Below, piece after piece: positions 1-42,629 of a stretch of 42,629 nt of DNA. The notes under the pieces are model-generated. The model was not told the origin of the DNA. It worked only from the letters and a program-made list of their open reading frames with translations, and made no database searches. How positions within the stretch are numbered: the first letter of the stretch is position 1; each line of letters opens with the position of its first letter. Both the position numbers and the translations under genes were made by a program. Location: positions 1-42,629 of IMG/VR virus record IMGVR_UViG_3300007540_000030. One strand, written 5' to 3'. Source of the DNA: a virus.

Positions 1-214
1 TAGTCCTCAAAACATTAAAGAACTTTTCTCCTGAAAAAGGTTCAGCCTTTAATTATTTTACTACCGTCATCTTGAACAATCTAAAGCTTCTCTATACAAA
101 AAGAAAGAAGTATATTGATAAGGTACACGAGTACCGAAAGATTATGGGTGATTTTGGGGTTCAGTCTCAGACTGAAAAAACTGATACAGATTTGAATACT
201 CCACCTGGACGCTA
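1..214 (+). CDS. Probable gp55-like late sigma factor, C-terminal part (5' end outside window)
   Basis: An open frame with no stop enters from the left edge (first full codon at base 3) and ends with TAA at 212-214, giving about 70 C-terminal residues. It contains FSPEKGSAFNYFTTVILNN followed by a basic helix (YTKRKKYIDKVHEYRKIM). This matches in order and spacing the T4 gp55 segment with FDETK, then HAYITQ, then a Lys/Arg-rich helix, which is the sigma region 2-like core-binding part of the phage late sigma factor. gp55-type proteins direct host RNA polymerase to short TATA-like late promoters, which fits the recurring AT-rich elements elsewhere in this window. The tail after this helix is polar and low in complexity. 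Its 3' end overlaps the convergent thioredoxin-like gene by 73 bases. The family call rests on one short motif region by eye; another sigma-like or helical regulator is possible. Confidence 0.6.
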
Positions 215-474
215 ACCCTACCATTCTTTGTCGTCAGTAACGACGGCACTGAAGTGATGGAAAAGCTGGAGAAACATTCAGGAGTATCCCAACTGTTAAT
301 CAGATAGAGGGTTTCGTCCCCTTCCTGCTGCGCCCACTGTTCAGCCATTTCCAGGATTTTAGCGCACCTCTTATCCCACAGAGAGTGGTACAAGACCAGG
401 ATATCTGTCTCGCTCTTAGACTTAAGAGCTTCGTTTACTTCACTATCCGTTGTTAGTTTCTTTAGCGTTCTCAT
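142..474 (-). CDS. Thioredoxin-like protein with a single active-site cysteine
   Basis: This 110-residue protein has a thioredoxin-fold pattern: a hydrophobic strand (DILVLYHSLW), a helix after the active-site position, a second strand (TLYLINSWD), a VPSLL segment at the cis-proline position and a final strand and helix (VSVQVEYSNLYQFF). The active-site position reads WDKRC where thioredoxins have WCGPC, so only the second cysteine remains. A normal dithiol redox cycle is therefore unlikely; it may act as a binding protein or in monothiol chemistry. The start is taken at the internal ATG at 474, preceded by GAGAAG, because a longer frame to 549 would overlap the upstream gene by 107 bases; the chosen start still overlaps it by 32. 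It is co-directional with the 109-residue gene and converges on the gp55-like gene. Confidence 0.65.
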   Translation of the reverse strand: MRTLKKLTTDSEVNEALKSKSETDILVLYHSLWDKRCAKILEMAEQWAQQEGDETLYLINSWDTPECFSSFSITSVPSLLTTKNGRVSVQVEYSNLYQFFQSETEPQNHP

Positions 475-772
475 CGGACTTCTCGGACTTCTCGTATTCA
501 GCCATGATTTTTGCTTTTTCTTCTTCTGGCATGTTGCTAATCTTTTCATTCAGCTCTTCCATGGTGGCGGAAATGCCTTTGAAAAATAAGATTTTAGCAA
601 GGTCGTCATCAGACATACCAGCAGCCAAAGCGTTCTTTACATTTTTCCACCCGGTAGTCTCTTCCTGAGTAAGTTTAATGTATAATTTCATCCTTCGTGT
701 TGAATATTTAATTTTAAAGTTGTAATTGTTAGGGTTCAAAGACCCCAGAGTAATTTTTTCAGATTTTACCAT
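443..772 (-). CDS. Unrecognised small charged helical protein
   Basis: This 109-residue protein is not recognised with certainty. The N-terminal third is basic and polar. From residue 28 (MKLYIKLTQEE) the sequence is mostly helical, with GMSDDDLAKILFFKGI in the middle and a strongly acidic, lysine-rich C-terminus (EEEKAKIMAEYEKSEK). Start choice is uncertain: the ATG at 772 has no Shine-Dalgarno sequence but lies 8 bases after an AATATAATAG element, whereas an internal ATG at 691 has GAAGG directly abutting it, which is too close for a normal ribosome-binding site. It is divergent from the nuclease gene with only 20 bases between the two start codons, and it overlaps the thioredoxin-like gene downstream, suggesting a two-gene operon. 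No function is assigned. Confidence 0.6.
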   Translation of the reverse strand: MVKSEKITLGSLNPNNYNFKIKYSTRRMKLYIKLTQEETTGWKNVKNALAAGMSDDDLAKILFFKGISATMEELNEKISNMPEEEKAKIMAEYEKSEKSDENAKETNNG

Positions 773-780
773 TTTAGTTA

Positions 781-790
781 CTATTATATT
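781..790 (-). promoter_or_regulatory. Candidate late-promoter-like element AATATAATAG
   Basis: On the minus strand AATATAATAGTA lies 8 bases upstream of the ATG at 772. It shares ATATAATAGTA with the element in front of the gp13-like gene at 8843-8853. The whole 20-base gap between this gene and the divergent nuclease gene is AT-rich, so it could also serve the plus strand. Confidence 0.35.
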
Positions 791-792
791 AA

Positions 793-1299
793 ATGGGAAA
801 AAAGATTGAAGACATTCTATCCCACGGCGAATTCAAACAAAAAAAGAGAATTAATAGCCGTAGAAAAGGAAATGCATTTGAAAGAAAAATCTCTACATTG
901 TTAAACGAGAGATTTGAGACAAACGAGTTTTGCCGTTCTCCAGGTTCAGGAGCATTTGCAACAACTCATAAGTTACCTCAACACATTAAAGTCCACGGGG
1001 ACTTAATTACACCAGAAAAATTTAAATTTGTTATTGAGTGTAAATCAGGGTACACGGTTGAGCTTGACGATTTGTTCAAACCTAAATCAGATTTTTGGGC
1101 ATTTATCGACCAAGCTAAGAGAGATGCAAAAGCAGCCAATAAGGATTGGTTGATGGTGTACCAAAAAACTAGAAGAAAGGCAGTCGTGGTTTCTAATGTT
1201 AAATACGCTCTAAAGCATGTAGAGTTATTTGGAGACTGCTACATGTATAGCTTCGATGAGTTCATTAAGCTTCCTGTAAATTTTTTCTTCTCCGACTGA
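793..1299 (+). CDS. PD-(D/E)xK nuclease, Holliday-junction-resolvase-like
   Basis: This 168-residue protein has the motif order of small PD-(D/E)xK nucleases of the archaeal Hjc and phage resolvase type. These are a basic N-terminus, KGNAFERKIS with a conserved Glu at residue 30, FCRSPGSGAF, HGDLITP with the metal-binding Asp at 70, and FVIECKSG with the ExK pair Glu82 and Lys84. A DNA-processing role such as junction resolution or debranching before packaging is the best inference; a recombination or repair nuclease is an alternative. It is the only complete plus-strand gene in the window. Its start is 20 bases from the divergent 109-residue gene and has no visible Shine-Dalgarno sequence. 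Its last 75 bases overlap the end of the convergent 824-residue gene. Confidence 0.8.
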   Translation: MGKKIEDILSHGEFKQKKRINSRRKGNAFERKISTLLNERFETNEFCRSPGSGAFATTHKLPQHIKVHGDLITPEKFKFVIECKSGYTVELDDLFKPKSDFWAFIDQAKRDAKAANKDWLMVYQKTRRKAVVVSNVKYALKHVELFGDCYMYSFDEFIKLPVNFFFSD

Positions 1300-3699
1300 A
1301 TTAGTATTCTCTGAGATTGCTGTTGCAAGTATATCAAAGAGTTTAGGTTTAATCTTTGCTTCCATCTTAGGATAGAACACTCCTCCACCCCGAGAAGTTT
1401 TTCCTCTTAGGTCAGTGGAGAACACAACCTCGTTACCTATAGTCCAAGTATAACCTCCAGATGGGGTTCTCGTAGGCTTAGCTTTGCTTAAAACATATTT
1501 GGCTACTTGATGGTTGCCAGCGAAGCGTATCTCCCCTCTCATAGCTTTCATCATAGCGTCATCCTCTTCGGTGACGAAGGAGCTAATCAAATCATTCATT
1601 GCAAAACCTTCGTTTAGAGAAGGGTCTTGCTCTGCTTTCAACTGCCTCAGGCGACGAATAAAATTAATTCTAGCATTACCAATGGCAGTATTATCCTTGC
1701 TAGCTATGGCGGTATCGATTTCTTGTTGCCACTCACTAAGCATTCGTAGAGTATCCACATCCCCATCAGCCACGTCTCCTAACAAAACGGAGAATGTAGC
1801 TTTAATTGAAGAGCGAGCTCTAGCATCAGAGCCAAACATAGCCTCTGCTGAACGAGCAATAACAGCATCTACTTCCATAGCCTTCTCTGCTACATTACGC
1901 TGTGAGGGCTTTAAGAATTTCTTCCTGGTAGATGTAAACTCTGCTGCTTCCTCACACTTCTGCCTTTGTGCTGCAGTAGATAAAGTTTCGCAGGGGGTGT
2001 TGTGGTAAGCATATGCAGGAGTATAGTAAGAGCTGCCTGATGGAGTATCTTTATCAAACCCGCTTTGAGATTTTAGTGATACACCTACGCCGCCACCCCC
2101 GGTAGTGTCAACCGTTACCTGTCCTGCTCCCAAATCACTAAGGGCTTGAGCGAACTTTTGTGCATCGTTTACACTAGCAAACTCTACCATAAAATCTGCT
2201 TTAGTTGTGGCTGTAGAAACCTTACCTCTTGAAGTAACTCCAGTAGGGGATACCCCTGCATTTTTCGCTACCCGAGCTAAGAAATATGATTCTTTAATGG
2301 TGTCTTTTATATAATCGACAGCAGCTTTGTTACAATTGTCGGTGTCTATGTCTTTTAGTAGAGATTCAGAAGCGACTCTAGCATCCTCATGCTCAAACGT
2401 CATGCCTAAGTTGCCATCAGTAACAACAAAGTTCTGTATTTGCTCTCCCAAATCGCAGACATCCTTGATAGCTTGAGCAAATGCTTCCATGGCTTCGACA
2501 GTGGTAGCCACAGATTCGGTGCCGAAAAAAGTATTTAAAGTTCCAATCATCAAATCTTCTTTCTTAGTTCCTAAAACTTGATAGATGTTACCTGCCCCAC
2601 CACCAACACTAGAGTTAAAGATAGCGGGTCGGGTATCCCCCGTAGCGCTCCTCACTTCTATGCCTTTAAATTGAGAACAAATATCTTGAGTGTAGCTACC
2701 CATAGACATGCCATACATCTCTTGCCCTGCGTATTGAGGGGAAGAAGCCATACCCTCTAAATAGGCTGCGAAGTTAGGGGCTACTCTCTTAACCGAGTCC
2801 ATGGCTTGTCTTCTTCCAAACCAAGAACCCGCATTGGTTTTAGGGTTACGGCAAACAAAAGAATCTAAGAGTTTTCTTTCCCTGGGAGTTAAATCAGAAT
2901 CATCAATGTAAGAGCCCTCTTTGATTTTTTTTGCTACGCCTATCAAATCCACATGCGCATTAAAAATTTCTTTTTGTACTTCTGGAGCTACCCACGGAGT
3001 ATCCCCACCACGTAGAGACCTTTTGAACTTCATCAACTTGGTGTTGGCACCTGTAGGAGCTAATGTGATTCTATCGAATAAATCCTGAGCATCTATACCA
3101 GGAATAACACCATCCATCTTTTGCGCGGCTTTCTCTATCTCTCCTGGCTGAGCTTCATAAGGAACGTAGTCTGCTGTTTGGTCAATTTCTTGTCCTGTGT
3201 TTGTGTCGAATACAGTTCCGTCGCTTTCTGTTTCGGGTGCCTGTTCCCCTCCAGGCTCAGCCTTTAAATTTGCTTGAGCTCCTTCATCATCCGCAATATC
3301 ACCTTGCAAATACTCTATAGCTCCCGCTAGAGTTTTACTGTTGATTCCTGTATGTCCCCCGCCAACACTAAGAGTGTATCTTGTTCCTTTTTGTGTGCGG
3401 AACTCCACCTTAGGTAATGAGCCAGCTTTTTGCGAAGGAATATACATGGGGTCGTAAGTCCCCCCAGTTCCTCTCATCTGTTCGGGAGGCACTTGTAATT
3501 TTTGTAGAAGGTCTGCTTTAATTTGATTCTTTTGTGCGTCGGGTAATTTTGCCGTACCCCCCATCATGGAATTATATCTTCTACTTAGCTCTTGACGACC
3601 TTTATCTTTAGTAGAGGCATCTTCCTGTTCCGTAAGAGAATATTTTCTCTTTCGGATGGCTTCATAAGATTCCATTAGTTGGTCGAAGATAGATTCCAT
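1225..3699 (-). CDS. Large unrecognised protein downstream of the tail tube gene, possibly a virion protein
   Basis: This 824-residue protein is not recognised. It begins with a charged helix (MESIFDQLMESYEAIRKRKY), then a polar linker, a segment near 95-135 with a glycine-rich strand (TLSVGGGHTGIN), an acidic Pro/Gly linker at about 135-190, and a long mixed region. Around 498-543 it has TTKADFMVEF and later VGVSLKSQSG, an Asp and strand-SLK arrangement reminiscent of some PD-(D/E)xK folds, but the 41-residue spacing is long. SLNEG at 694-698 fits the L-x-E/G cleavage pattern of gp21-type proteases. The gene follows the tail tube, where T4 has its portal, but no portal-like features are seen. 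An ejected internal or tail-associated protein is an inference from position only. The ATG at 3699 lies just after a terminator-like hairpin, and its only GGAG is inside that stem. Confidence 0.7.
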   Translation of the reverse strand: MESIFDQLMESYEAIRKRKYSLTEQEDASTKDKGRQELSRRYNSMMGGTAKLPDAQKNQIKADLLQKLQVPPEQMRGTGGTYDPMYIPSQKAGSLPKVEFRTQKGTRYTLSVGGGHTGINSKTLAGAIEYLQGDIADDEGAQANLKAEPGGEQAPETESDGTVFDTNTGQEIDQTADYVPYEAQPGEIEKAAQKMDGVIPGIDAQDLFDRITLAPTGANTKLMKFKRSLRGGDTPWVAPEVQKEIFNAHVDLIGVAKKIKEGSYIDDSDLTPRERKLLDSFVCRNPKTNAGSWFGRRQAMDSVKRVAPNFAAYLEGMASSPQYAGQEMYGMSMGSYTQDICSQFKGIEVRSATGDTRPAIFNSSVGGGAGNIYQVLGTKKEDLMIGTLNTFFGTESVATTVEAMEAFAQAIKDVCDLGEQIQNFVVTDGNLGMTFEHEDARVASESLLKDIDTDNCNKAAVDYIKDTIKESYFLARVAKNAGVSPTGVTSRGKVSTATTKADFMVEFASVNDAQKFAQALSDLGAGQVTVDTTGGGGVGVSLKSQSGFDKDTPSGSSYYTPAYAYHNTPCETLSTAAQRQKCEEAAEFTSTRKKFLKPSQRNVAEKAMEVDAVIARSAEAMFGSDARARSSIKATFSVLLGDVADGDVDTLRMLSEWQQEIDTAIASKDNTAIGNARINFIRRLRQLKAEQDPSLNEGFAMNDLISSFVTEEDDAMMKAMRGEIRFAGNHQVAKYVLSKAKPTRTPSGGYTWTIGNEVVFSTDLRGKTSRGGGVFYPKMEAKIKPKLFDILATAISENTNSVGEEKIYRKLNELIEAIHVAVSK

Positions 3700-3706
3700 G
3701 TCAATA

Positions 3707-3742
3707 TAAAAGGCTCCCCACCATTAGATAGGAAGCCTTTTT
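3707..3742 (-). terminator. Hairpin terminator after the tail tube gene
   Basis: On the minus strand AAAAGGCTTCC pairs with GGAGCCTTTT across a 13-base loop with one bulged base, and the right arm runs on into TTTTATATT. It lies 18 bases after the tube gene stop and 7 bases before the next ATG. Its stem also contains the only Shine-Dalgarno-like GGAG of the downstream gene. The arms are rich in A and T at the base, so it may act on both strands. Confidence 0.7.
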
Positions 3743-3760
3743 GGGAACTTTAATTATTTA

Positions 3761-4426
3761 TTAGCCAAGCCCGGGAATGAGGCTTCCTAAAAAGTTTTCA
3801 AAGGCGCTATCAGTGGTTTTATATTGTACAATCATATCGTACTTGATTTCGCAATCAATAGTTGCAAAATCATTCGTGCCATAAGAAAGTTCGCCAATAG
3901 ACCATTTGATTGGGAACGCGCCATAAAGCTTAGCTACCAGTTTTGGATTGCGCTGGTTATCTAATTGAATAACTTCTATCGTTCTCTTGAATTGGTCGCC
4001 TGCGATGACAGGGTTCGAGTGGGTACCAAAGATTGGGTCATAAGTTGTTCTCATCCACGCATATAGTAACTTAGCAGTATCTCCTTTAATCATATTATCA
4101 AAGGAAATGGTAGCCGTTTGCGTAGAAGGTCGTCCAGGATAGTAAAATCTATCGTTAACTTTGTTAACGTCGATAGTTTCTACGTTATAGGAAAGACCAG
4201 TTACACGGCGAGCTGCTAACGTTAAGGTATCGTTGGTGTCAGTAAAATTAAAGAAGTTATCTACTGTACCAAGAATACCAGCTATATTAGGGATTCTAAC
4301 AATCCACCCATACGCCCGAAAAGAATCGTACATATGTGTGAGTTTGTGACCTTCGGTGATGTCGATATCAAGTTCACGGGAGCTTTGCCTCCAAAACTCG
4401 TCTACTGCTTCTACGTTAAATGCCAT
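3761..4426 (-). CDS. gp19: Tail tube protein, T4 gp19-like
   Basis: This 221-residue protein directly follows the sheath gene, as gp19 follows gp18 in T4. It shows the tube-protein pattern: an N-terminal helix (VDEFWRQSSREL), a segment beginning YGWIVRIPNIAG, a conserved region with FYYPGRP and TATISFDNM, AWMRTTYDP, then paired strands ending in GAFPIKWSIGELSY and ATIDCEIKYDMIVQY. Stacked hexamers of this protein form the inner tube through which DNA is ejected. It is longer than T4 gp19 (163 residues), with an extended N-terminus and a short hydrophobic C-terminal tail (FENFLGSLIPGLG). AGGAG at 4435-4439 is a good ribosome-binding site, and a CTATATAATA element lies just upstream. A terminator hairpin follows the stop codon. 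Confidence 0.88.
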   Translation of the reverse strand: MAFNVEAVDEFWRQSSRELDIDITEGHKLTHMYDSFRAYGWIVRIPNIAGILGTVDNFFNFTDTNDTLTLAARRVTGLSYNVETIDVNKVNDRFYYPGRPSTQTATISFDNMIKGDTAKLLYAWMRTTYDPIFGTHSNPVIAGDQFKRTIEVIQLDNQRNPKLVAKLYGAFPIKWSIGELSYGTNDFATIDCEIKYDMIVQYKTTDSAFENFLGSLIPGLG

Positions 4427-4440
4427 TGTTTAATCTCCTG

Positions 4441-4450
4441 TATTATATAG
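4441..4450 (-). promoter_or_regulatory. Candidate late-promoter-like element CTATATAATA
   Basis: CTATATAATA on the minus strand sits between the sheath stop and the tube Shine-Dalgarno sequence. With T4 late-promoter geometry the transcript would begin near 4436, inside that Shine-Dalgarno sequence. The element may therefore have a different start point or another function here. Confidence 0.35.
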
Positions 4451-4454
4451 GGTC

Positions 4455-6875
4455 CTAGCTAGCGCTTGCCACTCCTCCAGTCTGGCTAGTTACGTTGATT
4501 TCGAATACGACAATTTCTGCAGTTTTCGTAGGCTGTACGATTACCTTACACCAGAGTTCGTTTCTATCGATTCTAGCTGGAGTATTTACTGTCTCATCGC
4601 AGATTACCTTAAAGGCGTCTAAGCCTCTACGGTCTTTAATGTCTTGCAAGAGTGGTTGCAGAACATCAACAATTTGTTGTCTAGTGATTGCATCATTAGG
4701 TTCGAACACAAAGCGTCTAGTACCAGCTAGGATTTGTTTCCTAATTTGAATCATTAGTCGTCTTACGTTAATTCTATCCAGGGCGGTAGAGGCTCTTTGA
4801 GCAGTTCTTTGCCCGAAGATTACTAAACCGTCCTGAGGGAAGCTTACAATTGGGTTGATTACGTTGCCTCCAGCGTATAGAGTATCTCTGTCGCCTTGGT
4901 TAAGAGTAACTTCAGCTTCAGTAGGCTTGGTTAGTCTGCCTCTTCTCAAACCAGCAGGAGCAAACCATGGGTCTGCAACTTCATCTGTGAATGCCATCTG
5001 TCTGACAGCAAACACACCTGGGTCTAGATACTGGTCGGTAGCAGTGAAGACATTGAAAGTCTTTAGCCATGACCAATAAATAGCAGCGTAAGAGGAGTTA
5101 AGTGGAGAAGTTCTTCCATCACCTTTTCCGTTATGCCAGTTGATGGCTTCTTGTGCAGTTTTCAATCCTTGTGGGGGAGATAGTACAGCTAAGAAGTTTT
5201 GAGTTTGCTCAGCAACTGTTACTAAGTTATTTTGAACTGATTGCGTAGTAATACCTGGAACTAGGCACAGAGATAGGTTTAAGGTATCATCTCTGAAAGC
5301 CTGCATACCGCTTCTGTTTACTTGGTTTCCAATCAGCGCTTGAGTTACATTAGTATTAGTTAGGCTGTTGTTGTAGCTACCTGCGTCACCATTTACCCCG
5401 CTAACAAAGTCGTAGTTTCCTGCGAGTACTTTAGGGAAGGTTAGTGTTTGTGCACCGTTAGCGTTGTTAAGAGCTAATGAAGCTGCGTAACTAATGCCTT
5501 GTTGGGCGTTACCACTAACACCATTTTGTGCAGCTGCCGTGAACGTTCCACTGTACGTAGTAGGTCTGGTAGTTGTAGCCGCTCCTGCATAGAAGTTGTT
5601 AGAGTCTACATAAGCAAATCTAGCGTAGTACAAGTCTGACGTTTCGTTATTGCCATAAGTATTGGTATTAAGCACATCCATAACATCGTAAAGAGTGCTG
5701 TTCGGGTCATTAACAAAATCTACAATATTGCTCTCAGCGGTAGCGCCGTCACTTTGCATATCAAAGACGGTATCCTTGCCTCTCTTGGCAGTAACCGCAG
5801 CTCGCAAGCCATAGGTAGTGACTCCAGTGCCTGTATTAGTAGAAGAGTAGTTATACCCTAAGCCTGGATGTAGTGATTGTAGGTTAATCGTACCACCCGT
5901 TGCCGAGGTAGGAGCTATGGTATTACCTAGAGAGTATACGCCAGAGCCGACCCAGCCTGATGCGTCTGCATCAGTGGGAAGTCCCGATAGTCCACCTTCG
6001 GCAAATCTCCAACTGTGCTGAACGTCTCCCATGGCAGTATAATCAACACCAGGAGTTCCAAACAGTCTCAGACCCCCCGCAGGACCAGCCATAGAGCTAG
6101 GAGCTCCGAAAGGCTTATCGTCGTTGTCTAAGAAGCCAGCGTTACTTCGTAAATCACTTACAGAAGGTTGAGCTACAGTTCCTCCAGGTCCTTGTAGAGA
6201 TACATCTCCACCACCAGCGACCTGACCAGTAGAGCCTAAAGCGCTAAAGTGGCTTGCAGTACTGGCAAAACCGCGAACTTTCATGTAAGCACCTGCGCCA
6301 GCGAACTTAGAAACGAAAGCGCCAACGTGTCCTTCATCGCCGCTAACGAAAGTAAACGGAGCAGATTCATCTAGGTACGTGGCTACAGTTTCGTTAATAG
6401 TATTAATAACTTGGTCTTGGTCAGTAGAGCTTGGCACACCGACAACGTAAGGGTTATCAGGGCTTACTTGAACTCCATCTTGGTTCCAAACATCAATGAG
6501 GAAAGCGTAAGAAACTCCAACACCAGCCGATTCGTTAAGACCACTTAGGGAGGAAACCCAGACAGCAGGCTGAGTACCAGCCGATACGTTTACGCTAGCA
6601 GCACTTTGTGTTTGAGCTGCTGCACGAACGAAGTAAACTGAGTTTGTTCTCTCCAGAATTTGGTAAGCACCCCACAGACCCTGACCGCCAACAACAGTTC
6701 TTGGGTCACCAAAAGTGTTGATTAACTGCTCTGCATTAGATACTAAGATTGCCTTATCTACGGGACCTTTAGACCCAAAGCCGAGAACCCCAACAACACT
6801 GCTGTTGAGGGAAGGGATGTAATCAGAAAAATCTTTTTCTATTACATAATTTCCGGGACTTACGAAACTTGCCAT
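4455..6875 (-). CDS. gp18: Tail sheath protein, T4 gp18-like
   Basis: This 806-residue protein is the contractile sheath subunit. The N-terminus has the hallmark SPGNYVIEKDFSDYIP, then VVGVLGFGSKGPVDKAILV and LINTFGDPR. The C-terminal third holds the conserved core: RLMIQIRKQILAGTRRFVFE, PNDAITRQQIVDVLQPLL, RRGLDAFKVICDET, NTPARIDRNELWCKVIVQP and KTAEIVVFEINV. That core forms the subunit-linking strands and the tube-facing layer. T4 gp18 has 659 residues; the extra length lies in the variable, Ser/Gly/Asn-rich outer domains at about 100-500. AGGAG at 6883-6887 is a strong ribosome-binding site. It is encoded between the small 80-residue protein and the tube protein. Confidence 0.93.
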   Translation of the reverse strand: MASFVSPGNYVIEKDFSDYIPSLNSSVVGVLGFGSKGPVDKAILVSNAEQLINTFGDPRTVVGGQGLWGAYQILERTNSVYFVRAAAQTQSAASVNVSAGTQPAVWVSSLSGLNESAGVGVSYAFLIDVWNQDGVQVSPDNPYVVGVPSSTDQDQVINTINETVATYLDESAPFTFVSGDEGHVGAFVSKFAGAGAYMKVRGFASTASHFSALGSTGQVAGGGDVSLQGPGGTVAQPSVSDLRSNAGFLDNDDKPFGAPSSMAGPAGGLRLFGTPGVDYTAMGDVQHSWRFAEGGLSGLPTDADASGWVGSGVYSLGNTIAPTSATGGTINLQSLHPGLGYNYSSTNTGTGVTTYGLRAAVTAKRGKDTVFDMQSDGATAESNIVDFVNDPNSTLYDVMDVLNTNTYGNNETSDLYYARFAYVDSNNFYAGAATTTRPTTYSGTFTAAAQNGVSGNAQQGISYAASLALNNANGAQTLTFPKVLAGNYDFVSGVNGDAGSYNNSLTNTNVTQALIGNQVNRSGMQAFRDDTLNLSLCLVPGITTQSVQNNLVTVAEQTQNFLAVLSPPQGLKTAQEAINWHNGKGDGRTSPLNSSYAAIYWSWLKTFNVFTATDQYLDPGVFAVRQMAFTDEVADPWFAPAGLRRGRLTKPTEAEVTLNQGDRDTLYAGGNVINPIVSFPQDGLVIFGQRTAQRASTALDRINVRRLMIQIRKQILAGTRRFVFEPNDAITRQQIVDVLQPLLQDIKDRRGLDAFKVICDETVNTPARIDRNELWCKVIVQPTKTAEIVVFEINVTSQTGGVASAS

Positions 6876-6885
6876 TTATATTCTC

Positions 6886-7128
6886 CTAGTTTTCATTTGT
6901 TACTTCAATTAACCTATTCTGAAGGTGTGAATTTGCGGTGGAAGAAAGAGTAACCCTGGGAACTGAAATAGCGTCACCCGGATTTAGCCAGAAATGTTGC
7001 CACTCACCTTTAATCATCAGAATAAGTTCTAGTCCACTACCGCAAACATTAGCGACTCGCATAGTTTTAGGCGTAACAACGGGAGTAGTTTTGGGAGTTG
7101 ATTTTTTAGTTGTGGTTTTTTTAGCCAT
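6886..7128 (-). CDS. Small conserved-looking protein between tail terminator and sheath genes
   Basis: This 80-residue protein has a Lys/Thr/Pro-rich, probably disordered N-terminus (KKTTTKKSTPKTTP), then a compact beta-rich domain. The domain contains MRVANVCGSGLELILM, the turn FWLNPGDAISVP and a helix ending in LQNRLIEV. The W-L-x-P-G-x-x-I-x-V-P pattern followed by a short helix occurs in small phage proteins encoded next to tail sheath genes. I know no experimentally defined function. Its position between a gp15-like terminator and the sheath suggests a minor tail or completion factor. A purine-rich AGAGAAGAG precedes the ATG, and a CTAAATAATAC element lies upstream. Confidence 0.7.
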   Translation of the reverse strand: MAKKTTTKKSTPKTTPVVTPKTMRVANVCGSGLELILMIKGEWQHFWLNPGDAISVPRVTLSSTANSHLQNRLIEVTNEN

Positions 7129-7140
7129 TCTCTTCTCTAT

Positions 7141-7151
7141 GTATTATTTAG
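7141..7151 (-). promoter_or_regulatory. Candidate late-promoter-like element CTAAATAATAC
   Basis: CTAAATAATAC on the minus strand is 12 bases upstream of the 80-residue gene ATG. It is located in the only gap between the gp15-like gene and that gene. A transcript starting about six bases downstream would keep the purine-rich ribosome-binding region. It could serve the small gene, sheath and tube as a unit. Confidence 0.4.
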
Positions 7152-7179
7152 AAGTTTCCGACGAGATAATGGTAAACTT
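7152..7179 (-). other. Weak intergenic hairpin
   Basis: AAGTTTACC and GGAAACTT can pair around an 11-base loop with one bulge, immediately after the gp15-like stop. On the minus strand it is followed by CTAAATAATAC rather than a T-run, so it is not a clear terminator. It could be a processing or stability element. Confidence 0.25.
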
Positions 7180-7180
7180 T

Positions 7181-7948
7181 TTATGTAAGTTCTGTAGGAA
7201 CAACCAAACTCTTAATCTTCCCGTTAGTTGCAAGGAGATATTTGTGCTGTGGAAGGTATCCCTCCACGTTAACGGTAAAAGCTTTTTGAACTATTCTATC
7301 CTGTCTATCCCCTACACTCAAAGTTGATTGGTCTGTAGAGTACGCAATGAATGCTGGAGTGCCCTTTCCGAAAGAAGTGGTAACTGGCATGGAGGGTCTG
7401 AAGCTGTCCTCCAGCTGCTCGGAGAGTTGGTTTAAATCTTCGATGTACTTTGCCCACAAGTTTATCCTATACATCAGGTTCAGGGCTTTAGGAGCTAAGG
7501 AAACTACTCTCTGAGCCCTTCTAGTCTCAACGTCAAACTTTCTTTCCATAACAACATTAAAATCAGGCTTTCTTCTGTTTACATCTTCCTGGGTGTTGAT
7601 AATAGAGACGGAAACTAGAGGTAATTTAAAAGTTCTTGTTTCAGATAGTTTAGCAACAGCTCTCTCTTGGTTGGCAAAGATAACCTCAATATCTTCTATA
7701 GCTCTCCCCTGCGTATCTACGATACTAAACCCTCTAAGATTATCCATCAGGGACTGAGTATACTCCCGATAAAAATTTACTCTGTTATTATTTTTCCTAT
7801 CCAGCTCTTGAAGCTCATCGTACAAGTCGTTGTATAGTTTTGCACTAGAGTTAACAAAACCCGAGGCACTATTAATAACTAGTATCTCCTGGTCAACAGG
7901 AGGATTAGGAGGAGTTAAGTTTCCAGATAAGGTAGTTTTAGTAACCAT
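7181..7948 (-). CDS. gp15: Tail terminator / sheath stabiliser, T4 gp15-like
   Basis: This 255-residue protein matches the layout of T4 gp15, the hexameric protein that caps the finished tail and joins it to the head. Visible parallels are LVSVSIINTQEDVNRRKPDFNV before the core and LNLMYRINLWAKYIEDLNQL followed by EQLEDSFRPSMPVTTSFG, which corresponds to the gp15 helix and its FQPHFNTT turn. The closing strand DRIVQKAFTVNVEGYLP corresponds to RRIEWSLTFEVNGWMYP in T4. The N-terminal 30 residues are proline-rich and variable. The start overlaps the stop of the gp13-like gene as TAATG, suggesting coupled translation. The gene lies directly before the small protein, sheath and tube genes. Confidence 0.8.
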   Translation of the reverse strand: MVTKTTLSGNLTPPNPPVDQEILVINSASGFVNSSAKLYNDLYDELQELDRKNNNRVNFYREYTQSLMDNLRGFSIVDTQGRAIEDIEVIFANQERAVAKLSETRTFKLPLVSVSIINTQEDVNRRKPDFNVVMERKFDVETRRAQRVVSLAPKALNLMYRINLWAKYIEDLNQLSEQLEDSFRPSMPVTTSFGKGTPAFIAYSTDQSTLSVGDRQDRIVQKAFTVNVEGYLPQHKYLLATNGKIKSLVVPTELT

Positions 7949-8835
7949 TATCCAAAGGTAGTGAATGCGGCTGGCGGTTCTTCGATTTCAGTTAGAAGCT
8001 CTTGTAATAGTGTAGCTTTCTCAGCTTCAGACTCTTGTGATAGTTGAGGACCATTTAGCTGTGCTCCACCAGCAGGAGAAGGTAGTGTAGTATACTTACC
8101 TCTTATTTGACCAAGAATACCTTTAGCCACAGCGGTAGCATATCTTTGCAGCCAATTAATATAATAGTGGTGAAGTGTAGGAGTGTTTAGAGCTTTGAAT
8201 ATAACCACAACCTGTTCGTTAATACTCGTAGGGACAGGGAACAGCTGTAGGTATTCACCATTAACCACGTTAAACATACCCTCTCTACCTAGAACTCTTC
8301 TCATGGTTTTTAAAGAAGTTTGTAGGATAAAGAAATCAGCTACTCCAAAATCTTGGAACAAGAAGTTTTCCTGGAAATATTTAATGAAGAAATCAAACTC
8401 TAGAGTTCCTGATTGCTCTGCAATAGACAATAATGTTTTTTTGTATGCTGCGTATTGTAGATTATTTAAAACGAACTTAGGTAGTTTATATAAGCCTACA
8501 CCCAGCTGTGTTTGAAACGTCATATAGTTTATACACCAATCAGGAGCATGATAATCTAATCTAGATATAGCTTCATCTATAGCAGTTAATATCTGGAAGT
8601 TTGTTAGTTCTACTCTTACTACTGGATGTCCTAATCTAGCTTTTACAGAATCTTTTATAATAGTATAAAACTCATTAAAGGCAACTCTATCGGTAAAACG
8701 ACGACGATTTAGCGTATCAAAATCAATTTCATTGCCAGAAGTGGTTAACGCAGACGCGGCAACTCCTGGGTCTTCTCCTACTCTAACGCCAAAAGTAGAG
8801 CCGTAGGAAGAATTAGGTACAACAAACTTAGCCAT
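7948..8835 (-). CDS. gp13: Neck protein, T4 gp13-like
   Basis: This 295-residue protein has the features of gp13-type neck proteins, which close the head after packaging and attach the tail. It has the segment IKDSVKARLGHPVVRVELTN and then ILTAIDEAISRLDY, a central helical and strand region, and near the C-terminus the helix INWLQRYATAVAKGILGQIR. This is followed by GKYTTLPSPAGGAQLNG and an acidic helix (EAEKATLLQELLTEIEEPP). The start is the ATG at 8835 (MAKFVVPNSSYG); an upstream in-frame TTG at 8880 lies inside the preceding terminator hairpin and is rejected. No Shine-Dalgarno sequence precedes the ATG; instead CTATATAATAG lies 7 bases upstream. The stop overlaps the gp15-like start. Confidence 0.78.
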   Translation of the reverse strand: MAKFVVPNSSYGSTFGVRVGEDPGVAASALTTSGNEIDFDTLNRRRFTDRVAFNEFYTIIKDSVKARLGHPVVRVELTNFQILTAIDEAISRLDYHAPDWCINYMTFQTQLGVGLYKLPKFVLNNLQYAAYKKTLLSIAEQSGTLEFDFFIKYFQENFLFQDFGVADFFILQTSLKTMRRVLGREGMFNVVNGEYLQLFPVPTSINEQVVVIFKALNTPTLHHYYINWLQRYATAVAKGILGQIRGKYTTLPSPAGGAQLNGPQLSQESEAEKATLLQELLTEIEEPPAAFTTFG

Positions 8836-8842
8836 GGGTATA

Positions 8843-8853
8843 CTATTATATAG
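8843..8853 (-). promoter_or_regulatory. Candidate late promoter CTATATAATAG directly after a terminator
   Basis: CTATATAATAG on the minus strand lies just past the T-run of the capsid-gene terminator and 7 bases before the gp13-like ATG. A promoter is expected here if the terminator is efficient, which makes this the best supported of the AT-rich elements. The spacing implies a near-leaderless transcript of roughly three or four untranslated bases. Confidence 0.5.
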
Positions 8854-8859
8854 CCCAAT

Positions 8860-8895
8860 AAAAAGAAGAAGCCCACTCAAAAAGAGCGGGCTTCT
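8860..8895 (-). terminator. Strong intrinsic terminator after the major capsid gene
   Basis: On the minus strand AGAAGCCCGCTC and GAGTGGGCTTCT form a 12-base-pair stem with one G-U pair and a TTTTT loop, followed by TCTTTTTATT. It begins 22 bases after the capsid protein stop codon. T4 also has a terminator after gene 23, consistent with high expression of this unit. Confidence 0.9.
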
Positions 8896-8917
8896 ATTAT
8901 TAATCAGTCGTTATCCG

Positions 8918-10519
8918 TTAGGGAGCGACTTGGCTATTCAGAGATGCCTTAGCGAACGGAGTTAACAGGTAGTTAGAGTTCGCGCCGATAACACGGATGA
9001 TTCGGTAGAATCTGGACTCAGGTCCAATACCGACCTTGCCGTACCTAGTGAGCAAGCCCTTTCTAGGTTGGAAGGTTTCTGGGTCCGTAATGGTTGGTAG
9101 CATCTGGAGCGGAATGTATGGGCAGTAGCAGTAGCCAGCATCCATAGGTGAAGAACCTTTGTAGCCCAGCATGATTTCATCATCTGGGTAAAGCGGGTCA
9201 ACGTAAACGTCGAACTGACCCATGAACTTACCTTTGTATTGGATGTTAGCACCGAGAGTGCCGATTTCCTCCTTAGGTGCGCCACCCTCAAGCTTAGAAG
9301 CTGAGTAAAGGATAGCAGCCATGAATGGAGAAGTAACAATCCAGTTAGCAGCACCACGCAAGGTACTCTTGTAGATATCTTGCGAAGCGAACTGAATCGC
9401 AGCCAACAAGTTGGCATATACTTCACCAACGTGACGAGGAGCTAGACCAAGTGCACTCGTACCAAAGTCCACAAGAAGGACGTTTTGTAGCGAGCCAGCA
9501 GGGTTAGTACCAAAGTAACCGTTAGTGGAATCGTATTGGTCGGTAGTAACACCAAACTTGTTGGCATTATCGACACCATTCATAGCGTAATCGAATGCGC
9601 CTGGAGTAAAGTTTACGCCATCGCTACCAAAGTTGTTAGCGTTAGGCTGTTCCAGGTTGCCACGATAACCCCATGCAGCAGAGTTCAGACCCCAATCGTA
9701 AGCTAGGTTACGAATGTCTTCGATGATTTCACGGTCAATCTCAAGAGCAACTTCCTTACCAAGAAGGTCAGTCAGTTCACGCTCTAGGTCAAGGTTGTGA
9801 TAAGCACGAAGGTCTTGTGCAGCCTCTAACGTCCAGAGAGCACGGAACTTACGGGTACGAGCCGTAACTGCCTGCTGTTCGATGTGGAAGTTAATTTGAG
9901 GAATAGCTGAACCAGAAAGTCTTTCACCAGCAGATACGTTGTACTTAGCACCGTAGTAATCAGTTGGAGCAACAGAACTTGGGAAGTTCGCAATGAAACC
10001 ACCGACTGTATCAGGTGATGCAGTAAAAGCGTTACCAGAAAGACCAGATAGAGTCTTACCGCCAGCGCCAGCAGCGTCAGTGCTTACATCAAGTGCGCCT
10101 AGGTTACCCTGGGTAGTAGCAATCTTGCCTGCATAAGTGATGTTAAATCTGCTGTACATAGTGTTACCTTCACCACCGGCAGGGTTAGTAACTCGGTCAC
10201 TACCTAAGTAGAATACCTGAGAAACTGGACCTTGCATGGGCTGAACACCAGCAATCTTGTTAGCAATTAGTTCCGGGAACACGCGGCGAACTAGTGGGAA
10301 AGCGAACTTTTGAAAGGTACCGAGGTTGCCTACAGTAGTATCTTCTGAAAGCAAGCCGCCGTTCTCTTTCTGCATGTCAGTAAGGACGCTACGAGCTTGG
10401 TTTTCAAGAAGGACAGCAGTAGACTCGCGAACATACGCGTCATCAATACCCTCAAGAATAGGCTCCCACTTATGAATGAGAGGATTACCCTCTCTAGAAT
10501 TTTCAGTGAGATATTGCAT
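8918..10519 (-). CDS. gp23: Major capsid protein, T4 gp23-like
   Basis: This 533-residue protein is the major head subunit. The N-terminal region WEPILEGIDDAYVRESTAVL then LLENQARSVL is typical of gp23 precursors, and FPLVRRVFPELIANKIAGVQ followed by PMQGPVSQVFYL is the family hallmark. Later conserved-looking parts include KFRALWTLEAAQDLRAYHNL, DLERELTDLLGKEVALEIDR, WIVTSPFMAAILYSA and the C-terminal YLLTPFAKASLN. The length is close to T4 gp23 (521). ILE/G at 21-24 fits the gp21 cleavage pattern, though the T4 propeptide is longer, so the true processing site is uncertain. GAGGGGAG at 10529-10536 is a very strong ribosome-binding site. It follows the scaffold gene by two bases and is closed by a strong terminator. 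Confidence 0.94.
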   Translation of the reverse strand: MQYLTENSREGNPLIHKWEPILEGIDDAYVRESTAVLLENQARSVLTDMQKENGGLLSEDTTVGNLGTFQKFAFPLVRRVFPELIANKIAGVQPMQGPVSQVFYLGSDRVTNPAGGEGNTMYSRFNITYAGKIATTQGNLGALDVSTDAAGAGGKTLSGLSGNAFTASPDTVGGFIANFPSSVAPTDYYGAKYNVSAGERLSGSAIPQINFHIEQQAVTARTRKFRALWTLEAAQDLRAYHNLDLERELTDLLGKEVALEIDREIIEDIRNLAYDWGLNSAAWGYRGNLEQPNANNFGSDGVNFTPGAFDYAMNGVDNANKFGVTTDQYDSTNGYFGTNPAGSLQNVLLVDFGTSALGLAPRHVGEVYANLLAAIQFASQDIYKSTLRGAANWIVTSPFMAAILYSASKLEGGAPKEEIGTLGANIQYKGKFMGQFDVYVDPLYPDDEIMLGYKGSSPMDAGYCYCPYIPLQMLPTITDPETFQPRKGLLTRYGKVGIGPESRFYRIIRVIGANSNYLLTPFAKASLNSQVAP

Positions 10520-10521
10520 TT

Positions 10522-11154
10522 TTACTTTCTCCCCTCATTAATCAATTGTGAGAGTCTAATAACATCCTCGGATAGGAAGCGATTGGCGCTTGCCTGCTCG
10601 GAGAGTACCTTTCGGTCTGGGTCATTAGTGATTACTACAGCGGATTCAGAAGACTTGAAGGGCAGTGAAGCTGCCTCTTCTAAGTTTGCTCGTTGCTCTT
10701 GTAGATTAGCAACGCCTTCTTCTAATTCCGCGTTGGATTCTTCAAGGGTTCTAACTTTACCCTCAAGAAGAACGTTCTCCTGTGCAGCGATGTTTAAGCT
10801 TTCGTTCAGACTTCCAACGGATTCCTCCAGTTCAGAAATCTTAGCTTCATACTCGCCTAAGGCAGAATTCATGTCTTCATGGTCTATGTCGGTTGCAACC
10901 AAAGTCTTAACGGCTTCATATATTTTTAAAGCGCGAGCATTCTCATCACTTGCTTCGAACTCTTGTCTTGCAGCATGACGCATCTCATCTAATTTAAGAC
11001 GTAAAAAAGAACTAACTTTTGATTCAAGAAGATTAACTTGCTCTTGAACTCGTTCTTCTACAACTTCATCAACCAGAGAACACACTTCTTCAACACTTTG
11101 CTCCGAAATACCTTCGGTCAAAGTGCCAATGATTTGTTGAATTTTGTTTTCCAT
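10522..11154 (-). CDS. gp22: Prohead scaffolding core protein, T4 gp22-like
   Basis: This 210-residue protein is strongly acidic and almost entirely helical, with heptad-like coiled-coil stretches at about 20-60 and 95-162 and few aromatic residues. It lies between the protease and the capsid gene, exactly as gp22 lies in T4. Several sites fit the (L/I)-x-E/(G or A) pattern cut by gp21-type proteases: LTE/G at 12-15, LLE/G at 129-132, LEE/G at 144-147, LEE/A at 158-161 and INE/G at 205-208. This fits a core protein degraded to peptides during head maturation. The start at 11154 has AGAGGAAA at 11157-11164, and an AGTAAATAAC element is upstream. The identification rests on composition and position more than on residue identity. 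Confidence 0.82.
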   Translation of the reverse strand: MENKIQQIIGTLTEGISEQSVEEVCSLVDEVVEERVQEQVNLLESKVSSFLRLKLDEMRHAARQEFEASDENARALKIYEAVKTLVATDIDHEDMNSALGEYEAKISELEESVGSLNESLNIAAQENVLLEGKVRTLEESNAELEEGVANLQEQRANLEEAASLPFKSSESAVVITNDPDRKVLSEQASANRFLSEDVIRLSQLINEGRK

Positions 11155-11170
11155 GGTTTCCTCTAGTACA

Positions 11171-11180
11171 GTTATTTACT
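11171..11180 (-). promoter_or_regulatory. Candidate late-promoter-like element AGTAAATAAC
   Basis: AGTAAATAAC on the minus strand lies in the 54-base gap between the protease and scaffold genes. T4-like spacing would start RNA near 11166, leaving a 12-base leader that retains AGAGGAAA as ribosome-binding site. It is well placed to boost scaffold and capsid expression. Confidence 0.45.
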
Positions 11181-11208
11181 TGTTTAAAATCCAAACGCTA
11201 AAAAAATT

Positions 11209-11823
11209 TTACTTTTTGCGCAGTTTTTTCTTTAGCGCAGTAATAAAAACTTTTTCTGCTTTTAAGTTTTCAAGATTCTCTACTATATGCTCCCTTTGTT
11301 CGGACACTAGTTGAGATTCTTGAAGGGTAGGGAATGCTCCCTGACAGGAGGGGTCGGACACCATATCCCATGTAATCATCTTTAGGTTGTCTCCAACTTG
11401 CATATGGTTTTCACCTACAATAGGAGTTAGTGTTCCGGTGCCTCTAGATGAGATACCAATCTTAACACCTGCCTTTAGTAGTTCTTGAAGAACTTTACCG
11501 GAAGGGGTGTTTAAAATCTCTGCTTCTCCTATAACTTGGTTGCCTTCCATATGCAAACCAGTTATTAAATGGGAAGCATTAGTTAAGTGAACTACTTCAT
11601 TAGAAGGATGGTCTAGCTCACCGACTAATCTTCTTTCGGCAATCATTTCCTGCAATCTATTAACTTCTCGCGCAAGAGTATCTTTTTTATAGATTCTTTT
11701 GTTACCATTCGCTTTTTCTGCCTCTTGGAACAGACCTCTAACTTTCATGTTTCCATTTCCGCCACGAGACTCACTAATAATTTCAACGTGACCAAATCCA
11801 TAAAAATCTCTTAGTAAACTCAT
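11209..11823 (-). CDS. gp21: Prohead maturation protease, T4 gp21-like
   Basis: This 204-residue protein is the serine protease that matures the prohead by cutting scaffold, core and capsid proteins. The family signatures are present in order: GNMKVRGLFQEAEKANGNKR then IY near 25-45, RLVGELDHPSNEVVHL with the catalytic His72, SHLITGLHMEGNQVIGEAEI, LNTPSGKVLQELLKAG, and VKIGISSRGTGTL with the catalytic serine in S125-S126. MVSDPSCQGAF follows. The basic C-terminal tail (FITALKKKLRKK) may be a regulatory or core-binding segment. The start overlaps the previous stop as ATGA, with AAGGAG upstream. Order and content match the T4 67-68-21-22-23 block. Confidence 0.93.
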   Translation of the reverse strand: MSLLRDFYGFGHVEIISESRGGNGNMKVRGLFQEAEKANGNKRIYKKDTLAREVNRLQEMIAERRLVGELDHPSNEVVHLTNASHLITGLHMEGNQVIGEAEILNTPSGKVLQELLKAGVKIGISSRGTGTLTPIVGENHMQVGDNLKMITWDMVSDPSCQGAFPTLQESQLVSEQREHIVENLENLKAEKVFITALKKKLRKK

Positions 11824-12491
11824 TTCTTTCTCCTTTTAATTTTTTGTGGCTTTCCCGTAAAGTATACGGTTGAACTATCGGGAATCTTGGTTACAATGCC
11901 AGAGTTCCATGCTTTAGAAAACATCGGGTCTCCTTGAACTACATGCCCTTCGGCAACCTGAATTTTTTTCTTTTTCTTTTTCTTCTTATCCTTATTAAGA
12001 CCTGGGTACGAATATGAAGGAGCAGGTGTATGTCCTGGTCCTCCCATATTCACGCCAATGGCACCTACCGTAGTCATTTCTTGAAGTATGTGTCTAGCAG
12101 CTTTAAGAACTTCAATTTCTTCCTTAGTTAAAGTTTTCTTCAGCCGTTTCGATACATGCCCATTTTGTTGCCCTGGGCGGAAGTTAGGGTCATTAATGTT
12201 CTTTAATTTCTTTTGAGCCTCCTTATCACCTTCCTCAGCCTTTATCTGCAAATCTTTCATTTTACCTTCCGCAAGTAAAGCAGATTGAATAAAAAGATTT
12301 CTTGCATTATCAGTACAAGGAGGAAGAGCTTCGTGAACAGGAACTCCAGCGGAAGATGCCTTGGGTAATCTAGGGGATTGCATGGACTCATTGATGCTCT
12401 GAGTAGGAAAGGATTGAACATTACCTTCCTCATCAGAAACACCATAAGTGCTGAGTATTTCATCAGCCATTTGAGCCATGCTTTTTGCCAT
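11820..12491 (-). CDS. Lysine-rich probable prohead core protein (gp68 position)
   Basis: This 223-residue protein has no recognised catalytic motif. It has a helical N-terminus (MAKSMAQMADEILSTYG), a Ser/Pro-rich linker, a helical central part (SALLAEGKMKDLQIKAEEGD and EEIEVLKAARHILQEM), a Gly/Pro-rich segment, a run of eight lysines at 169-176 and a very basic end (KIKRRKK). LLAE/G at 72-76 fits the gp21 cleavage pattern. It sits immediately upstream of the protease with an ATGA overlap, the position of T4 gene 68, and its basic character would complement the acidic neighbours in a core. Assignment to the prohead core is inference from position, charge and the candidate site. AAGGAAG precedes its start. 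Confidence 0.65.
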   Translation of the reverse strand: MAKSMAQMADEILSTYGVSDEEGNVQSFPTQSINESMQSPRLPKASSAGVPVHEALPPCTDNARNLFIQSALLAEGKMKDLQIKAEEGDKEAQKKLKNINDPNFRPGQQNGHVSKRLKKTLTKEEIEVLKAARHILQEMTTVGAIGVNMGGPGHTPAPSYSYPGLNKDKKKKKKKKIQVAEGHVVQGDPMFSKAWNSGIVTKIPDSSTVYFTGKPQKIKRRKK

Positions 12492-13018
12492 TAGTTTACT
12501 TCCTTAACATAAAGAGCGTGCTCATACTCATCGTCTTCATCAACGACAATAAATTCACCGTTTTCATCTTCAGATAAGAAAGCGACAAAATCCGCATCCT
12601 CTTCACTCTCACAAACAATGTAGTCTCTACCTTCAACGGTTAAAACAGTTTCGTTATCTTCTTCTGCTTCAACGTCTTCAGTAAGACCGACATAGTATTC
12701 ACCTTCGATTTCGTAGATGTCCTCAGACAGTCCATACTCAACGTCATTAAATACTACGTTTTCAGTTATAACATTAGATTCAGTAAGTTGGCTGTACTGA
12801 GTGTCTGAAAGTTCTGCTAGCTTTAAGAACATAAAGTCTTCGTGCTCATAAACAGTTTCTTCCAAACCAAAAACACTACCATTGTTCTCGTACAGAGCGG
12901 GGATTTCTTCAGCCTCACCGACTGGAGCAGCTCCTAAACCTTCCATAAGGTGATTTACAAAATCTTGGGGAACTCCTTTAATGCCTAAAGAGTTGTTGTC
13001 TTGCGCGATATATTTCAT
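12491..13018 (-). CDS. Highly acidic probable prohead core protein (gp67 position)
   Basis: This 175-residue protein is extremely rich in Glu and Asp, especially after residue 60, with repeated short strand-like units around Tyr/Val such as VFNDVEYGLSEDIYEIEGEY and VEGRDYIVCESEEDADFV. LME/G at 24-27 fits the gp21 protease cleavage pattern. T4 gp67, which supplies the acidic internal peptides, is a small acidic core protein encoded two genes before the protease; this gene has the same place. The repeated beta-like units are unlike the helical T4 protein, so the match is by position and charge only. GAGGAG lies at a good distance before the ATG, and the stop overlaps the next start as TAATG. 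Confidence 0.6.
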   Translation of the reverse strand: MKYIAQDNNSLGIKGVPQDFVNHLMEGLGAAPVGEAEEIPALYENNGSVFGLEETVYEHEDFMFLKLAELSDTQYSQLTESNVITENVVFNDVEYGLSEDIYEIEGEYYVGLTEDVEAEEDNETVLTVEGRDYIVCESEEDADFVAFLSEDENGEFIVVDEDDEYEHALYVKEVN

Positions 13019-13020
13019 AA

Positions 13021-13467
13021 TTAATTCTCCTCAACTAAAAGACGCGCACCTTCGGGCGTGGTCTTTACTATTGATTCTAATTTATCTAGTCTTTGCTTAT
13101 ACAAATCAACTTCTTTTTTTGTTTTTTTTGCGAAGTTAGTAGGTAAAGGCATATTATCTTTTGCCCATGTTCTAAACCTCTTACTTAGGAGCGGTACCAC
13201 AACAAAGATAAGTAGGTACCAATAACCAACTTTTTGGAGAAGGTCACCTGCTTCATTAAGGGAAGAAGCTACCGGTCCTATTGGCTCCGGGTCAGAAGAG
13301 TCGTCGGGAAAGGTACTTTGGGCTACCGCGACTCCTACTGCTGCTCCTGCTGCAGCTCCTCCTGGACCCGCTAAACTTCCTGCTGCTGCTCCGCCAGCAC
13401 CGAAGCCAATCGGGGCGAGCATTGAGCAACTAGCAAACAGAAGAGTAAATGCGACTAGGAGCCTCAT
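13021..13467 (-). CDS. Lipoprotein-like membrane protein with C-terminal coiled coil
   Basis: This 148-residue protein starts with MRLLVAFTLLFASCSM, a short signal sequence with a lipobox-like FASC. It continues with a Gly/Ala-rich hydrophobic stretch (about 21-52), a polar Asp/Pro linker, a second hydrophobic segment (VGYWYLLIFVVVPLL) and a basic coiled-coil-like tail (KKEVDLYKQRLDKLESIV). It is probably anchored in the host cell envelope. The ATG at 13467 overlaps the stop of the 34-residue gene as ATGA; an in-frame TTG at 13515 would add 16 residues that do not look like a signal sequence and is rejected. The function is unknown. Possibilities include a lysis or envelope-modifying accessory factor or an assembly-site anchor, by analogy with phage envelope proteins. 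The phenylalanine at the lipobox -3 position makes lipidation uncertain. Confidence 0.6.
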   Translation of the reverse strand: MRLLVAFTLLFASCSMLAPIGFGAGGAAAGSLAGPGGAAAGAAVGVAVAQSTFPDDSSDPEPIGPVASSLNEAGDLLQKVGYWYLLIFVVVPLLSKRFRTWAKDNMPLPTNFAKKTKKEVDLYKQRLDKLESIVKTTPEGARLLVEEN

Positions 13468-13568
13468 ACCGCAAAAACACCAAGGACGAACCCCGCGACT
13501 AGAGCGAGGAGCCAATCCCAGTTTCGGGCGATAGCAGCGTTCAGTTGTTCAAGAATGGTTTTCCACAT
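13464..13568 (-). CDS. 34-residue single-pass membrane peptide
   Basis: A short frame from the ATG at 13568 encodes an amphipathic N-terminus (MWKTILEQLNAAIARNWDW) followed by one hydrophobic segment (LLALVAGFVLGVFAV) up to the stop. It ends with an ATGA overlap on the lipoprotein-like gene, the usual sign of coupled translation, and fills the gap between the fibre gene and that gene. There is no Shine-Dalgarno sequence; ACTATATAAC lies only 5 bases before the ATG. The size and topology would suit a small holin or antiholin-like or regulatory membrane peptide, but nothing specific identifies it. It could instead be a leader that couples translation of the next gene. Confidence 0.55.
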   Translation of the reverse strand: MWKTILEQLNAAIARNWDWLLALVAGFVLGVFAV

Positions 13569-13573
13569 AATAA

Positions 13574-13583
13574 GTTATATAGT
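13574..13583 (-). promoter_or_regulatory. Candidate late-promoter-like element ACTATATAAC
   Basis: ACTATATAAC on the minus strand lies 5 bases before the 34-residue gene ATG. With T4-like spacing the first transcribed base would coincide with the A of that ATG, implying a leaderless message. It closely matches the element at 36729-36737; both read CTAWATAACTTAT. Confidence 0.35.
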
Positions 13584-13588
13584 ATTAA

Positions 13589-15220
13589 TTATCCGCGTTG
13601 CAATGCAATTCCTGTGGTGTAGCCAACTACTTTGTAGTATACTCCCTCGTCAAACCTAAGAGGAATTTCATATTGAATCGCGTTATCCCCAGAATCGTCC
13701 CTTCCTACTGGTTGCCAGTTGGCACCTCCACCAGCGCCGGTTAAGTCTCGCGAACCAGCAGCACGACATGCCAGAGCAACGAACATTGCATATCCTGGAG
13801 CTCCTACTTCAAGTGTTCCTGCACCGTTTTCGAAGCCTCCGCCGTCAGGTCCAGCCTGAAATGCATAAGCGGTGAATAAAATGTTAGTGATTTGGCTATG
13901 TATGTTTTCTAACCCAGGAATAGTTTTAAGCTTTACGGTTGTTAAAGGTTTAGTGCCGGTAACATTACTAAGGATTGTGTATGGAGTTGAAAGCCAAGAC
14001 ACGGACGTACCTACTGTTTGCTCTCCAATAATAGGAATATTGTCTACTTGAGCTTGGAGAGTTCCAATTAACGTATTGAGCTGGTCTATTTGAGATTGAA
14101 TGGTGCCTGCACTGAAGTTTCTATTAATTTCGTAGGCAAACTTTTTATTAATCGACCGTAGAGTAGTGAACGGATTTAGTATGTTAGGAGCATCAGCAGT
14201 AGCAATCGCCTGTCTTTCAGGTAATGTTAATTCATTAGACCTAAAGAATGGTCTTATATCAATGAGATTATCTTCTGTTAATGCCGTGCCTTCAATATAA
14301 TTGAAAGGAACTAGTACGTAACATATAGGTAATCCAAAACTACTATTGCTTTGGCTAGCAACATAATCAACTAAATCAGCAACATTGATAGACGCTCCAT
14401 CAGGACTTTGGCGAAGCGGAGTGTTTTCATATCCTTTTGAATTTAAAATATCAGCAGTAGGAACAGTTGTAAATAAAGGTTTGCCATCTCCAGGGTTAGT
14501 CTTTGCTTCGATTAATACAGGAGGTACATTATTTACATCCTGAATCATTGTTCTAGGATTGCTCTTTGTGCCAGTGTTTTCGTATCGAGGTAGGTCGGTT
14601 CCTGACCTGCCGAAAGCACCGTTAGCTCCTCTAATAAAATAAGCTCCTCGTAAAACAGACAAGGACGGGGTTCCTCCGTCTTGGTCTTCGGATTTCTCTG
14701 CTTTGACGTACACTAAGTCTAGTCTGTACGCAGGAGGCAGGGAGTCTGAATCTGCTGGGTAGTCCTCTACGTTTCCGGCAGAAATCGGAACACTAGGTAC
14801 GGTGCCGTCTTCATTTAATCTTAGTCTAACTAAAGACGTTCTCGCAGTTCCGCTAGCAAGAAATTGCGCATTTGATTCTACGTCAGTGGTTTTTACGTCA
14901 GCCGTTGGTAAACTTAAATCCTGATTGTCTTGGGTTTCTTCTAGTCCCGTAAACCTGTCGGACGCTGAATCCATTCTCGCCAAAAAATTACCAGGGTTAA
15001 CAAAGACTCTACCGGGGTCGCCGTCTGATAAGAAGGGTTTTAGTTCCCCGAATGAAGCTCGTCCCTGAGTAACATCCAATTGGGAGCGAAGGTCGTCAAT
15101 CTGAATCTGAAGTCTCTCATCGTTCGTCAACAAATCTTGCAAAGGTAGATTATCGACCTCGTAGTAATACGGGTCGTTTGGTAAGTAATACCGAATATTT
15201 TTATTAATTTTATCAGTCAT
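13589..15220 (-). CDS. Tail fibre or baseplate appendage protein with N-terminal anchor motif
   Basis: This 543-residue protein opens with RYYLPNDPYYYEVDNLPLQD followed by LL, which resembles the start of the neighbouring 1334-residue protein (FYNWEQDNIPLAKL), and then a short helical stretch (ERLQIQIDDLRSQLDV). The region to about 200 is beta-rich with AYRLDLVYVKAEK, typical of phage fibre or baseplate-attached proteins. A helical segment near 375-395 (GTIQSQIDQLNTLIGTLQAQ) could trimerise, and the C-terminal 140 residues are a Gly-rich beta domain (TLEVGAPGYAMFVALACRAA). A virion appendage role is likely; the receptor is unknown. The start overlaps the previous stop as TAATG. Confidence 0.65.
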   Translation of the reverse strand: MTDKINKNIRYYLPNDPYYYEVDNLPLQDLLTNDERLQIQIDDLRSQLDVTQGRASFGELKPFLSDGDPGRVFVNPGNFLARMDSASDRFTGLEETQDNQDLSLPTADVKTTDVESNAQFLASGTARTSLVRLRLNEDGTVPSVPISAGNVEDYPADSDSLPPAYRLDLVYVKAEKSEDQDGGTPSLSVLRGAYFIRGANGAFGRSGTDLPRYENTGTKSNPRTMIQDVNNVPPVLIEAKTNPGDGKPLFTTVPTADILNSKGYENTPLRQSPDGASINVADLVDYVASQSNSSFGLPICYVLVPFNYIEGTALTEDNLIDIRPFFRSNELTLPERQAIATADAPNILNPFTTLRSINKKFAYEINRNFSAGTIQSQIDQLNTLIGTLQAQVDNIPIIGEQTVGTSVSWLSTPYTILSNVTGTKPLTTVKLKTIPGLENIHSQITNILFTAYAFQAGPDGGGFENGAGTLEVGAPGYAMFVALACRAAGSRDLTGAGGGANWQPVGRDDSGDNAIQYEIPLRFDEGVYYKVVGYTTGIALQRG

Positions 15221-18200
15221 TATACTAAGGAATCTAAATCAAAGATGTTGAGTGAACGCACCCCAGGACTAAAATCTACGGCAGTAGGAGAACCATCTCT
15301 GCCTTCACCTCCCGTAGACACGGTGCTTCTGTATATAGATATGCCTCCAATTTGTCTAGTGGCTAGGTGTTTTGCATTTTGGAATAAGCAGGCTCCCGAC
15401 TCATCTACAAAGTTTCTCATGTATCCTTGCCAATCTCCGTGAAGTGGTGGGATGGCAAACGCAGGAGAAGCAGTTATATTTGTTAGCCCAGACTCAGTAT
15501 TTTCAATATATGGGTTAATGTCCATACCTGAAGCGCTGCCTGGGTTAAAGCTAGCCGGGGTATAGTAGTTAATATCCGGGTTAACATAAGAAGCAACTCC
15601 CATAGTACCAGCAGGTAATCCAAAACCAAACACATAATCAGCTCCAGAAGTACTAAATCTGTCTTGGGTAGCTGGGTTTATTTGAGTGAAGTACCTTCTA
15701 CCTTGAGCACCATTCGATAAAGCTCCAGGAAGCGAGTTACCTTGTCCAAAGAAACTCATATATCCTTGAGAGTTGATTTGGTCTAATGCCCAACCTTCCC
15801 CGTCAGCGCCGAAAGTATATTGGTAAGAGCCAGATGTTGGCGTCACACTATTTTGCCACAGGTCTGAGCTAACTCCATAGAAAGATTTAACATCCCCTCT
15901 GTGTCCTAGCATCAACCTAAAGATACCATAGTTTTGGAACCCAGCAGCTCCCACTTCACCATTATTGTTAGGGTTACCCGGAGTATACGTTGCATACCTT
16001 TGTGCCGCACCAAATTCACCGAAATAATCCAAGGCTACTCCATTACCCCATTTGCCGGAAGGTCCATGATATCCTTTAGATACGCATTCCGAGTATGGGT
16101 TATTACCATTAATTAATACATCTTGAACTTTGATTCTGGAAGTATCCGCGATATTCCAAATATGCAATCTAGTTCCAAAGCTAGATGCTTGGAAATGTAT
16201 AGGAGGCATTTGTGAACAATCTGAAGAGAAATCGTACTGATACTGATTGCCTTGACCTATTCCGCCTTCGTAAGCACCTCCACCTCCATTTCCTTGGAAA
16301 CCTCCACTTGTGGCTTGGTCTCCCCAATCATTTCCGGGTTCTCCATCAGGATACTGTTCGCGTCCATAATTAGTAGGATTATAAACTACCCCTGATAAGT
16401 TGTGCTTATTAACATCCATCTTAAAGTTTACACCAAGAACATCGATGTAACTTCCGTTAACAGCCCTTGCAACCATACCTCCCGTGGTAACGTTATCCAT
16501 GGCTTCGGACGCGGTATCAACAAGTAATCTACTTTGTCTGTGAGCTTTGCCCGTAGCTGAGGTTGCAGCATTGTACGCAGCTGGAGTGTTTGTGCTGAAG
16601 CCATTAGGATACGTTTGCACGTATGCTCCACTACAGGAACTCCACCACAGTGAAGACGTTATATAATTTTCGCTCTTGTAAAGACCTGAGTACTTGACTG
16701 ATATCGAAGAAGGTGCTGTGCCTTGTCCTGCGGCTCCAGGAACACTGCTTACAAATCCGAACGGGAATCCGCCTAGGTTTTCTAATATAATTCCTGAGTT
16801 TTTATTTGCAACAAAGCAGGCTCTACTAGAGTGCACTTCTACCTGAGTATGATTTCTACTATCTAGGAGACCATACTTAACCACTTCCGGGATAGCTCCG
16901 TTTGAGGGAGTAGTGAACTTAACTAGAGAATTGTTATCCGCTAATGCGCCAACTCCAAATCTAGAAATTTTAGTAGGTCCAGTAAGTTCAATAGTCGAAC
17001 CATTATCCGCACAGATAGGGCTAGAAGTCCAGACTCGTGCTTGAGAACCTATAGTTCCTCCACTAGTATCCAAGAAGAATGTAGTATTAGACGCATTCGT
17101 TCCTCTAAACGCTACTTTAGAACCGTCTGTTACGTAGGCGATTCTACCTTTGCCTGGAGAGTTCTCCTCGGCAGCTGCGCAGAAGTTAACTAACTCCACA
17201 TCAGAGTTTCCTTCAACAACCACACAAGGAACATCGGTTGCGCTGCCTCCATTATACCCGGCGTCATTCTTATACCTAGAATACTCCGAGCCGTGCCAAG
17301 TTGCAAAGCTTCCGGAAGCAGCATTATCAGTGTCGTTTCTTCCTTCGTAGTAATCTATTGATTGTCCTCCCCAGTTGCCCATGTAGTCTGGGATAGAGGA
17401 GGCATTTGTATCTTGGTACCAAGGTTTTACTGAAGAGTTGTTAGCTGCCCTTAGGTTCTGTCCATTATAGCTTACCGCAAAAGCGGGTTTGCTTTGTAAC
17501 CAAGTTCCGTTAAAAACCTGACCCCCGTTGGGTATTCTGTAATTTCCACCGGCATTATATCCATAAAGCTCGTCTCCTCGGTAGCCGTATACTAGTTGAG
17601 AGCCCTCTAAATTAATGCCTAGTCCTTGGTTATCATCAGACGTAAACTGAGGAGACCTCATAACACTGTTTAATAATTTAAATCCTTCTCTATTATTAAA
17701 CACATCCCAACGTCCCAAATAATTTAACTCAGAGTTAATAGCCTCCACGCCGTAGAGATAATTTTGATAGGATTGAATAATGCCTGTAGTATAATCAAGA
17801 CCTCCAGCGTTAGGACGAACTTCTCCATCTTGGAAAGTGCCTCCTTCAATTGTCGAGTTATTTAATTGAATTCCAATATCATTCTTAGCGAACGTAACTT
17901 GGAACCGGTTGAATGAGGTTAAAACCCCCGTGCCTAATGGGGTATCAGAAAAAACAATAGTAGAATTATTTGATTTCAGTCCCGTACCAAAATACTTTTT
18001 ACTTCGCGTTCCATCAGTATTTTTTGGGTAAACTCTATAGGCAATCATGTTTCCCAAAACACCAATCTCGGAGTTTCTGAAACGGAAGCCGCTAGACCGT
18101 GTTCTACAAACCGCTGCGTTTTGTAAAATAATATCAGAAGAGTTTACGTCGAATCCGTGTTCCGTATTGTGGCTTAGCAAGAACGAAGCTTCAGAGTCTG

Positions 18201-19224
18201 TTCCACTAGCTCCGTCAACACAGATATTTGTAAACTTAATATCCCCGTTACAGTTTTTTACCGTAACCCCACGGAAATAGTTGCCATACATAGCAACGGA
18301 TAATCTGTTTTTACCGTACGTAGCTGCAGCTTCATTATCATCATCTAGCTGCACTCTTCTTATTTCTAAGTTTTCCCCGAACCCTGATTGGGTTCTAGGA
18401 GCAAAATCGGTTCTAGTGGCTACGACACTACTAACAATAGATTTGTCTATGCTTCTTTTATATGGATTAATGGTTATCTCATCAGTAGCAGTGAATTCAG
18501 CTCCTTTAGAGAAGTACATTCTATCCGATTCATTATTTGTGTCGGGAGCTTTCTGAGCAAAGACAGTGGTAAAATAATTTTTCGTTACAGTATCTTGTTG
18601 TGCTAAGGCAGTGCCATTATAAAAAATTTCCCCTAGGCGTACTGAGGAGACTGCTTTAATACTGCCTTGAAGTCCACTAGCCTCATTAGGGCTATGAATT
18701 TTAGTTAGAGCGCTAAACTGTAAAGTAGTACCGGACGGGTTTGTAATTTGGTCATTAATACTAGCTTCAGTTTTCCCGGCGGCTGTAAGAGCAACCACAG
18801 TCTTGGTTACGGCAGAAGGTCCATAGCCAAAGTTTTGGTTTCTAACTTCAAGCTTTCCTTGACCAACTGTAGTAATATCATTGAAGGTTACTGCTCCTAA
18901 GTCCCCGTAAGTACACAATTCAATAAGTAAGGGGAAGGATAGCCTGTTTGGAATCCGAGCAATAATATCATCCATGTTATCATAGATTCCGTTAGCCTCA
19001 TCAGCTACAGAAGATAACGTCATAGTAGTGGGTTTGTATTCTTCTCCTGGATAACCAGCATACTGATGAAGCAAATTAGTTCTTTCGATTAATTTAGCAA
19101 GAGGAATGTTATCTTGCTCCCAGTTATAGAACGTGCTGGCATCGAATAAATACCCCTCCTCAAATGTTCTCTTTAGAACATTGTTGCCTCCAGCGGAGCT
19201 AAAATCAGTTATATTAGTAGCCAT
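15220..19224 (-). CDS. Tailspike/fibre-like protein with parallel beta-helix
   Basis: This 1334-residue protein has an N-terminal anchor (YLFDASTFYNWEQDNIPLAK then LIERTNLL) like the 543-residue neighbour. From about 280 to 950 it has many short repeats of polar turns and alternating strands, for example ITINPYKRS, VTVKNCNGDIKFTNICVDG, SGFRFRNSEIGVLGNM and IGIQLNNSTIEGG. Asn/Ser ladders and small residues at turns are typical of right-handed parallel beta-helices of tailspikes. The C-terminal 300 residues are Gly/Asn/Tyr-rich with few repeats (NNNGEVGAAGFQNYGIFRLM) and may form a trimeric tip. A receptor-binding role, perhaps with polysaccharide binding or cleavage, is inferred; no catalytic residue pair can be named. 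Both ends join neighbours by TAATG overlaps. Confidence 0.7.
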   Translation of the reverse strand: MATNITDFSSAGGNNVLKRTFEEGYLFDASTFYNWEQDNIPLAKLIERTNLLHQYAGYPGEEYKPTTMTLSSVADEANGIYDNMDDIIARIPNRLSFPLLIELCTYGDLGAVTFNDITTVGQGKLEVRNQNFGYGPSAVTKTVVALTAAGKTEASINDQITNPSGTTLQFSALTKIHSPNEASGLQGSIKAVSSVRLGEIFYNGTALAQQDTVTKNYFTTVFAQKAPDTNNESDRMYFSKGAEFTATDEITINPYKRSIDKSIVSSVVATRTDFAPRTQSGFGENLEIRRVQLDDDNEAAATYGKNRLSVAMYGNYFRGVTVKNCNGDIKFTNICVDGASGTDSEASFLLSHNTEHGFDVNSSDIILQNAAVCRTRSSGFRFRNSEIGVLGNMIAYRVYPKNTDGTRSKKYFGTGLKSNNSTIVFSDTPLGTGVLTSFNRFQVTFAKNDIGIQLNNSTIEGGTFQDGEVRPNAGGLDYTTGIIQSYQNYLYGVEAINSELNYLGRWDVFNNREGFKLLNSVMRSPQFTSDDNQGLGINLEGSQLVYGYRGDELYGYNAGGNYRIPNGGQVFNGTWLQSKPAFAVSYNGQNLRAANNSSVKPWYQDTNASSIPDYMGNWGGQSIDYYEGRNDTDNAASGSFATWHGSEYSRYKNDAGYNGGSATDVPCVVVEGNSDVELVNFCAAAEENSPGKGRIAYVTDGSKVAFRGTNASNTTFFLDTSGGTIGSQARVWTSSPICADNGSTIELTGPTKISRFGVGALADNNSLVKFTTPSNGAIPEVVKYGLLDSRNHTQVEVHSSRACFVANKNSGIILENLGGFPFGFVSSVPGAAGQGTAPSSISVKYSGLYKSENYITSSLWWSSCSGAYVQTYPNGFSTNTPAAYNAATSATGKAHRQSRLLVDTASEAMDNVTTGGMVARAVNGSYIDVLGVNFKMDVNKHNLSGVVYNPTNYGREQYPDGEPGNDWGDQATSGGFQGNGGGGAYEGGIGQGNQYQYDFSSDCSQMPPIHFQASSFGTRLHIWNIADTSRIKVQDVLINGNNPYSECVSKGYHGPSGKWGNGVALDYFGEFGAAQRYATYTPGNPNNNGEVGAAGFQNYGIFRLMLGHRGDVKSFYGVSSDLWQNSVTPTSGSYQYTFGADGEGWALDQINSQGYMSFFGQGNSLPGALSNGAQGRRYFTQINPATQDRFSTSGADYVFGFGLPAGTMGVASYVNPDINYYTPASFNPGSASGMDINPYIENTESGLTNITASPAFAIPPLHGDWQGYMRNFVDESGACLFQNAKHLATRQIGGISIYRSTVSTGGEGRDGSPTAVDFSPGVRSLNIFDLDSLV

Positions 19225-19799
19225 TAGAATTCAATTGTCCATCTAAAATCTAGAATAAAGTCCGACGTTTTTGTTATGTCGTTAAATTTTCTATAAGCAC
19301 ATAAGTAAGATTTGCCTATTGTCGTTTGGTGTGGGTTTTTACTGAACAAGCCTATCTCATTTAAAACTTGGCTATTCGCAGTGTTTTCATCAAGGATTAT
19401 GCGCCATCTAACTTTTGTATCCGTTACTTTATCTATGTACGCATTGGGAATTACACCAAAACCCTCCCCTCTATGCTCGATGCCTGACGCAACTAAACTT
19501 TGTTCTACCGTTTCGATTGTGTCGCCATAAGCTGTTCTTGCAATCGCAGCTCCTAGTCTACCATTGGAAGATACTTGATAGTTAAAAGTGCTATCGCCCT
19601 CAGTTCCAAGTTGGAACAAAGTAATTTGAAAATTTCTTATATCTGAAGTTGCTGAAGCACCAAAAGCTAACGCCAAGCTAGCTCCCATTCCACTACAAAC
19701 AACATTGTCTTCTTCAAAGTGCAACTCCTCACCTCCATCTGGAAAAACTTTCCAAATCTCTAGGTGTCCCTTGTAATCGCAGTAGTCGTTAAAATTCAT
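19224..19799 (-). CDS. Small virion appendage protein with EIGLF/WTIEF module
   Basis: This 191-residue protein starts with GHLEIWKVFPDGGEELHFEE then DN, continues with IRNFQITLFQLGTEGD, RLGAAIARTAYGDT and LNEIGLFSKNPHQ, and ends in FNDITKTSDFILDFRWTIEF. The order of an early D-N motif, a strand with L-G-T, an E-I-G-L-F motif and a terminal W-T-I-x-F is familiar from small fibre- or collar-type proteins of tailed phages. No biochemical function is known to me. The N-terminal, middle and C-terminal blocks reappear in the upstream 2118-residue protein, where they flank long insertions. It starts two bases after that gene ends and its stop overlaps the next start. Confidence 0.65.
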   Translation of the reverse strand: MNFNDYCDYKGHLEIWKVFPDGGEELHFEEDNVVCSGMGASLALAFGASATSDIRNFQITLFQLGTEGDSTFNYQVSSNGRLGAAIARTAYGDTIETVEQSLVASGIEHRGEGFGVIPNAYIDKVTDTKVRWRIILDENTANSQVLNEIGLFSKNPHQTTIGKSYLCAYRKFNDITKTSDFILDFRWTIEF

Positions 19800-19800
19800 G

Positions 19801-22800
19801 CTAAAAATATAGTGTCCATATTATAGTTAGTTTATCTGAGTTATCTCCAAGTTTTAATCCTCCTGGGAAAAATACTTTCTTAGCAAACAAATCAAACACG
19901 GGTTCATTTTCAATTAATTGTTCTGAGGTATATAGGCTACTATCGTAGTATGCACCATCATAGACTCTATCAATACTCATAAAGTTAGGAGCGCTCCAAT
20001 CTGTGCTGAACGCACTTACATCATTGTCCAGATATCCGGAATCAGTGAGGGCAAAATTATAGTCAGCAATTACATCCCCATTTGTAGTATTAGTTAATTT
20101 AACTTCGTCTAATCTAATCTCATTCCTGCCTGCCAACGAGGTTTCTTGGTCTTTGGCGAAGTACCACATGACATCATTTTCGCCTGCGGCAGACGCTGCT
20201 ATGGAGAATGATTTATTGAAGCTTTGCCATTGATTTTGTTTTCCAGCAAGCTCAACAACTCCAAAATGAGGAGAGCTTACATACCCTTTGGGAGTTCCTT
20301 GAGTCCCTAAATCGTCAACAACTTTATATTTAAATGATAAGGTCATTGCGTTTCCAACCCCTGAAGCCCAGCCCGATGGGTCAAAGGAAGGAGAACCAAA
20401 ACCTGTATGGAACAACCGAGAAACATTTTTTCTATTAACGTTATCCACAGGCTCTTCTTTTGCCCGCAAACACATAGAGTTTCGATATTGGGCTCCTTCA
20501 ACAACGGCAGCGGGTGTAGGAGCTCCAGCATACCCAGCCAAATCACCCAAAGTCATTGTACTACTAAAGGGATATTGTGAGCCTGAAACCAAATACGGGG
20601 GAACAGCCATAGCTCTTTCGCTTCCTCGTTTCCGGGCTGTTTCTATCAAATTCATTGTATGCAAACCAACAGATTCAATGCCTCCATATTTCTTATCAAG
20701 AAGCTCCCATTCATCCCGTGATAGTGTAATCGCATACTTAACTCTAGGCTGTGCCATATCATCTCCAGGAGCACAAAGTCTCCTCAATGACAGATTGTCT
20801 ACAGCCATGACTGATGAAACAGCGTTTGCTGGAGATGCTGCACCCAGTGTATCATATATAAGGTTATGCCATTGTAGGTGACCATCAAGCTCCCCAGTCA
20901 GTGGCTCGTAAAAACCTACCGCGCTGACGGAAGAAAATTCATTTGGACTGTTATCTTGTAGCCACTTCATCTCTGTGTCAGAGGCTAAGACTAAGAACTG
21001 TGTATCCGTTCCGGTATCAGACTGCTCTAATAGCGCTACCGTTTGGTCCAGCCCGTCTCCACCTAAAAATTGAACATCTTGCTCCGCCAAATAGTTATAA
21101 CCACTTGGAGCTGTTTCTTGATTAAACGAATAAGACAGTCCTTTAAGGTTTGCAGGCTCACCATCGTCGTCTCCAGACAATACTAAAGACCATCTAGAAT
21201 CCCCTGGCTTCGAAGCATAAGCCCACTGTTGACCGGGGGTTGTATTCGGGTTGGTTCCTGATGTTATGGAAGAAAGGAAAGATATAGAGTCTCTTCCTTG
21301 TAGTCCTGTATACCAATTGTTTGCTCCGTCATGGTCGTTAGTGCTTCCGCTAACCAGATAACCTCCTTCAAAGTTACCGTTGCTTCCCATCACATCAACT
21401 GAGGAAACGGATAATAAATTATCAGTTAAGTAAAATACTCCGTAAGAACCTACGTGCGGAGCCTTTGTCTTAGCAGTAGAGGAAAAATAAACATCGTAAC
21501 ACGGCTGCATTACAAATCCACAACTGGAATCAAACAAAGTACTTTTGCCATAAGGCATTCTTTGCTGCTCTAGAATGTAACCATTAGGAGTGATTACGGA
21601 GAACCGGTTAAGATTTCCATACAACGTCGTGGGAGTATCTGTTGCTGCTCCTCCCGCGCCCGACATATACAATATCCCTTCCGCAGGGGGATAACATCCA
21701 TCAACCAAGGCTTCTTCTAAAGTTTTATCTCCAGTTGCATAATTAGCCGAAGTATAGAACTCAATATTGTTTAAGAAGTGACCTAGCTTTCCAGGAGTTC
21801 CTGGCGTGGCAGGTTGAATTGAAGTATCTTCTGGGTTTGGGAACTCAGGATAGACAGAGCTAACATCTTTATAGTCATACTGAGAATAGAACCTAAGGTT
21901 CCGAAGGTAAAACTGACCTTTGCCCGTCTGCGGAGCAAACATTACAGTAAATATTCTTGGGTCAGAGGTTCTGCCTTCCCACTTAGGAATACTAATACCA
22001 CTAGTAATCCAGTCATGTCCTGGGTAGTAATCTTTTAAAGACTCGTTTGGAACCTTAAAAGGCTTCGTAACCTTTCTATACTTTGATAGCGAAAGAGGAT
22101 AATTGTCGTTATCTACCAGCCACGTATTTGTTGTGAAATCCCATACCTGACGTTCTTTCGTATCTGTGTTGTATATTTGGAAAGCTTTGTACAGACTATC
22201 GAAACCTCCGCCCCAATGGTCTACAGCAACGGAAGCTTCTTTACTAGTAAAGCCAAGGTTAGATATGTAATCTGAGTAGCAAATAGTAGGCTTCTGGTAC
22301 TTGGTCGTATCCGAACCAGAAACACCTAAGAATTGAGTGCCGGAAAAATCTCTTACAAAGATTTTAGGAATATCAGGCTCGTCTGTTTGAGGGTCTACAA
22401 AGTGAGTATGCCACCCTCCTACTAAGCCTACAGGAACATTGTCTACCTCTTCTGAAGTAGAAATGTTAGATTGATTAGATAGAATCGGACCGCCGTAAGC
22501 TCCTAGGGAAACGTCAACTAGCTCAACTTTATTTATTTTTACAGAACAGCCCTTGTTAAAGATTAAGAACAAGCTGTAAGTACTATTTTCGGTTGCACTT
22601 CCTTTCGCTGCGAAAGATGTTCCGTCGCTTCCGTTGGCTAGTGTTCCCATCATCTCATTCATACCATGAATAGGAATACAGATTTGGCTGTTGCCGGATA
22701 GTGAATATTCAGTGCTTGGAATTCCTTCCCCTAAAGAACCACTTAGGCTTTGTGGAGAAACAGCAAACAAGTCGCTTTCACTAGTTCCAATTTTAGTCCA

Positions 22801-25800
22801 AGTCCCATCCCCATCATAAAAGAATACCCTTGGTTGAATAGCCTCAGTAGGTACGTCCGCTAAATTATATTGGAAGTGAGCTACAGTATCAGTGCACGTA
22901 GGATAGTTTCCTCTTATTGAGAAGTCTGTAACGTAGCATTGTTGATTTGCTATACTCTCTGCGCTCGTATCGTCCTTATCTACGTCTCCATCCTTTGCAA
23001 TCGTAAAGAACTCGAATCCCGCGCTAAAGGTATCATCATCGTTTAGTATCCACGCAGCCTGTCTGTTAATAGCTGGAGTGTAAACTAGCTGCTCTTCGTT
23101 TCTAATCTCATTAAACGGACTCCCTCCCTTACTAAATCTAAATCTATAGTTTTCTATATCCGGGTCTTCCGCAGCGGGCTTGTCTCCGACAAAACGTTTG
23201 AGAGAAAAATTATAATAAAAACGAGTAGACTGAGGTCCGTTTAAAAATAAGTAACAACCAACATCTCTACTATCTGATATTGCATTAGATTCTAGTTCAG
23301 AGGTGTAAGTGGCGGATAGTTCGCGTCGTGCGCTATCCACACTAAAAGTATACTTAGAGTTAGGAGCTAACGGAACATACAAGAATTGAGAAGGATGAAA
23401 TTGTACTGCCCTCTCATCTCTATTGTGGTATTCTGGGTTAGTAGTAGGAAGACCTCGATAGGAATCAACCTTTCTATCCGCAGCGCAGGGGTTTAGTATA
23501 GAGTTATATCCTGTGTATAAATTACCGGTGTTGTTTCCGCCTCCGTTTACCCCGTGGTATATTCCGATTAATTTAGCAACGTCGGACTCCCCGTTCTGAT
23601 TGTTTGTATAATCTGAATGCCATAACGAAACCGCTATTGAAGAGTCTTGGTTAAGTTGCTGCTTCTCAGCATCGATAATTAGATTATATTTTTTGTTTGG
23701 GTCGATGTCTGAGAAGGTTTGACCTATGTAGGTCAGCTCATCAAAGTTACTACCGTTGGTTGCATTGAAATTGGCTAATGCGTCAACCGCACTAAACATT
23801 ATTCCCGTGCCGTGGACTCCTCCTGGAAGTTGTAGCGAGGAGCGATTTGTAAGAGGATTGTTATTTAAGGCTTGGTGCCCGTACTCCCAGCCTTTCAGTC
23901 GTCCGAAACGAATATTCTTAACAATGTACTTTGCAAGATGGTCAGCTCCGTCAACACCATCAGCGTCAATAATTATTCTAAACTTATCTCTAGTGTACGC
24001 TGTGGGTAATGTAATAACTTTAGATACGCTTACAAACTCACCGGAAACAGCATTGCCATTTGCCTCACTAATCTCAAAAGGAACATTAGTTCCCCATTCC
24101 CCTTCTACATACCCAGATGCATCGTCAGTCCTAAAAGCGTAGTAAGTATCTTTAGATTCATTTACCAAACTCACTTTAATTCCTTTTGAAGTCGCAGACG
24201 CCACATACACATCCATAGACATAGTCATTATTGGAGTGTGCATACCTCCGTCATTTAACTCTACCGTAGAGAACCACTCCGCCGCATAGTTAGGAATATT
24301 AAAAGATTGAGATATACTTGCACAAGCACTTAGGTCAAACGATTGCAACGCAGATGCTTGCAGCACCGCTCCGGTTTCTCCTATCGAATTACGATACAGG
24401 GTTACTGAACCCAACGCACTAGCTTCATCAATTGGGTTAGAAGAGTTGGATAGAGGATTTATTACATCCCAGTTGGCAAAATCCACTAACCCTAAAGAAG
24501 ACGCTAAGTAATCTGGAGCGTTGGTTAAGAAGGAGTATTTGCTTAAATCAGAATTAAAGAGATAATTCTCTCTCTCACCAAACGTTGGATTAGCTACAGA
24601 ATAAACGTCACTATCGACAAGCTCTATACTTTCTAAAGCAACGAAGCCTTTTTCGTACAAGTATCTTCTAGGTAATATAAACCTAGCGACAAAATCACTA
24701 CGAAGGTTAACTAGGAAGTTATCTTCTCTTTGTGGTAGCGGGTCGAAGGAAACAACAGTAGGTTGATTTGGTTTTAATTCAACTGTTTTATAATCTTCAT
24801 AGGGTGTGAATATCTTCCGCTCAAAATTAAAATATTCTTGTTTTTCGTATGCAGTACTGAAAGGAACATTAGGCTTAGTTCTTCTATAAAATGCTACTTC
24901 AAAAGGAACACTAGATTCCCCGTTTAAGCGCAGAGTTATAGGCTGCGTTGGAAGTGAAGGAATGGGAGCGTCAACTATAACGTAATCCTGTCCTTTGGTT
25001 TTGGTCACGCAATAGGCATCTACCGTATCTCCTTTAGCATTAGTATAAGAATACTTAATCTCAGGCTCCCCTTCTACTTGAGTTTCAGGAAGCAGAGATG
25101 TACTCCTAGCTTGATTTCCATAAGATAGTTGCGCGGCTACGTTTTTATTTCCTTTATTTCCTACTGTATCAAAAATATGGTTATTAAGAGAAGGAGCTTT
25201 AGCAAATATAACAGAGCTAACGCCACTCATCTCTAAGTATTGTGCGCTGGCTGCAGTATAGTTATACTGCACTCCGTACCGGGAATCATGAGCGTCAAAG
25301 TTCTGTTTAGCAGAACCCAAGGTCATAGCTTTTATTTGGTAGTTTCCTATTTCATCTAGATTAGGAGTCTTGTTTGTGTGCAGGCGGCGAACAACCACAT
25401 TGTCTATGAAAAGTTGTGATTCGTCAAAGTTACTAGTGTTCGAATACGCAAAAGCATCTAAACACATAGTAGTTCCAGTGGTTGGTTGCCTGAAATCGTA
25501 AACCCCACTAACTGTAAACCAATCGTTGGTTGCCCACCCTGAATTAGAACTAGCTGCTAAAGTTACACTAGAAGTTGCGATATTGCCAGGAGTTAACTGT
25601 CTAAGCTTTATGGTCTTATCGGCAATAGAACCATTACCGTTTTTAACGTCCGCCTGAACGTAATAGAAATATCCTGAAGGACAGGAGATACTACTAAGAA
25701 CTAACCTAGCTCCTATTTCATCATCACTTCCTGGGCTCGTAGCACTTACGGCAAGATATCCGTCAGACTGATTACTAGTTGACGACCATATTAGTGCTAC

Positions 25801-26157
25801 CTCATCTGCGGGGGCTGTCTTCCCCCAAAAAATATCAGATACTATTCGGAAGTTGTCGTCTGTTGGAGGGAAGTTTTTAACAGCTCCAGCTCCTGAATTC
25901 TTAGTGGAGGATAAAAAAGAACTGGAATCAAAGTACGCAGAGTTATAATTGGAATCAGCAACCAGATTAGTGCCTAAGTAAAAGATACTTCCATCAGGAG
26001 TTTTATAGGTATCAACAGCTCCAGAAGGAGCTGGGATATGGGTTAGCATATTGACGATAGTTTGTTTTCCACCGTCTACAATCATGTTATTATCCCGATA
26101 AACAACCTCAGAACCTCCGGATTGTTTATGTTGAACTACTTCTACGATTCCTCTCAT
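19801..26157 (-). CDS. Giant tail appendage protein with multiple CBM-like jelly rolls
   Basis: This 2118-residue protein is probably a fibre-like or baseplate-surface protein. Its first 35 residues (MRGIVEVVQHKQ, then GGSEVVYRDNNMIVDGG), a block near 270 (IGNYQIKAMTLGSA) and its last residues (LGDNSDKLTIIWTLYF) match the 191-residue downstream protein. Between them lie at least four beta-sandwich-like units with the strand and aromatic pattern of carbohydrate-binding modules. Examples are NYLFNSDLSKY with FANWDVINPL near 530-570, FYYVQADVKNGNG near 165 and MTLSFKYKVVDD near 1930. No catalytic domain is evident. The ATG at 26157, one base after the previous stop, is preferred over an in-frame TTG at 26199 that would overlap the upstream gene by 41 bases; neither has a good ribosome-binding site. 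Glycan binding is inferred. Confidence 0.7.
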   Translation of the reverse strand: MRGIVEVVQHKQSGGSEVVYRDNNMIVDGGKQTIVNMLTHIPAPSGAVDTYKTPDGSIFYLGTNLVADSNYNSAYFDSSSFLSSTKNSGAGAVKNFPPTDDNFRIVSDIFWGKTAPADEVALIWSSTSNQSDGYLAVSATSPGSDDEIGARLVLSSISCPSGYFYYVQADVKNGNGSIADKTIKLRQLTPGNIATSSVTLAASSNSGWATNDWFTVSGVYDFRQPTTGTTMCLDAFAYSNTSNFDESQLFIDNVVVRRLHTNKTPNLDEIGNYQIKAMTLGSAKQNFDAHDSRYGVQYNYTAASAQYLEMSGVSSVIFAKAPSLNNHIFDTVGNKGNKNVAAQLSYGNQARSTSLLPETQVEGEPEIKYSYTNAKGDTVDAYCVTKTKGQDYVIVDAPIPSLPTQPITLRLNGESSVPFEVAFYRRTKPNVPFSTAYEKQEYFNFERKIFTPYEDYKTVELKPNQPTVVSFDPLPQREDNFLVNLRSDFVARFILPRRYLYEKGFVALESIELVDSDVYSVANPTFGERENYLFNSDLSKYSFLTNAPDYLASSLGLVDFANWDVINPLSNSSNPIDEASALGSVTLYRNSIGETGAVLQASALQSFDLSACASISQSFNIPNYAAEWFSTVELNDGGMHTPIMTMSMDVYVASATSKGIKVSLVNESKDTYYAFRTDDASGYVEGEWGTNVPFEISEANGNAVSGEFVSVSKVITLPTAYTRDKFRIIIDADGVDGADHLAKYIVKNIRFGRLKGWEYGHQALNNNPLTNRSSLQLPGGVHGTGIMFSAVDALANFNATNGSNFDELTYIGQTFSDIDPNKKYNLIIDAEKQQLNQDSSIAVSLWHSDYTNNQNGESDVAKLIGIYHGVNGGGNNTGNLYTGYNSILNPCAADRKVDSYRGLPTTNPEYHNRDERAVQFHPSQFLYVPLAPNSKYTFSVDSARRELSATYTSELESNAISDSRDVGCYLFLNGPQSTRFYYNFSLKRFVGDKPAAEDPDIENYRFRFSKGGSPFNEIRNEEQLVYTPAINRQAAWILNDDDTFSAGFEFFTIAKDGDVDKDDTSAESIANQQCYVTDFSIRGNYPTCTDTVAHFQYNLADVPTEAIQPRVFFYDGDGTWTKIGTSESDLFAVSPQSLSGSLGEGIPSTEYSLSGNSQICIPIHGMNEMMGTLANGSDGTSFAAKGSATENSTYSLFLIFNKGCSVKINKVELVDVSLGAYGGPILSNQSNISTSEEVDNVPVGLVGGWHTHFVDPQTDEPDIPKIFVRDFSGTQFLGVSGSDTTKYQKPTICYSDYISNLGFTSKEASVAVDHWGGGFDSLYKAFQIYNTDTKERQVWDFTTNTWLVDNDNYPLSLSKYRKVTKPFKVPNESLKDYYPGHDWITSGISIPKWEGRTSDPRIFTVMFAPQTGKGQFYLRNLRFYSQYDYKDVSSVYPEFPNPEDTSIQPATPGTPGKLGHFLNNIEFYTSANYATGDKTLEEALVDGCYPPAEGILYMSGAGGAATDTPTTLYGNLNRFSVITPNGYILEQQRMPYGKSTLFDSSCGFVMQPCYDVYFSSTAKTKAPHVGSYGVFYLTDNLLSVSSVDVMGSNGNFEGGYLVSGSTNDHDGANNWYTGLQGRDSISFLSSITSGTNPNTTPGQQWAYASKPGDSRWSLVLSGDDDGEPANLKGLSYSFNQETAPSGYNYLAEQDVQFLGGDGLDQTVALLEQSDTGTDTQFLVLASDTEMKWLQDNSPNEFSSVSAVGFYEPLTGELDGHLQWHNLIYDTLGAASPANAVSSVMAVDNLSLRRLCAPGDDMAQPRVKYAITLSRDEWELLDKKYGGIESVGLHTMNLIETARKRGSERAMAVPPYLVSGSQYPFSSTMTLGDLAGYAGAPTPAAVVEGAQYRNSMCLRAKEEPVDNVNRKNVSRLFHTGFGSPSFDPSGWASGVGNAMTLSFKYKVVDDLGTQGTPKGYVSSPHFGVVELAGKQNQWQSFNKSFSIAASAAGENDVMWYFAKDQETSLAGRNEIRLDEVKLTNTTNGDVIADYNFALTDSGYLDNDVSAFSTDWSAPNFMSIDRVYDGAYYDSSLYTSEQLIENEPVFDLFAKKVFFPGGLKLGDNSDKLTIIWTLYF

Positions 26158-26158
26158 T

Positions 26159-29100
26159 TTAAATACTGTACGGTGTCCAACCGCTAACTTGGTAATCAAT
26201 AGTTGATTCTAATGGTCCTCCCCAAGGTTCTAGATATTCAGACCTAGCGCCGCCTTTAGTACCCAAACCTAATTCTTCACCTTTAGCCAAATCTCTAGTA
26301 GCTGTCGTCAGCCTTAGGGTATTAAAGTATTCTAAGAAATTTTTTGCCTCAGTTGTCGTCAAATTTTTAACTGATTCATTATACTCAACGTCCACAATGT
26401 TCAAGTTCCTCAGCCTGATATAAGGTCTGTTGGCATCGGTAATCACTTGTCTTTCCGGCATGAGTGGTATAAACTCCAGAGTATAGGAAGTATCAGAAGT
26501 ATGTATGTTTCCATACTCCGGACCTCTACTTATAGACATAAGCTGTCGCGTTTCAGGGTCTATCGGACCTCGGTGATTGTCTGTAGTGAACTCGAACTCA
26601 ATCTTTTTAGTTTGGGGTACAGAGCCAGAAAGAACATCTATAAACGGAGGCAACTCCTGCATGGAGATGTTCATATTTTTACTTAAATCTCCAGGAGAGT
26701 TTAGTTGCCACCTAGCTCCAACACCGTTCCAGTCGTAAGCAAAACTCTTCATTGCGGAACCATTCACTAAAGGATTAGGAGTTGTTACTAATCTAATTCC
26801 TAAATAATCGGTTAAGCCTTCCGGGTCATGGTAATCCACATACACCTCGGCTCTATACTTTCTATTAGGATACAAAGTATTTGATTGTTGCTTGGATATC
26901 GTCGCTTTGAACAACATATCTAACGTATAACTGCCGGTATTAGCACTAGAATACGGAGCAATCCACAACTTCCACCTGTCAGTTGGGGAGAAGGTTATAT
27001 TTTGCGAAACATTTCCATCTATATTAGCAGAGACGGGAACATTAAACTCTTTAGATACTGTGTAAGATTTATTAGTAATCTCTCCCGCAGCAGGAGCTAA
27101 GCGATAGAAGGCAGTTTCCGTTCCCCAGGTGCCGTCGGATGGTTTATAAAAAACGTTCTTTGTTACGTTTCCGAGCACGAATCCAAATCCAGCAGTAGCC
27201 GCTAGTGAAGAAGCAGTTAATTCAATCTTGTAGTTCTCTCCGGGGATTAATGTTAAAGGACTATTTACAGCTTCTTCTTGCCTGCCTTCGTTTACGGTCG
27301 CAATCATTGATTTCTCATTGCCGCCGACCAAGGTAGGAGGATTATCTTTACTAAAGAATACGAGAACATCTTCGTAAGTTCCTGGAACCCCACTGTAATC
27401 TGCGAAATTAACTGAGCTAGGAGTTACCCAACCATAATTAGAAGGGAGAGCGCCGCTCCGGAACCTTGGAGTTCGTAGTGGGTCTAGAAGTTCCCAGTTA
27501 GATACCGCAGACAAAGAAGAACTTTCTAAGGTTCTGGCGGATGTGGGTTCTAATTTAAAGTCTCCGTTAGCAAGGAGATTAAAGTTTTTAGATAATGGGA
27601 ACCTAACTCTAAGAGCATTGGACTTATCTGTAACATCTTCTTTACCCCCGAACACGGTAATACTCTTGTCTAATGCTGTAGAGGTAAGATATGGGTTACA
27701 TCCGTCAGTAAAATCTTTATAGTTAAATACTGCTAAGTTGTTAGTGCCTTCTTTACACACCAACTCAATTCCAGATAAGATAGATTGGTTAGCCCAGATG
27801 TTGGTCTCTTTCCCAAACTCATACGTATCAAACACACTCTTATAAGAACCAAACCCTTGGCTAAAAATCAAACCTCTTAACGTGGCAGCTATCAGTCTAC
27901 CGTTAGGGTCTTCAAAGGATTCCCCTACAATGCCGTCACTTCCAGCAATGTTTGCAAACTGTAAAGAACTGAGAGCAGTTCTATCTCCATCCCTATACGC
28001 ACGCAACCCAGAGAACTCGTAGTCTTGCCCAGGTAAGTTAGTGGCGGATGCGGCGGGACCACGCGTATTAAAGTCGTTGTTAAATACTAAAGGTCCGAAG
28101 GCGAAAGCTAATGCGTCGTGTCCACCTCCAGATAGATTTAAATTAAATTTACTAGGGTCCTTATAATCTAACCATAGCTGATGGAACCCGGAACCAAACT
28201 CAGAATATATCATGTTATGCTCTGAGAAGTCTAGGAAGGAGTAATCATCTTTTCCTCTACGCAATGCGTAATCGATAAAGATTTGCTTAGGAGATTTAGT
28301 AAACTGCCTTCTCTTTTCGTTGCTGCTACTACAGTCCAGTAACTCTTCTATCGCACGGTAAGGGAAGGAAAGATTTACAGGGACTCCTAAAATATTTGCA
28401 TCAGGAGCATTACCCCGAATAACATTTTCATCAATGAATGCCGTATTTGAGGCATCGTAAATACCGCTCATAGCATTAACTGCAGGAGATATAAAGTTCT
28501 GTCCGGAGAAGTTAAAGCCCTTCGGAAGATATTGAGGTAAGTAGCCTGTTTCTGTTGGTATCAGGTCTAGTCTTCCACTTGTAGCGAAGGCGTTAGATAT
28601 CGGAGCAGACCGTCCTTCTCGATTATAATTAGAACCGCTTAGGAGGTACCGATAACTTCTTCTCCTAATGGAGTTCCGCTCTAAGCCAGCGGCGGGTTCC
28701 CAAAATACAGGAGCTACCTTAACATTGGCAATACCTAATACGCTAGTTTCTGAATGAGCAGTGGTATACCCCCCAGCGCGTCTATACGCAAACGCTCCAA
28801 ACCAGACCGAAGGACCAACTAATGCGGACGGGTTCAATGAAGATGTAGAGGAAACCCCTATGCTTCCCCCGTCACTGGGATATTCAAAATCCTGTTCTTT
28901 ATAATGCCATGCCGTTCCTGAGGCTAAGGTGGAATCATTATTATCAACCAACTTGACAGTTTCTATGTCCTCTGAATCAAAGGGTTCAGCTTGCTGAATA
29001 TTAAAGGATATGGACTTGTCTCGTTTATCTCCTGTCGCCGCTCTATACCAGAATGAGATTCTATATCTTTGACCTGGAGTAAATCTACTCGGGTCCATAA

Positions 29101-31585
29101 AAATAACATTTCCCCTGGTGTTAGGACCGAGATTTTCACCGAGGGTTAACGACGCACTAGCATAAAGCCCAACATCTCCGGAAGCTCCAGCGCCGTCGCC
29201 TGCCGACACGAAAGACTTTATTGAGTTTGGCGCATCGTCAGTCTTGAACTCACTTTGAAAGGAGCCATATCTTCTAACTGCTTCATAGATAGCAACGCCT
29301 TTTCTTTGTTCTTCACTTAGAGTAGGGTACTCTTCAGCGGTTGGGAAATCTGTGTTTATGTCTATTGGGTCATAGACTATGTAATTCCCATCAGGGTCCT
29401 GTTCATTCCATCTACATGTACCACCCCTAAGAGCTGGTTCATCTAAGAGGTTTCTCCCGGAGGTTCCCGGAAGGTATCTATTTTCTATAGTTGTTGTTGG
29501 GGGAAGCGGATTGTTTACGAGTTTAGCTAATCCCCCCGTGCCGTGAGTTCCCACCCAAGAAGACACGATATTGTTTTGCATGGCGACAGTATTAGTTTCT
29601 TGTAGCTGTCCTTTTATAACCATACACATGCCAGCGTCTGTGTTTTGTTCTTCTGGCGTATACCCGTCACCGCTAAGGTCGACTCCCCCGTAAATTCTAC
29701 TAAGAGTGTGTAGTGGAGTGTACTCTCTTAGAACATCAGAGATTCCTCTAATATCAAACGCAGTTAATTTATCAGTGCCGTTAAGAGAAGCTTCGGGCAG
29801 AACTAAGTATAAGTTAGAAGACTTAGAGCTCCAATAATCTAGAACTGAAATCTCTTGATTTGTTCCACCATCTACAACCGCAGAAAAGTTAGGAGCAATT
29901 GAGTTACCGGATGTGAAGAACTTAAGACCATTGTTGTCCCCAAAGAAGAAGTCTGCAGTGGATTCAGTCCCTAGCGTAGTGGAGCTGAGGATATAGTTTT
30001 CTAGTGCATCTACAAACGAAGAAGGAACTCTAAATCCAAAACTAGCATTTTCTTGGCAATCTCCTTCTAGAGCTTTCCTTAGGTACACAAGAACTTCATT
30101 AGTTATTCGCGTGTTCTTGTAAAACGTATCATACTCAAATGGAGGTACAGCTAGTGTATATCCTTGTCTAGCTTCAAATCCAACACCCTTTGAAATATCT
30201 GCTAAAGATTTATGATTAAATCTCATAAACCCTGTGTTCTTTTCGATGAATTCTAAGATAGCATCTACAGAGAACCTAATGTTTTTGTCATGGTCATAGG
30301 GGTCGATATTAATCGTAAGACCAGATACATTATTTACTTGGGTTTGTAGGTAAGTTGATAGAGACGAAAAATCAACGCAAGTGGGAGATTCCGTCTTAAG
30401 AGTATAATAAATTAGATTGGGCAGGTACGACTCCCAACACTCTCTTATATCTGACGAAGCATCAAACGTACTAAGCTCTTTTGGGAATACAATCTTTATG
30501 GCATCTACTAAAGCCTGTCTTGTTCCTTTTGCTTTGTAAGTGTAAACCGCTCTACGCAGCTGTCCTCTCCACATAGAAACATCATCGCCTAAGAATCTCC
30601 ATCCAATAACCGAAGCTAAGTGGTCTAAGAATTGAGGAGGACAGTTTTCAATATCAAACAAGTCCTGCATAGATTCAACAATCATGTCCAGGTCGTAAAA
30701 AGCCCACGAAGCAGCTTTCATAAACTTGGTAAAAGGACCAGAAGAATCGAACTTAGAATAAATCAAAGAAGACCCTTCAAGAGCTTCTAGAGAGTTACGA
30801 ATAAACGGAGAGTCCTGGTCTTCCTTGTTTAGCCATACAGATAGTAAAGTTTGTAGTCTTTCTAATTGTTGGATGCCCGAAGCAAAGGTAACCCCTGATA
30901 TAGAGGAAGTAGGTTTGTCGAACTCTGGGGGAAGGTATCTTCCGAACTCGGGAACAGCATCTCTGTTTTTCCAAATGTATTCAAAAAGCACATTTGCGGC
31001 AGTCTCTTCGGTAAACTCGCCACCATTAGAGTAGTAAGCGCTTGTTACATAGTCTGCTAATACTGCTGATAACTCCGTGGTCGCATTTGCGTTAGACGAA
31101 GTATTAAGCATGTACAGCAAGCCCACCGTGTCAACTAGCCCAGAGTGAACTTGGGCGGATACTGTGTAATCATTATTAGGGTTAGAAGACACCCCAGACA
31201 CAAAGGTGTCTGAAAGATGGCTAAGAACCATATTAGGCTGAATTGTTCCCGAAAAATAATTCTTAAAATCATCTTGGTTTTTAAAAGAATTAAAAGATTT
31301 ATTTAAAGGAGCTAAGATAGCATCAGTAAATGTATTTGCATCTACTCTTGTAAGTCTATTCTCAGGGACAAAGAAAGGTTTAATAGAACTTAAAGCATAC
31401 CCAGAGACAGTAAAGAATGTATCGCACTCATTTGCAGCAAGTAAATACTTGCCTAATAATTTATAAGCTATCTCTTCAACTTTTGTTTCACCTTTTTCTT
31501 CTGAAATGTATACCTCTGGAAGAAGCTTGGTTATCTTCTCCACATAGTTGTACTTAAATACATCTTCATTACCGCGATAAGGCAT
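26159..31585 (-). CDS. Giant baseplate wedge protein with gpI/gp7-type domain and CBM-like domains
   Basis: This 1808-residue protein begins with a helical region (KITKLLPEVYISEEKG) and, at about 305-370, has the P2 gpI / T4 gp7-type segment: LFDIENCPPQFLDHLASVIG, WRFLGDDVSMWRGQLRRAV and YTYKAKGTRQALVDAIKIVF. In P2-like phages and injection systems this fold bridges the J/gp6 wedge and the fibres. The remaining 1400 residues are beta-rich, with CBM-like units such as FTPGQRYRISFWYRA and FNLLANGDFKLE with SNWELLDPL near 1330-1365. T4 gp7 has 1032 residues, so the extra mass is mostly decorative domains. The gene follows the gp6-like gene with a TAATG overlap, as I follows J in P2, supporting the wedge role. 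Confidence 0.8.
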   Translation of the reverse strand: MPYRGNEDVFKYNYVEKITKLLPEVYISEEKGETKVEEIAYKLLGKYLLAANECDTFFTVSGYALSSIKPFFVPENRLTRVDANTFTDAILAPLNKSFNSFKNQDDFKNYFSGTIQPNMVLSHLSDTFVSGVSSNPNNDYTVSAQVHSGLVDTVGLLYMLNTSSNANATTELSAVLADYVTSAYYSNGGEFTEETAANVLFEYIWKNRDAVPEFGRYLPPEFDKPTSSISGVTFASGIQQLERLQTLLSVWLNKEDQDSPFIRNSLEALEGSSLIYSKFDSSGPFTKFMKAASWAFYDLDMIVESMQDLFDIENCPPQFLDHLASVIGWRFLGDDVSMWRGQLRRAVYTYKAKGTRQALVDAIKIVFPKELSTFDASSDIRECWESYLPNLIYYTLKTESPTCVDFSSLSTYLQTQVNNVSGLTINIDPYDHDKNIRFSVDAILEFIEKNTGFMRFNHKSLADISKGVGFEARQGYTLAVPPFEYDTFYKNTRITNEVLVYLRKALEGDCQENASFGFRVPSSFVDALENYILSSTTLGTESTADFFFGDNNGLKFFTSGNSIAPNFSAVVDGGTNQEISVLDYWSSKSSNLYLVLPEASLNGTDKLTAFDIRGISDVLREYTPLHTLSRIYGGVDLSGDGYTPEEQNTDAGMCMVIKGQLQETNTVAMQNNIVSSWVGTHGTGGLAKLVNNPLPPTTTIENRYLPGTSGRNLLDEPALRGGTCRWNEQDPDGNYIVYDPIDINTDFPTAEEYPTLSEEQRKGVAIYEAVRRYGSFQSEFKTDDAPNSIKSFVSAGDGAGASGDVGLYASASLTLGENLGPNTRGNVIFMDPSRFTPGQRYRISFWYRAATGDKRDKSISFNIQQAEPFDSEDIETVKLVDNNDSTLASGTAWHYKEQDFEYPSDGGSIGVSSTSSLNPSALVGPSVWFGAFAYRRAGGYTTAHSETSVLGIANVKVAPVFWEPAAGLERNSIRRRSYRYLLSGSNYNREGRSAPISNAFATSGRLDLIPTETGYLPQYLPKGFNFSGQNFISPAVNAMSGIYDASNTAFIDENVIRGNAPDANILGVPVNLSFPYRAIEELLDCSSSNEKRRQFTKSPKQIFIDYALRRGKDDYSFLDFSEHNMIYSEFGSGFHQLWLDYKDPSKFNLNLSGGGHDALAFAFGPLVFNNDFNTRGPAASATNLPGQDYEFSGLRAYRDGDRTALSSLQFANIAGSDGIVGESFEDPNGRLIAATLRGLIFSQGFGSYKSVFDTYEFGKETNIWANQSILSGIELVCKEGTNNLAVFNYKDFTDGCNPYLTSTALDKSITVFGGKEDVTDKSNALRVRFPLSKNFNLLANGDFKLEPTSARTLESSSLSAVSNWELLDPLRTPRFRSGALPSNYGWVTPSSVNFADYSGVPGTYEDVLVFFSKDNPPTLVGGNEKSMIATVNEGRQEEAVNSPLTLIPGENYKIELTASSLAATAGFGFVLGNVTKNVFYKPSDGTWGTETAFYRLAPAAGEITNKSYTVSKEFNVPVSANIDGNVSQNITFSPTDRWKLWIAPYSSANTGSYTLDMLFKATISKQQSNTLYPNRKYRAEVYVDYHDPEGLTDYLGIRLVTTPNPLVNGSAMKSFAYDWNGVGARWQLNSPGDLSKNMNISMQELPPFIDVLSGSVPQTKKIEFEFTTDNHRGPIDPETRQLMSISRGPEYGNIHTSDTSYTLEFIPLMPERQVITDANRPYIRLRNLNIVDVEYNESVKNLTTTEAKNFLEYFNTLRLTTATRDLAKGEELGLGTKGGARSEYLEPWGGPLESTIDYQVSGWTPYSI

Positions 31586-33228
31586 TATACAAACTCAAAG
31601 TTAAGTTCAAAGTTGTTTAACTGTATGATTTCATTAAAGTTTACGAAAATATCTTCGTCATAATTCGTCACTTTAAAAAATCTAACGTCCGGATTATTCA
31701 TCACAAAGTTAGCCAGCTCTGGGAATCTTAAAGGTTTACCAAAATCCATGCTGTCATAGGACAGATATTCTGTTATACTTCTACTCACACCCGCCTTTAC
31801 ATTTTCTTGGAGCGCTAACTTATTTCTATCTACAAAGACTGTTGCTACTAAATCAACAGTTCTCACTAGACCATCTACAATCGTCAACTCATCAGTAAGC
31901 ATCTTATAGCTGTTAAGATGATTTAGTAAGTCTGATTTAAACGGCAAGGATGCTCTCTGCAGTTGGGTGTCTGTAGCTTTAGCTAAAACATAAATATCAA
32001 TCATGTTTCCACCTGCTCCAGACTGACGAGCAACAGCTAGAGCTTTGCCCGTTTGACCTGTAGTTCCAGCATAGCTATTTGCAATAGCTGTATAGTCTTC
32101 TCCAGTAACAGCTCTATACTGAGTTCTGAAGAAGTATGGTGCATATTTCTTTGCGTGAGCAACAGTTTCGGCATTTGCTCCACCAGCAGCCACTGTTGTA
32201 TTTGTAATTGTACACTCTACAGGCGAACTTCCATTTTTCAATCCATTAACCTGAGTTCTTATAGCTCCTTCTACAATATCTCCACGGTTACCTCCACCAA
32301 CTCTATAAACTACAGTGTAGTCCTGACCGTTCTGAGGGCTCTTACCTCTGATGTCGTCACCAAACAGTAGGCTGCAAGAATAATCGTCGTTGTAAATTTT
32401 CTCAAAGACCGCGTCAGTGCTGCCTGAAGCTAGACTAAGGCTTTGGATTTCAGAATATACTTCATCTCCAGACGAGACAAAAATACTTCCTTCGATAATC
32501 GAAGGGTCAGGAACTCTAATTCTCTTGGAAGACTGCGCGGTAGAGAAGGTTCCTTGCAGAGTTTTGTAAGTACCCTCCAATAACACAAGACCCGTGAAGT
32601 TAGAGCCCTCACCATAGCTGTTATAATCCAGAAGAAGGTCTCCCGTTTGGGCGGTAGTTGCTTCATCAATAAGTCCCGTAGCTTTGTTTATTTTATAAAG
32701 AGTATAGGTTAGTTGGGTGTTGTCTCGTTGTGAAGTGGTCGTTACTGTTCTTTGATTACTAGGTATAGTTAATGTATCACCCCCGGCAAAAGATACGCTA
32801 CTCTCTGGAGTTAGAAGAGCCGTAGCTTTACTGGCTATCGGACCTTTCATTTTTACTCCAATTAGTTCTAAAACTTTTCTTAAGTTTTCTGGAGTCTTAA
32901 CAGTGCTTAAATAAGACTCATTAGCCAAGAAGTCTGCTTTTAAAGAAAGCACTGAAGCTAGGTAGGCAAACAATTCAATAAAAACAACACCTAGGTCTGA
33001 TTGTACGAAGTTATTGTAATCATCAGGATATACAGCCTTAACATAATCCATCAAGGCTTCTTTGAATTCATCAAAGTCCGCAACCGAATAATCAATCAGT
33101 TGAGATTTGGCTAGCTCTTGGATTTGACCAAGTCTCATAAAATCTGACTGCACAGTGCCATCAAAAGCCGAAGCGTTATACCTGATAGGGTCGGCAGCAG
33201 CGGGAGGAATATAATTTAAATTTGCCAT
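31585..33228 (-). CDS. gp6: Baseplate wedge protein, gp6 / P2 gpJ family
   Basis: This 547-residue protein has the baseplate J-like layout. It has an N-terminal helical region (FDEFKEALMDYVKAVYPDDY), VQSDLGVVFIELFAYLASVL, ADFLANESYLSTVKTPENLR and LIGVKMKGPIASKATALLTP. A beta-rich middle carries LLFGDDIRGKSPQNGQDYTV, the F/W-G-D/N-G-x-G-like loop, then VYRVGGGNRG. The C-terminal part has APYFFRTQYRAVTGEDYTAI and a final PDVRFFKVTNYDE. Homologues dimerise to form the ring that holds the baseplate together and triggers sheath contraction. T4 gp6 has 660 residues; this is closer to shorter J-like proteins of P2-like systems. It is joined by TAATG overlaps to the gp25-like gene upstream and to the gpI-like gene downstream. 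Confidence 0.88.
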   Translation of the reverse strand: MANLNYIPPAAADPIRYNASAFDGTVQSDFMRLGQIQELAKSQLIDYSVADFDEFKEALMDYVKAVYPDDYNNFVQSDLGVVFIELFAYLASVLSLKADFLANESYLSTVKTPENLRKVLELIGVKMKGPIASKATALLTPESSVSFAGGDTLTIPSNQRTVTTTSQRDNTQLTYTLYKINKATGLIDEATTAQTGDLLLDYNSYGEGSNFTGLVLLEGTYKTLQGTFSTAQSSKRIRVPDPSIIEGSIFVSSGDEVYSEIQSLSLASGSTDAVFEKIYNDDYSCSLLFGDDIRGKSPQNGQDYTVVYRVGGGNRGDIVEGAIRTQVNGLKNGSSPVECTITNTTVAAGGANAETVAHAKKYAPYFFRTQYRAVTGEDYTAIANSYAGTTGQTGKALAVARQSGAGGNMIDIYVLAKATDTQLQRASLPFKSDLLNHLNSYKMLTDELTIVDGLVRTVDLVATVFVDRNKLALQENVKAGVSRSITEYLSYDSMDFGKPLRFPELANFVMNNPDVRFFKVTNYDEDIFVNFNEIIQLNNFELNFEFV

Positions 33229-33662
33229 TATCTTATTACTACGTCAATAACTTCTTCCTCATAGGGCGTTGCAGTGAAGCCCACATTTAAGGCTACGTAA
33301 ATGCTGTTGGGGTCAGACTCAGGACCTTGAACAACTTTTAAATCTTTTACAAAAACTCTAGGTTCGTATACTTGGATAACATTTCTAATATCTCTGTTTA
33401 GCTCTTCAAGAAGCGACCCCGTTAAGGGTTCGAACAATGCTGCTTTTAGATTAGTGCCGTAGTCTGGATACATAACCCGTTCCCCTTTTTGAGTAAGGAG
33501 AAGCTGTCTTAAGTTTTGGTAGACTACTTCCTTATCAAAGCTTTTGGGGAAAAAACCTCCATCCGCAGGAGCCGTGGGCAATGGAAACCTAAGACCGACA
33601 ATCCTATCTCTTCTTGAGGTAGTAATGTAGTCTAGGTTATTTGCGAATAGAGTATCAGTCAT
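33228..33662 (-). CDS. gp25: Baseplate wedge protein, gp25 / gpW family
   Basis: This 144-residue protein is a gp25-like sheath initiator. It has the usual VVYQNLRQLLLTQKGERVMY, PDYGTNLKAALFEPLTGSLL, an amphipathic helix (EELNRDIRNVIQVYEPRV), then strands IYVALNVGFT and the terminal EEVIDVVIR. The YEPRV motif is the conserved E-P-R core found in T4 gp25, P2 gpW and type VI secretion TssE. It contacts the first sheath ring and the J-like ring. The order gp25, gp6, gpI in one run of overlapping genes matches W-J-I of P2. Its start lies one base after the stop of the LamG protein gene. Confidence 0.93.
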   Translation of the reverse strand: MTDTLFANNLDYITTSRRDRIVGLRFPLPTAPADGGFFPKSFDKEVVYQNLRQLLLTQKGERVMYPDYGTNLKAALFEPLTGSLLEELNRDIRNVIQVYEPRVFVKDLKVVQGPESDPNSIYVALNVGFTATPYEEEVIDVVIR

Positions 33663-33663
33663 T

Positions 33664-36600
33664 TTATGTTATATTAATATTTTTGAAATATCCTTTTTGT
33701 GCGTCAAAGTTTTTCTCAACTTCATTTGTATTTAGGGGTCTTGTGTAAAGCTTAAAACTTCCAACATATCCGTCCAACCCACTTCGAGGAATATTCCTAT
33801 TTACGCCAGAGTAAGTACACCCTCCAAGACCGGGAGTATGCTGTCCTGTAATTCCACCGCTGGAAACTTCAGCTACCTTGGTAAAATATGTATCATTTGT
33901 ATTGCTTCCCAAGAATCCAAATGGAGTGGTATTAAACCCAACCTCCTCTTGGACTTCATACGAACGTGGGCATGTGTCGGTAAACCCTCCACCAATAATC
34001 CAAGGAGTTTGCATCGGTAACTCAGGAGCTATAACTGAACCCTCATGCAAACTTTCCGTGTAATTATCTGCTTTTGAGACGCTGGTTCTAACACCTAGGC
34101 TATTTTCATACCCGAAATTCTTTTCTACAAAGCTAGGTACATTTAAGGGCTGCGCGGCGTCTAAGTAGAATGCATCAGATATAGAAGACGATATAAGTTT
34201 CTTACCATCCAGGTAAAGAGAAATTTCGTTTCCTTTATAATTTACTGATACATGGGTGTGCATGAAGGTATCCTGCACACTGCTGATAGAGACTCCCGAC
34301 AGCGCTCCTGCTTCTGTAAACACGTCAACAGGAACTTTAAACCCTAACTCTGTGTACGTAGAGTTTGGGTCATAAGGGTTACTAGGAATGCCTGCAATGG
34401 CTACGCTGTGCCCAAACTTTCCATCTGGTTTATTTTGGGATACGGTTGGGAGAACAACAAACTCAAGTTGATTGATGTTACTGTTCGTTGAAGCCATGCC
34501 ATCAGTGGCATTATTTTTCTTATCTCTCCAACCCATAATCAAACCGTGAACTTTAGACGGGTCTCTTTCCTTAGAGACTCTACCATCAGGCAAAATTGTG
34601 TTTGGGTTTTCAGTTACAGCACCAGCGCTTCCTAAGCCCAGAGCTTGACCTGAGTTTTCACAGCCAAAAATAACACGGTACCTATGCCAGCTTCTCAAAG
34701 AACTCCATACCTCTGGGATGTGAGCCCAGAAATCCACTGAGAATCCTGCATCAGAGTATGTTAGTCCGTCAAGACTTTCCGTAAACGGAGTTAGCTCACC
34801 CTTACTAATATTATTTTTTAGCCTGACGTAACTTCCGTTCGGCACATTAGAGTACCAGGGTTCTGGAGAGAACTGTCCTTCTGCATCATACAAAACGCCT
34901 CGCAAATAAGGAATTGATAATCCTGAAGGGAATACGTCCGTGGCAGTTTTACCAACCAGTTTTCCGTTTAGGTGAGTGTATGATGAAGCTTTATTATCTA
35001 ACTTATAATCTAAGGAAGACGGAGCCTCGACATCACCTTTCAAGAAGTTGTAACATACAATCAGGGAATCCGTCTCGATACCGTCATCAAGAGATTTTAT
35101 AAAAGGCTTAACACTAGAAACAGATGCGTAGTCTGCAGGGCTGGTTTCTATGTGGGGGAAATCTGTGTTGCCTTCTGGTGATACATTTAAATCTCTTAGG
35201 AATACCGTGTTTTGGTTTGCCGCTTTTATAAACTTAGGAGCAATAGGTAGAATAATCCCTGAAACATCCGCAGACTGTAGGAGAGCTTCTTGTTGGAATT
35301 GTAAATCAGGGACAAGACCGCTCCCTTTTAAATAACCAAAATCGTTCAAAGGGATTCTGTCTAATATTTTATGAACTGTAACTCCCCGTTCCTGGGTTTC
35401 GGTATTAAAGTATACTATGTTGTCTGGAGATATGGTATATCCCGGAGGGAAGTTTTCTATATCATACCTAGCACCAGACGAATCTAAGATATACCCTCCG
35501 CCTAAAGGAAAAGTTTTTTCCGTGATGGTGTAAGTTCCATACAAGCCAGCAACTTGAAGCTGCTTTCTTCTTTTTCTAATTTTATCGTCGTAGCTATATG
35601 CGATAGCCGCAATACTTCTATAGTAGTTTTGTACTATAGCCGATGACCTAGTGTACCCTGAAGCAACAAGTTCTGATATTTGACCGGAGACTTCATTAGT
35701 TTGAATTGCCTTGTCTGAGATAAACGACTGTAGGATGTCGTCATTCTTATACAAGAATTCAACAACGTCATTAGTCTCTGTGTATTCGTCACTGAATACG
35801 GTATTTGAGTAGTCTTTTAACCTATCTTCATGCAGCAAAACACCTTTACCACCTTTGTTCGGGTTGTACTTTAACTGCCAGTTGCTCGCTAGGATTTCTT
35901 GGGCAACTACATTAGGCACTCCTCCTCCACGAGAATCGTAGTATAGACCATCGCGGGATAAAATAAACTTTCCTGAGGTGGAAATTGGAGGACCAAAGAT
36001 AATATCGAAAGGATTTTCTTCTTCTTCCGTCTCCTCTTGTACAGCCTTGAACTGTGCTTGGTATGCTGCTATGCCTGCCGCGTTTTGTTCGTAAGGCTTT
36101 ACAATATTGTTTAGTGCGAACTCTTTGTATCTTTCTATTCTTGCTAGGTCTCCTGGCTCTAAAGAATCAACATACTCCGAAAGGTCTGGGTTAGACCAAT
36201 CAATCTTGGGCTCGGTAAGGGTTCCGTCAGCTCTGCCTTGCAGGGTTTCACTAACTTTTTGAGAATCAGCTAACAGCTTAATAATTAATGCCATTACAGC
36301 AGCGCGAAGAGCGGTAAGAATAGTTAACTTAATCGCTGCAATAAGAATCATCGCTAGGCTGCTGAACGGATTCGAAATCCCAAAAGCGTTTAATTCAAGT
36401 CCTAATGTTGGAATACTACCAATACAAGCTACGTCAATCGTATCGATTTGAAATGGGTTCCCTATAGATGTAAGATTTTCTAAAGAGGTAATGGCTTCAC
36501 CCAATGCGTCGTCGGGTTCGTTTTGAATCGCCTCTAACTCTGCAATCTGAGCATCAATACTAAGTAACTCCGCTTGAAGACCGCTTAGTTTTTCGCTGAT

Positions 36601-36726
36601 AGCATTATTAATAAGGGTAAGAATCTGAGACGAAAGCAAGCTCAATACACAAGTGCTTATCTCTTGACCTATATCAAGAGCTGCAGTTTCAGCTGTTCCC
36701 TGAAAAATATCTTCGTACGAAACCAT
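33664..36726 (-). CDS. Large LamG-domain protein inside the baseplate cassette
   Basis: This 1020-residue protein starts with helical, partly hydrophobic segments: about 21-70 (TCVLSLLSSQILTLINNAIS then a Leu/Glu coiled-coil stretch) and a strongly hydrophobic run at 121-152 (LAMILIAAIKLTILTALRAA and onward). From about 650 it has a concanavalin/LamG-like jelly roll: FSVDFWAHIPEVW, VIFGCENSG, LEFVVLPTV, HTHVSVNYKGNEISLYLDGK and the typical closing LDGYVGSFKLYTRPLNTNEV. LamG domains bind glycans or proteins. Its place between spike and gp25 genes, and the membrane-like helices, suggest either a hub-associated protein or a surface adhesin; both are inference. The start lies 11 bases after the spike gene stop, with CTAAATAAC in that gap and no Shine-Dalgarno sequence. 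Confidence 0.7.
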   Translation of the reverse strand: MVSYEDIFQGTAETAALDIGQEISTCVLSLLSSQILTLINNAISEKLSGLQAELLSIDAQIAELEAIQNEPDDALGEAITSLENLTSIGNPFQIDTIDVACIGSIPTLGLELNAFGISNPFSSLAMILIAAIKLTILTALRAAVMALIIKLLADSQKVSETLQGRADGTLTEPKIDWSNPDLSEYVDSLEPGDLARIERYKEFALNNIVKPYEQNAAGIAAYQAQFKAVQEETEEEENPFDIIFGPPISTSGKFILSRDGLYYDSRGGGVPNVVAQEILASNWQLKYNPNKGGKGVLLHEDRLKDYSNTVFSDEYTETNDVVEFLYKNDDILQSFISDKAIQTNEVSGQISELVASGYTRSSAIVQNYYRSIAAIAYSYDDKIRKRRKQLQVAGLYGTYTITEKTFPLGGGYILDSSGARYDIENFPPGYTISPDNIVYFNTETQERGVTVHKILDRIPLNDFGYLKGSGLVPDLQFQQEALLQSADVSGIILPIAPKFIKAANQNTVFLRDLNVSPEGNTDFPHIETSPADYASVSSVKPFIKSLDDGIETDSLIVCYNFLKGDVEAPSSLDYKLDNKASSYTHLNGKLVGKTATDVFPSGLSIPYLRGVLYDAEGQFSPEPWYSNVPNGSYVRLKNNISKGELTPFTESLDGLTYSDAGFSVDFWAHIPEVWSSLRSWHRYRVIFGCENSGQALGLGSAGAVTENPNTILPDGRVSKERDPSKVHGLIMGWRDKKNNATDGMASTNSNINQLEFVVLPTVSQNKPDGKFGHSVAIAGIPSNPYDPNSTYTELGFKVPVDVFTEAGALSGVSISSVQDTFMHTHVSVNYKGNEISLYLDGKKLISSSISDAFYLDAAQPLNVPSFVEKNFGYENSLGVRTSVSKADNYTESLHEGSVIAPELPMQTPWIIGGGFTDTCPRSYEVQEEVGFNTTPFGFLGSNTNDTYFTKVAEVSSGGITGQHTPGLGGCTYSGVNRNIPRSGLDGYVGSFKLYTRPLNTNEVEKNFDAQKGYFKNINIT

Positions 36727-36728
36727 AA

Positions 36729-36737
36729 GTTATTTAG
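36729..36737 (-). promoter_or_regulatory. Candidate late-promoter-like element CTAAATAAC
   Basis: CTAAATAAC on the minus strand fills the short gap before the LamG protein gene, 2 bases from its ATG. It matches CTAWATAACTTAT at 13574-13583. It is too close to the ATG for ordinary T4 late-promoter spacing, so a promoter role is doubtful here. Confidence 0.25.
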
Positions 36738-36739
36738 AG

Positions 36740-38170
36740 CTATCCTAAGACTAATATGGGTTTCCCATCAACGCTAATTGTTGGGCATGTATGAATGTCT
36801 ACACCAAGAATACTTCTTAGTCCTAAAGATACCGTTGGGTGACCTACAAAATTAACAACGGTTCCTGAATCAACAGTAACAACACCAGTAAATGTGCTTG
36901 CTCCAGTAAAAGATTGCAACCCATTAAACTCAGTATCTCCATTAAAAGTAGTTTGCCCTGTTATAGCCGCAGTAGAAGCCATGCTAACTGCTCCTCCTAT
37001 ATTAACGATGCCTTCTAAATTTATTACCGGAGAAGTTACGGAATATTCTGTAGTTGCGGAATGGCTTTGAGTAAGGAAAGTTGAGGTAAACTCGCCTAAC
37101 AAGGATTGTATTTGAACTCCTAGGGGAGTAAATGTTTGAAACGTTAACGCTCCTTCCGTCAAAGGCTTGGAGTTTATTGGATTGACCAAAACGCCGCAAC
37201 CTAAAAATAAGGACGGGTCGGTAGGAACTAGTTGTGCGCTACCCGGAGTTGAGACAACTTCCGCTGTATCCGCTACGATTCCTGCGCCCACTGGAGCTGT
37301 GGGGTTTGTTGTCGCAAGAAAATCAAAACCCGCCTGCCCAAAGGTGCTAACTGTGCCTCTACTTGATTCAATATTTATTGAGCCCGCCTGAGTTCTATTG
37401 TTTACGTTTACGGTACCGCCGCTGTTTTTTATATTTTTTATTCCAATATCAATCAAACCTCCTTCCGTAGTAAGCTCCGCTTTATTCTTTGCGTGAACTT
37501 CGACTGAATCGGTAAACTCGTCAATCTGAACTCGATTGTTGTTTCTATCCGAAAGAAGGATTCTGCTTTTGCTGGGCTCTACCTTATCTTTCTCCCCGGT
37601 TATTTTGTTTGGGAGTTTTCTTGGATTAGGACCTGAAGGAAATCCAGGAGGGTTTTCCTCCATTAAAAGTTTTTTACCAGAAGCTGTTTTTAATTCTACG
37701 TAATCACCTCCAGCCTCTGAGCCTTTTGAACTCATTCTCAGCCTTGCTCCTTTCTTATCTCTTAATTGGACTACTGCGGGGACACCATGTTCTTTGGTGT
37801 ATGCGTCAGGGGGAACTTGTCCAAAAACATTAAGCGCTCTACCTTGAGTATTTGCATCTTGCCCTTCAATAACTTCAGGGTATTTTGCTACGTCTGTAGT
37901 GGAGTGAGGAGTCGTTTCTTTATCTAATCCCAGAATAGAGGGTTGTGCTACCTGATTTATCCAATAATACGACTTTTGGTTCTTTTTTATATAAGCACAA
38001 ACAACCATTACATACTCCCCTTTGCCCGGAATGGCGAACATGTTTGGCGGTCCTGCGTAGTAGACAGGCTCGTCGGGACTTATAAGAGGATTCTCTACAA
38101 AAATCTTCCCGTCAGGCGCATCTGATGTTACCTGTGTTACTTTTGCTACGAGAAGAGGAATGTTTTCCAT
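36740..38170 (-). CDS. Baseplate central spike protein, gp5/gpV-like
   Basis: This 476-residue protein has an N-terminal OB-fold-like region to about residue 75 (LLVAKVTQVT, FAIPGKGEYVMVVCAYIKKN then YYWINQ). A middle part follows with VVQLRDKKGARLRMSS and YVELKTASGKKLLMEE, typical of the junction to the spike. From about 205 there are repetitive short strands (NRVQIDEFTDSVEVHAKNKA, then GGTVNVNNRTQAGSINIESS) as in triple-stranded beta-helical spikes. The C-terminal 37 residues include GHP (His444), IHTC (His460, Cys462) and VDGKPILVLG, which could form a metal-stabilised or PAAR-like tip. No lysozyme domain like that of T4 gp5 is visible. It follows the hub gene with a TAATG overlap, as V-type genes follow hub genes in injection systems. 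Confidence 0.78.
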   Translation of the reverse strand: MENIPLLVAKVTQVTSDAPDGKIFVENPLISPDEPVYYAGPPNMFAIPGKGEYVMVVCAYIKKNQKSYYWINQVAQPSILGLDKETTPHSTTDVAKYPEVIEGQDANTQGRALNVFGQVPPDAYTKEHGVPAVVQLRDKKGARLRMSSKGSEAGGDYVELKTASGKKLLMEENPPGFPSGPNPRKLPNKITGEKDKVEPSKSRILLSDRNNNRVQIDEFTDSVEVHAKNKAELTTEGGLIDIGIKNIKNSGGTVNVNNRTQAGSINIESSRGTVSTFGQAGFDFLATTNPTAPVGAGIVADTAEVVSTPGSAQLVPTDPSLFLGCGVLVNPINSKPLTEGALTFQTFTPLGVQIQSLLGEFTSTFLTQSHSATTEYSVTSPVINLEGIVNIGGAVSMASTAAITGQTTFNGDTEFNGLQSFTGASTFTGVVTVDSGTVVNFVGHPTVSLGLRSILGVDIHTCPTISVDGKPILVLG

Positions 38171-41022
38171 TAGTTTATTTCAGCGAACGGCTGTCTTAGT
38201 AGTTCGAACGTTGTAGTGTACATAGAACCCGCAGAGATATTGTGGGTATAGGAAGTTATAATATATATGCCCGAAGTCCAGTGCTTCGGTCCCTCAGGCA
38301 ATCTAGGGTTTGATATTTGAAGTCGTATCTTCCTGATATCCCAATCTACAATCCAGTCGCTTACTTCCGGAATACCTAATGTTGTTACAGTGGCTGTAAA
38401 AGGAAATTCAGCATAATTTTTCTCCCACAAACCTTTTTTTCTTAAAAATTCTTGTAGGCTGTACACATTATCCATGTCCGAGAAAAAGGATTTATCGATA
38501 ATGTATCGAGGTTGAGATTTAATTTTTATTGATTTCCCATTCACGGAATAAGTTGCTACGCTTCCATCTTTTTTCATAAACATGTCTCTGAATATCGTGC
38601 TGTTTACAAAAGAATATAAAGCATTTAGTCTATCCGCTGTGTCGTCAGAACTATGAAAAGCTCCAGATTGATTTATCTTTTGAAACTTTGTATAGTACTT
38701 GTTCATTTGAATTAGAAATTGAGTAAAGTCTATTTCCTGAGGATTCGCAGCAGCTTCCTCTAGAGCTTTTACAGTCTTAAAAGCTTCTGTATTAAGACCT
38801 AAAATTTCTTGTAAGTCTGAGCCTCCTTGGAACGTGCTTCTAATTGTTTGCCCAATCGATGTCGGTGTAGTTTGTTCGGTTGCAGTTGTAATTACATAAA
38901 CAAACGTACCAATCAAACTGGAAACGGAAAATCCTCCAGCTCCCCCTTGCCAAACTTCATCCAACTTGATAATGTCGCTTTGCATTTGCCCAGCGCCAGC
39001 TAAAGGAGCAAATATATCTTGATTGAATCTAAAATCAGTAACAATGGAATCGTTGTATCCTACTCTTAAATTTAACAAGCTAGTAATACTACCATCCTCA
39101 ACATTTGATATATTTTGATTTGGTAAATCTTCACTCAAAGAAGGGAATGATTGCAGTGCAGCTAACTCTTGAATTTCACTAGTTCTATCGGCTGCGTCGT
39201 TAGTTAGAGCTCTTTTATGAGTGTTCCCATCCGCGACAACCAACAAAGCCTCCGTGTCGTCAGGCGTGTTTCCATTTTCGAACGTAGTGGTAACTCTCTC
39301 CCACCCATTAAAACTAGGGGGACCTGCGCTTTGCAAAGTAGATTTATAATAAGGTCTGACCTCAAATGCGTTATCAGACTCCTCCAGGATAGGAAGATAA
39401 AAATCATTAATAGAACGTATGAGAGCATTTAGTATAGTCATCAAGGAAGTATACTCGTTCTTTGTTATTGATGCTCTAATAAAGGGTTTTGGTTTTGCGG
39501 CAGGAGGGGTTTTTTCTGGCTCTGGTTGTTTTGCGTGGGTTTTCGCATCATTATCCCCTTCATCTGTAAACACGCTTACCGCAGTAGCGTATGTTGTGGC
39601 TTCCCAAAGTGCCTGACTATTAGCTACAGCAACATAGAATCCTTGCGAGATTGTAGAACTACTTCTATTCTTATTTAAGGGAAAATATCCAGTTTCAGCG
39701 ATACTGAAAACTTGTGCGGGGGTCGCAGTTCCTCCATCTTTGGATTCTCCATGAAATCCATATCCGAAGGGTCTCCACGGTATGGCATTTGGGAAACCCC
39801 AGTCACTTGCATACGAGCCATCGATGCTGCCGCTAAGCTCAGGAGGTCGCTCCCATCTTTGACGGCTGTTGTCGATATTAAAAACTTCGTTACGCACAAA
39901 ATCATGATTCGGGTCGTCTTCATTATTTAAAGCTAGAAGAGCCGTTCTTACAGTAAGTCCTGTATCAGTGGGCGGGATAAAACCCTCATTCCTTACAATC
40001 CGCAAGTTATCGCCTAATCGTATGTCATTGAGTTTTGGAAGAGGTTTATCTGAATTTCTATTTACCCTCGCCTGAGGATTTTTAGGGGTGTCTTCGGACT
40101 CGCTGCGGTTTTGTTTTAGTTCGCTTGCTCCAAAACTAATCCCTAAGTACCTAAAAACCATATCATAAGCCTGTCTAGCTGCCCACCTCGGGGAGCCAGC
40201 CCCGTTTATAATTAAATTTTTATAACCAACCCATTGAGTATCCTCTCCTATGCCGTACGAATCTAGTAGTTTCTGGGTTTCTGCATCTAGAGGTCTGGAA
40301 TAATCCCCGTCATCTGGAATGACGGCGGAGTTTGACCCGAACCCATCGGACAAACGGTTGGTTAGTTCAGCCCACGCTTTATCAATAAAGGACAAATCAA
40401 TATCGTGATAAACTACTCCTCTTAGATTAGGAAATGCTCCTAATATTTGCCCAAGCAAATCTTTTACAACTTCAGAAGGAGCAACTAAACTCCCGTCATC
40501 TTTTAATATGTCTGGATACTCAAAGGTTTGAGCTACTCCGTTATTTGCTTGGACGTTTGGATTTTTTGTAGTATCAAAACTTAACGTATCCATAAACGTT
40601 AACGAGATTACCCTTTCAGCATCATCCGTAACACTGTAATTTACGTTAGTTAAAATACCCGTTACTAATTTGGACATACCTTGGTCTTCACTACCATAGC
40701 CCCATCTCATATAAAACGTTATTGGTTCAAGTTCGTCTGTCGTTTGTCCGACCCCTAAACTACTAGTCTTAGCGCTGTTGGCAAATAAGTTTCTAAAGAC
40801 TGGTGTAACCGCTCTCTCAAACTCTTGGGTAGGGTTAATAACAGTAAGGTTTACTTGAAAACTGTTTGAAGCGGCACCAGGAAGACCAGCGGTATAATTA
40901 AATTCCGTGAGAGTATCGAATAAACCAAACTCATCTTTGTAGCCAGCAACATCAATCAATGCTTCTTTGTCCTTAGAAAGCATTACGATAGGCAGTCTAT
41001 CCTTTCCTGTGAGAGCGACCAT
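38170..41022 (-). CDS. Baseplate hub protein, gp27/gpD-like
   Basis: This 950-residue protein has a hub-type N-terminus (LPIVMLSKDK, FNYTAGLPGAASNSFQVNLT, ITFYMRWGYGSEDQG, LVTGILTNVNYSVTD). Its end has the beta-strand pattern seen in gpD-like proteins (GIYIITSYTHNISAGSMYTT, TFELLRQPF). In contractile systems this protein forms the trimer that adapts the six-fold tube to the three-fold spike. It is far longer than T4 gp27 (391) because of a long central region (about 330-850) with low-complexity linkers such as EPEKTPPAAKPKP, whose role is unknown. It lies between the LysM-type adaptor and the spike gene, the standard order in P2-like baseplates. An additional enzymatic activity cannot be excluded but no motif is evident. 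Confidence 0.7.
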   Translation of the reverse strand: MVALTGKDRLPIVMLSKDKEALIDVAGYKDEFGLFDTLTEFNYTAGLPGAASNSFQVNLTVINPTQEFERAVTPVFRNLFANSAKTSSLGVGQTTDELEPITFYMRWGYGSEDQGMSKLVTGILTNVNYSVTDDAERVISLTFMDTLSFDTTKNPNVQANNGVAQTFEYPDILKDDGSLVAPSEVVKDLLGQILGAFPNLRGVVYHDIDLSFIDKAWAELTNRLSDGFGSNSAVIPDDGDYSRPLDAETQKLLDSYGIGEDTQWVGYKNLIINGAGSPRWAARQAYDMVFRYLGISFGASELKQNRSESEDTPKNPQARVNRNSDKPLPKLNDIRLGDNLRIVRNEGFIPPTDTGLTVRTALLALNNEDDPNHDFVRNEVFNIDNSRQRWERPPELSGSIDGSYASDWGFPNAIPWRPFGYGFHGESKDGGTATPAQVFSIAETGYFPLNKNRSSSTISQGFYVAVANSQALWEATTYATAVSVFTDEGDNDAKTHAKQPEPEKTPPAAKPKPFIRASITKNEYTSLMTILNALIRSINDFYLPILEESDNAFEVRPYYKSTLQSAGPPSFNGWERVTTTFENGNTPDDTEALLVVADGNTHKRALTNDAADRTSEIQELAALQSFPSLSEDLPNQNISNVEDGSITSLLNLRVGYNDSIVTDFRFNQDIFAPLAGAGQMQSDIIKLDEVWQGGAGGFSVSSLIGTFVYVITTATEQTTPTSIGQTIRSTFQGGSDLQEILGLNTEAFKTVKALEEAAANPQEIDFTQFLIQMNKYYTKFQKINQSGAFHSSDDTADRLNALYSFVNSTIFRDMFMKKDGSVATYSVNGKSIKIKSQPRYIIDKSFFSDMDNVYSLQEFLRKKGLWEKNYAEFPFTATVTTLGIPEVSDWIVDWDIRKIRLQISNPRLPEGPKHWTSGIYIITSYTHNISAGSMYTTTFELLRQPFAEIN

Positions 41023-41029
41023 TTAGTTA

Positions 41030-41332
41030 TTATAGTACTGGAATCTTGATTTCGTCTCCAGATTTTAAACCGCTCAAAGCATCTTCAATACCATTTGCCA
41101 AAAGAATAACCCACCAATATCCCGGTGTTCCATAGGCTGCTTGAGATATTAGGTCGGGTCGGTTTTCAAACCTGGGCGATATCGTAGCCAGTCTAAAATC
41201 AGTGTTTCCTAGGTCGGAATAAAATATATCAAACTTAGGGGAGGAAGTAATATCTTTAATAATCTTTCCCCGGTGCGTTATCTTTGTAGGAGAGTACAAA
41301 GTAAATCGCGATGTGTTAGAATAAGATATCAT
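41030..41332 (-). CDS. gp53: Baseplate adaptor with LysM-like domain, gp53/gpX-like
   Basis: This 100-residue protein ends in a LysM-like fold with the phage tail pattern RPDLISQAAYGTPGYWWVIL, then LANGIED and SGDEIKIPVL. T4 gp53 has the same features: R-x-D-x-I, Y-G-T, W-W-x-I, A/N and a terminal basic or polar I-x-I-P. Relatives join hub and wedges (P2 gpX, eCIS Afp7). The N-terminal half (RFTLYSPTKITHRGKIIKDI) is a short beta strand region. It is coupled by a TAATG overlap to the gene upstream and has a 7-base gap to the hub gene downstream. Confidence 0.85.
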   Translation of the reverse strand: MISYSNTSRFTLYSPTKITHRGKIIKDITSSPKFDIFYSDLGNTDFRLATISPRFENRPDLISQAAYGTPGYWWVILLANGIEDALSGLKSGDEIKIPVL

Positions 41333-42381
41333 TATACGTTACCCCTGGGAATACCTCCCGAATCAAATATAGTGTTCCAACCGAATGGACCTTGTTGCCC
41401 TGAGTTTACAATGCCACCTTCTTGGCGGAACTCCTCCAGAGCAAGTTTTACTCTTATCATTCTTGAGTAAAAAGTTGCGTTATCCATTCCCGCACGGAAT
41501 GGGTCTATCTCAATCTTGTAAGATTTTACAATACATGGAATATAATCATATGCGGTACCGAATTTTAGGTACGCAATCGGAGGACCATACTTTACTTTTT
41601 CTGCTGCTCCTGCATCGACAGTAGAGATTATGGAGCTTCTTATAATATTCATAAAGTAATCTACCAACCCAGCAATCATAGAATGATAATCACTATCAAG
41701 CGCGTTAGCTCTAAAGAACCCTTTACCATCTAGCTCGTTCCTTTCTCCTAATCTAACAGGTTGGTTTACTGGCATTCTAGGTCCAGCTGTTTCATAACTA
41801 GTTGTATTCCCCGCTGCAAAGTCGGCATCGGTTATCGCAGTTCCAGCTTTATAACCTACAACTTTACCTCCTACGCTAACAAACCCAGTAGCTCCTGGAT
41901 AAAGTTGCGTATTTCCTTTAGTTGCTTCGTCTCGCTTTAATATTTCTTTGTACCTCGTTACTGTGTCTGCAATCTCTTGTCGTTGTTGGTCAGTACAAAC
42001 ACGCTCATAATAATTATTATAAAAAGCTCCGATATGAGGAAGAGTATACATAAGCTCAATATCAAACTTAGTAGCACCTGCGCCAGTAAAAAGACGAACA
42101 GGTTCATTTCTCATGAAGATGGATGTCTCTGCGTAAGAAGCTCCTCTAGATTCATTTATTCTTGGGTTTTCAAAGAATGGAAGCTTCCTAATTGTATTGG
42201 TGGTAGCCATCCCCGGCACTGTTGGATATTTAAATTCAATAAACCCTCTCTCTTCGATGGCGTGGTCATAGCGAGGAGTTCCAGTCTTGTCTCCTGCATA
42301 CTCGTCCCAGATAATGTCTTCAGGCGGAAAAGGGCTGAAGGCATCTAATAAAATATTGACTCCTAGTGGTATGTTTGCCAT
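41332..42381 (-). CDS. Probable tail tube initiator or hub-adjacent tube-like protein
   Basis: This 349-residue protein is only tentatively identified. The N-terminal part contains DAFSPFPPEDIIWDEYAGD and TIRKLPFFENPRINES, and a strand pair GATKFDIELMYTLPHIGAF. A middle stretch at about 145-245 is polar. The C-terminus has YIPCIVKSYKIEIDPFRAGM and TFYSRMIRVKLALEEFRQEG, a strand, turn, strand pattern with a late L-x-L-E-E/F, like the ends of gp54- and gp48-type distal tube proteins. Its place just before the LysM adaptor matches the tube-initiator slot of contractile systems. GGGAGAG precedes the ATG. An alternative is another hub or chaperone component with a tube-like fold. Confidence 0.55.
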   Translation of the reverse strand: MANIPLGVNILLDAFSPFPPEDIIWDEYAGDKTGTPRYDHAIEERGFIEFKYPTVPGMATTNTIRKLPFFENPRINESRGASYAETSIFMRNEPVRLFTGAGATKFDIELMYTLPHIGAFYNNYYERVCTDQQRQEIADTVTRYKEILKRDEATKGNTQLYPGATGFVSVGGKVVGYKAGTAITDADFAAGNTTSYETAGPRMPVNQPVRLGERNELDGKGFFRANALDSDYHSMIAGLVDYFMNIIRSSIISTVDAGAAEKVKYGPPIAYLKFGTAYDYIPCIVKSYKIEIDPFRAGMDNATFYSRMIRVKLALEEFRQEGGIVNSGQQGPFGWNTIFDSGGIPRGNV

Positions 42382-42384
42382 TTA

Positions 42385-42627
42385 TTACTCTCCCAACCCG
42401 AGGGACTCTACAAGGTATCTAGTTTGTTGACGATTTGCTTTTCTCAACTCTGCAGTAAGTCCCCTAATAGCTTCTTCAGAAGCATTGGCTTCCATTGCGT
42501 CCACCAGCCTCGATAGTAAATCTGCTTGTACGCCTAAAAGGTCCTCGTCTCGACCCCTGATATTTTGCCCAAGGACCCCCCGAGTATCTTCAATCGTTCG
42601 ATTTGCCTCCATAAAACTAGCGGGCAT
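42385..42627 (-). CDS. Helical protein at window edge, probably a C-terminal fragment
   Basis: The 80 residues from an ATG two bases inside the window edge form an amphipathic helical sequence (LLGVQADLLSRLVDAMEANA, AIRGLTAELRKANRQQTRYL). Because only two bases precede this ATG, it cannot be told whether it is a real start or an internal methionine of a longer protein. In P2- and Mu-like orders the tape-measure gene lies just upstream of the tube-initiator or hub genes, so this may be the end of a tape-measure protein. That is inference from position and helicity. The stop lies three bases before the next ATG. Confidence 0.45.
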   Translation of the reverse strand: MPASFMEANRTIEDTRGVLGQNIRGRDEDLLGVQADLLSRLVDAMEANASEEAIRGLTAELRKANRQQTRYLVESLGLGE

Positions 42628-42629
42628 GA

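Follow-up and report, generated by a model that had tools for sequence, protein, structure and literature searches.

A candidate capsid-targeted nuclease encoded after the tail tube gene in a clade of T4-like phages

The 824-residue protein encoded directly downstream of the tail sheath and tail tube genes in a 42,629-nt stretch of viral DNA (record IMGVR_UViG_3300007540_000030; hereafter the window) belongs to a family that is conserved throughout one group (clade) of T4-like phages, and whose members share the place after the tube gene, an invariant Glu-Asp-Lys set and a conserved [LI]xE site. On balance, we lean toward the reading that the protein is a PD-(D/E)xK-like nuclease, which a cleavable tag would direct to the prohead and which would probably be injected. 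The open reading frame of 824 codons at 1225-3699, pointed out in an earlier note that named no strand, was confirmed on the minus strand.

Upstream on the same strand lie the genes for the tail tube protein (gp19-like; 3761-4426; PF06841, phrog_4542), the tail sheath (4455-6875; phrog_23, E 7.2e-66), the major head protein (gp23-like; 8918-10519; phrog_138, E 1e-81) and a T4-type prohead (head maturation) protease (11209-11823; phrog_207, E 3.7e-50), the presumed processing enzyme. Of the distinct close-clade loci, all 40 that leave 900 bases or more of room after the tube gene have a homologue of the 824-aa protein there, as do 47 of 50 when 300 bases are required. Between the tube gene and the 824-aa gene, a terminator-like hairpin with a 15-bp stem was located on the minus strand (3708-3741, folded on locus L019, whose stretch is identical), and the hairpin upstream of the family gene reached a z-score below -3 in 30 of the 38 members, the signal being absent in four (L066, L081, L086 and L087). 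The earlier suggestion that the gene stands behind its own terminator thus agrees with the strong hairpin but not with a consensus terminator scan, which listed no terminator at 3708-3741; an Rfam search gave no match. On the opposite strand, a small separate gene for a PDDEXK_15 phage endonuclease (793-1299, plus; PF24608, E 9.6e-23) converges on the 824-aa gene, with an overlap of 75 bases between the 3' ends. It was present in 11 of the 11 family-bearing records searched and, as computed from the coordinates, adjoins the family gene in each of them, so that two genes of the PD-(D/E)xK type would be neighbors.

The protein had previously been assigned to the portal position on the ground that the portal gene follows the tube gene in T4. 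Pelagibacter phage HTVC008M and Synechococcus phage ACG-2014f indeed show this order, whereas in three cultured phages, immuto, LIS04 and SP-15, the gene next after the tube gene is annotated as a baseplate hub. The assignment is positional only; a Portal_T4 gene lies elsewhere in the 84-kb sister record G001 (E 2.6e-84), and others were found in G005, G006 and G007, all four records carrying the family gene besides the portal gene. No portal was detected in the fragments G000, G002, G003, G008 and G009, and the T4 portal profile PF07230 matched neither the 824-aa protein nor anything else within the window. Since the portal genes exist separately, replacement of the portal by this protein was ruled out, and we give hardly any credence to a divergent portal or a protein in the portal's stead, despite the post-tube position shared with the portals of HTVC008M and ACG-2014f. 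For a new tail component, another of the earlier proposals, the support, from the hub gene at this place in the three cultured phages, is likewise positional only.

To build the main alignment, 42 members with E below 1e-10 and at least 700 aa were collected, and four near-duplicates (more than 95% identical) were dropped to leave 38, among which L003 (98% identical, same numbering) stands for the window protein, and L036 and L115 run to the contig ends. Most members are only 12-18% identical to the window protein, and the sole invariant residues were Y12, E381, D502 and K543 (the codons of the last three at 2557-2559, 2194-2196 and 2071-2073, minus strand), all four of which were also present in a later-found member from a Prochlorococcus single-cell assembly. 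In a coarser alignment of 33 sequences (A2), Y12, G114, D502 and K543 were invariant and E381 was not, while in an alignment of 38 core regions (A3), E381 and D502 were invariant and K543 occurred in at least 90% of the rows; D502 was invariant in all three, and the differences among them were taken for misalignment. The elements KADFMVEF (residues 500-507) and VGVSLKS (residues 538-544), from which a nuclease-like core had been surmised, contain D502 and K543, whose conservation in 38 of 38 members is beyond chance, and E381 supplies a third residue. In terms of the PD-(D/E)xK superfamily, E381 corresponds to the acid in the first helix (residues 368-391 of the core model), D502 to the Asp, and K543 to the Lys of motif III. 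Two positions before this Lys, where the canonical residue is Asp or Glu, almost every member has Ser, Asn, Gly or Ala (Ser541 in the window protein, codon 2077-2079, minus strand, in the main alignment), and Glu is found in L124. The acid at this position varies in accepted PD-(D/E)xK members. Considering that E, D and K, together with Y12, are the sole invariants of a family otherwise nearly without identity, the pattern is as expected for catalysis.

A PD-(D/E)xK-like core was predicted for residues 364-791 (1327-2610, minus strand) from AlphaFold models, the core model having a pLDDT of 76.5; some 300-410 residues precede the core across the family, and the N-terminal 181 residues gave no reliable model. 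When the top 1000 Foldseek chains were re-aligned with VIA-align, the restriction endonuclease HinP1I ranked first for both models, which overlap and are not independent, with Z values of 9.0 and 7.8 for one model and 8.7 and 6.3 for the other, and with 221 and 227 of 247 residues aligned. The best HinP1I chain stood 2.5 and 2.8 Z above the best unrelated row, although a Z of 8.7-9 is moderate, given that the typical best Z of this tool without a clear match is 7 to 8. The structure-based search proposed earlier thus favored a nuclease in the finer alignment, but Foldseek against the PDB gave nothing below E 0.1 for either model. MspI (Z 6.8, first model) and the HhaI endonuclease (Z 4.5, second model) were level with unrelated rows, and MspI was absent among the rows shown for the second (Z 8.7) model. 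The likeness of the core to HinP1I and MspI extends to an Asp...xxLys arrangement with a non-acidic residue two before the Lys, which is Gln in HinP1I and Asn in MspI. The two enzymes are grouped as similar in a passage of PMC7337904; a passage of a review (PMC4081073), however, gives MspI an Asn in place of the Lys itself, in conflict with the arrangement just described. On the other hand, the HinP1I profile (PF11463, R-HINP1I) gave no match to the window at E values up to 10, and the long region before the core and the virion-type N-terminus set the 824-aa protein apart. The models lend moderate support to a PD-(D/E)xK-like fold of the core, and because the core matches HinP1I, D502 and K543 may come together in space.

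The fixed position within the virion gene block would also suit a structural protein of the head, neck or tail with a merely degenerate nuclease fold, as would the baseplate hub gene at this place in immuto, LIS04 and SP-15, the motif III without its canonical acid and the unmodeled N-terminal region; we nevertheless judge such a protein unlikely in view of the four invariant residues. We deem it very improbable that E, D and K form the site of a metal enzyme other than a nuclease, to which the weak and mixed PDB matches from Foldseek, such as pyrrolysyl-tRNA synthetase, could point; the TM values of these matches do not exceed about 0.2, their rmsd lies around 8-27 Å, and the finer aligner puts HinP1I first.

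The first 24 residues, ending in LTE (3628-3699, minus strand), form a predicted capsid-targeting propeptide, in which Y12 is invariant and whose end conforms to [LI]xE, the prohead-protease motif in T4. This motif occurs within residues 13-45 in all 38 family members, whereas 500 shuffles gave 13.9 on average and never more than 22 of 38, and among the controls only 4 tubes (out of 38) and 3 sheaths (out of 37) have it. It is meaningful family-wide only, because 14 of the 28 window proteins, the tube among them, carry one at residues 13-45. As described in passages of PMC9026906, propeptides of 10-19 residues, compared with the 24 predicted here, direct cargo into the T4 head, and fusion to such propeptides has been used to load T4 with EcoRI and with staphylococcal nuclease. 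The T4 internal proteins differ among phages, and IPI is injected, according to portions of PMC3012670 and PMC9026906; the 824-aa protein resembles the internal proteins and Alt in its short N-terminal [LI]xE stretch, as judged by the motif, and in the accompanying T4-type prohead protease, and differs in being much larger, nuclease-like and encoded after the tube gene. The conserved N-terminal motif thus lends indirect support, at the level of sequence, to the earlier ideas of a head-internal enzyme or an injected protein.

The nuclease-like appearance, combined with an apparent address tag for the head, suggests that virions of these phages may contain the enzyme and pass it on together with the DNA. 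In the mechanism we propose, the candidate nuclease would be made alongside the late structural genes, its first ~24 residues would act as a capsid-targeting sequence binding the prohead core, and, as the head matures, the prohead protease would cut after [LI]xE (LTE, residue 24). Thus processed, the enzyme would remain beside the DNA inside the head until infection brings it into the host; there its Glu381-Asp502-Lys543 center would bind a metal and cut DNA, most likely that of the host or a competitor. If true, nature would here have its own equivalent of the T4 heads engineered with EcoRI or staphylococcal nuclease that are described in PMC9026906, in the form of a clade-wide gene of T4-like phages through which a nuclease is delivered just as infection takes place. 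How the packaged DNA avoids being cut would then call for an explanation. Alternatively, the nuclease may work during assembly, either within the prohead or elsewhere in the infected cell, perhaps by trimming or resolving DNA for packaging, and be held near the head by its tag without being injected. The active-site and fold evidence is identical for this possibility, and both the PDDEXK_15 gene alongside in every record searched and the location of the proposed cyanophage relatives (see below) near primase-helicase and mazG genes agree with it. However, the fast divergence of the family, compared with the 37-51% identity that most listed sheaths keep in their best segment, better suits an effector, and in T4 a packaging nuclease is already provided by the terminase gp17, as stated in a section of PMC3012670; we thus consider an assembly role possible but rather unlikely.

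Purifying selection on the gene was apparent in comparison with L003 (dN 0.008, dS 0.042, ratio 0.18), while against L010 (65% identical) dN was 0.266 and dS was not computable, presumably because of saturation. The LNEG site (residues 695-698) singled out by the earlier note reads VDRG in the 65%-identical homologues; as it is not conserved, its candidacy as a cleavage site was dropped.

Searches of Pfam, PHROGs, PDB sequences, PADLOC and NCBIfam returned isolated weak matches only, each in one or two members, and none of 33 scanned members received a convincing annotation from Pfam or PHROGs; for this family the present reading would provide a testable role with exact residues. TelA (1.6e-4), SufT (6.4e-4), PADLOC RmrA (0.047) and, for the window core, NF040876 (E 0.0022, 17.3 bits against a cut-off of 250) were rejected. 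The family profile matched three IMG/VR records but none of six cultured phages searched together with them; its best E against stretches of cultured phages was 0.13, and nothing below E 0.1 was found in immuto, LIS04 and SP-15. A tblastn search of phage records with the window protein and the members L076, L091 and L039 gave no match.

Foldseek against viral models identified a 433-aa protein of Synechococcus phage ACG-2014f (E 6.0e-5, prob 1.00, TM 0.20/0.33), which we equated by its length with the 433-aa gene of that phage. This gene and three relatives (phrog_3560 / phrog_33928, phage proteins of unknown function) share the E...D...SLK pattern in four of four. In contrast, an hhalign comparison of the family profile with the cyanophage protein gave a probability under 1% and no homology, the gene neighborhood is another one, and P0002 lacks, by eye, an [LI]xE at residues 13-45.

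Certain 4-bp palindromes are missing from these genomes: the window has no GATC (136.7 expected) and no GGCC (59.7 expected), and a 130-kb relative has no ACGT (177.4 expected) and no CCGG (105.4 expected). Among loci of at least 6 kb, counted once per distinct tube and excluding close-tube loci without a detected member, near-absent palindromes were found in 29 of 47 family-bearing loci versus 1 of 33 in the outgroup. The sheath of the sole outgroup case, L030, is close to those of family-bearing loci, and this locus may itself carry a member. No Dam methylase was found in 12 records, most of which are fragments. A literature search on injected or virion-associated nucleases, and on site avoidance with a packaged endonuclease, was near-empty. 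The protein might be a virion-carried restriction-type nuclease for a 4-bp palindrome; the phages would then have made a restriction enzyme into a weapon that they inject, and would be safe from it because their own genomes have been purged of the site, not because the site is methylated. This seems quite unlikely to us. Two sites are missing, of which one enzyme would explain one. Avoidance of host restriction fits at least equally well, because the pairs L079/L112 and L053/L082 (proteins 78.5% and 64% identical) differ in GATC content, and because some 4-mers are likewise missing from RM378 and HTVC008M, neither of which yielded a family member.

The 824-codon ORF at 1225-3699 (minus strand) is the last in a series of virion genes, among them those for the major head protein, the head-tail adaptor (Ad2), a sheath-stabiliser candidate, the sheath and the tube. 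The earlier note had assigned it the portal position, which agreed with the gene order of HTVC008M and ACG-2014f, where the portal follows the tube, but not with that of immuto, LIS04 and SP-15, where an annotated baseplate hub gene stands there. The protein itself was ruled out as the portal by separate Portal_T4 genes in the 84-kb sister record, approximately 49 kb from the homologous gene (E 2.6e-84), and in three of five further records (G005, G006 and G007, which also carry the family gene); no portal gene was found within the 42.6-kb window, which is a fragment. The ORF begins just past a strong hairpin after the tube gene, and the 75 bases upstream of the family gene gave folding z < -3 versus shuffled sequences in 30/38 members, while four members showed no signal. 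The earlier note placed the gene behind its own terminator; the hairpin is terminator-like, but a simple terminator scan did not list it. The hairpin (3708-3741) was retained in most relatives with an altered stem sequence, and the GGGGAG that it contains may belong to the ribosome-binding region. At the 3' end, a convergent PDDEXK_15 endonuclease gene (793-1299) overlaps the ORF by 75 bases, giving two convergent, overlapping genes of nuclease type; this family was found in all 11 family-bearing records searched, and by arithmetic on coordinates its gene was the convergent neighbour in 11/11. A small ORF at 142-549 showed weak thioredoxin likeness (PF00085, with an E of 1.3e-4, narrowly below the cut-off).

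Sequence searches of Pfam, PHROGs and phage records yielded nothing that matched the 824-aa protein, and PDB sequences gave nothing below E 0.8. Related viral loci were fetched via the sheath gene (best 80 of 321) and with two other sheaths as queries (34 loci, and best 80 of 239, some contigs recurring). In a census of 111 distinct tube sequences, requiring a minimum room of 900 or 300 bases next to the tube, a homologue adjoined 40/40 close tubes with at least 900 bases and 47/50 with at least 300 (the misses, L031, L054 and L073, had 366-882 bases), versus 4/42 more distant tubes with 900 bases, all four close to the distance cut-off. The gene is therefore a constant feature of one clade of T4-like phages. 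A single match came from the genome collection: a contig of 130 kb, from a single-cell assembly of Prochlorococcus, with sheath, tube and homologue in the same order.

Beyond the nearest relatives, members were only 12-18% identical to the 824-aa protein (with the 98%-identical L003 as stand-in). Asp502 and Lys543, which the earlier note had picked from the single sequence, proved to be among the four columns identical throughout the 38-member alignment (Y12, E381, D502 and K543). The invariant set depends on the alignment used: a coarser 33-sequence alignment gave Y12, G114, D502 and K543, and that of 38 core regions gave E381 and D502, with K543 nearly so. The single-cell member, found once the columns were fixed, has all four residues plus S541 and G555. 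Two residues ahead of K543, almost every member has S, N, G or A, and one has E; we take the corresponding residue to be Gln in HinP1I and Asn in MspI. According to one review, Asn replaces the Lys itself in MspI (PMC4081073).

The full-length AlphaFold2 model (33 sequences) had a mean pLDDT of 62.9, with residues 1-181 nearly all below 50, and the core model (residues 360-824, 38 sequences) had a pLDDT of 76.5 and a pTM of 0.76, with block averages of 87-96 at residues 500-539, 88 near E381 and 77 near K543. In the core model, D502 immediately precedes strand 503-506 and K543 lies inside strand 537-544. Re-alignment of Foldseek's top 1000 chains (VIA-align) placed HinP1I first for both the full-length (Z 9.0, rmsd 4.5, 221 aligned; best unrelated row Z 6.5) and core models (Z 8.7, rmsd 4.4, 227/247 aligned; best unrelated row Z 5.9), and MspI (Z 6.8, full-length) and HhaI endonuclease (Z 4.5, core) were level with unrelated rows. 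The proposed nuclease-like core was favoured by the re-alignment, but Foldseek's own ranking against the PDB gave no significant match for either model. Against viral models, Foldseek yielded one significant match, to a protein of Synechococcus phage ACG-2014f that was taken, from its length of 433 aa, to be gp175 (phrog_3560, annotated as function unknown; L210:19355-20656). An E...D...SLK pattern occurs in gp175 and three relatives (Syn19, S-RIM8 and a Desulfovibrio phage; 4/4), and profile comparison gave no link between the two families. Possibly, gp175 is an unrecognised nuclease.

The motif [LI]xE is that of the T4 prohead protease, and the window encodes a prohead protease of its own. 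The motif occurred inside residues 13-45 in 38/38 members, versus a mean of 13.9 and a maximum of 22 in 500 rounds of shuffling each member's own residues (kinship ignored), 4/38 tubes and 3/37 sheaths of the same loci, and 4 to 21 of 38 in stretches elsewhere along the family proteins; within the window alone it is unremarkable (14/28 proteins). A strict N-terminal pattern like M..F..LL.SY fitted 30/38 members, one further ORF (103 aa) in the sister record and no other ORF of the single-cell contig. As described in two papers, the prohead protease of T4 and giant phages cuts head proteins after glutamate, and T4 propeptides of 10-19 residues direct cargo into the head (PMC9026906, PMC5694885); EcoRI and staphylococcal nuclease have been loaded into T4 by such fusions (PMC9026906). 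We infer that the 824-aa protein is likeliest a capsid-targeted nuclease, which would be directed to the capsid, processed inside the prohead, delivered together with the DNA and active as an enzyme. In contrast to engineered T4, the combination of targeting tag and nuclease would here be natural. Rapid divergence around an unchanged active site is consistent with an effector engaged in a conflict with its hosts. Literature listings on injected or virion-associated phage nucleases offered no fitting case, and the words 'nuclease' (word start), 'tail tube' and 'gp19' were absent from the main text, as available, of a far-T4 phage survey (PMC4360716). The protein would put a known fold class in an unusual place.

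A packaged 4-bp-specific enzyme would fit the missing palindromes of these genomes: GATC (136.7 expected) and GGCC (59.7) are absent from the window (1-42629), the sister record has GATC 0 (276.4) and GGCC 1 (113.3), and the single-cell contig (L226-L232) lacks ACGT (177.4) and CCGG (105.4). Near-absent palindromes were observed in 29/47 family-bearing versus 1/33 outgroup loci, groups unmatched for hosts and habitats, and host restriction would explain the scarcity equally well or better. Two pairs with similar proteins disagreed in GATC content (L079, 0 with 31.5 expected, versus L112, 7 with 24.0; L053, 0 with 27.2, versus L082, 17 with 38.8), and palindromes were missing from phages in which no family member was detected, namely RM378 (GGCC 0, 59.8 expected; CTAG 0, 41.8) and HTVC008M (CGCG 0, 11.6).

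At another fetched locus (L010:12792-15492), a family-A DNA polymerase appeared as two ORFs about 175 bases apart, the first exonuclease-like, a label assigned by eye, and the second polymerase-like and matching phage DNA polymerase I.

Follow-up and report, generated by a model that had tools for sequence, protein, structure and literature searches.

In the window analysed here, which is the whole 42,629-nt stretch of a marine T4-like virus (IMG/VR record IMGVR_UViG_3300007540_000030), we found two adjoining proteins that, on the evidence of profile comparisons, are paralogs of one baseplate-cluster module: a small protein of 191 residues (S) and a giant of 2,118 residues (G). As judged from the same alignments, G retains one half of the module at each end, and loops at four positions hold about 1,770 extra residues. 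Our joint reading, in which S and G are paralogs, the growth of G occurred by loop insertion, the module has a connector role and G is a display scaffold, is given a probability of about 0.78. The original prediction, made from the letters of the window, had proposed that a small module was duplicated and that one copy received large insertions; this proposal held, with profile homology over both halves of the module, natural intermediates in size, and N- and C-terminal blocks that co-fold in the model of a short ortholog.

Gene neighbourhood and relatives of S and G

The S and G genes adjoin, immediately downstream of baseplate wedge genes of the gp25, gp6 and gpI types (Table 1); both are on the minus strand, and their coordinates agree with those of the original prediction. 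The window also encodes a contractile-sheath gene (phrog_23). Scans of IMG/VR in which the queries were S, an alignment of it and short proteins related to G gave 163 loci, and HMMs were built from these; two of the loci, L001 and L007, are near-identical to the window and were not counted as independent. The order gp25 - gp6 - gpI - G - (M) - S - fibre - second fibre-like gene was kept as far as the contigs reach (163 contigs), where M, which is absent from the window and found in relatives only, is the third of the tandem copies and lies between G and S. S was 189-221 aa long in all 88 non-redundant cases, and G ranged from 336 to 2,161 aa (91 non-redundant cases), with size classes of 336-427, 532-707, 793, 993, 1,198-1,224, 1,440-1,617 and 1,952-2,161 aa at the same locus. 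M (37 non-redundant cases, 211-1,230 aa) was lengthened at the C-terminus, unlike G, and carried enzymes in relatives (sulfatase, esterase-like).

Among the S proteins, 72 of 84 matched phrog_5417, a family of unknown function (E=3.7e-8 for S of the window), and no match to this family was obtained for G of the window. When the window proteins were searched by tblastn against 50,697 phage records, no match was obtained, and a distant relative of S was required as the query; a search of PDB sequences using the S profile also gave no matches.

Table 1. Genes, homology blocks and inserts of the S and G locus (positions are those of the window; residues are those of the protein named)
Feature	Positions	Strand	Basis
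Fibre-like protein, 1,334 aa, next after S in relatives	15220..19224	-	conserved gene order
S, 191-aa minimal connector-like protein	19224..19799	-	AF2 model, phrog_5417 match
G, 2,118-aa expanded paralog, ATG at 26157	19801..26157	-	short-G profile, collinear, whole-sequence E=7.3e-26
G block 4, residues 2068-2118, FDLFAKKVFF...TIIWTLYF ~ S YLCAYRKF...DFRWTIEF	19804..19956	-	profile searches
Site-3 insert, residues 1845-2058	19984..20625	-	common to window lineage, L002-L004, L022, L024, L025
G block 3, residues 1808-1836 ~ S residues about 130-156 (LNEIGLF)	20650..20736	-	profile searches
Site-2b insert, residues 1571-1794; second copy of site-1 domain	20776..21447	-	25% identity, E=1.3e-9
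G-specific core, residues 1436-1530, PEFPNPED...GHFLN...NGYI	21568..21852	-	37.6% identity to L057 residues 98-179, E=2.9e-8
Site-2a insert, residues 283-1435; several domains of about 150-240 aa	21853..25311	-	absent in short G (L057)
G block 2, residues 269-282, EIGNYQIKAMTLGS ~ S IRNFQITLFQLG	25312..25353	-	hmmsearch 16.1 bits at residues 263-299
Site-1 insert, residues 50-260; homologous to site-2b insert	25378..26010	-	segment searches
G block 1, residues 2-46 ~ S residues 10-47	26020..26154	-	hhalign E=1.8e-12; hmmsearch
gpI-like baseplate wedge protein	26159..31585	-	Tail_P2_I E=0.001; CBM_4_9-like region E=5.4e-5
gp6/J-like baseplate wedge subunit	31585..33228	-	phrog_219 E=3.7e-38
gp25-like baseplate wedge subunit	33228..33662	-	phrog_261 E=8.8e-19

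Homology blocks and inserted domains

Three collinear blocks had been quoted as common to S and G. All three were present, at residues 1-46, 269-282 and 2068-2118 of the giant, but the list was incomplete, since a fourth block (GGIESVGL / LNEIGLF, block 3 in Table 1) had been overlooked. In this block VKYAITLSRDEWELLDKKYGGIESVGLHTMN of the giant (residues about 1806-1836) corresponds to VRWRIILDENTANSQVLNEIGLFSKNP of the small protein, and its counterpart was present in 91/91 non-redundant G proteins. Pairwise BLASTP and phmmer of the small protein against the giant gave no significant match: the best BLASTP pair (E 0.011-0.04) was a non-collinear chance match, and the true pair of N-terminal blocks had an E of 0.15-0.40. 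Therefore, the homology was not acceptable from the two sequences alone.

Profile comparisons found homology over both halves of the module and placed S, M and G in a single paralogous family. S matched M over the full module (E=4e-47) and the N-terminal half of G in profile-profile alignment (E=2.7e-12), and the C-terminal half of S matched that of 85 G sequences (profile-profile, E=5e-6, score 33.7; controls: maximum 19.2 in 150 column shuffles, 16.4 with the reversed profile). The hhalign comparison of S with the C-terminal blocks of 8-11 sequences was weak (E 2e-3 to 8e-3), which was solved by the use of 85 sequences and shuffled-column controls. On the giant itself, the 88-sequence S profile scored 10.8 bits at residues 2-40 (best of 500 shuffled giants 3.1), with a further match at residues 266-309 that was weak (2.4 bits) and in the position expected, and the M profile scored 25.6 bits at residues 1-74 (best shuffle 6.7). 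The G N-terminal profile, which held no window sequence, scored 46.2 and 16.1 bits (best of 500 shuffles 3.6), and the 85-sequence C-terminal profile, likewise without the window, scored 30.5 bits at residues 1799-1854 and 25.5 bits at residues 2075-2118 (best of 500 shuffles 5.2). Moreover, a profile of short G (27 proteins, 336-427 aa) gave five collinear matches on the window giant, at residues 1-61, 263-296, 1434-1495, 1799-1844 and 2076-2118.

Alignment of the 352-aa G of L057 with the window giant was collinear but broken into pieces, with the inserts lying between them. The original prediction had put the inserted length at about 1900 residues; large insertions were indeed seen, at four positions rather than one. 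Between blocks 2 and 3, G has a core of its own, about 150 residues long, so that the excess over short G comes to about 1,770 residues. The site-1 and site-2b inserts turned up only in L002 and the lineage of the window; L003 lacked both, and the site-1 insert occurred in no other G. The identity between the window and L002 was 51% at site 1 and 64% at site 2b, and that between the two sites was only 25%, which argues that the domain was copied to a second site before those lineages split. In addition, the site-2a domains were partly common to other long G, and the site-3 insert was found only in the genomes named for it in Table 1, which formed one group on the S tree (support 94). A stepwise gain of the inserts, the presence of which differs among close relatives, is the history favoured by these alignments.

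The inserts had also been described as CBM-like adhesin domains. Domains do lie between the blocks, but the CBM label was without support from Pfam or PDB, since the inserts had no match to Pfam or to PDB sequences and no CBM relatives were found when sought by sequence; the label draws on profile comparisons with gpI, the neighbouring protein. Two inserts were homologous to one of its domains (E 2e-6 and 4e-8), and the CBM_4_9 match of gpI falls in a different region of that protein. As far as such sequence links go, a CBM-like nature of the inserts is plausible.

Predicted structures and the proposed connector role

The AF2 model of S had a pLDDT of 89.9 and a pTM of 0.87, and the AlphaFold model of the short G of L057 had a mean pLDDT of 73 and a pTM of 0.80, with the strands and helices of the terminal blocks in the same order as in S. 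When compared with BFVD, the short-G model matched viral proteins of 150-205 aa in their entirety, in alignments of about 350 columns. Among these was A0A6J5KWE3 (150 aa; TMt 0.64, probability 1.00), and such matches require that the N- and C-terminal blocks belong to one domain. Separate folding of the terminal blocks had been named as the outcome that would speak against the original prediction; in the model of the 352-aa ortholog, the blocks did not fold apart. At rank 17 of the BFVD matches was R4TMF4 of HGTV-1 (188 aa, E 0.32, probability 0.44), which is probably the product of HGTV-1 gene 28, a gene that the S profile finds by sequence; we took the two as one because they are of equal length. 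Foldseek found no match in the PDB for the short-G model. The S model matched the HFTV1 tail chain 9h4p_BD (E 1e-3, TMq 0.46), a phi812 arm segment and, by Foldseek, A511 gp105 (6hhk; probability 0.85-0.90, E 4e-3, with a low TM of 0.29-0.32 and an rmsd of 15-18).

Previous work described A511 gp105 and T4 gp8 as dimeric connectors from BW3 to the receptor-binding proteins (PMC10811340). The A511 genes gp102-gp106 have the order BW1 - J-like BW2 - BW3 (gp104) - gp105 (173 aa) - gp106, so that gp105 comes directly after BW3 and before a large fibre gene, which is the order gp25 - gp6 - gpI - S - fibre seen here, and gp105 and S are similar in length. However, A511 has one gp105 gene and the phages studied here have two or three divergent paralogs, and hhalign of the 88-sequence S profile with A511 gp105 found no sequence homology (E 0.64); S was therefore not assigned to the gp105 family, only considered to work like one of its members. 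The P2 gpH-type tail fibre adaptor domain (DUF3751) was not among the Pfam matches of 84 S and 25 G proteins.

Gene position and, more tentatively, fold suggest a connector role, and by this analogy we infer that the module joins the baseplate wedge to the tail fibres. It would sit on the wedge (gp25-gp6-gpI) and, in the manner of A511 gp105 and T4 gp8, tie it to the fibres; S would stay a plain connector ahead of the fibre gene, and G would have turned into a display scaffold, with inserted domains that are probably beta-sandwiches and likely to bind host-surface glycans beside the true fibres. By analogy with the two systems described below, the probable contribution of the expanded G is a set of additional weak contacts with glycans, made at the rim of the baseplate.

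Two known systems resemble G in part. Gp119 of Bacillus phage Vp4 (831 aa) is related to A511 gp105 and has two CBMs that are absent from Deep-Blue Gp177 and A511 gp105 (PMC11406892). It is a gp105-type baseplate protein that, like G, has been enlarged by extra domains that close relatives lack, which are glycan-binding in Gp119; unlike G, it is far shorter, has no plain paralog described beside it, and has extra domains of different number, position and sequence. The evolved Dits of siphophages carry CBMs in loops for host binding beside the true receptor-binding protein (PMC7291167), and evolved Dit/Tal and G are alike in being structural tail proteins with inserts in loops, whereas evolved Dit is a hub ring protein of a different fold, in most cases with one or two CBMs, and has no tandem paralog. 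That G is itself an evolved Dit was ruled out by the phrog_23 sheath, the T4-type wedge genes and the place of G next after gpI.

More speculatively, G, M and S might form a row of different connector subunits on each wedge, replacing the identical gp105 beads of A511, as an evolvable display rail with payloads swapped bead by bead. The loops of G would then take adhesin or propeller domains, the C-terminus of M would take sulfatase or esterase, and S would be left bare to hold the fibre; we regard this extension as possible but doubtful.

Alternative readings and the direction of growth

Four distant phages (Vibrio D69, P. putida Peetri, haloarchaeal HGTV-1 and the 595-kb LR756511) each had one short S immediately behind the gpI position, and no G could be recognised in them. 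By the S tree, the forms of G above 1,100 aa need one origin and short G occurs in several separate branches, with L057 grouping with the long-G clade. A change from small to large is favoured by these data, not proven, as the outgroup branches are very long and the position of the root is unsure. The reverse, in which long G came first and deletions gave rise to short G, M and S, draws on the fact that length changes on a tree cannot by themselves separate gain from loss and on L057, which could reflect secondary loss; however, the distant bacterial and archaeal phages hold one short S only, the single origin of long G stands against several branches of short G, and the domain of sites 1 and 2b is a duplicate confined to two genomes, so that we consider this reading improbable.

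It could also be argued that the blocks are short motifs common in phage tail proteins, that there was no duplication and that G was built from unrelated domains, as direct BLASTP was not significant and the short blocks have diverged to about 20-30% identity. Such motifs would hardly yield profile scores far above those of shuffles in both halves, one order of secondary structure in S and short G, a short-G fold matching small proteins over their whole length, or genes in tandem in which short G is little beyond the module; we give this explanation almost no credence. Somewhat less remote, but still unlikely, is that G is an adhesin located elsewhere on the virion, sharing fold and operon by happenstance. 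The garland proteins gp125/gp127 of Milano have the gp8/gp105 fold (PMC10811340) and reuse it away from the connector site; against this, every locus examined has G placed after gpI (BW3) and before M or S, which is the position of gp105 in A511.

We therefore keep to the reading of G as a connector paralog expanded in its loops. It is already known that structural tail proteins are enlarged by inserted binding domains; what is new, to our knowledge, is the scale, together with the plain paralog that was retained, the enzyme-carrying third copy and the graded natural series. A single locus that spans sizes of 336 to 2,161 residues and has the unexpanded copy adjoining illustrates how giant viral adhesion proteins can grow, the route being loop insertion into a small structural adaptor. 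Further, it suggests a role for phrog_5417 and for giant genes that lack annotation in marine T4-like phages, and it identifies loops of a putative baseplate connector that tolerate large cargo.

A near-identical island in the window

At positions 13112-13569 of the window, a 458-bp island shares 97-98% identity with the related contigs L009 and L010, whereas the remaining matching stretches reach at most 78%, a difference which suggests recent exchange of this segment. It makes up a portion of a short ORF whose start, MRLLVAFTLLFASCSM, resembles that of a lipoprotein.

Enlargement of the wedge protein and the insert site of G

The gpI-like baseplate wedge protein of the window is enlarged too, with a CBM_4_9 match in region 720-960 that had no counterpart in any other gpI, G (giant-protein family) or M (third tandem copy, found in relatives) examined, and a domain at 1330-1532 that it shares with inserts of G. 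In L013 and L014 the gpI-like gene consists of two ORFs (630 and 917 aa) meeting at their ends, and relatives differ in this respect. In the G of L077, blocks 2 and 3 are separated by propeller repeats of the RCC1-like type (E 2.5e-24), and thus the same site accepts different folds.

Coordinates of wedge, G and M features
Feature	Location
gpI-like wedge protein, 1,808 aa	window:26159-31585
Split gpI-like gene	L013:647-5292
993-aa G with RCC1-like propeller repeats	L077:5106-8087
M with C-terminal enzyme domain	L071:6836-9997
M with C-terminal enzyme domain	L070:6816-9983
M with C-terminal enzyme domain	L058:6747-9980
M with C-terminal enzyme domain	L060:7359-9983

Fibre gene copies and enzyme domains of relatives

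Two tandem copies of the fibre gene (1,334-aa family, located after the connector-like S) were observed in L034, L038, L045 and L047. The M of relatives bears, C-terminal to its connector module, either a sulfatase domain (PF00884, lowest E 2.4e-29) or an alpha/beta-hydrolase, weakly matched and acetyl-xylan-esterase-like. A sulfatase carried on the tail would suit sulfated polysaccharides of the sea.
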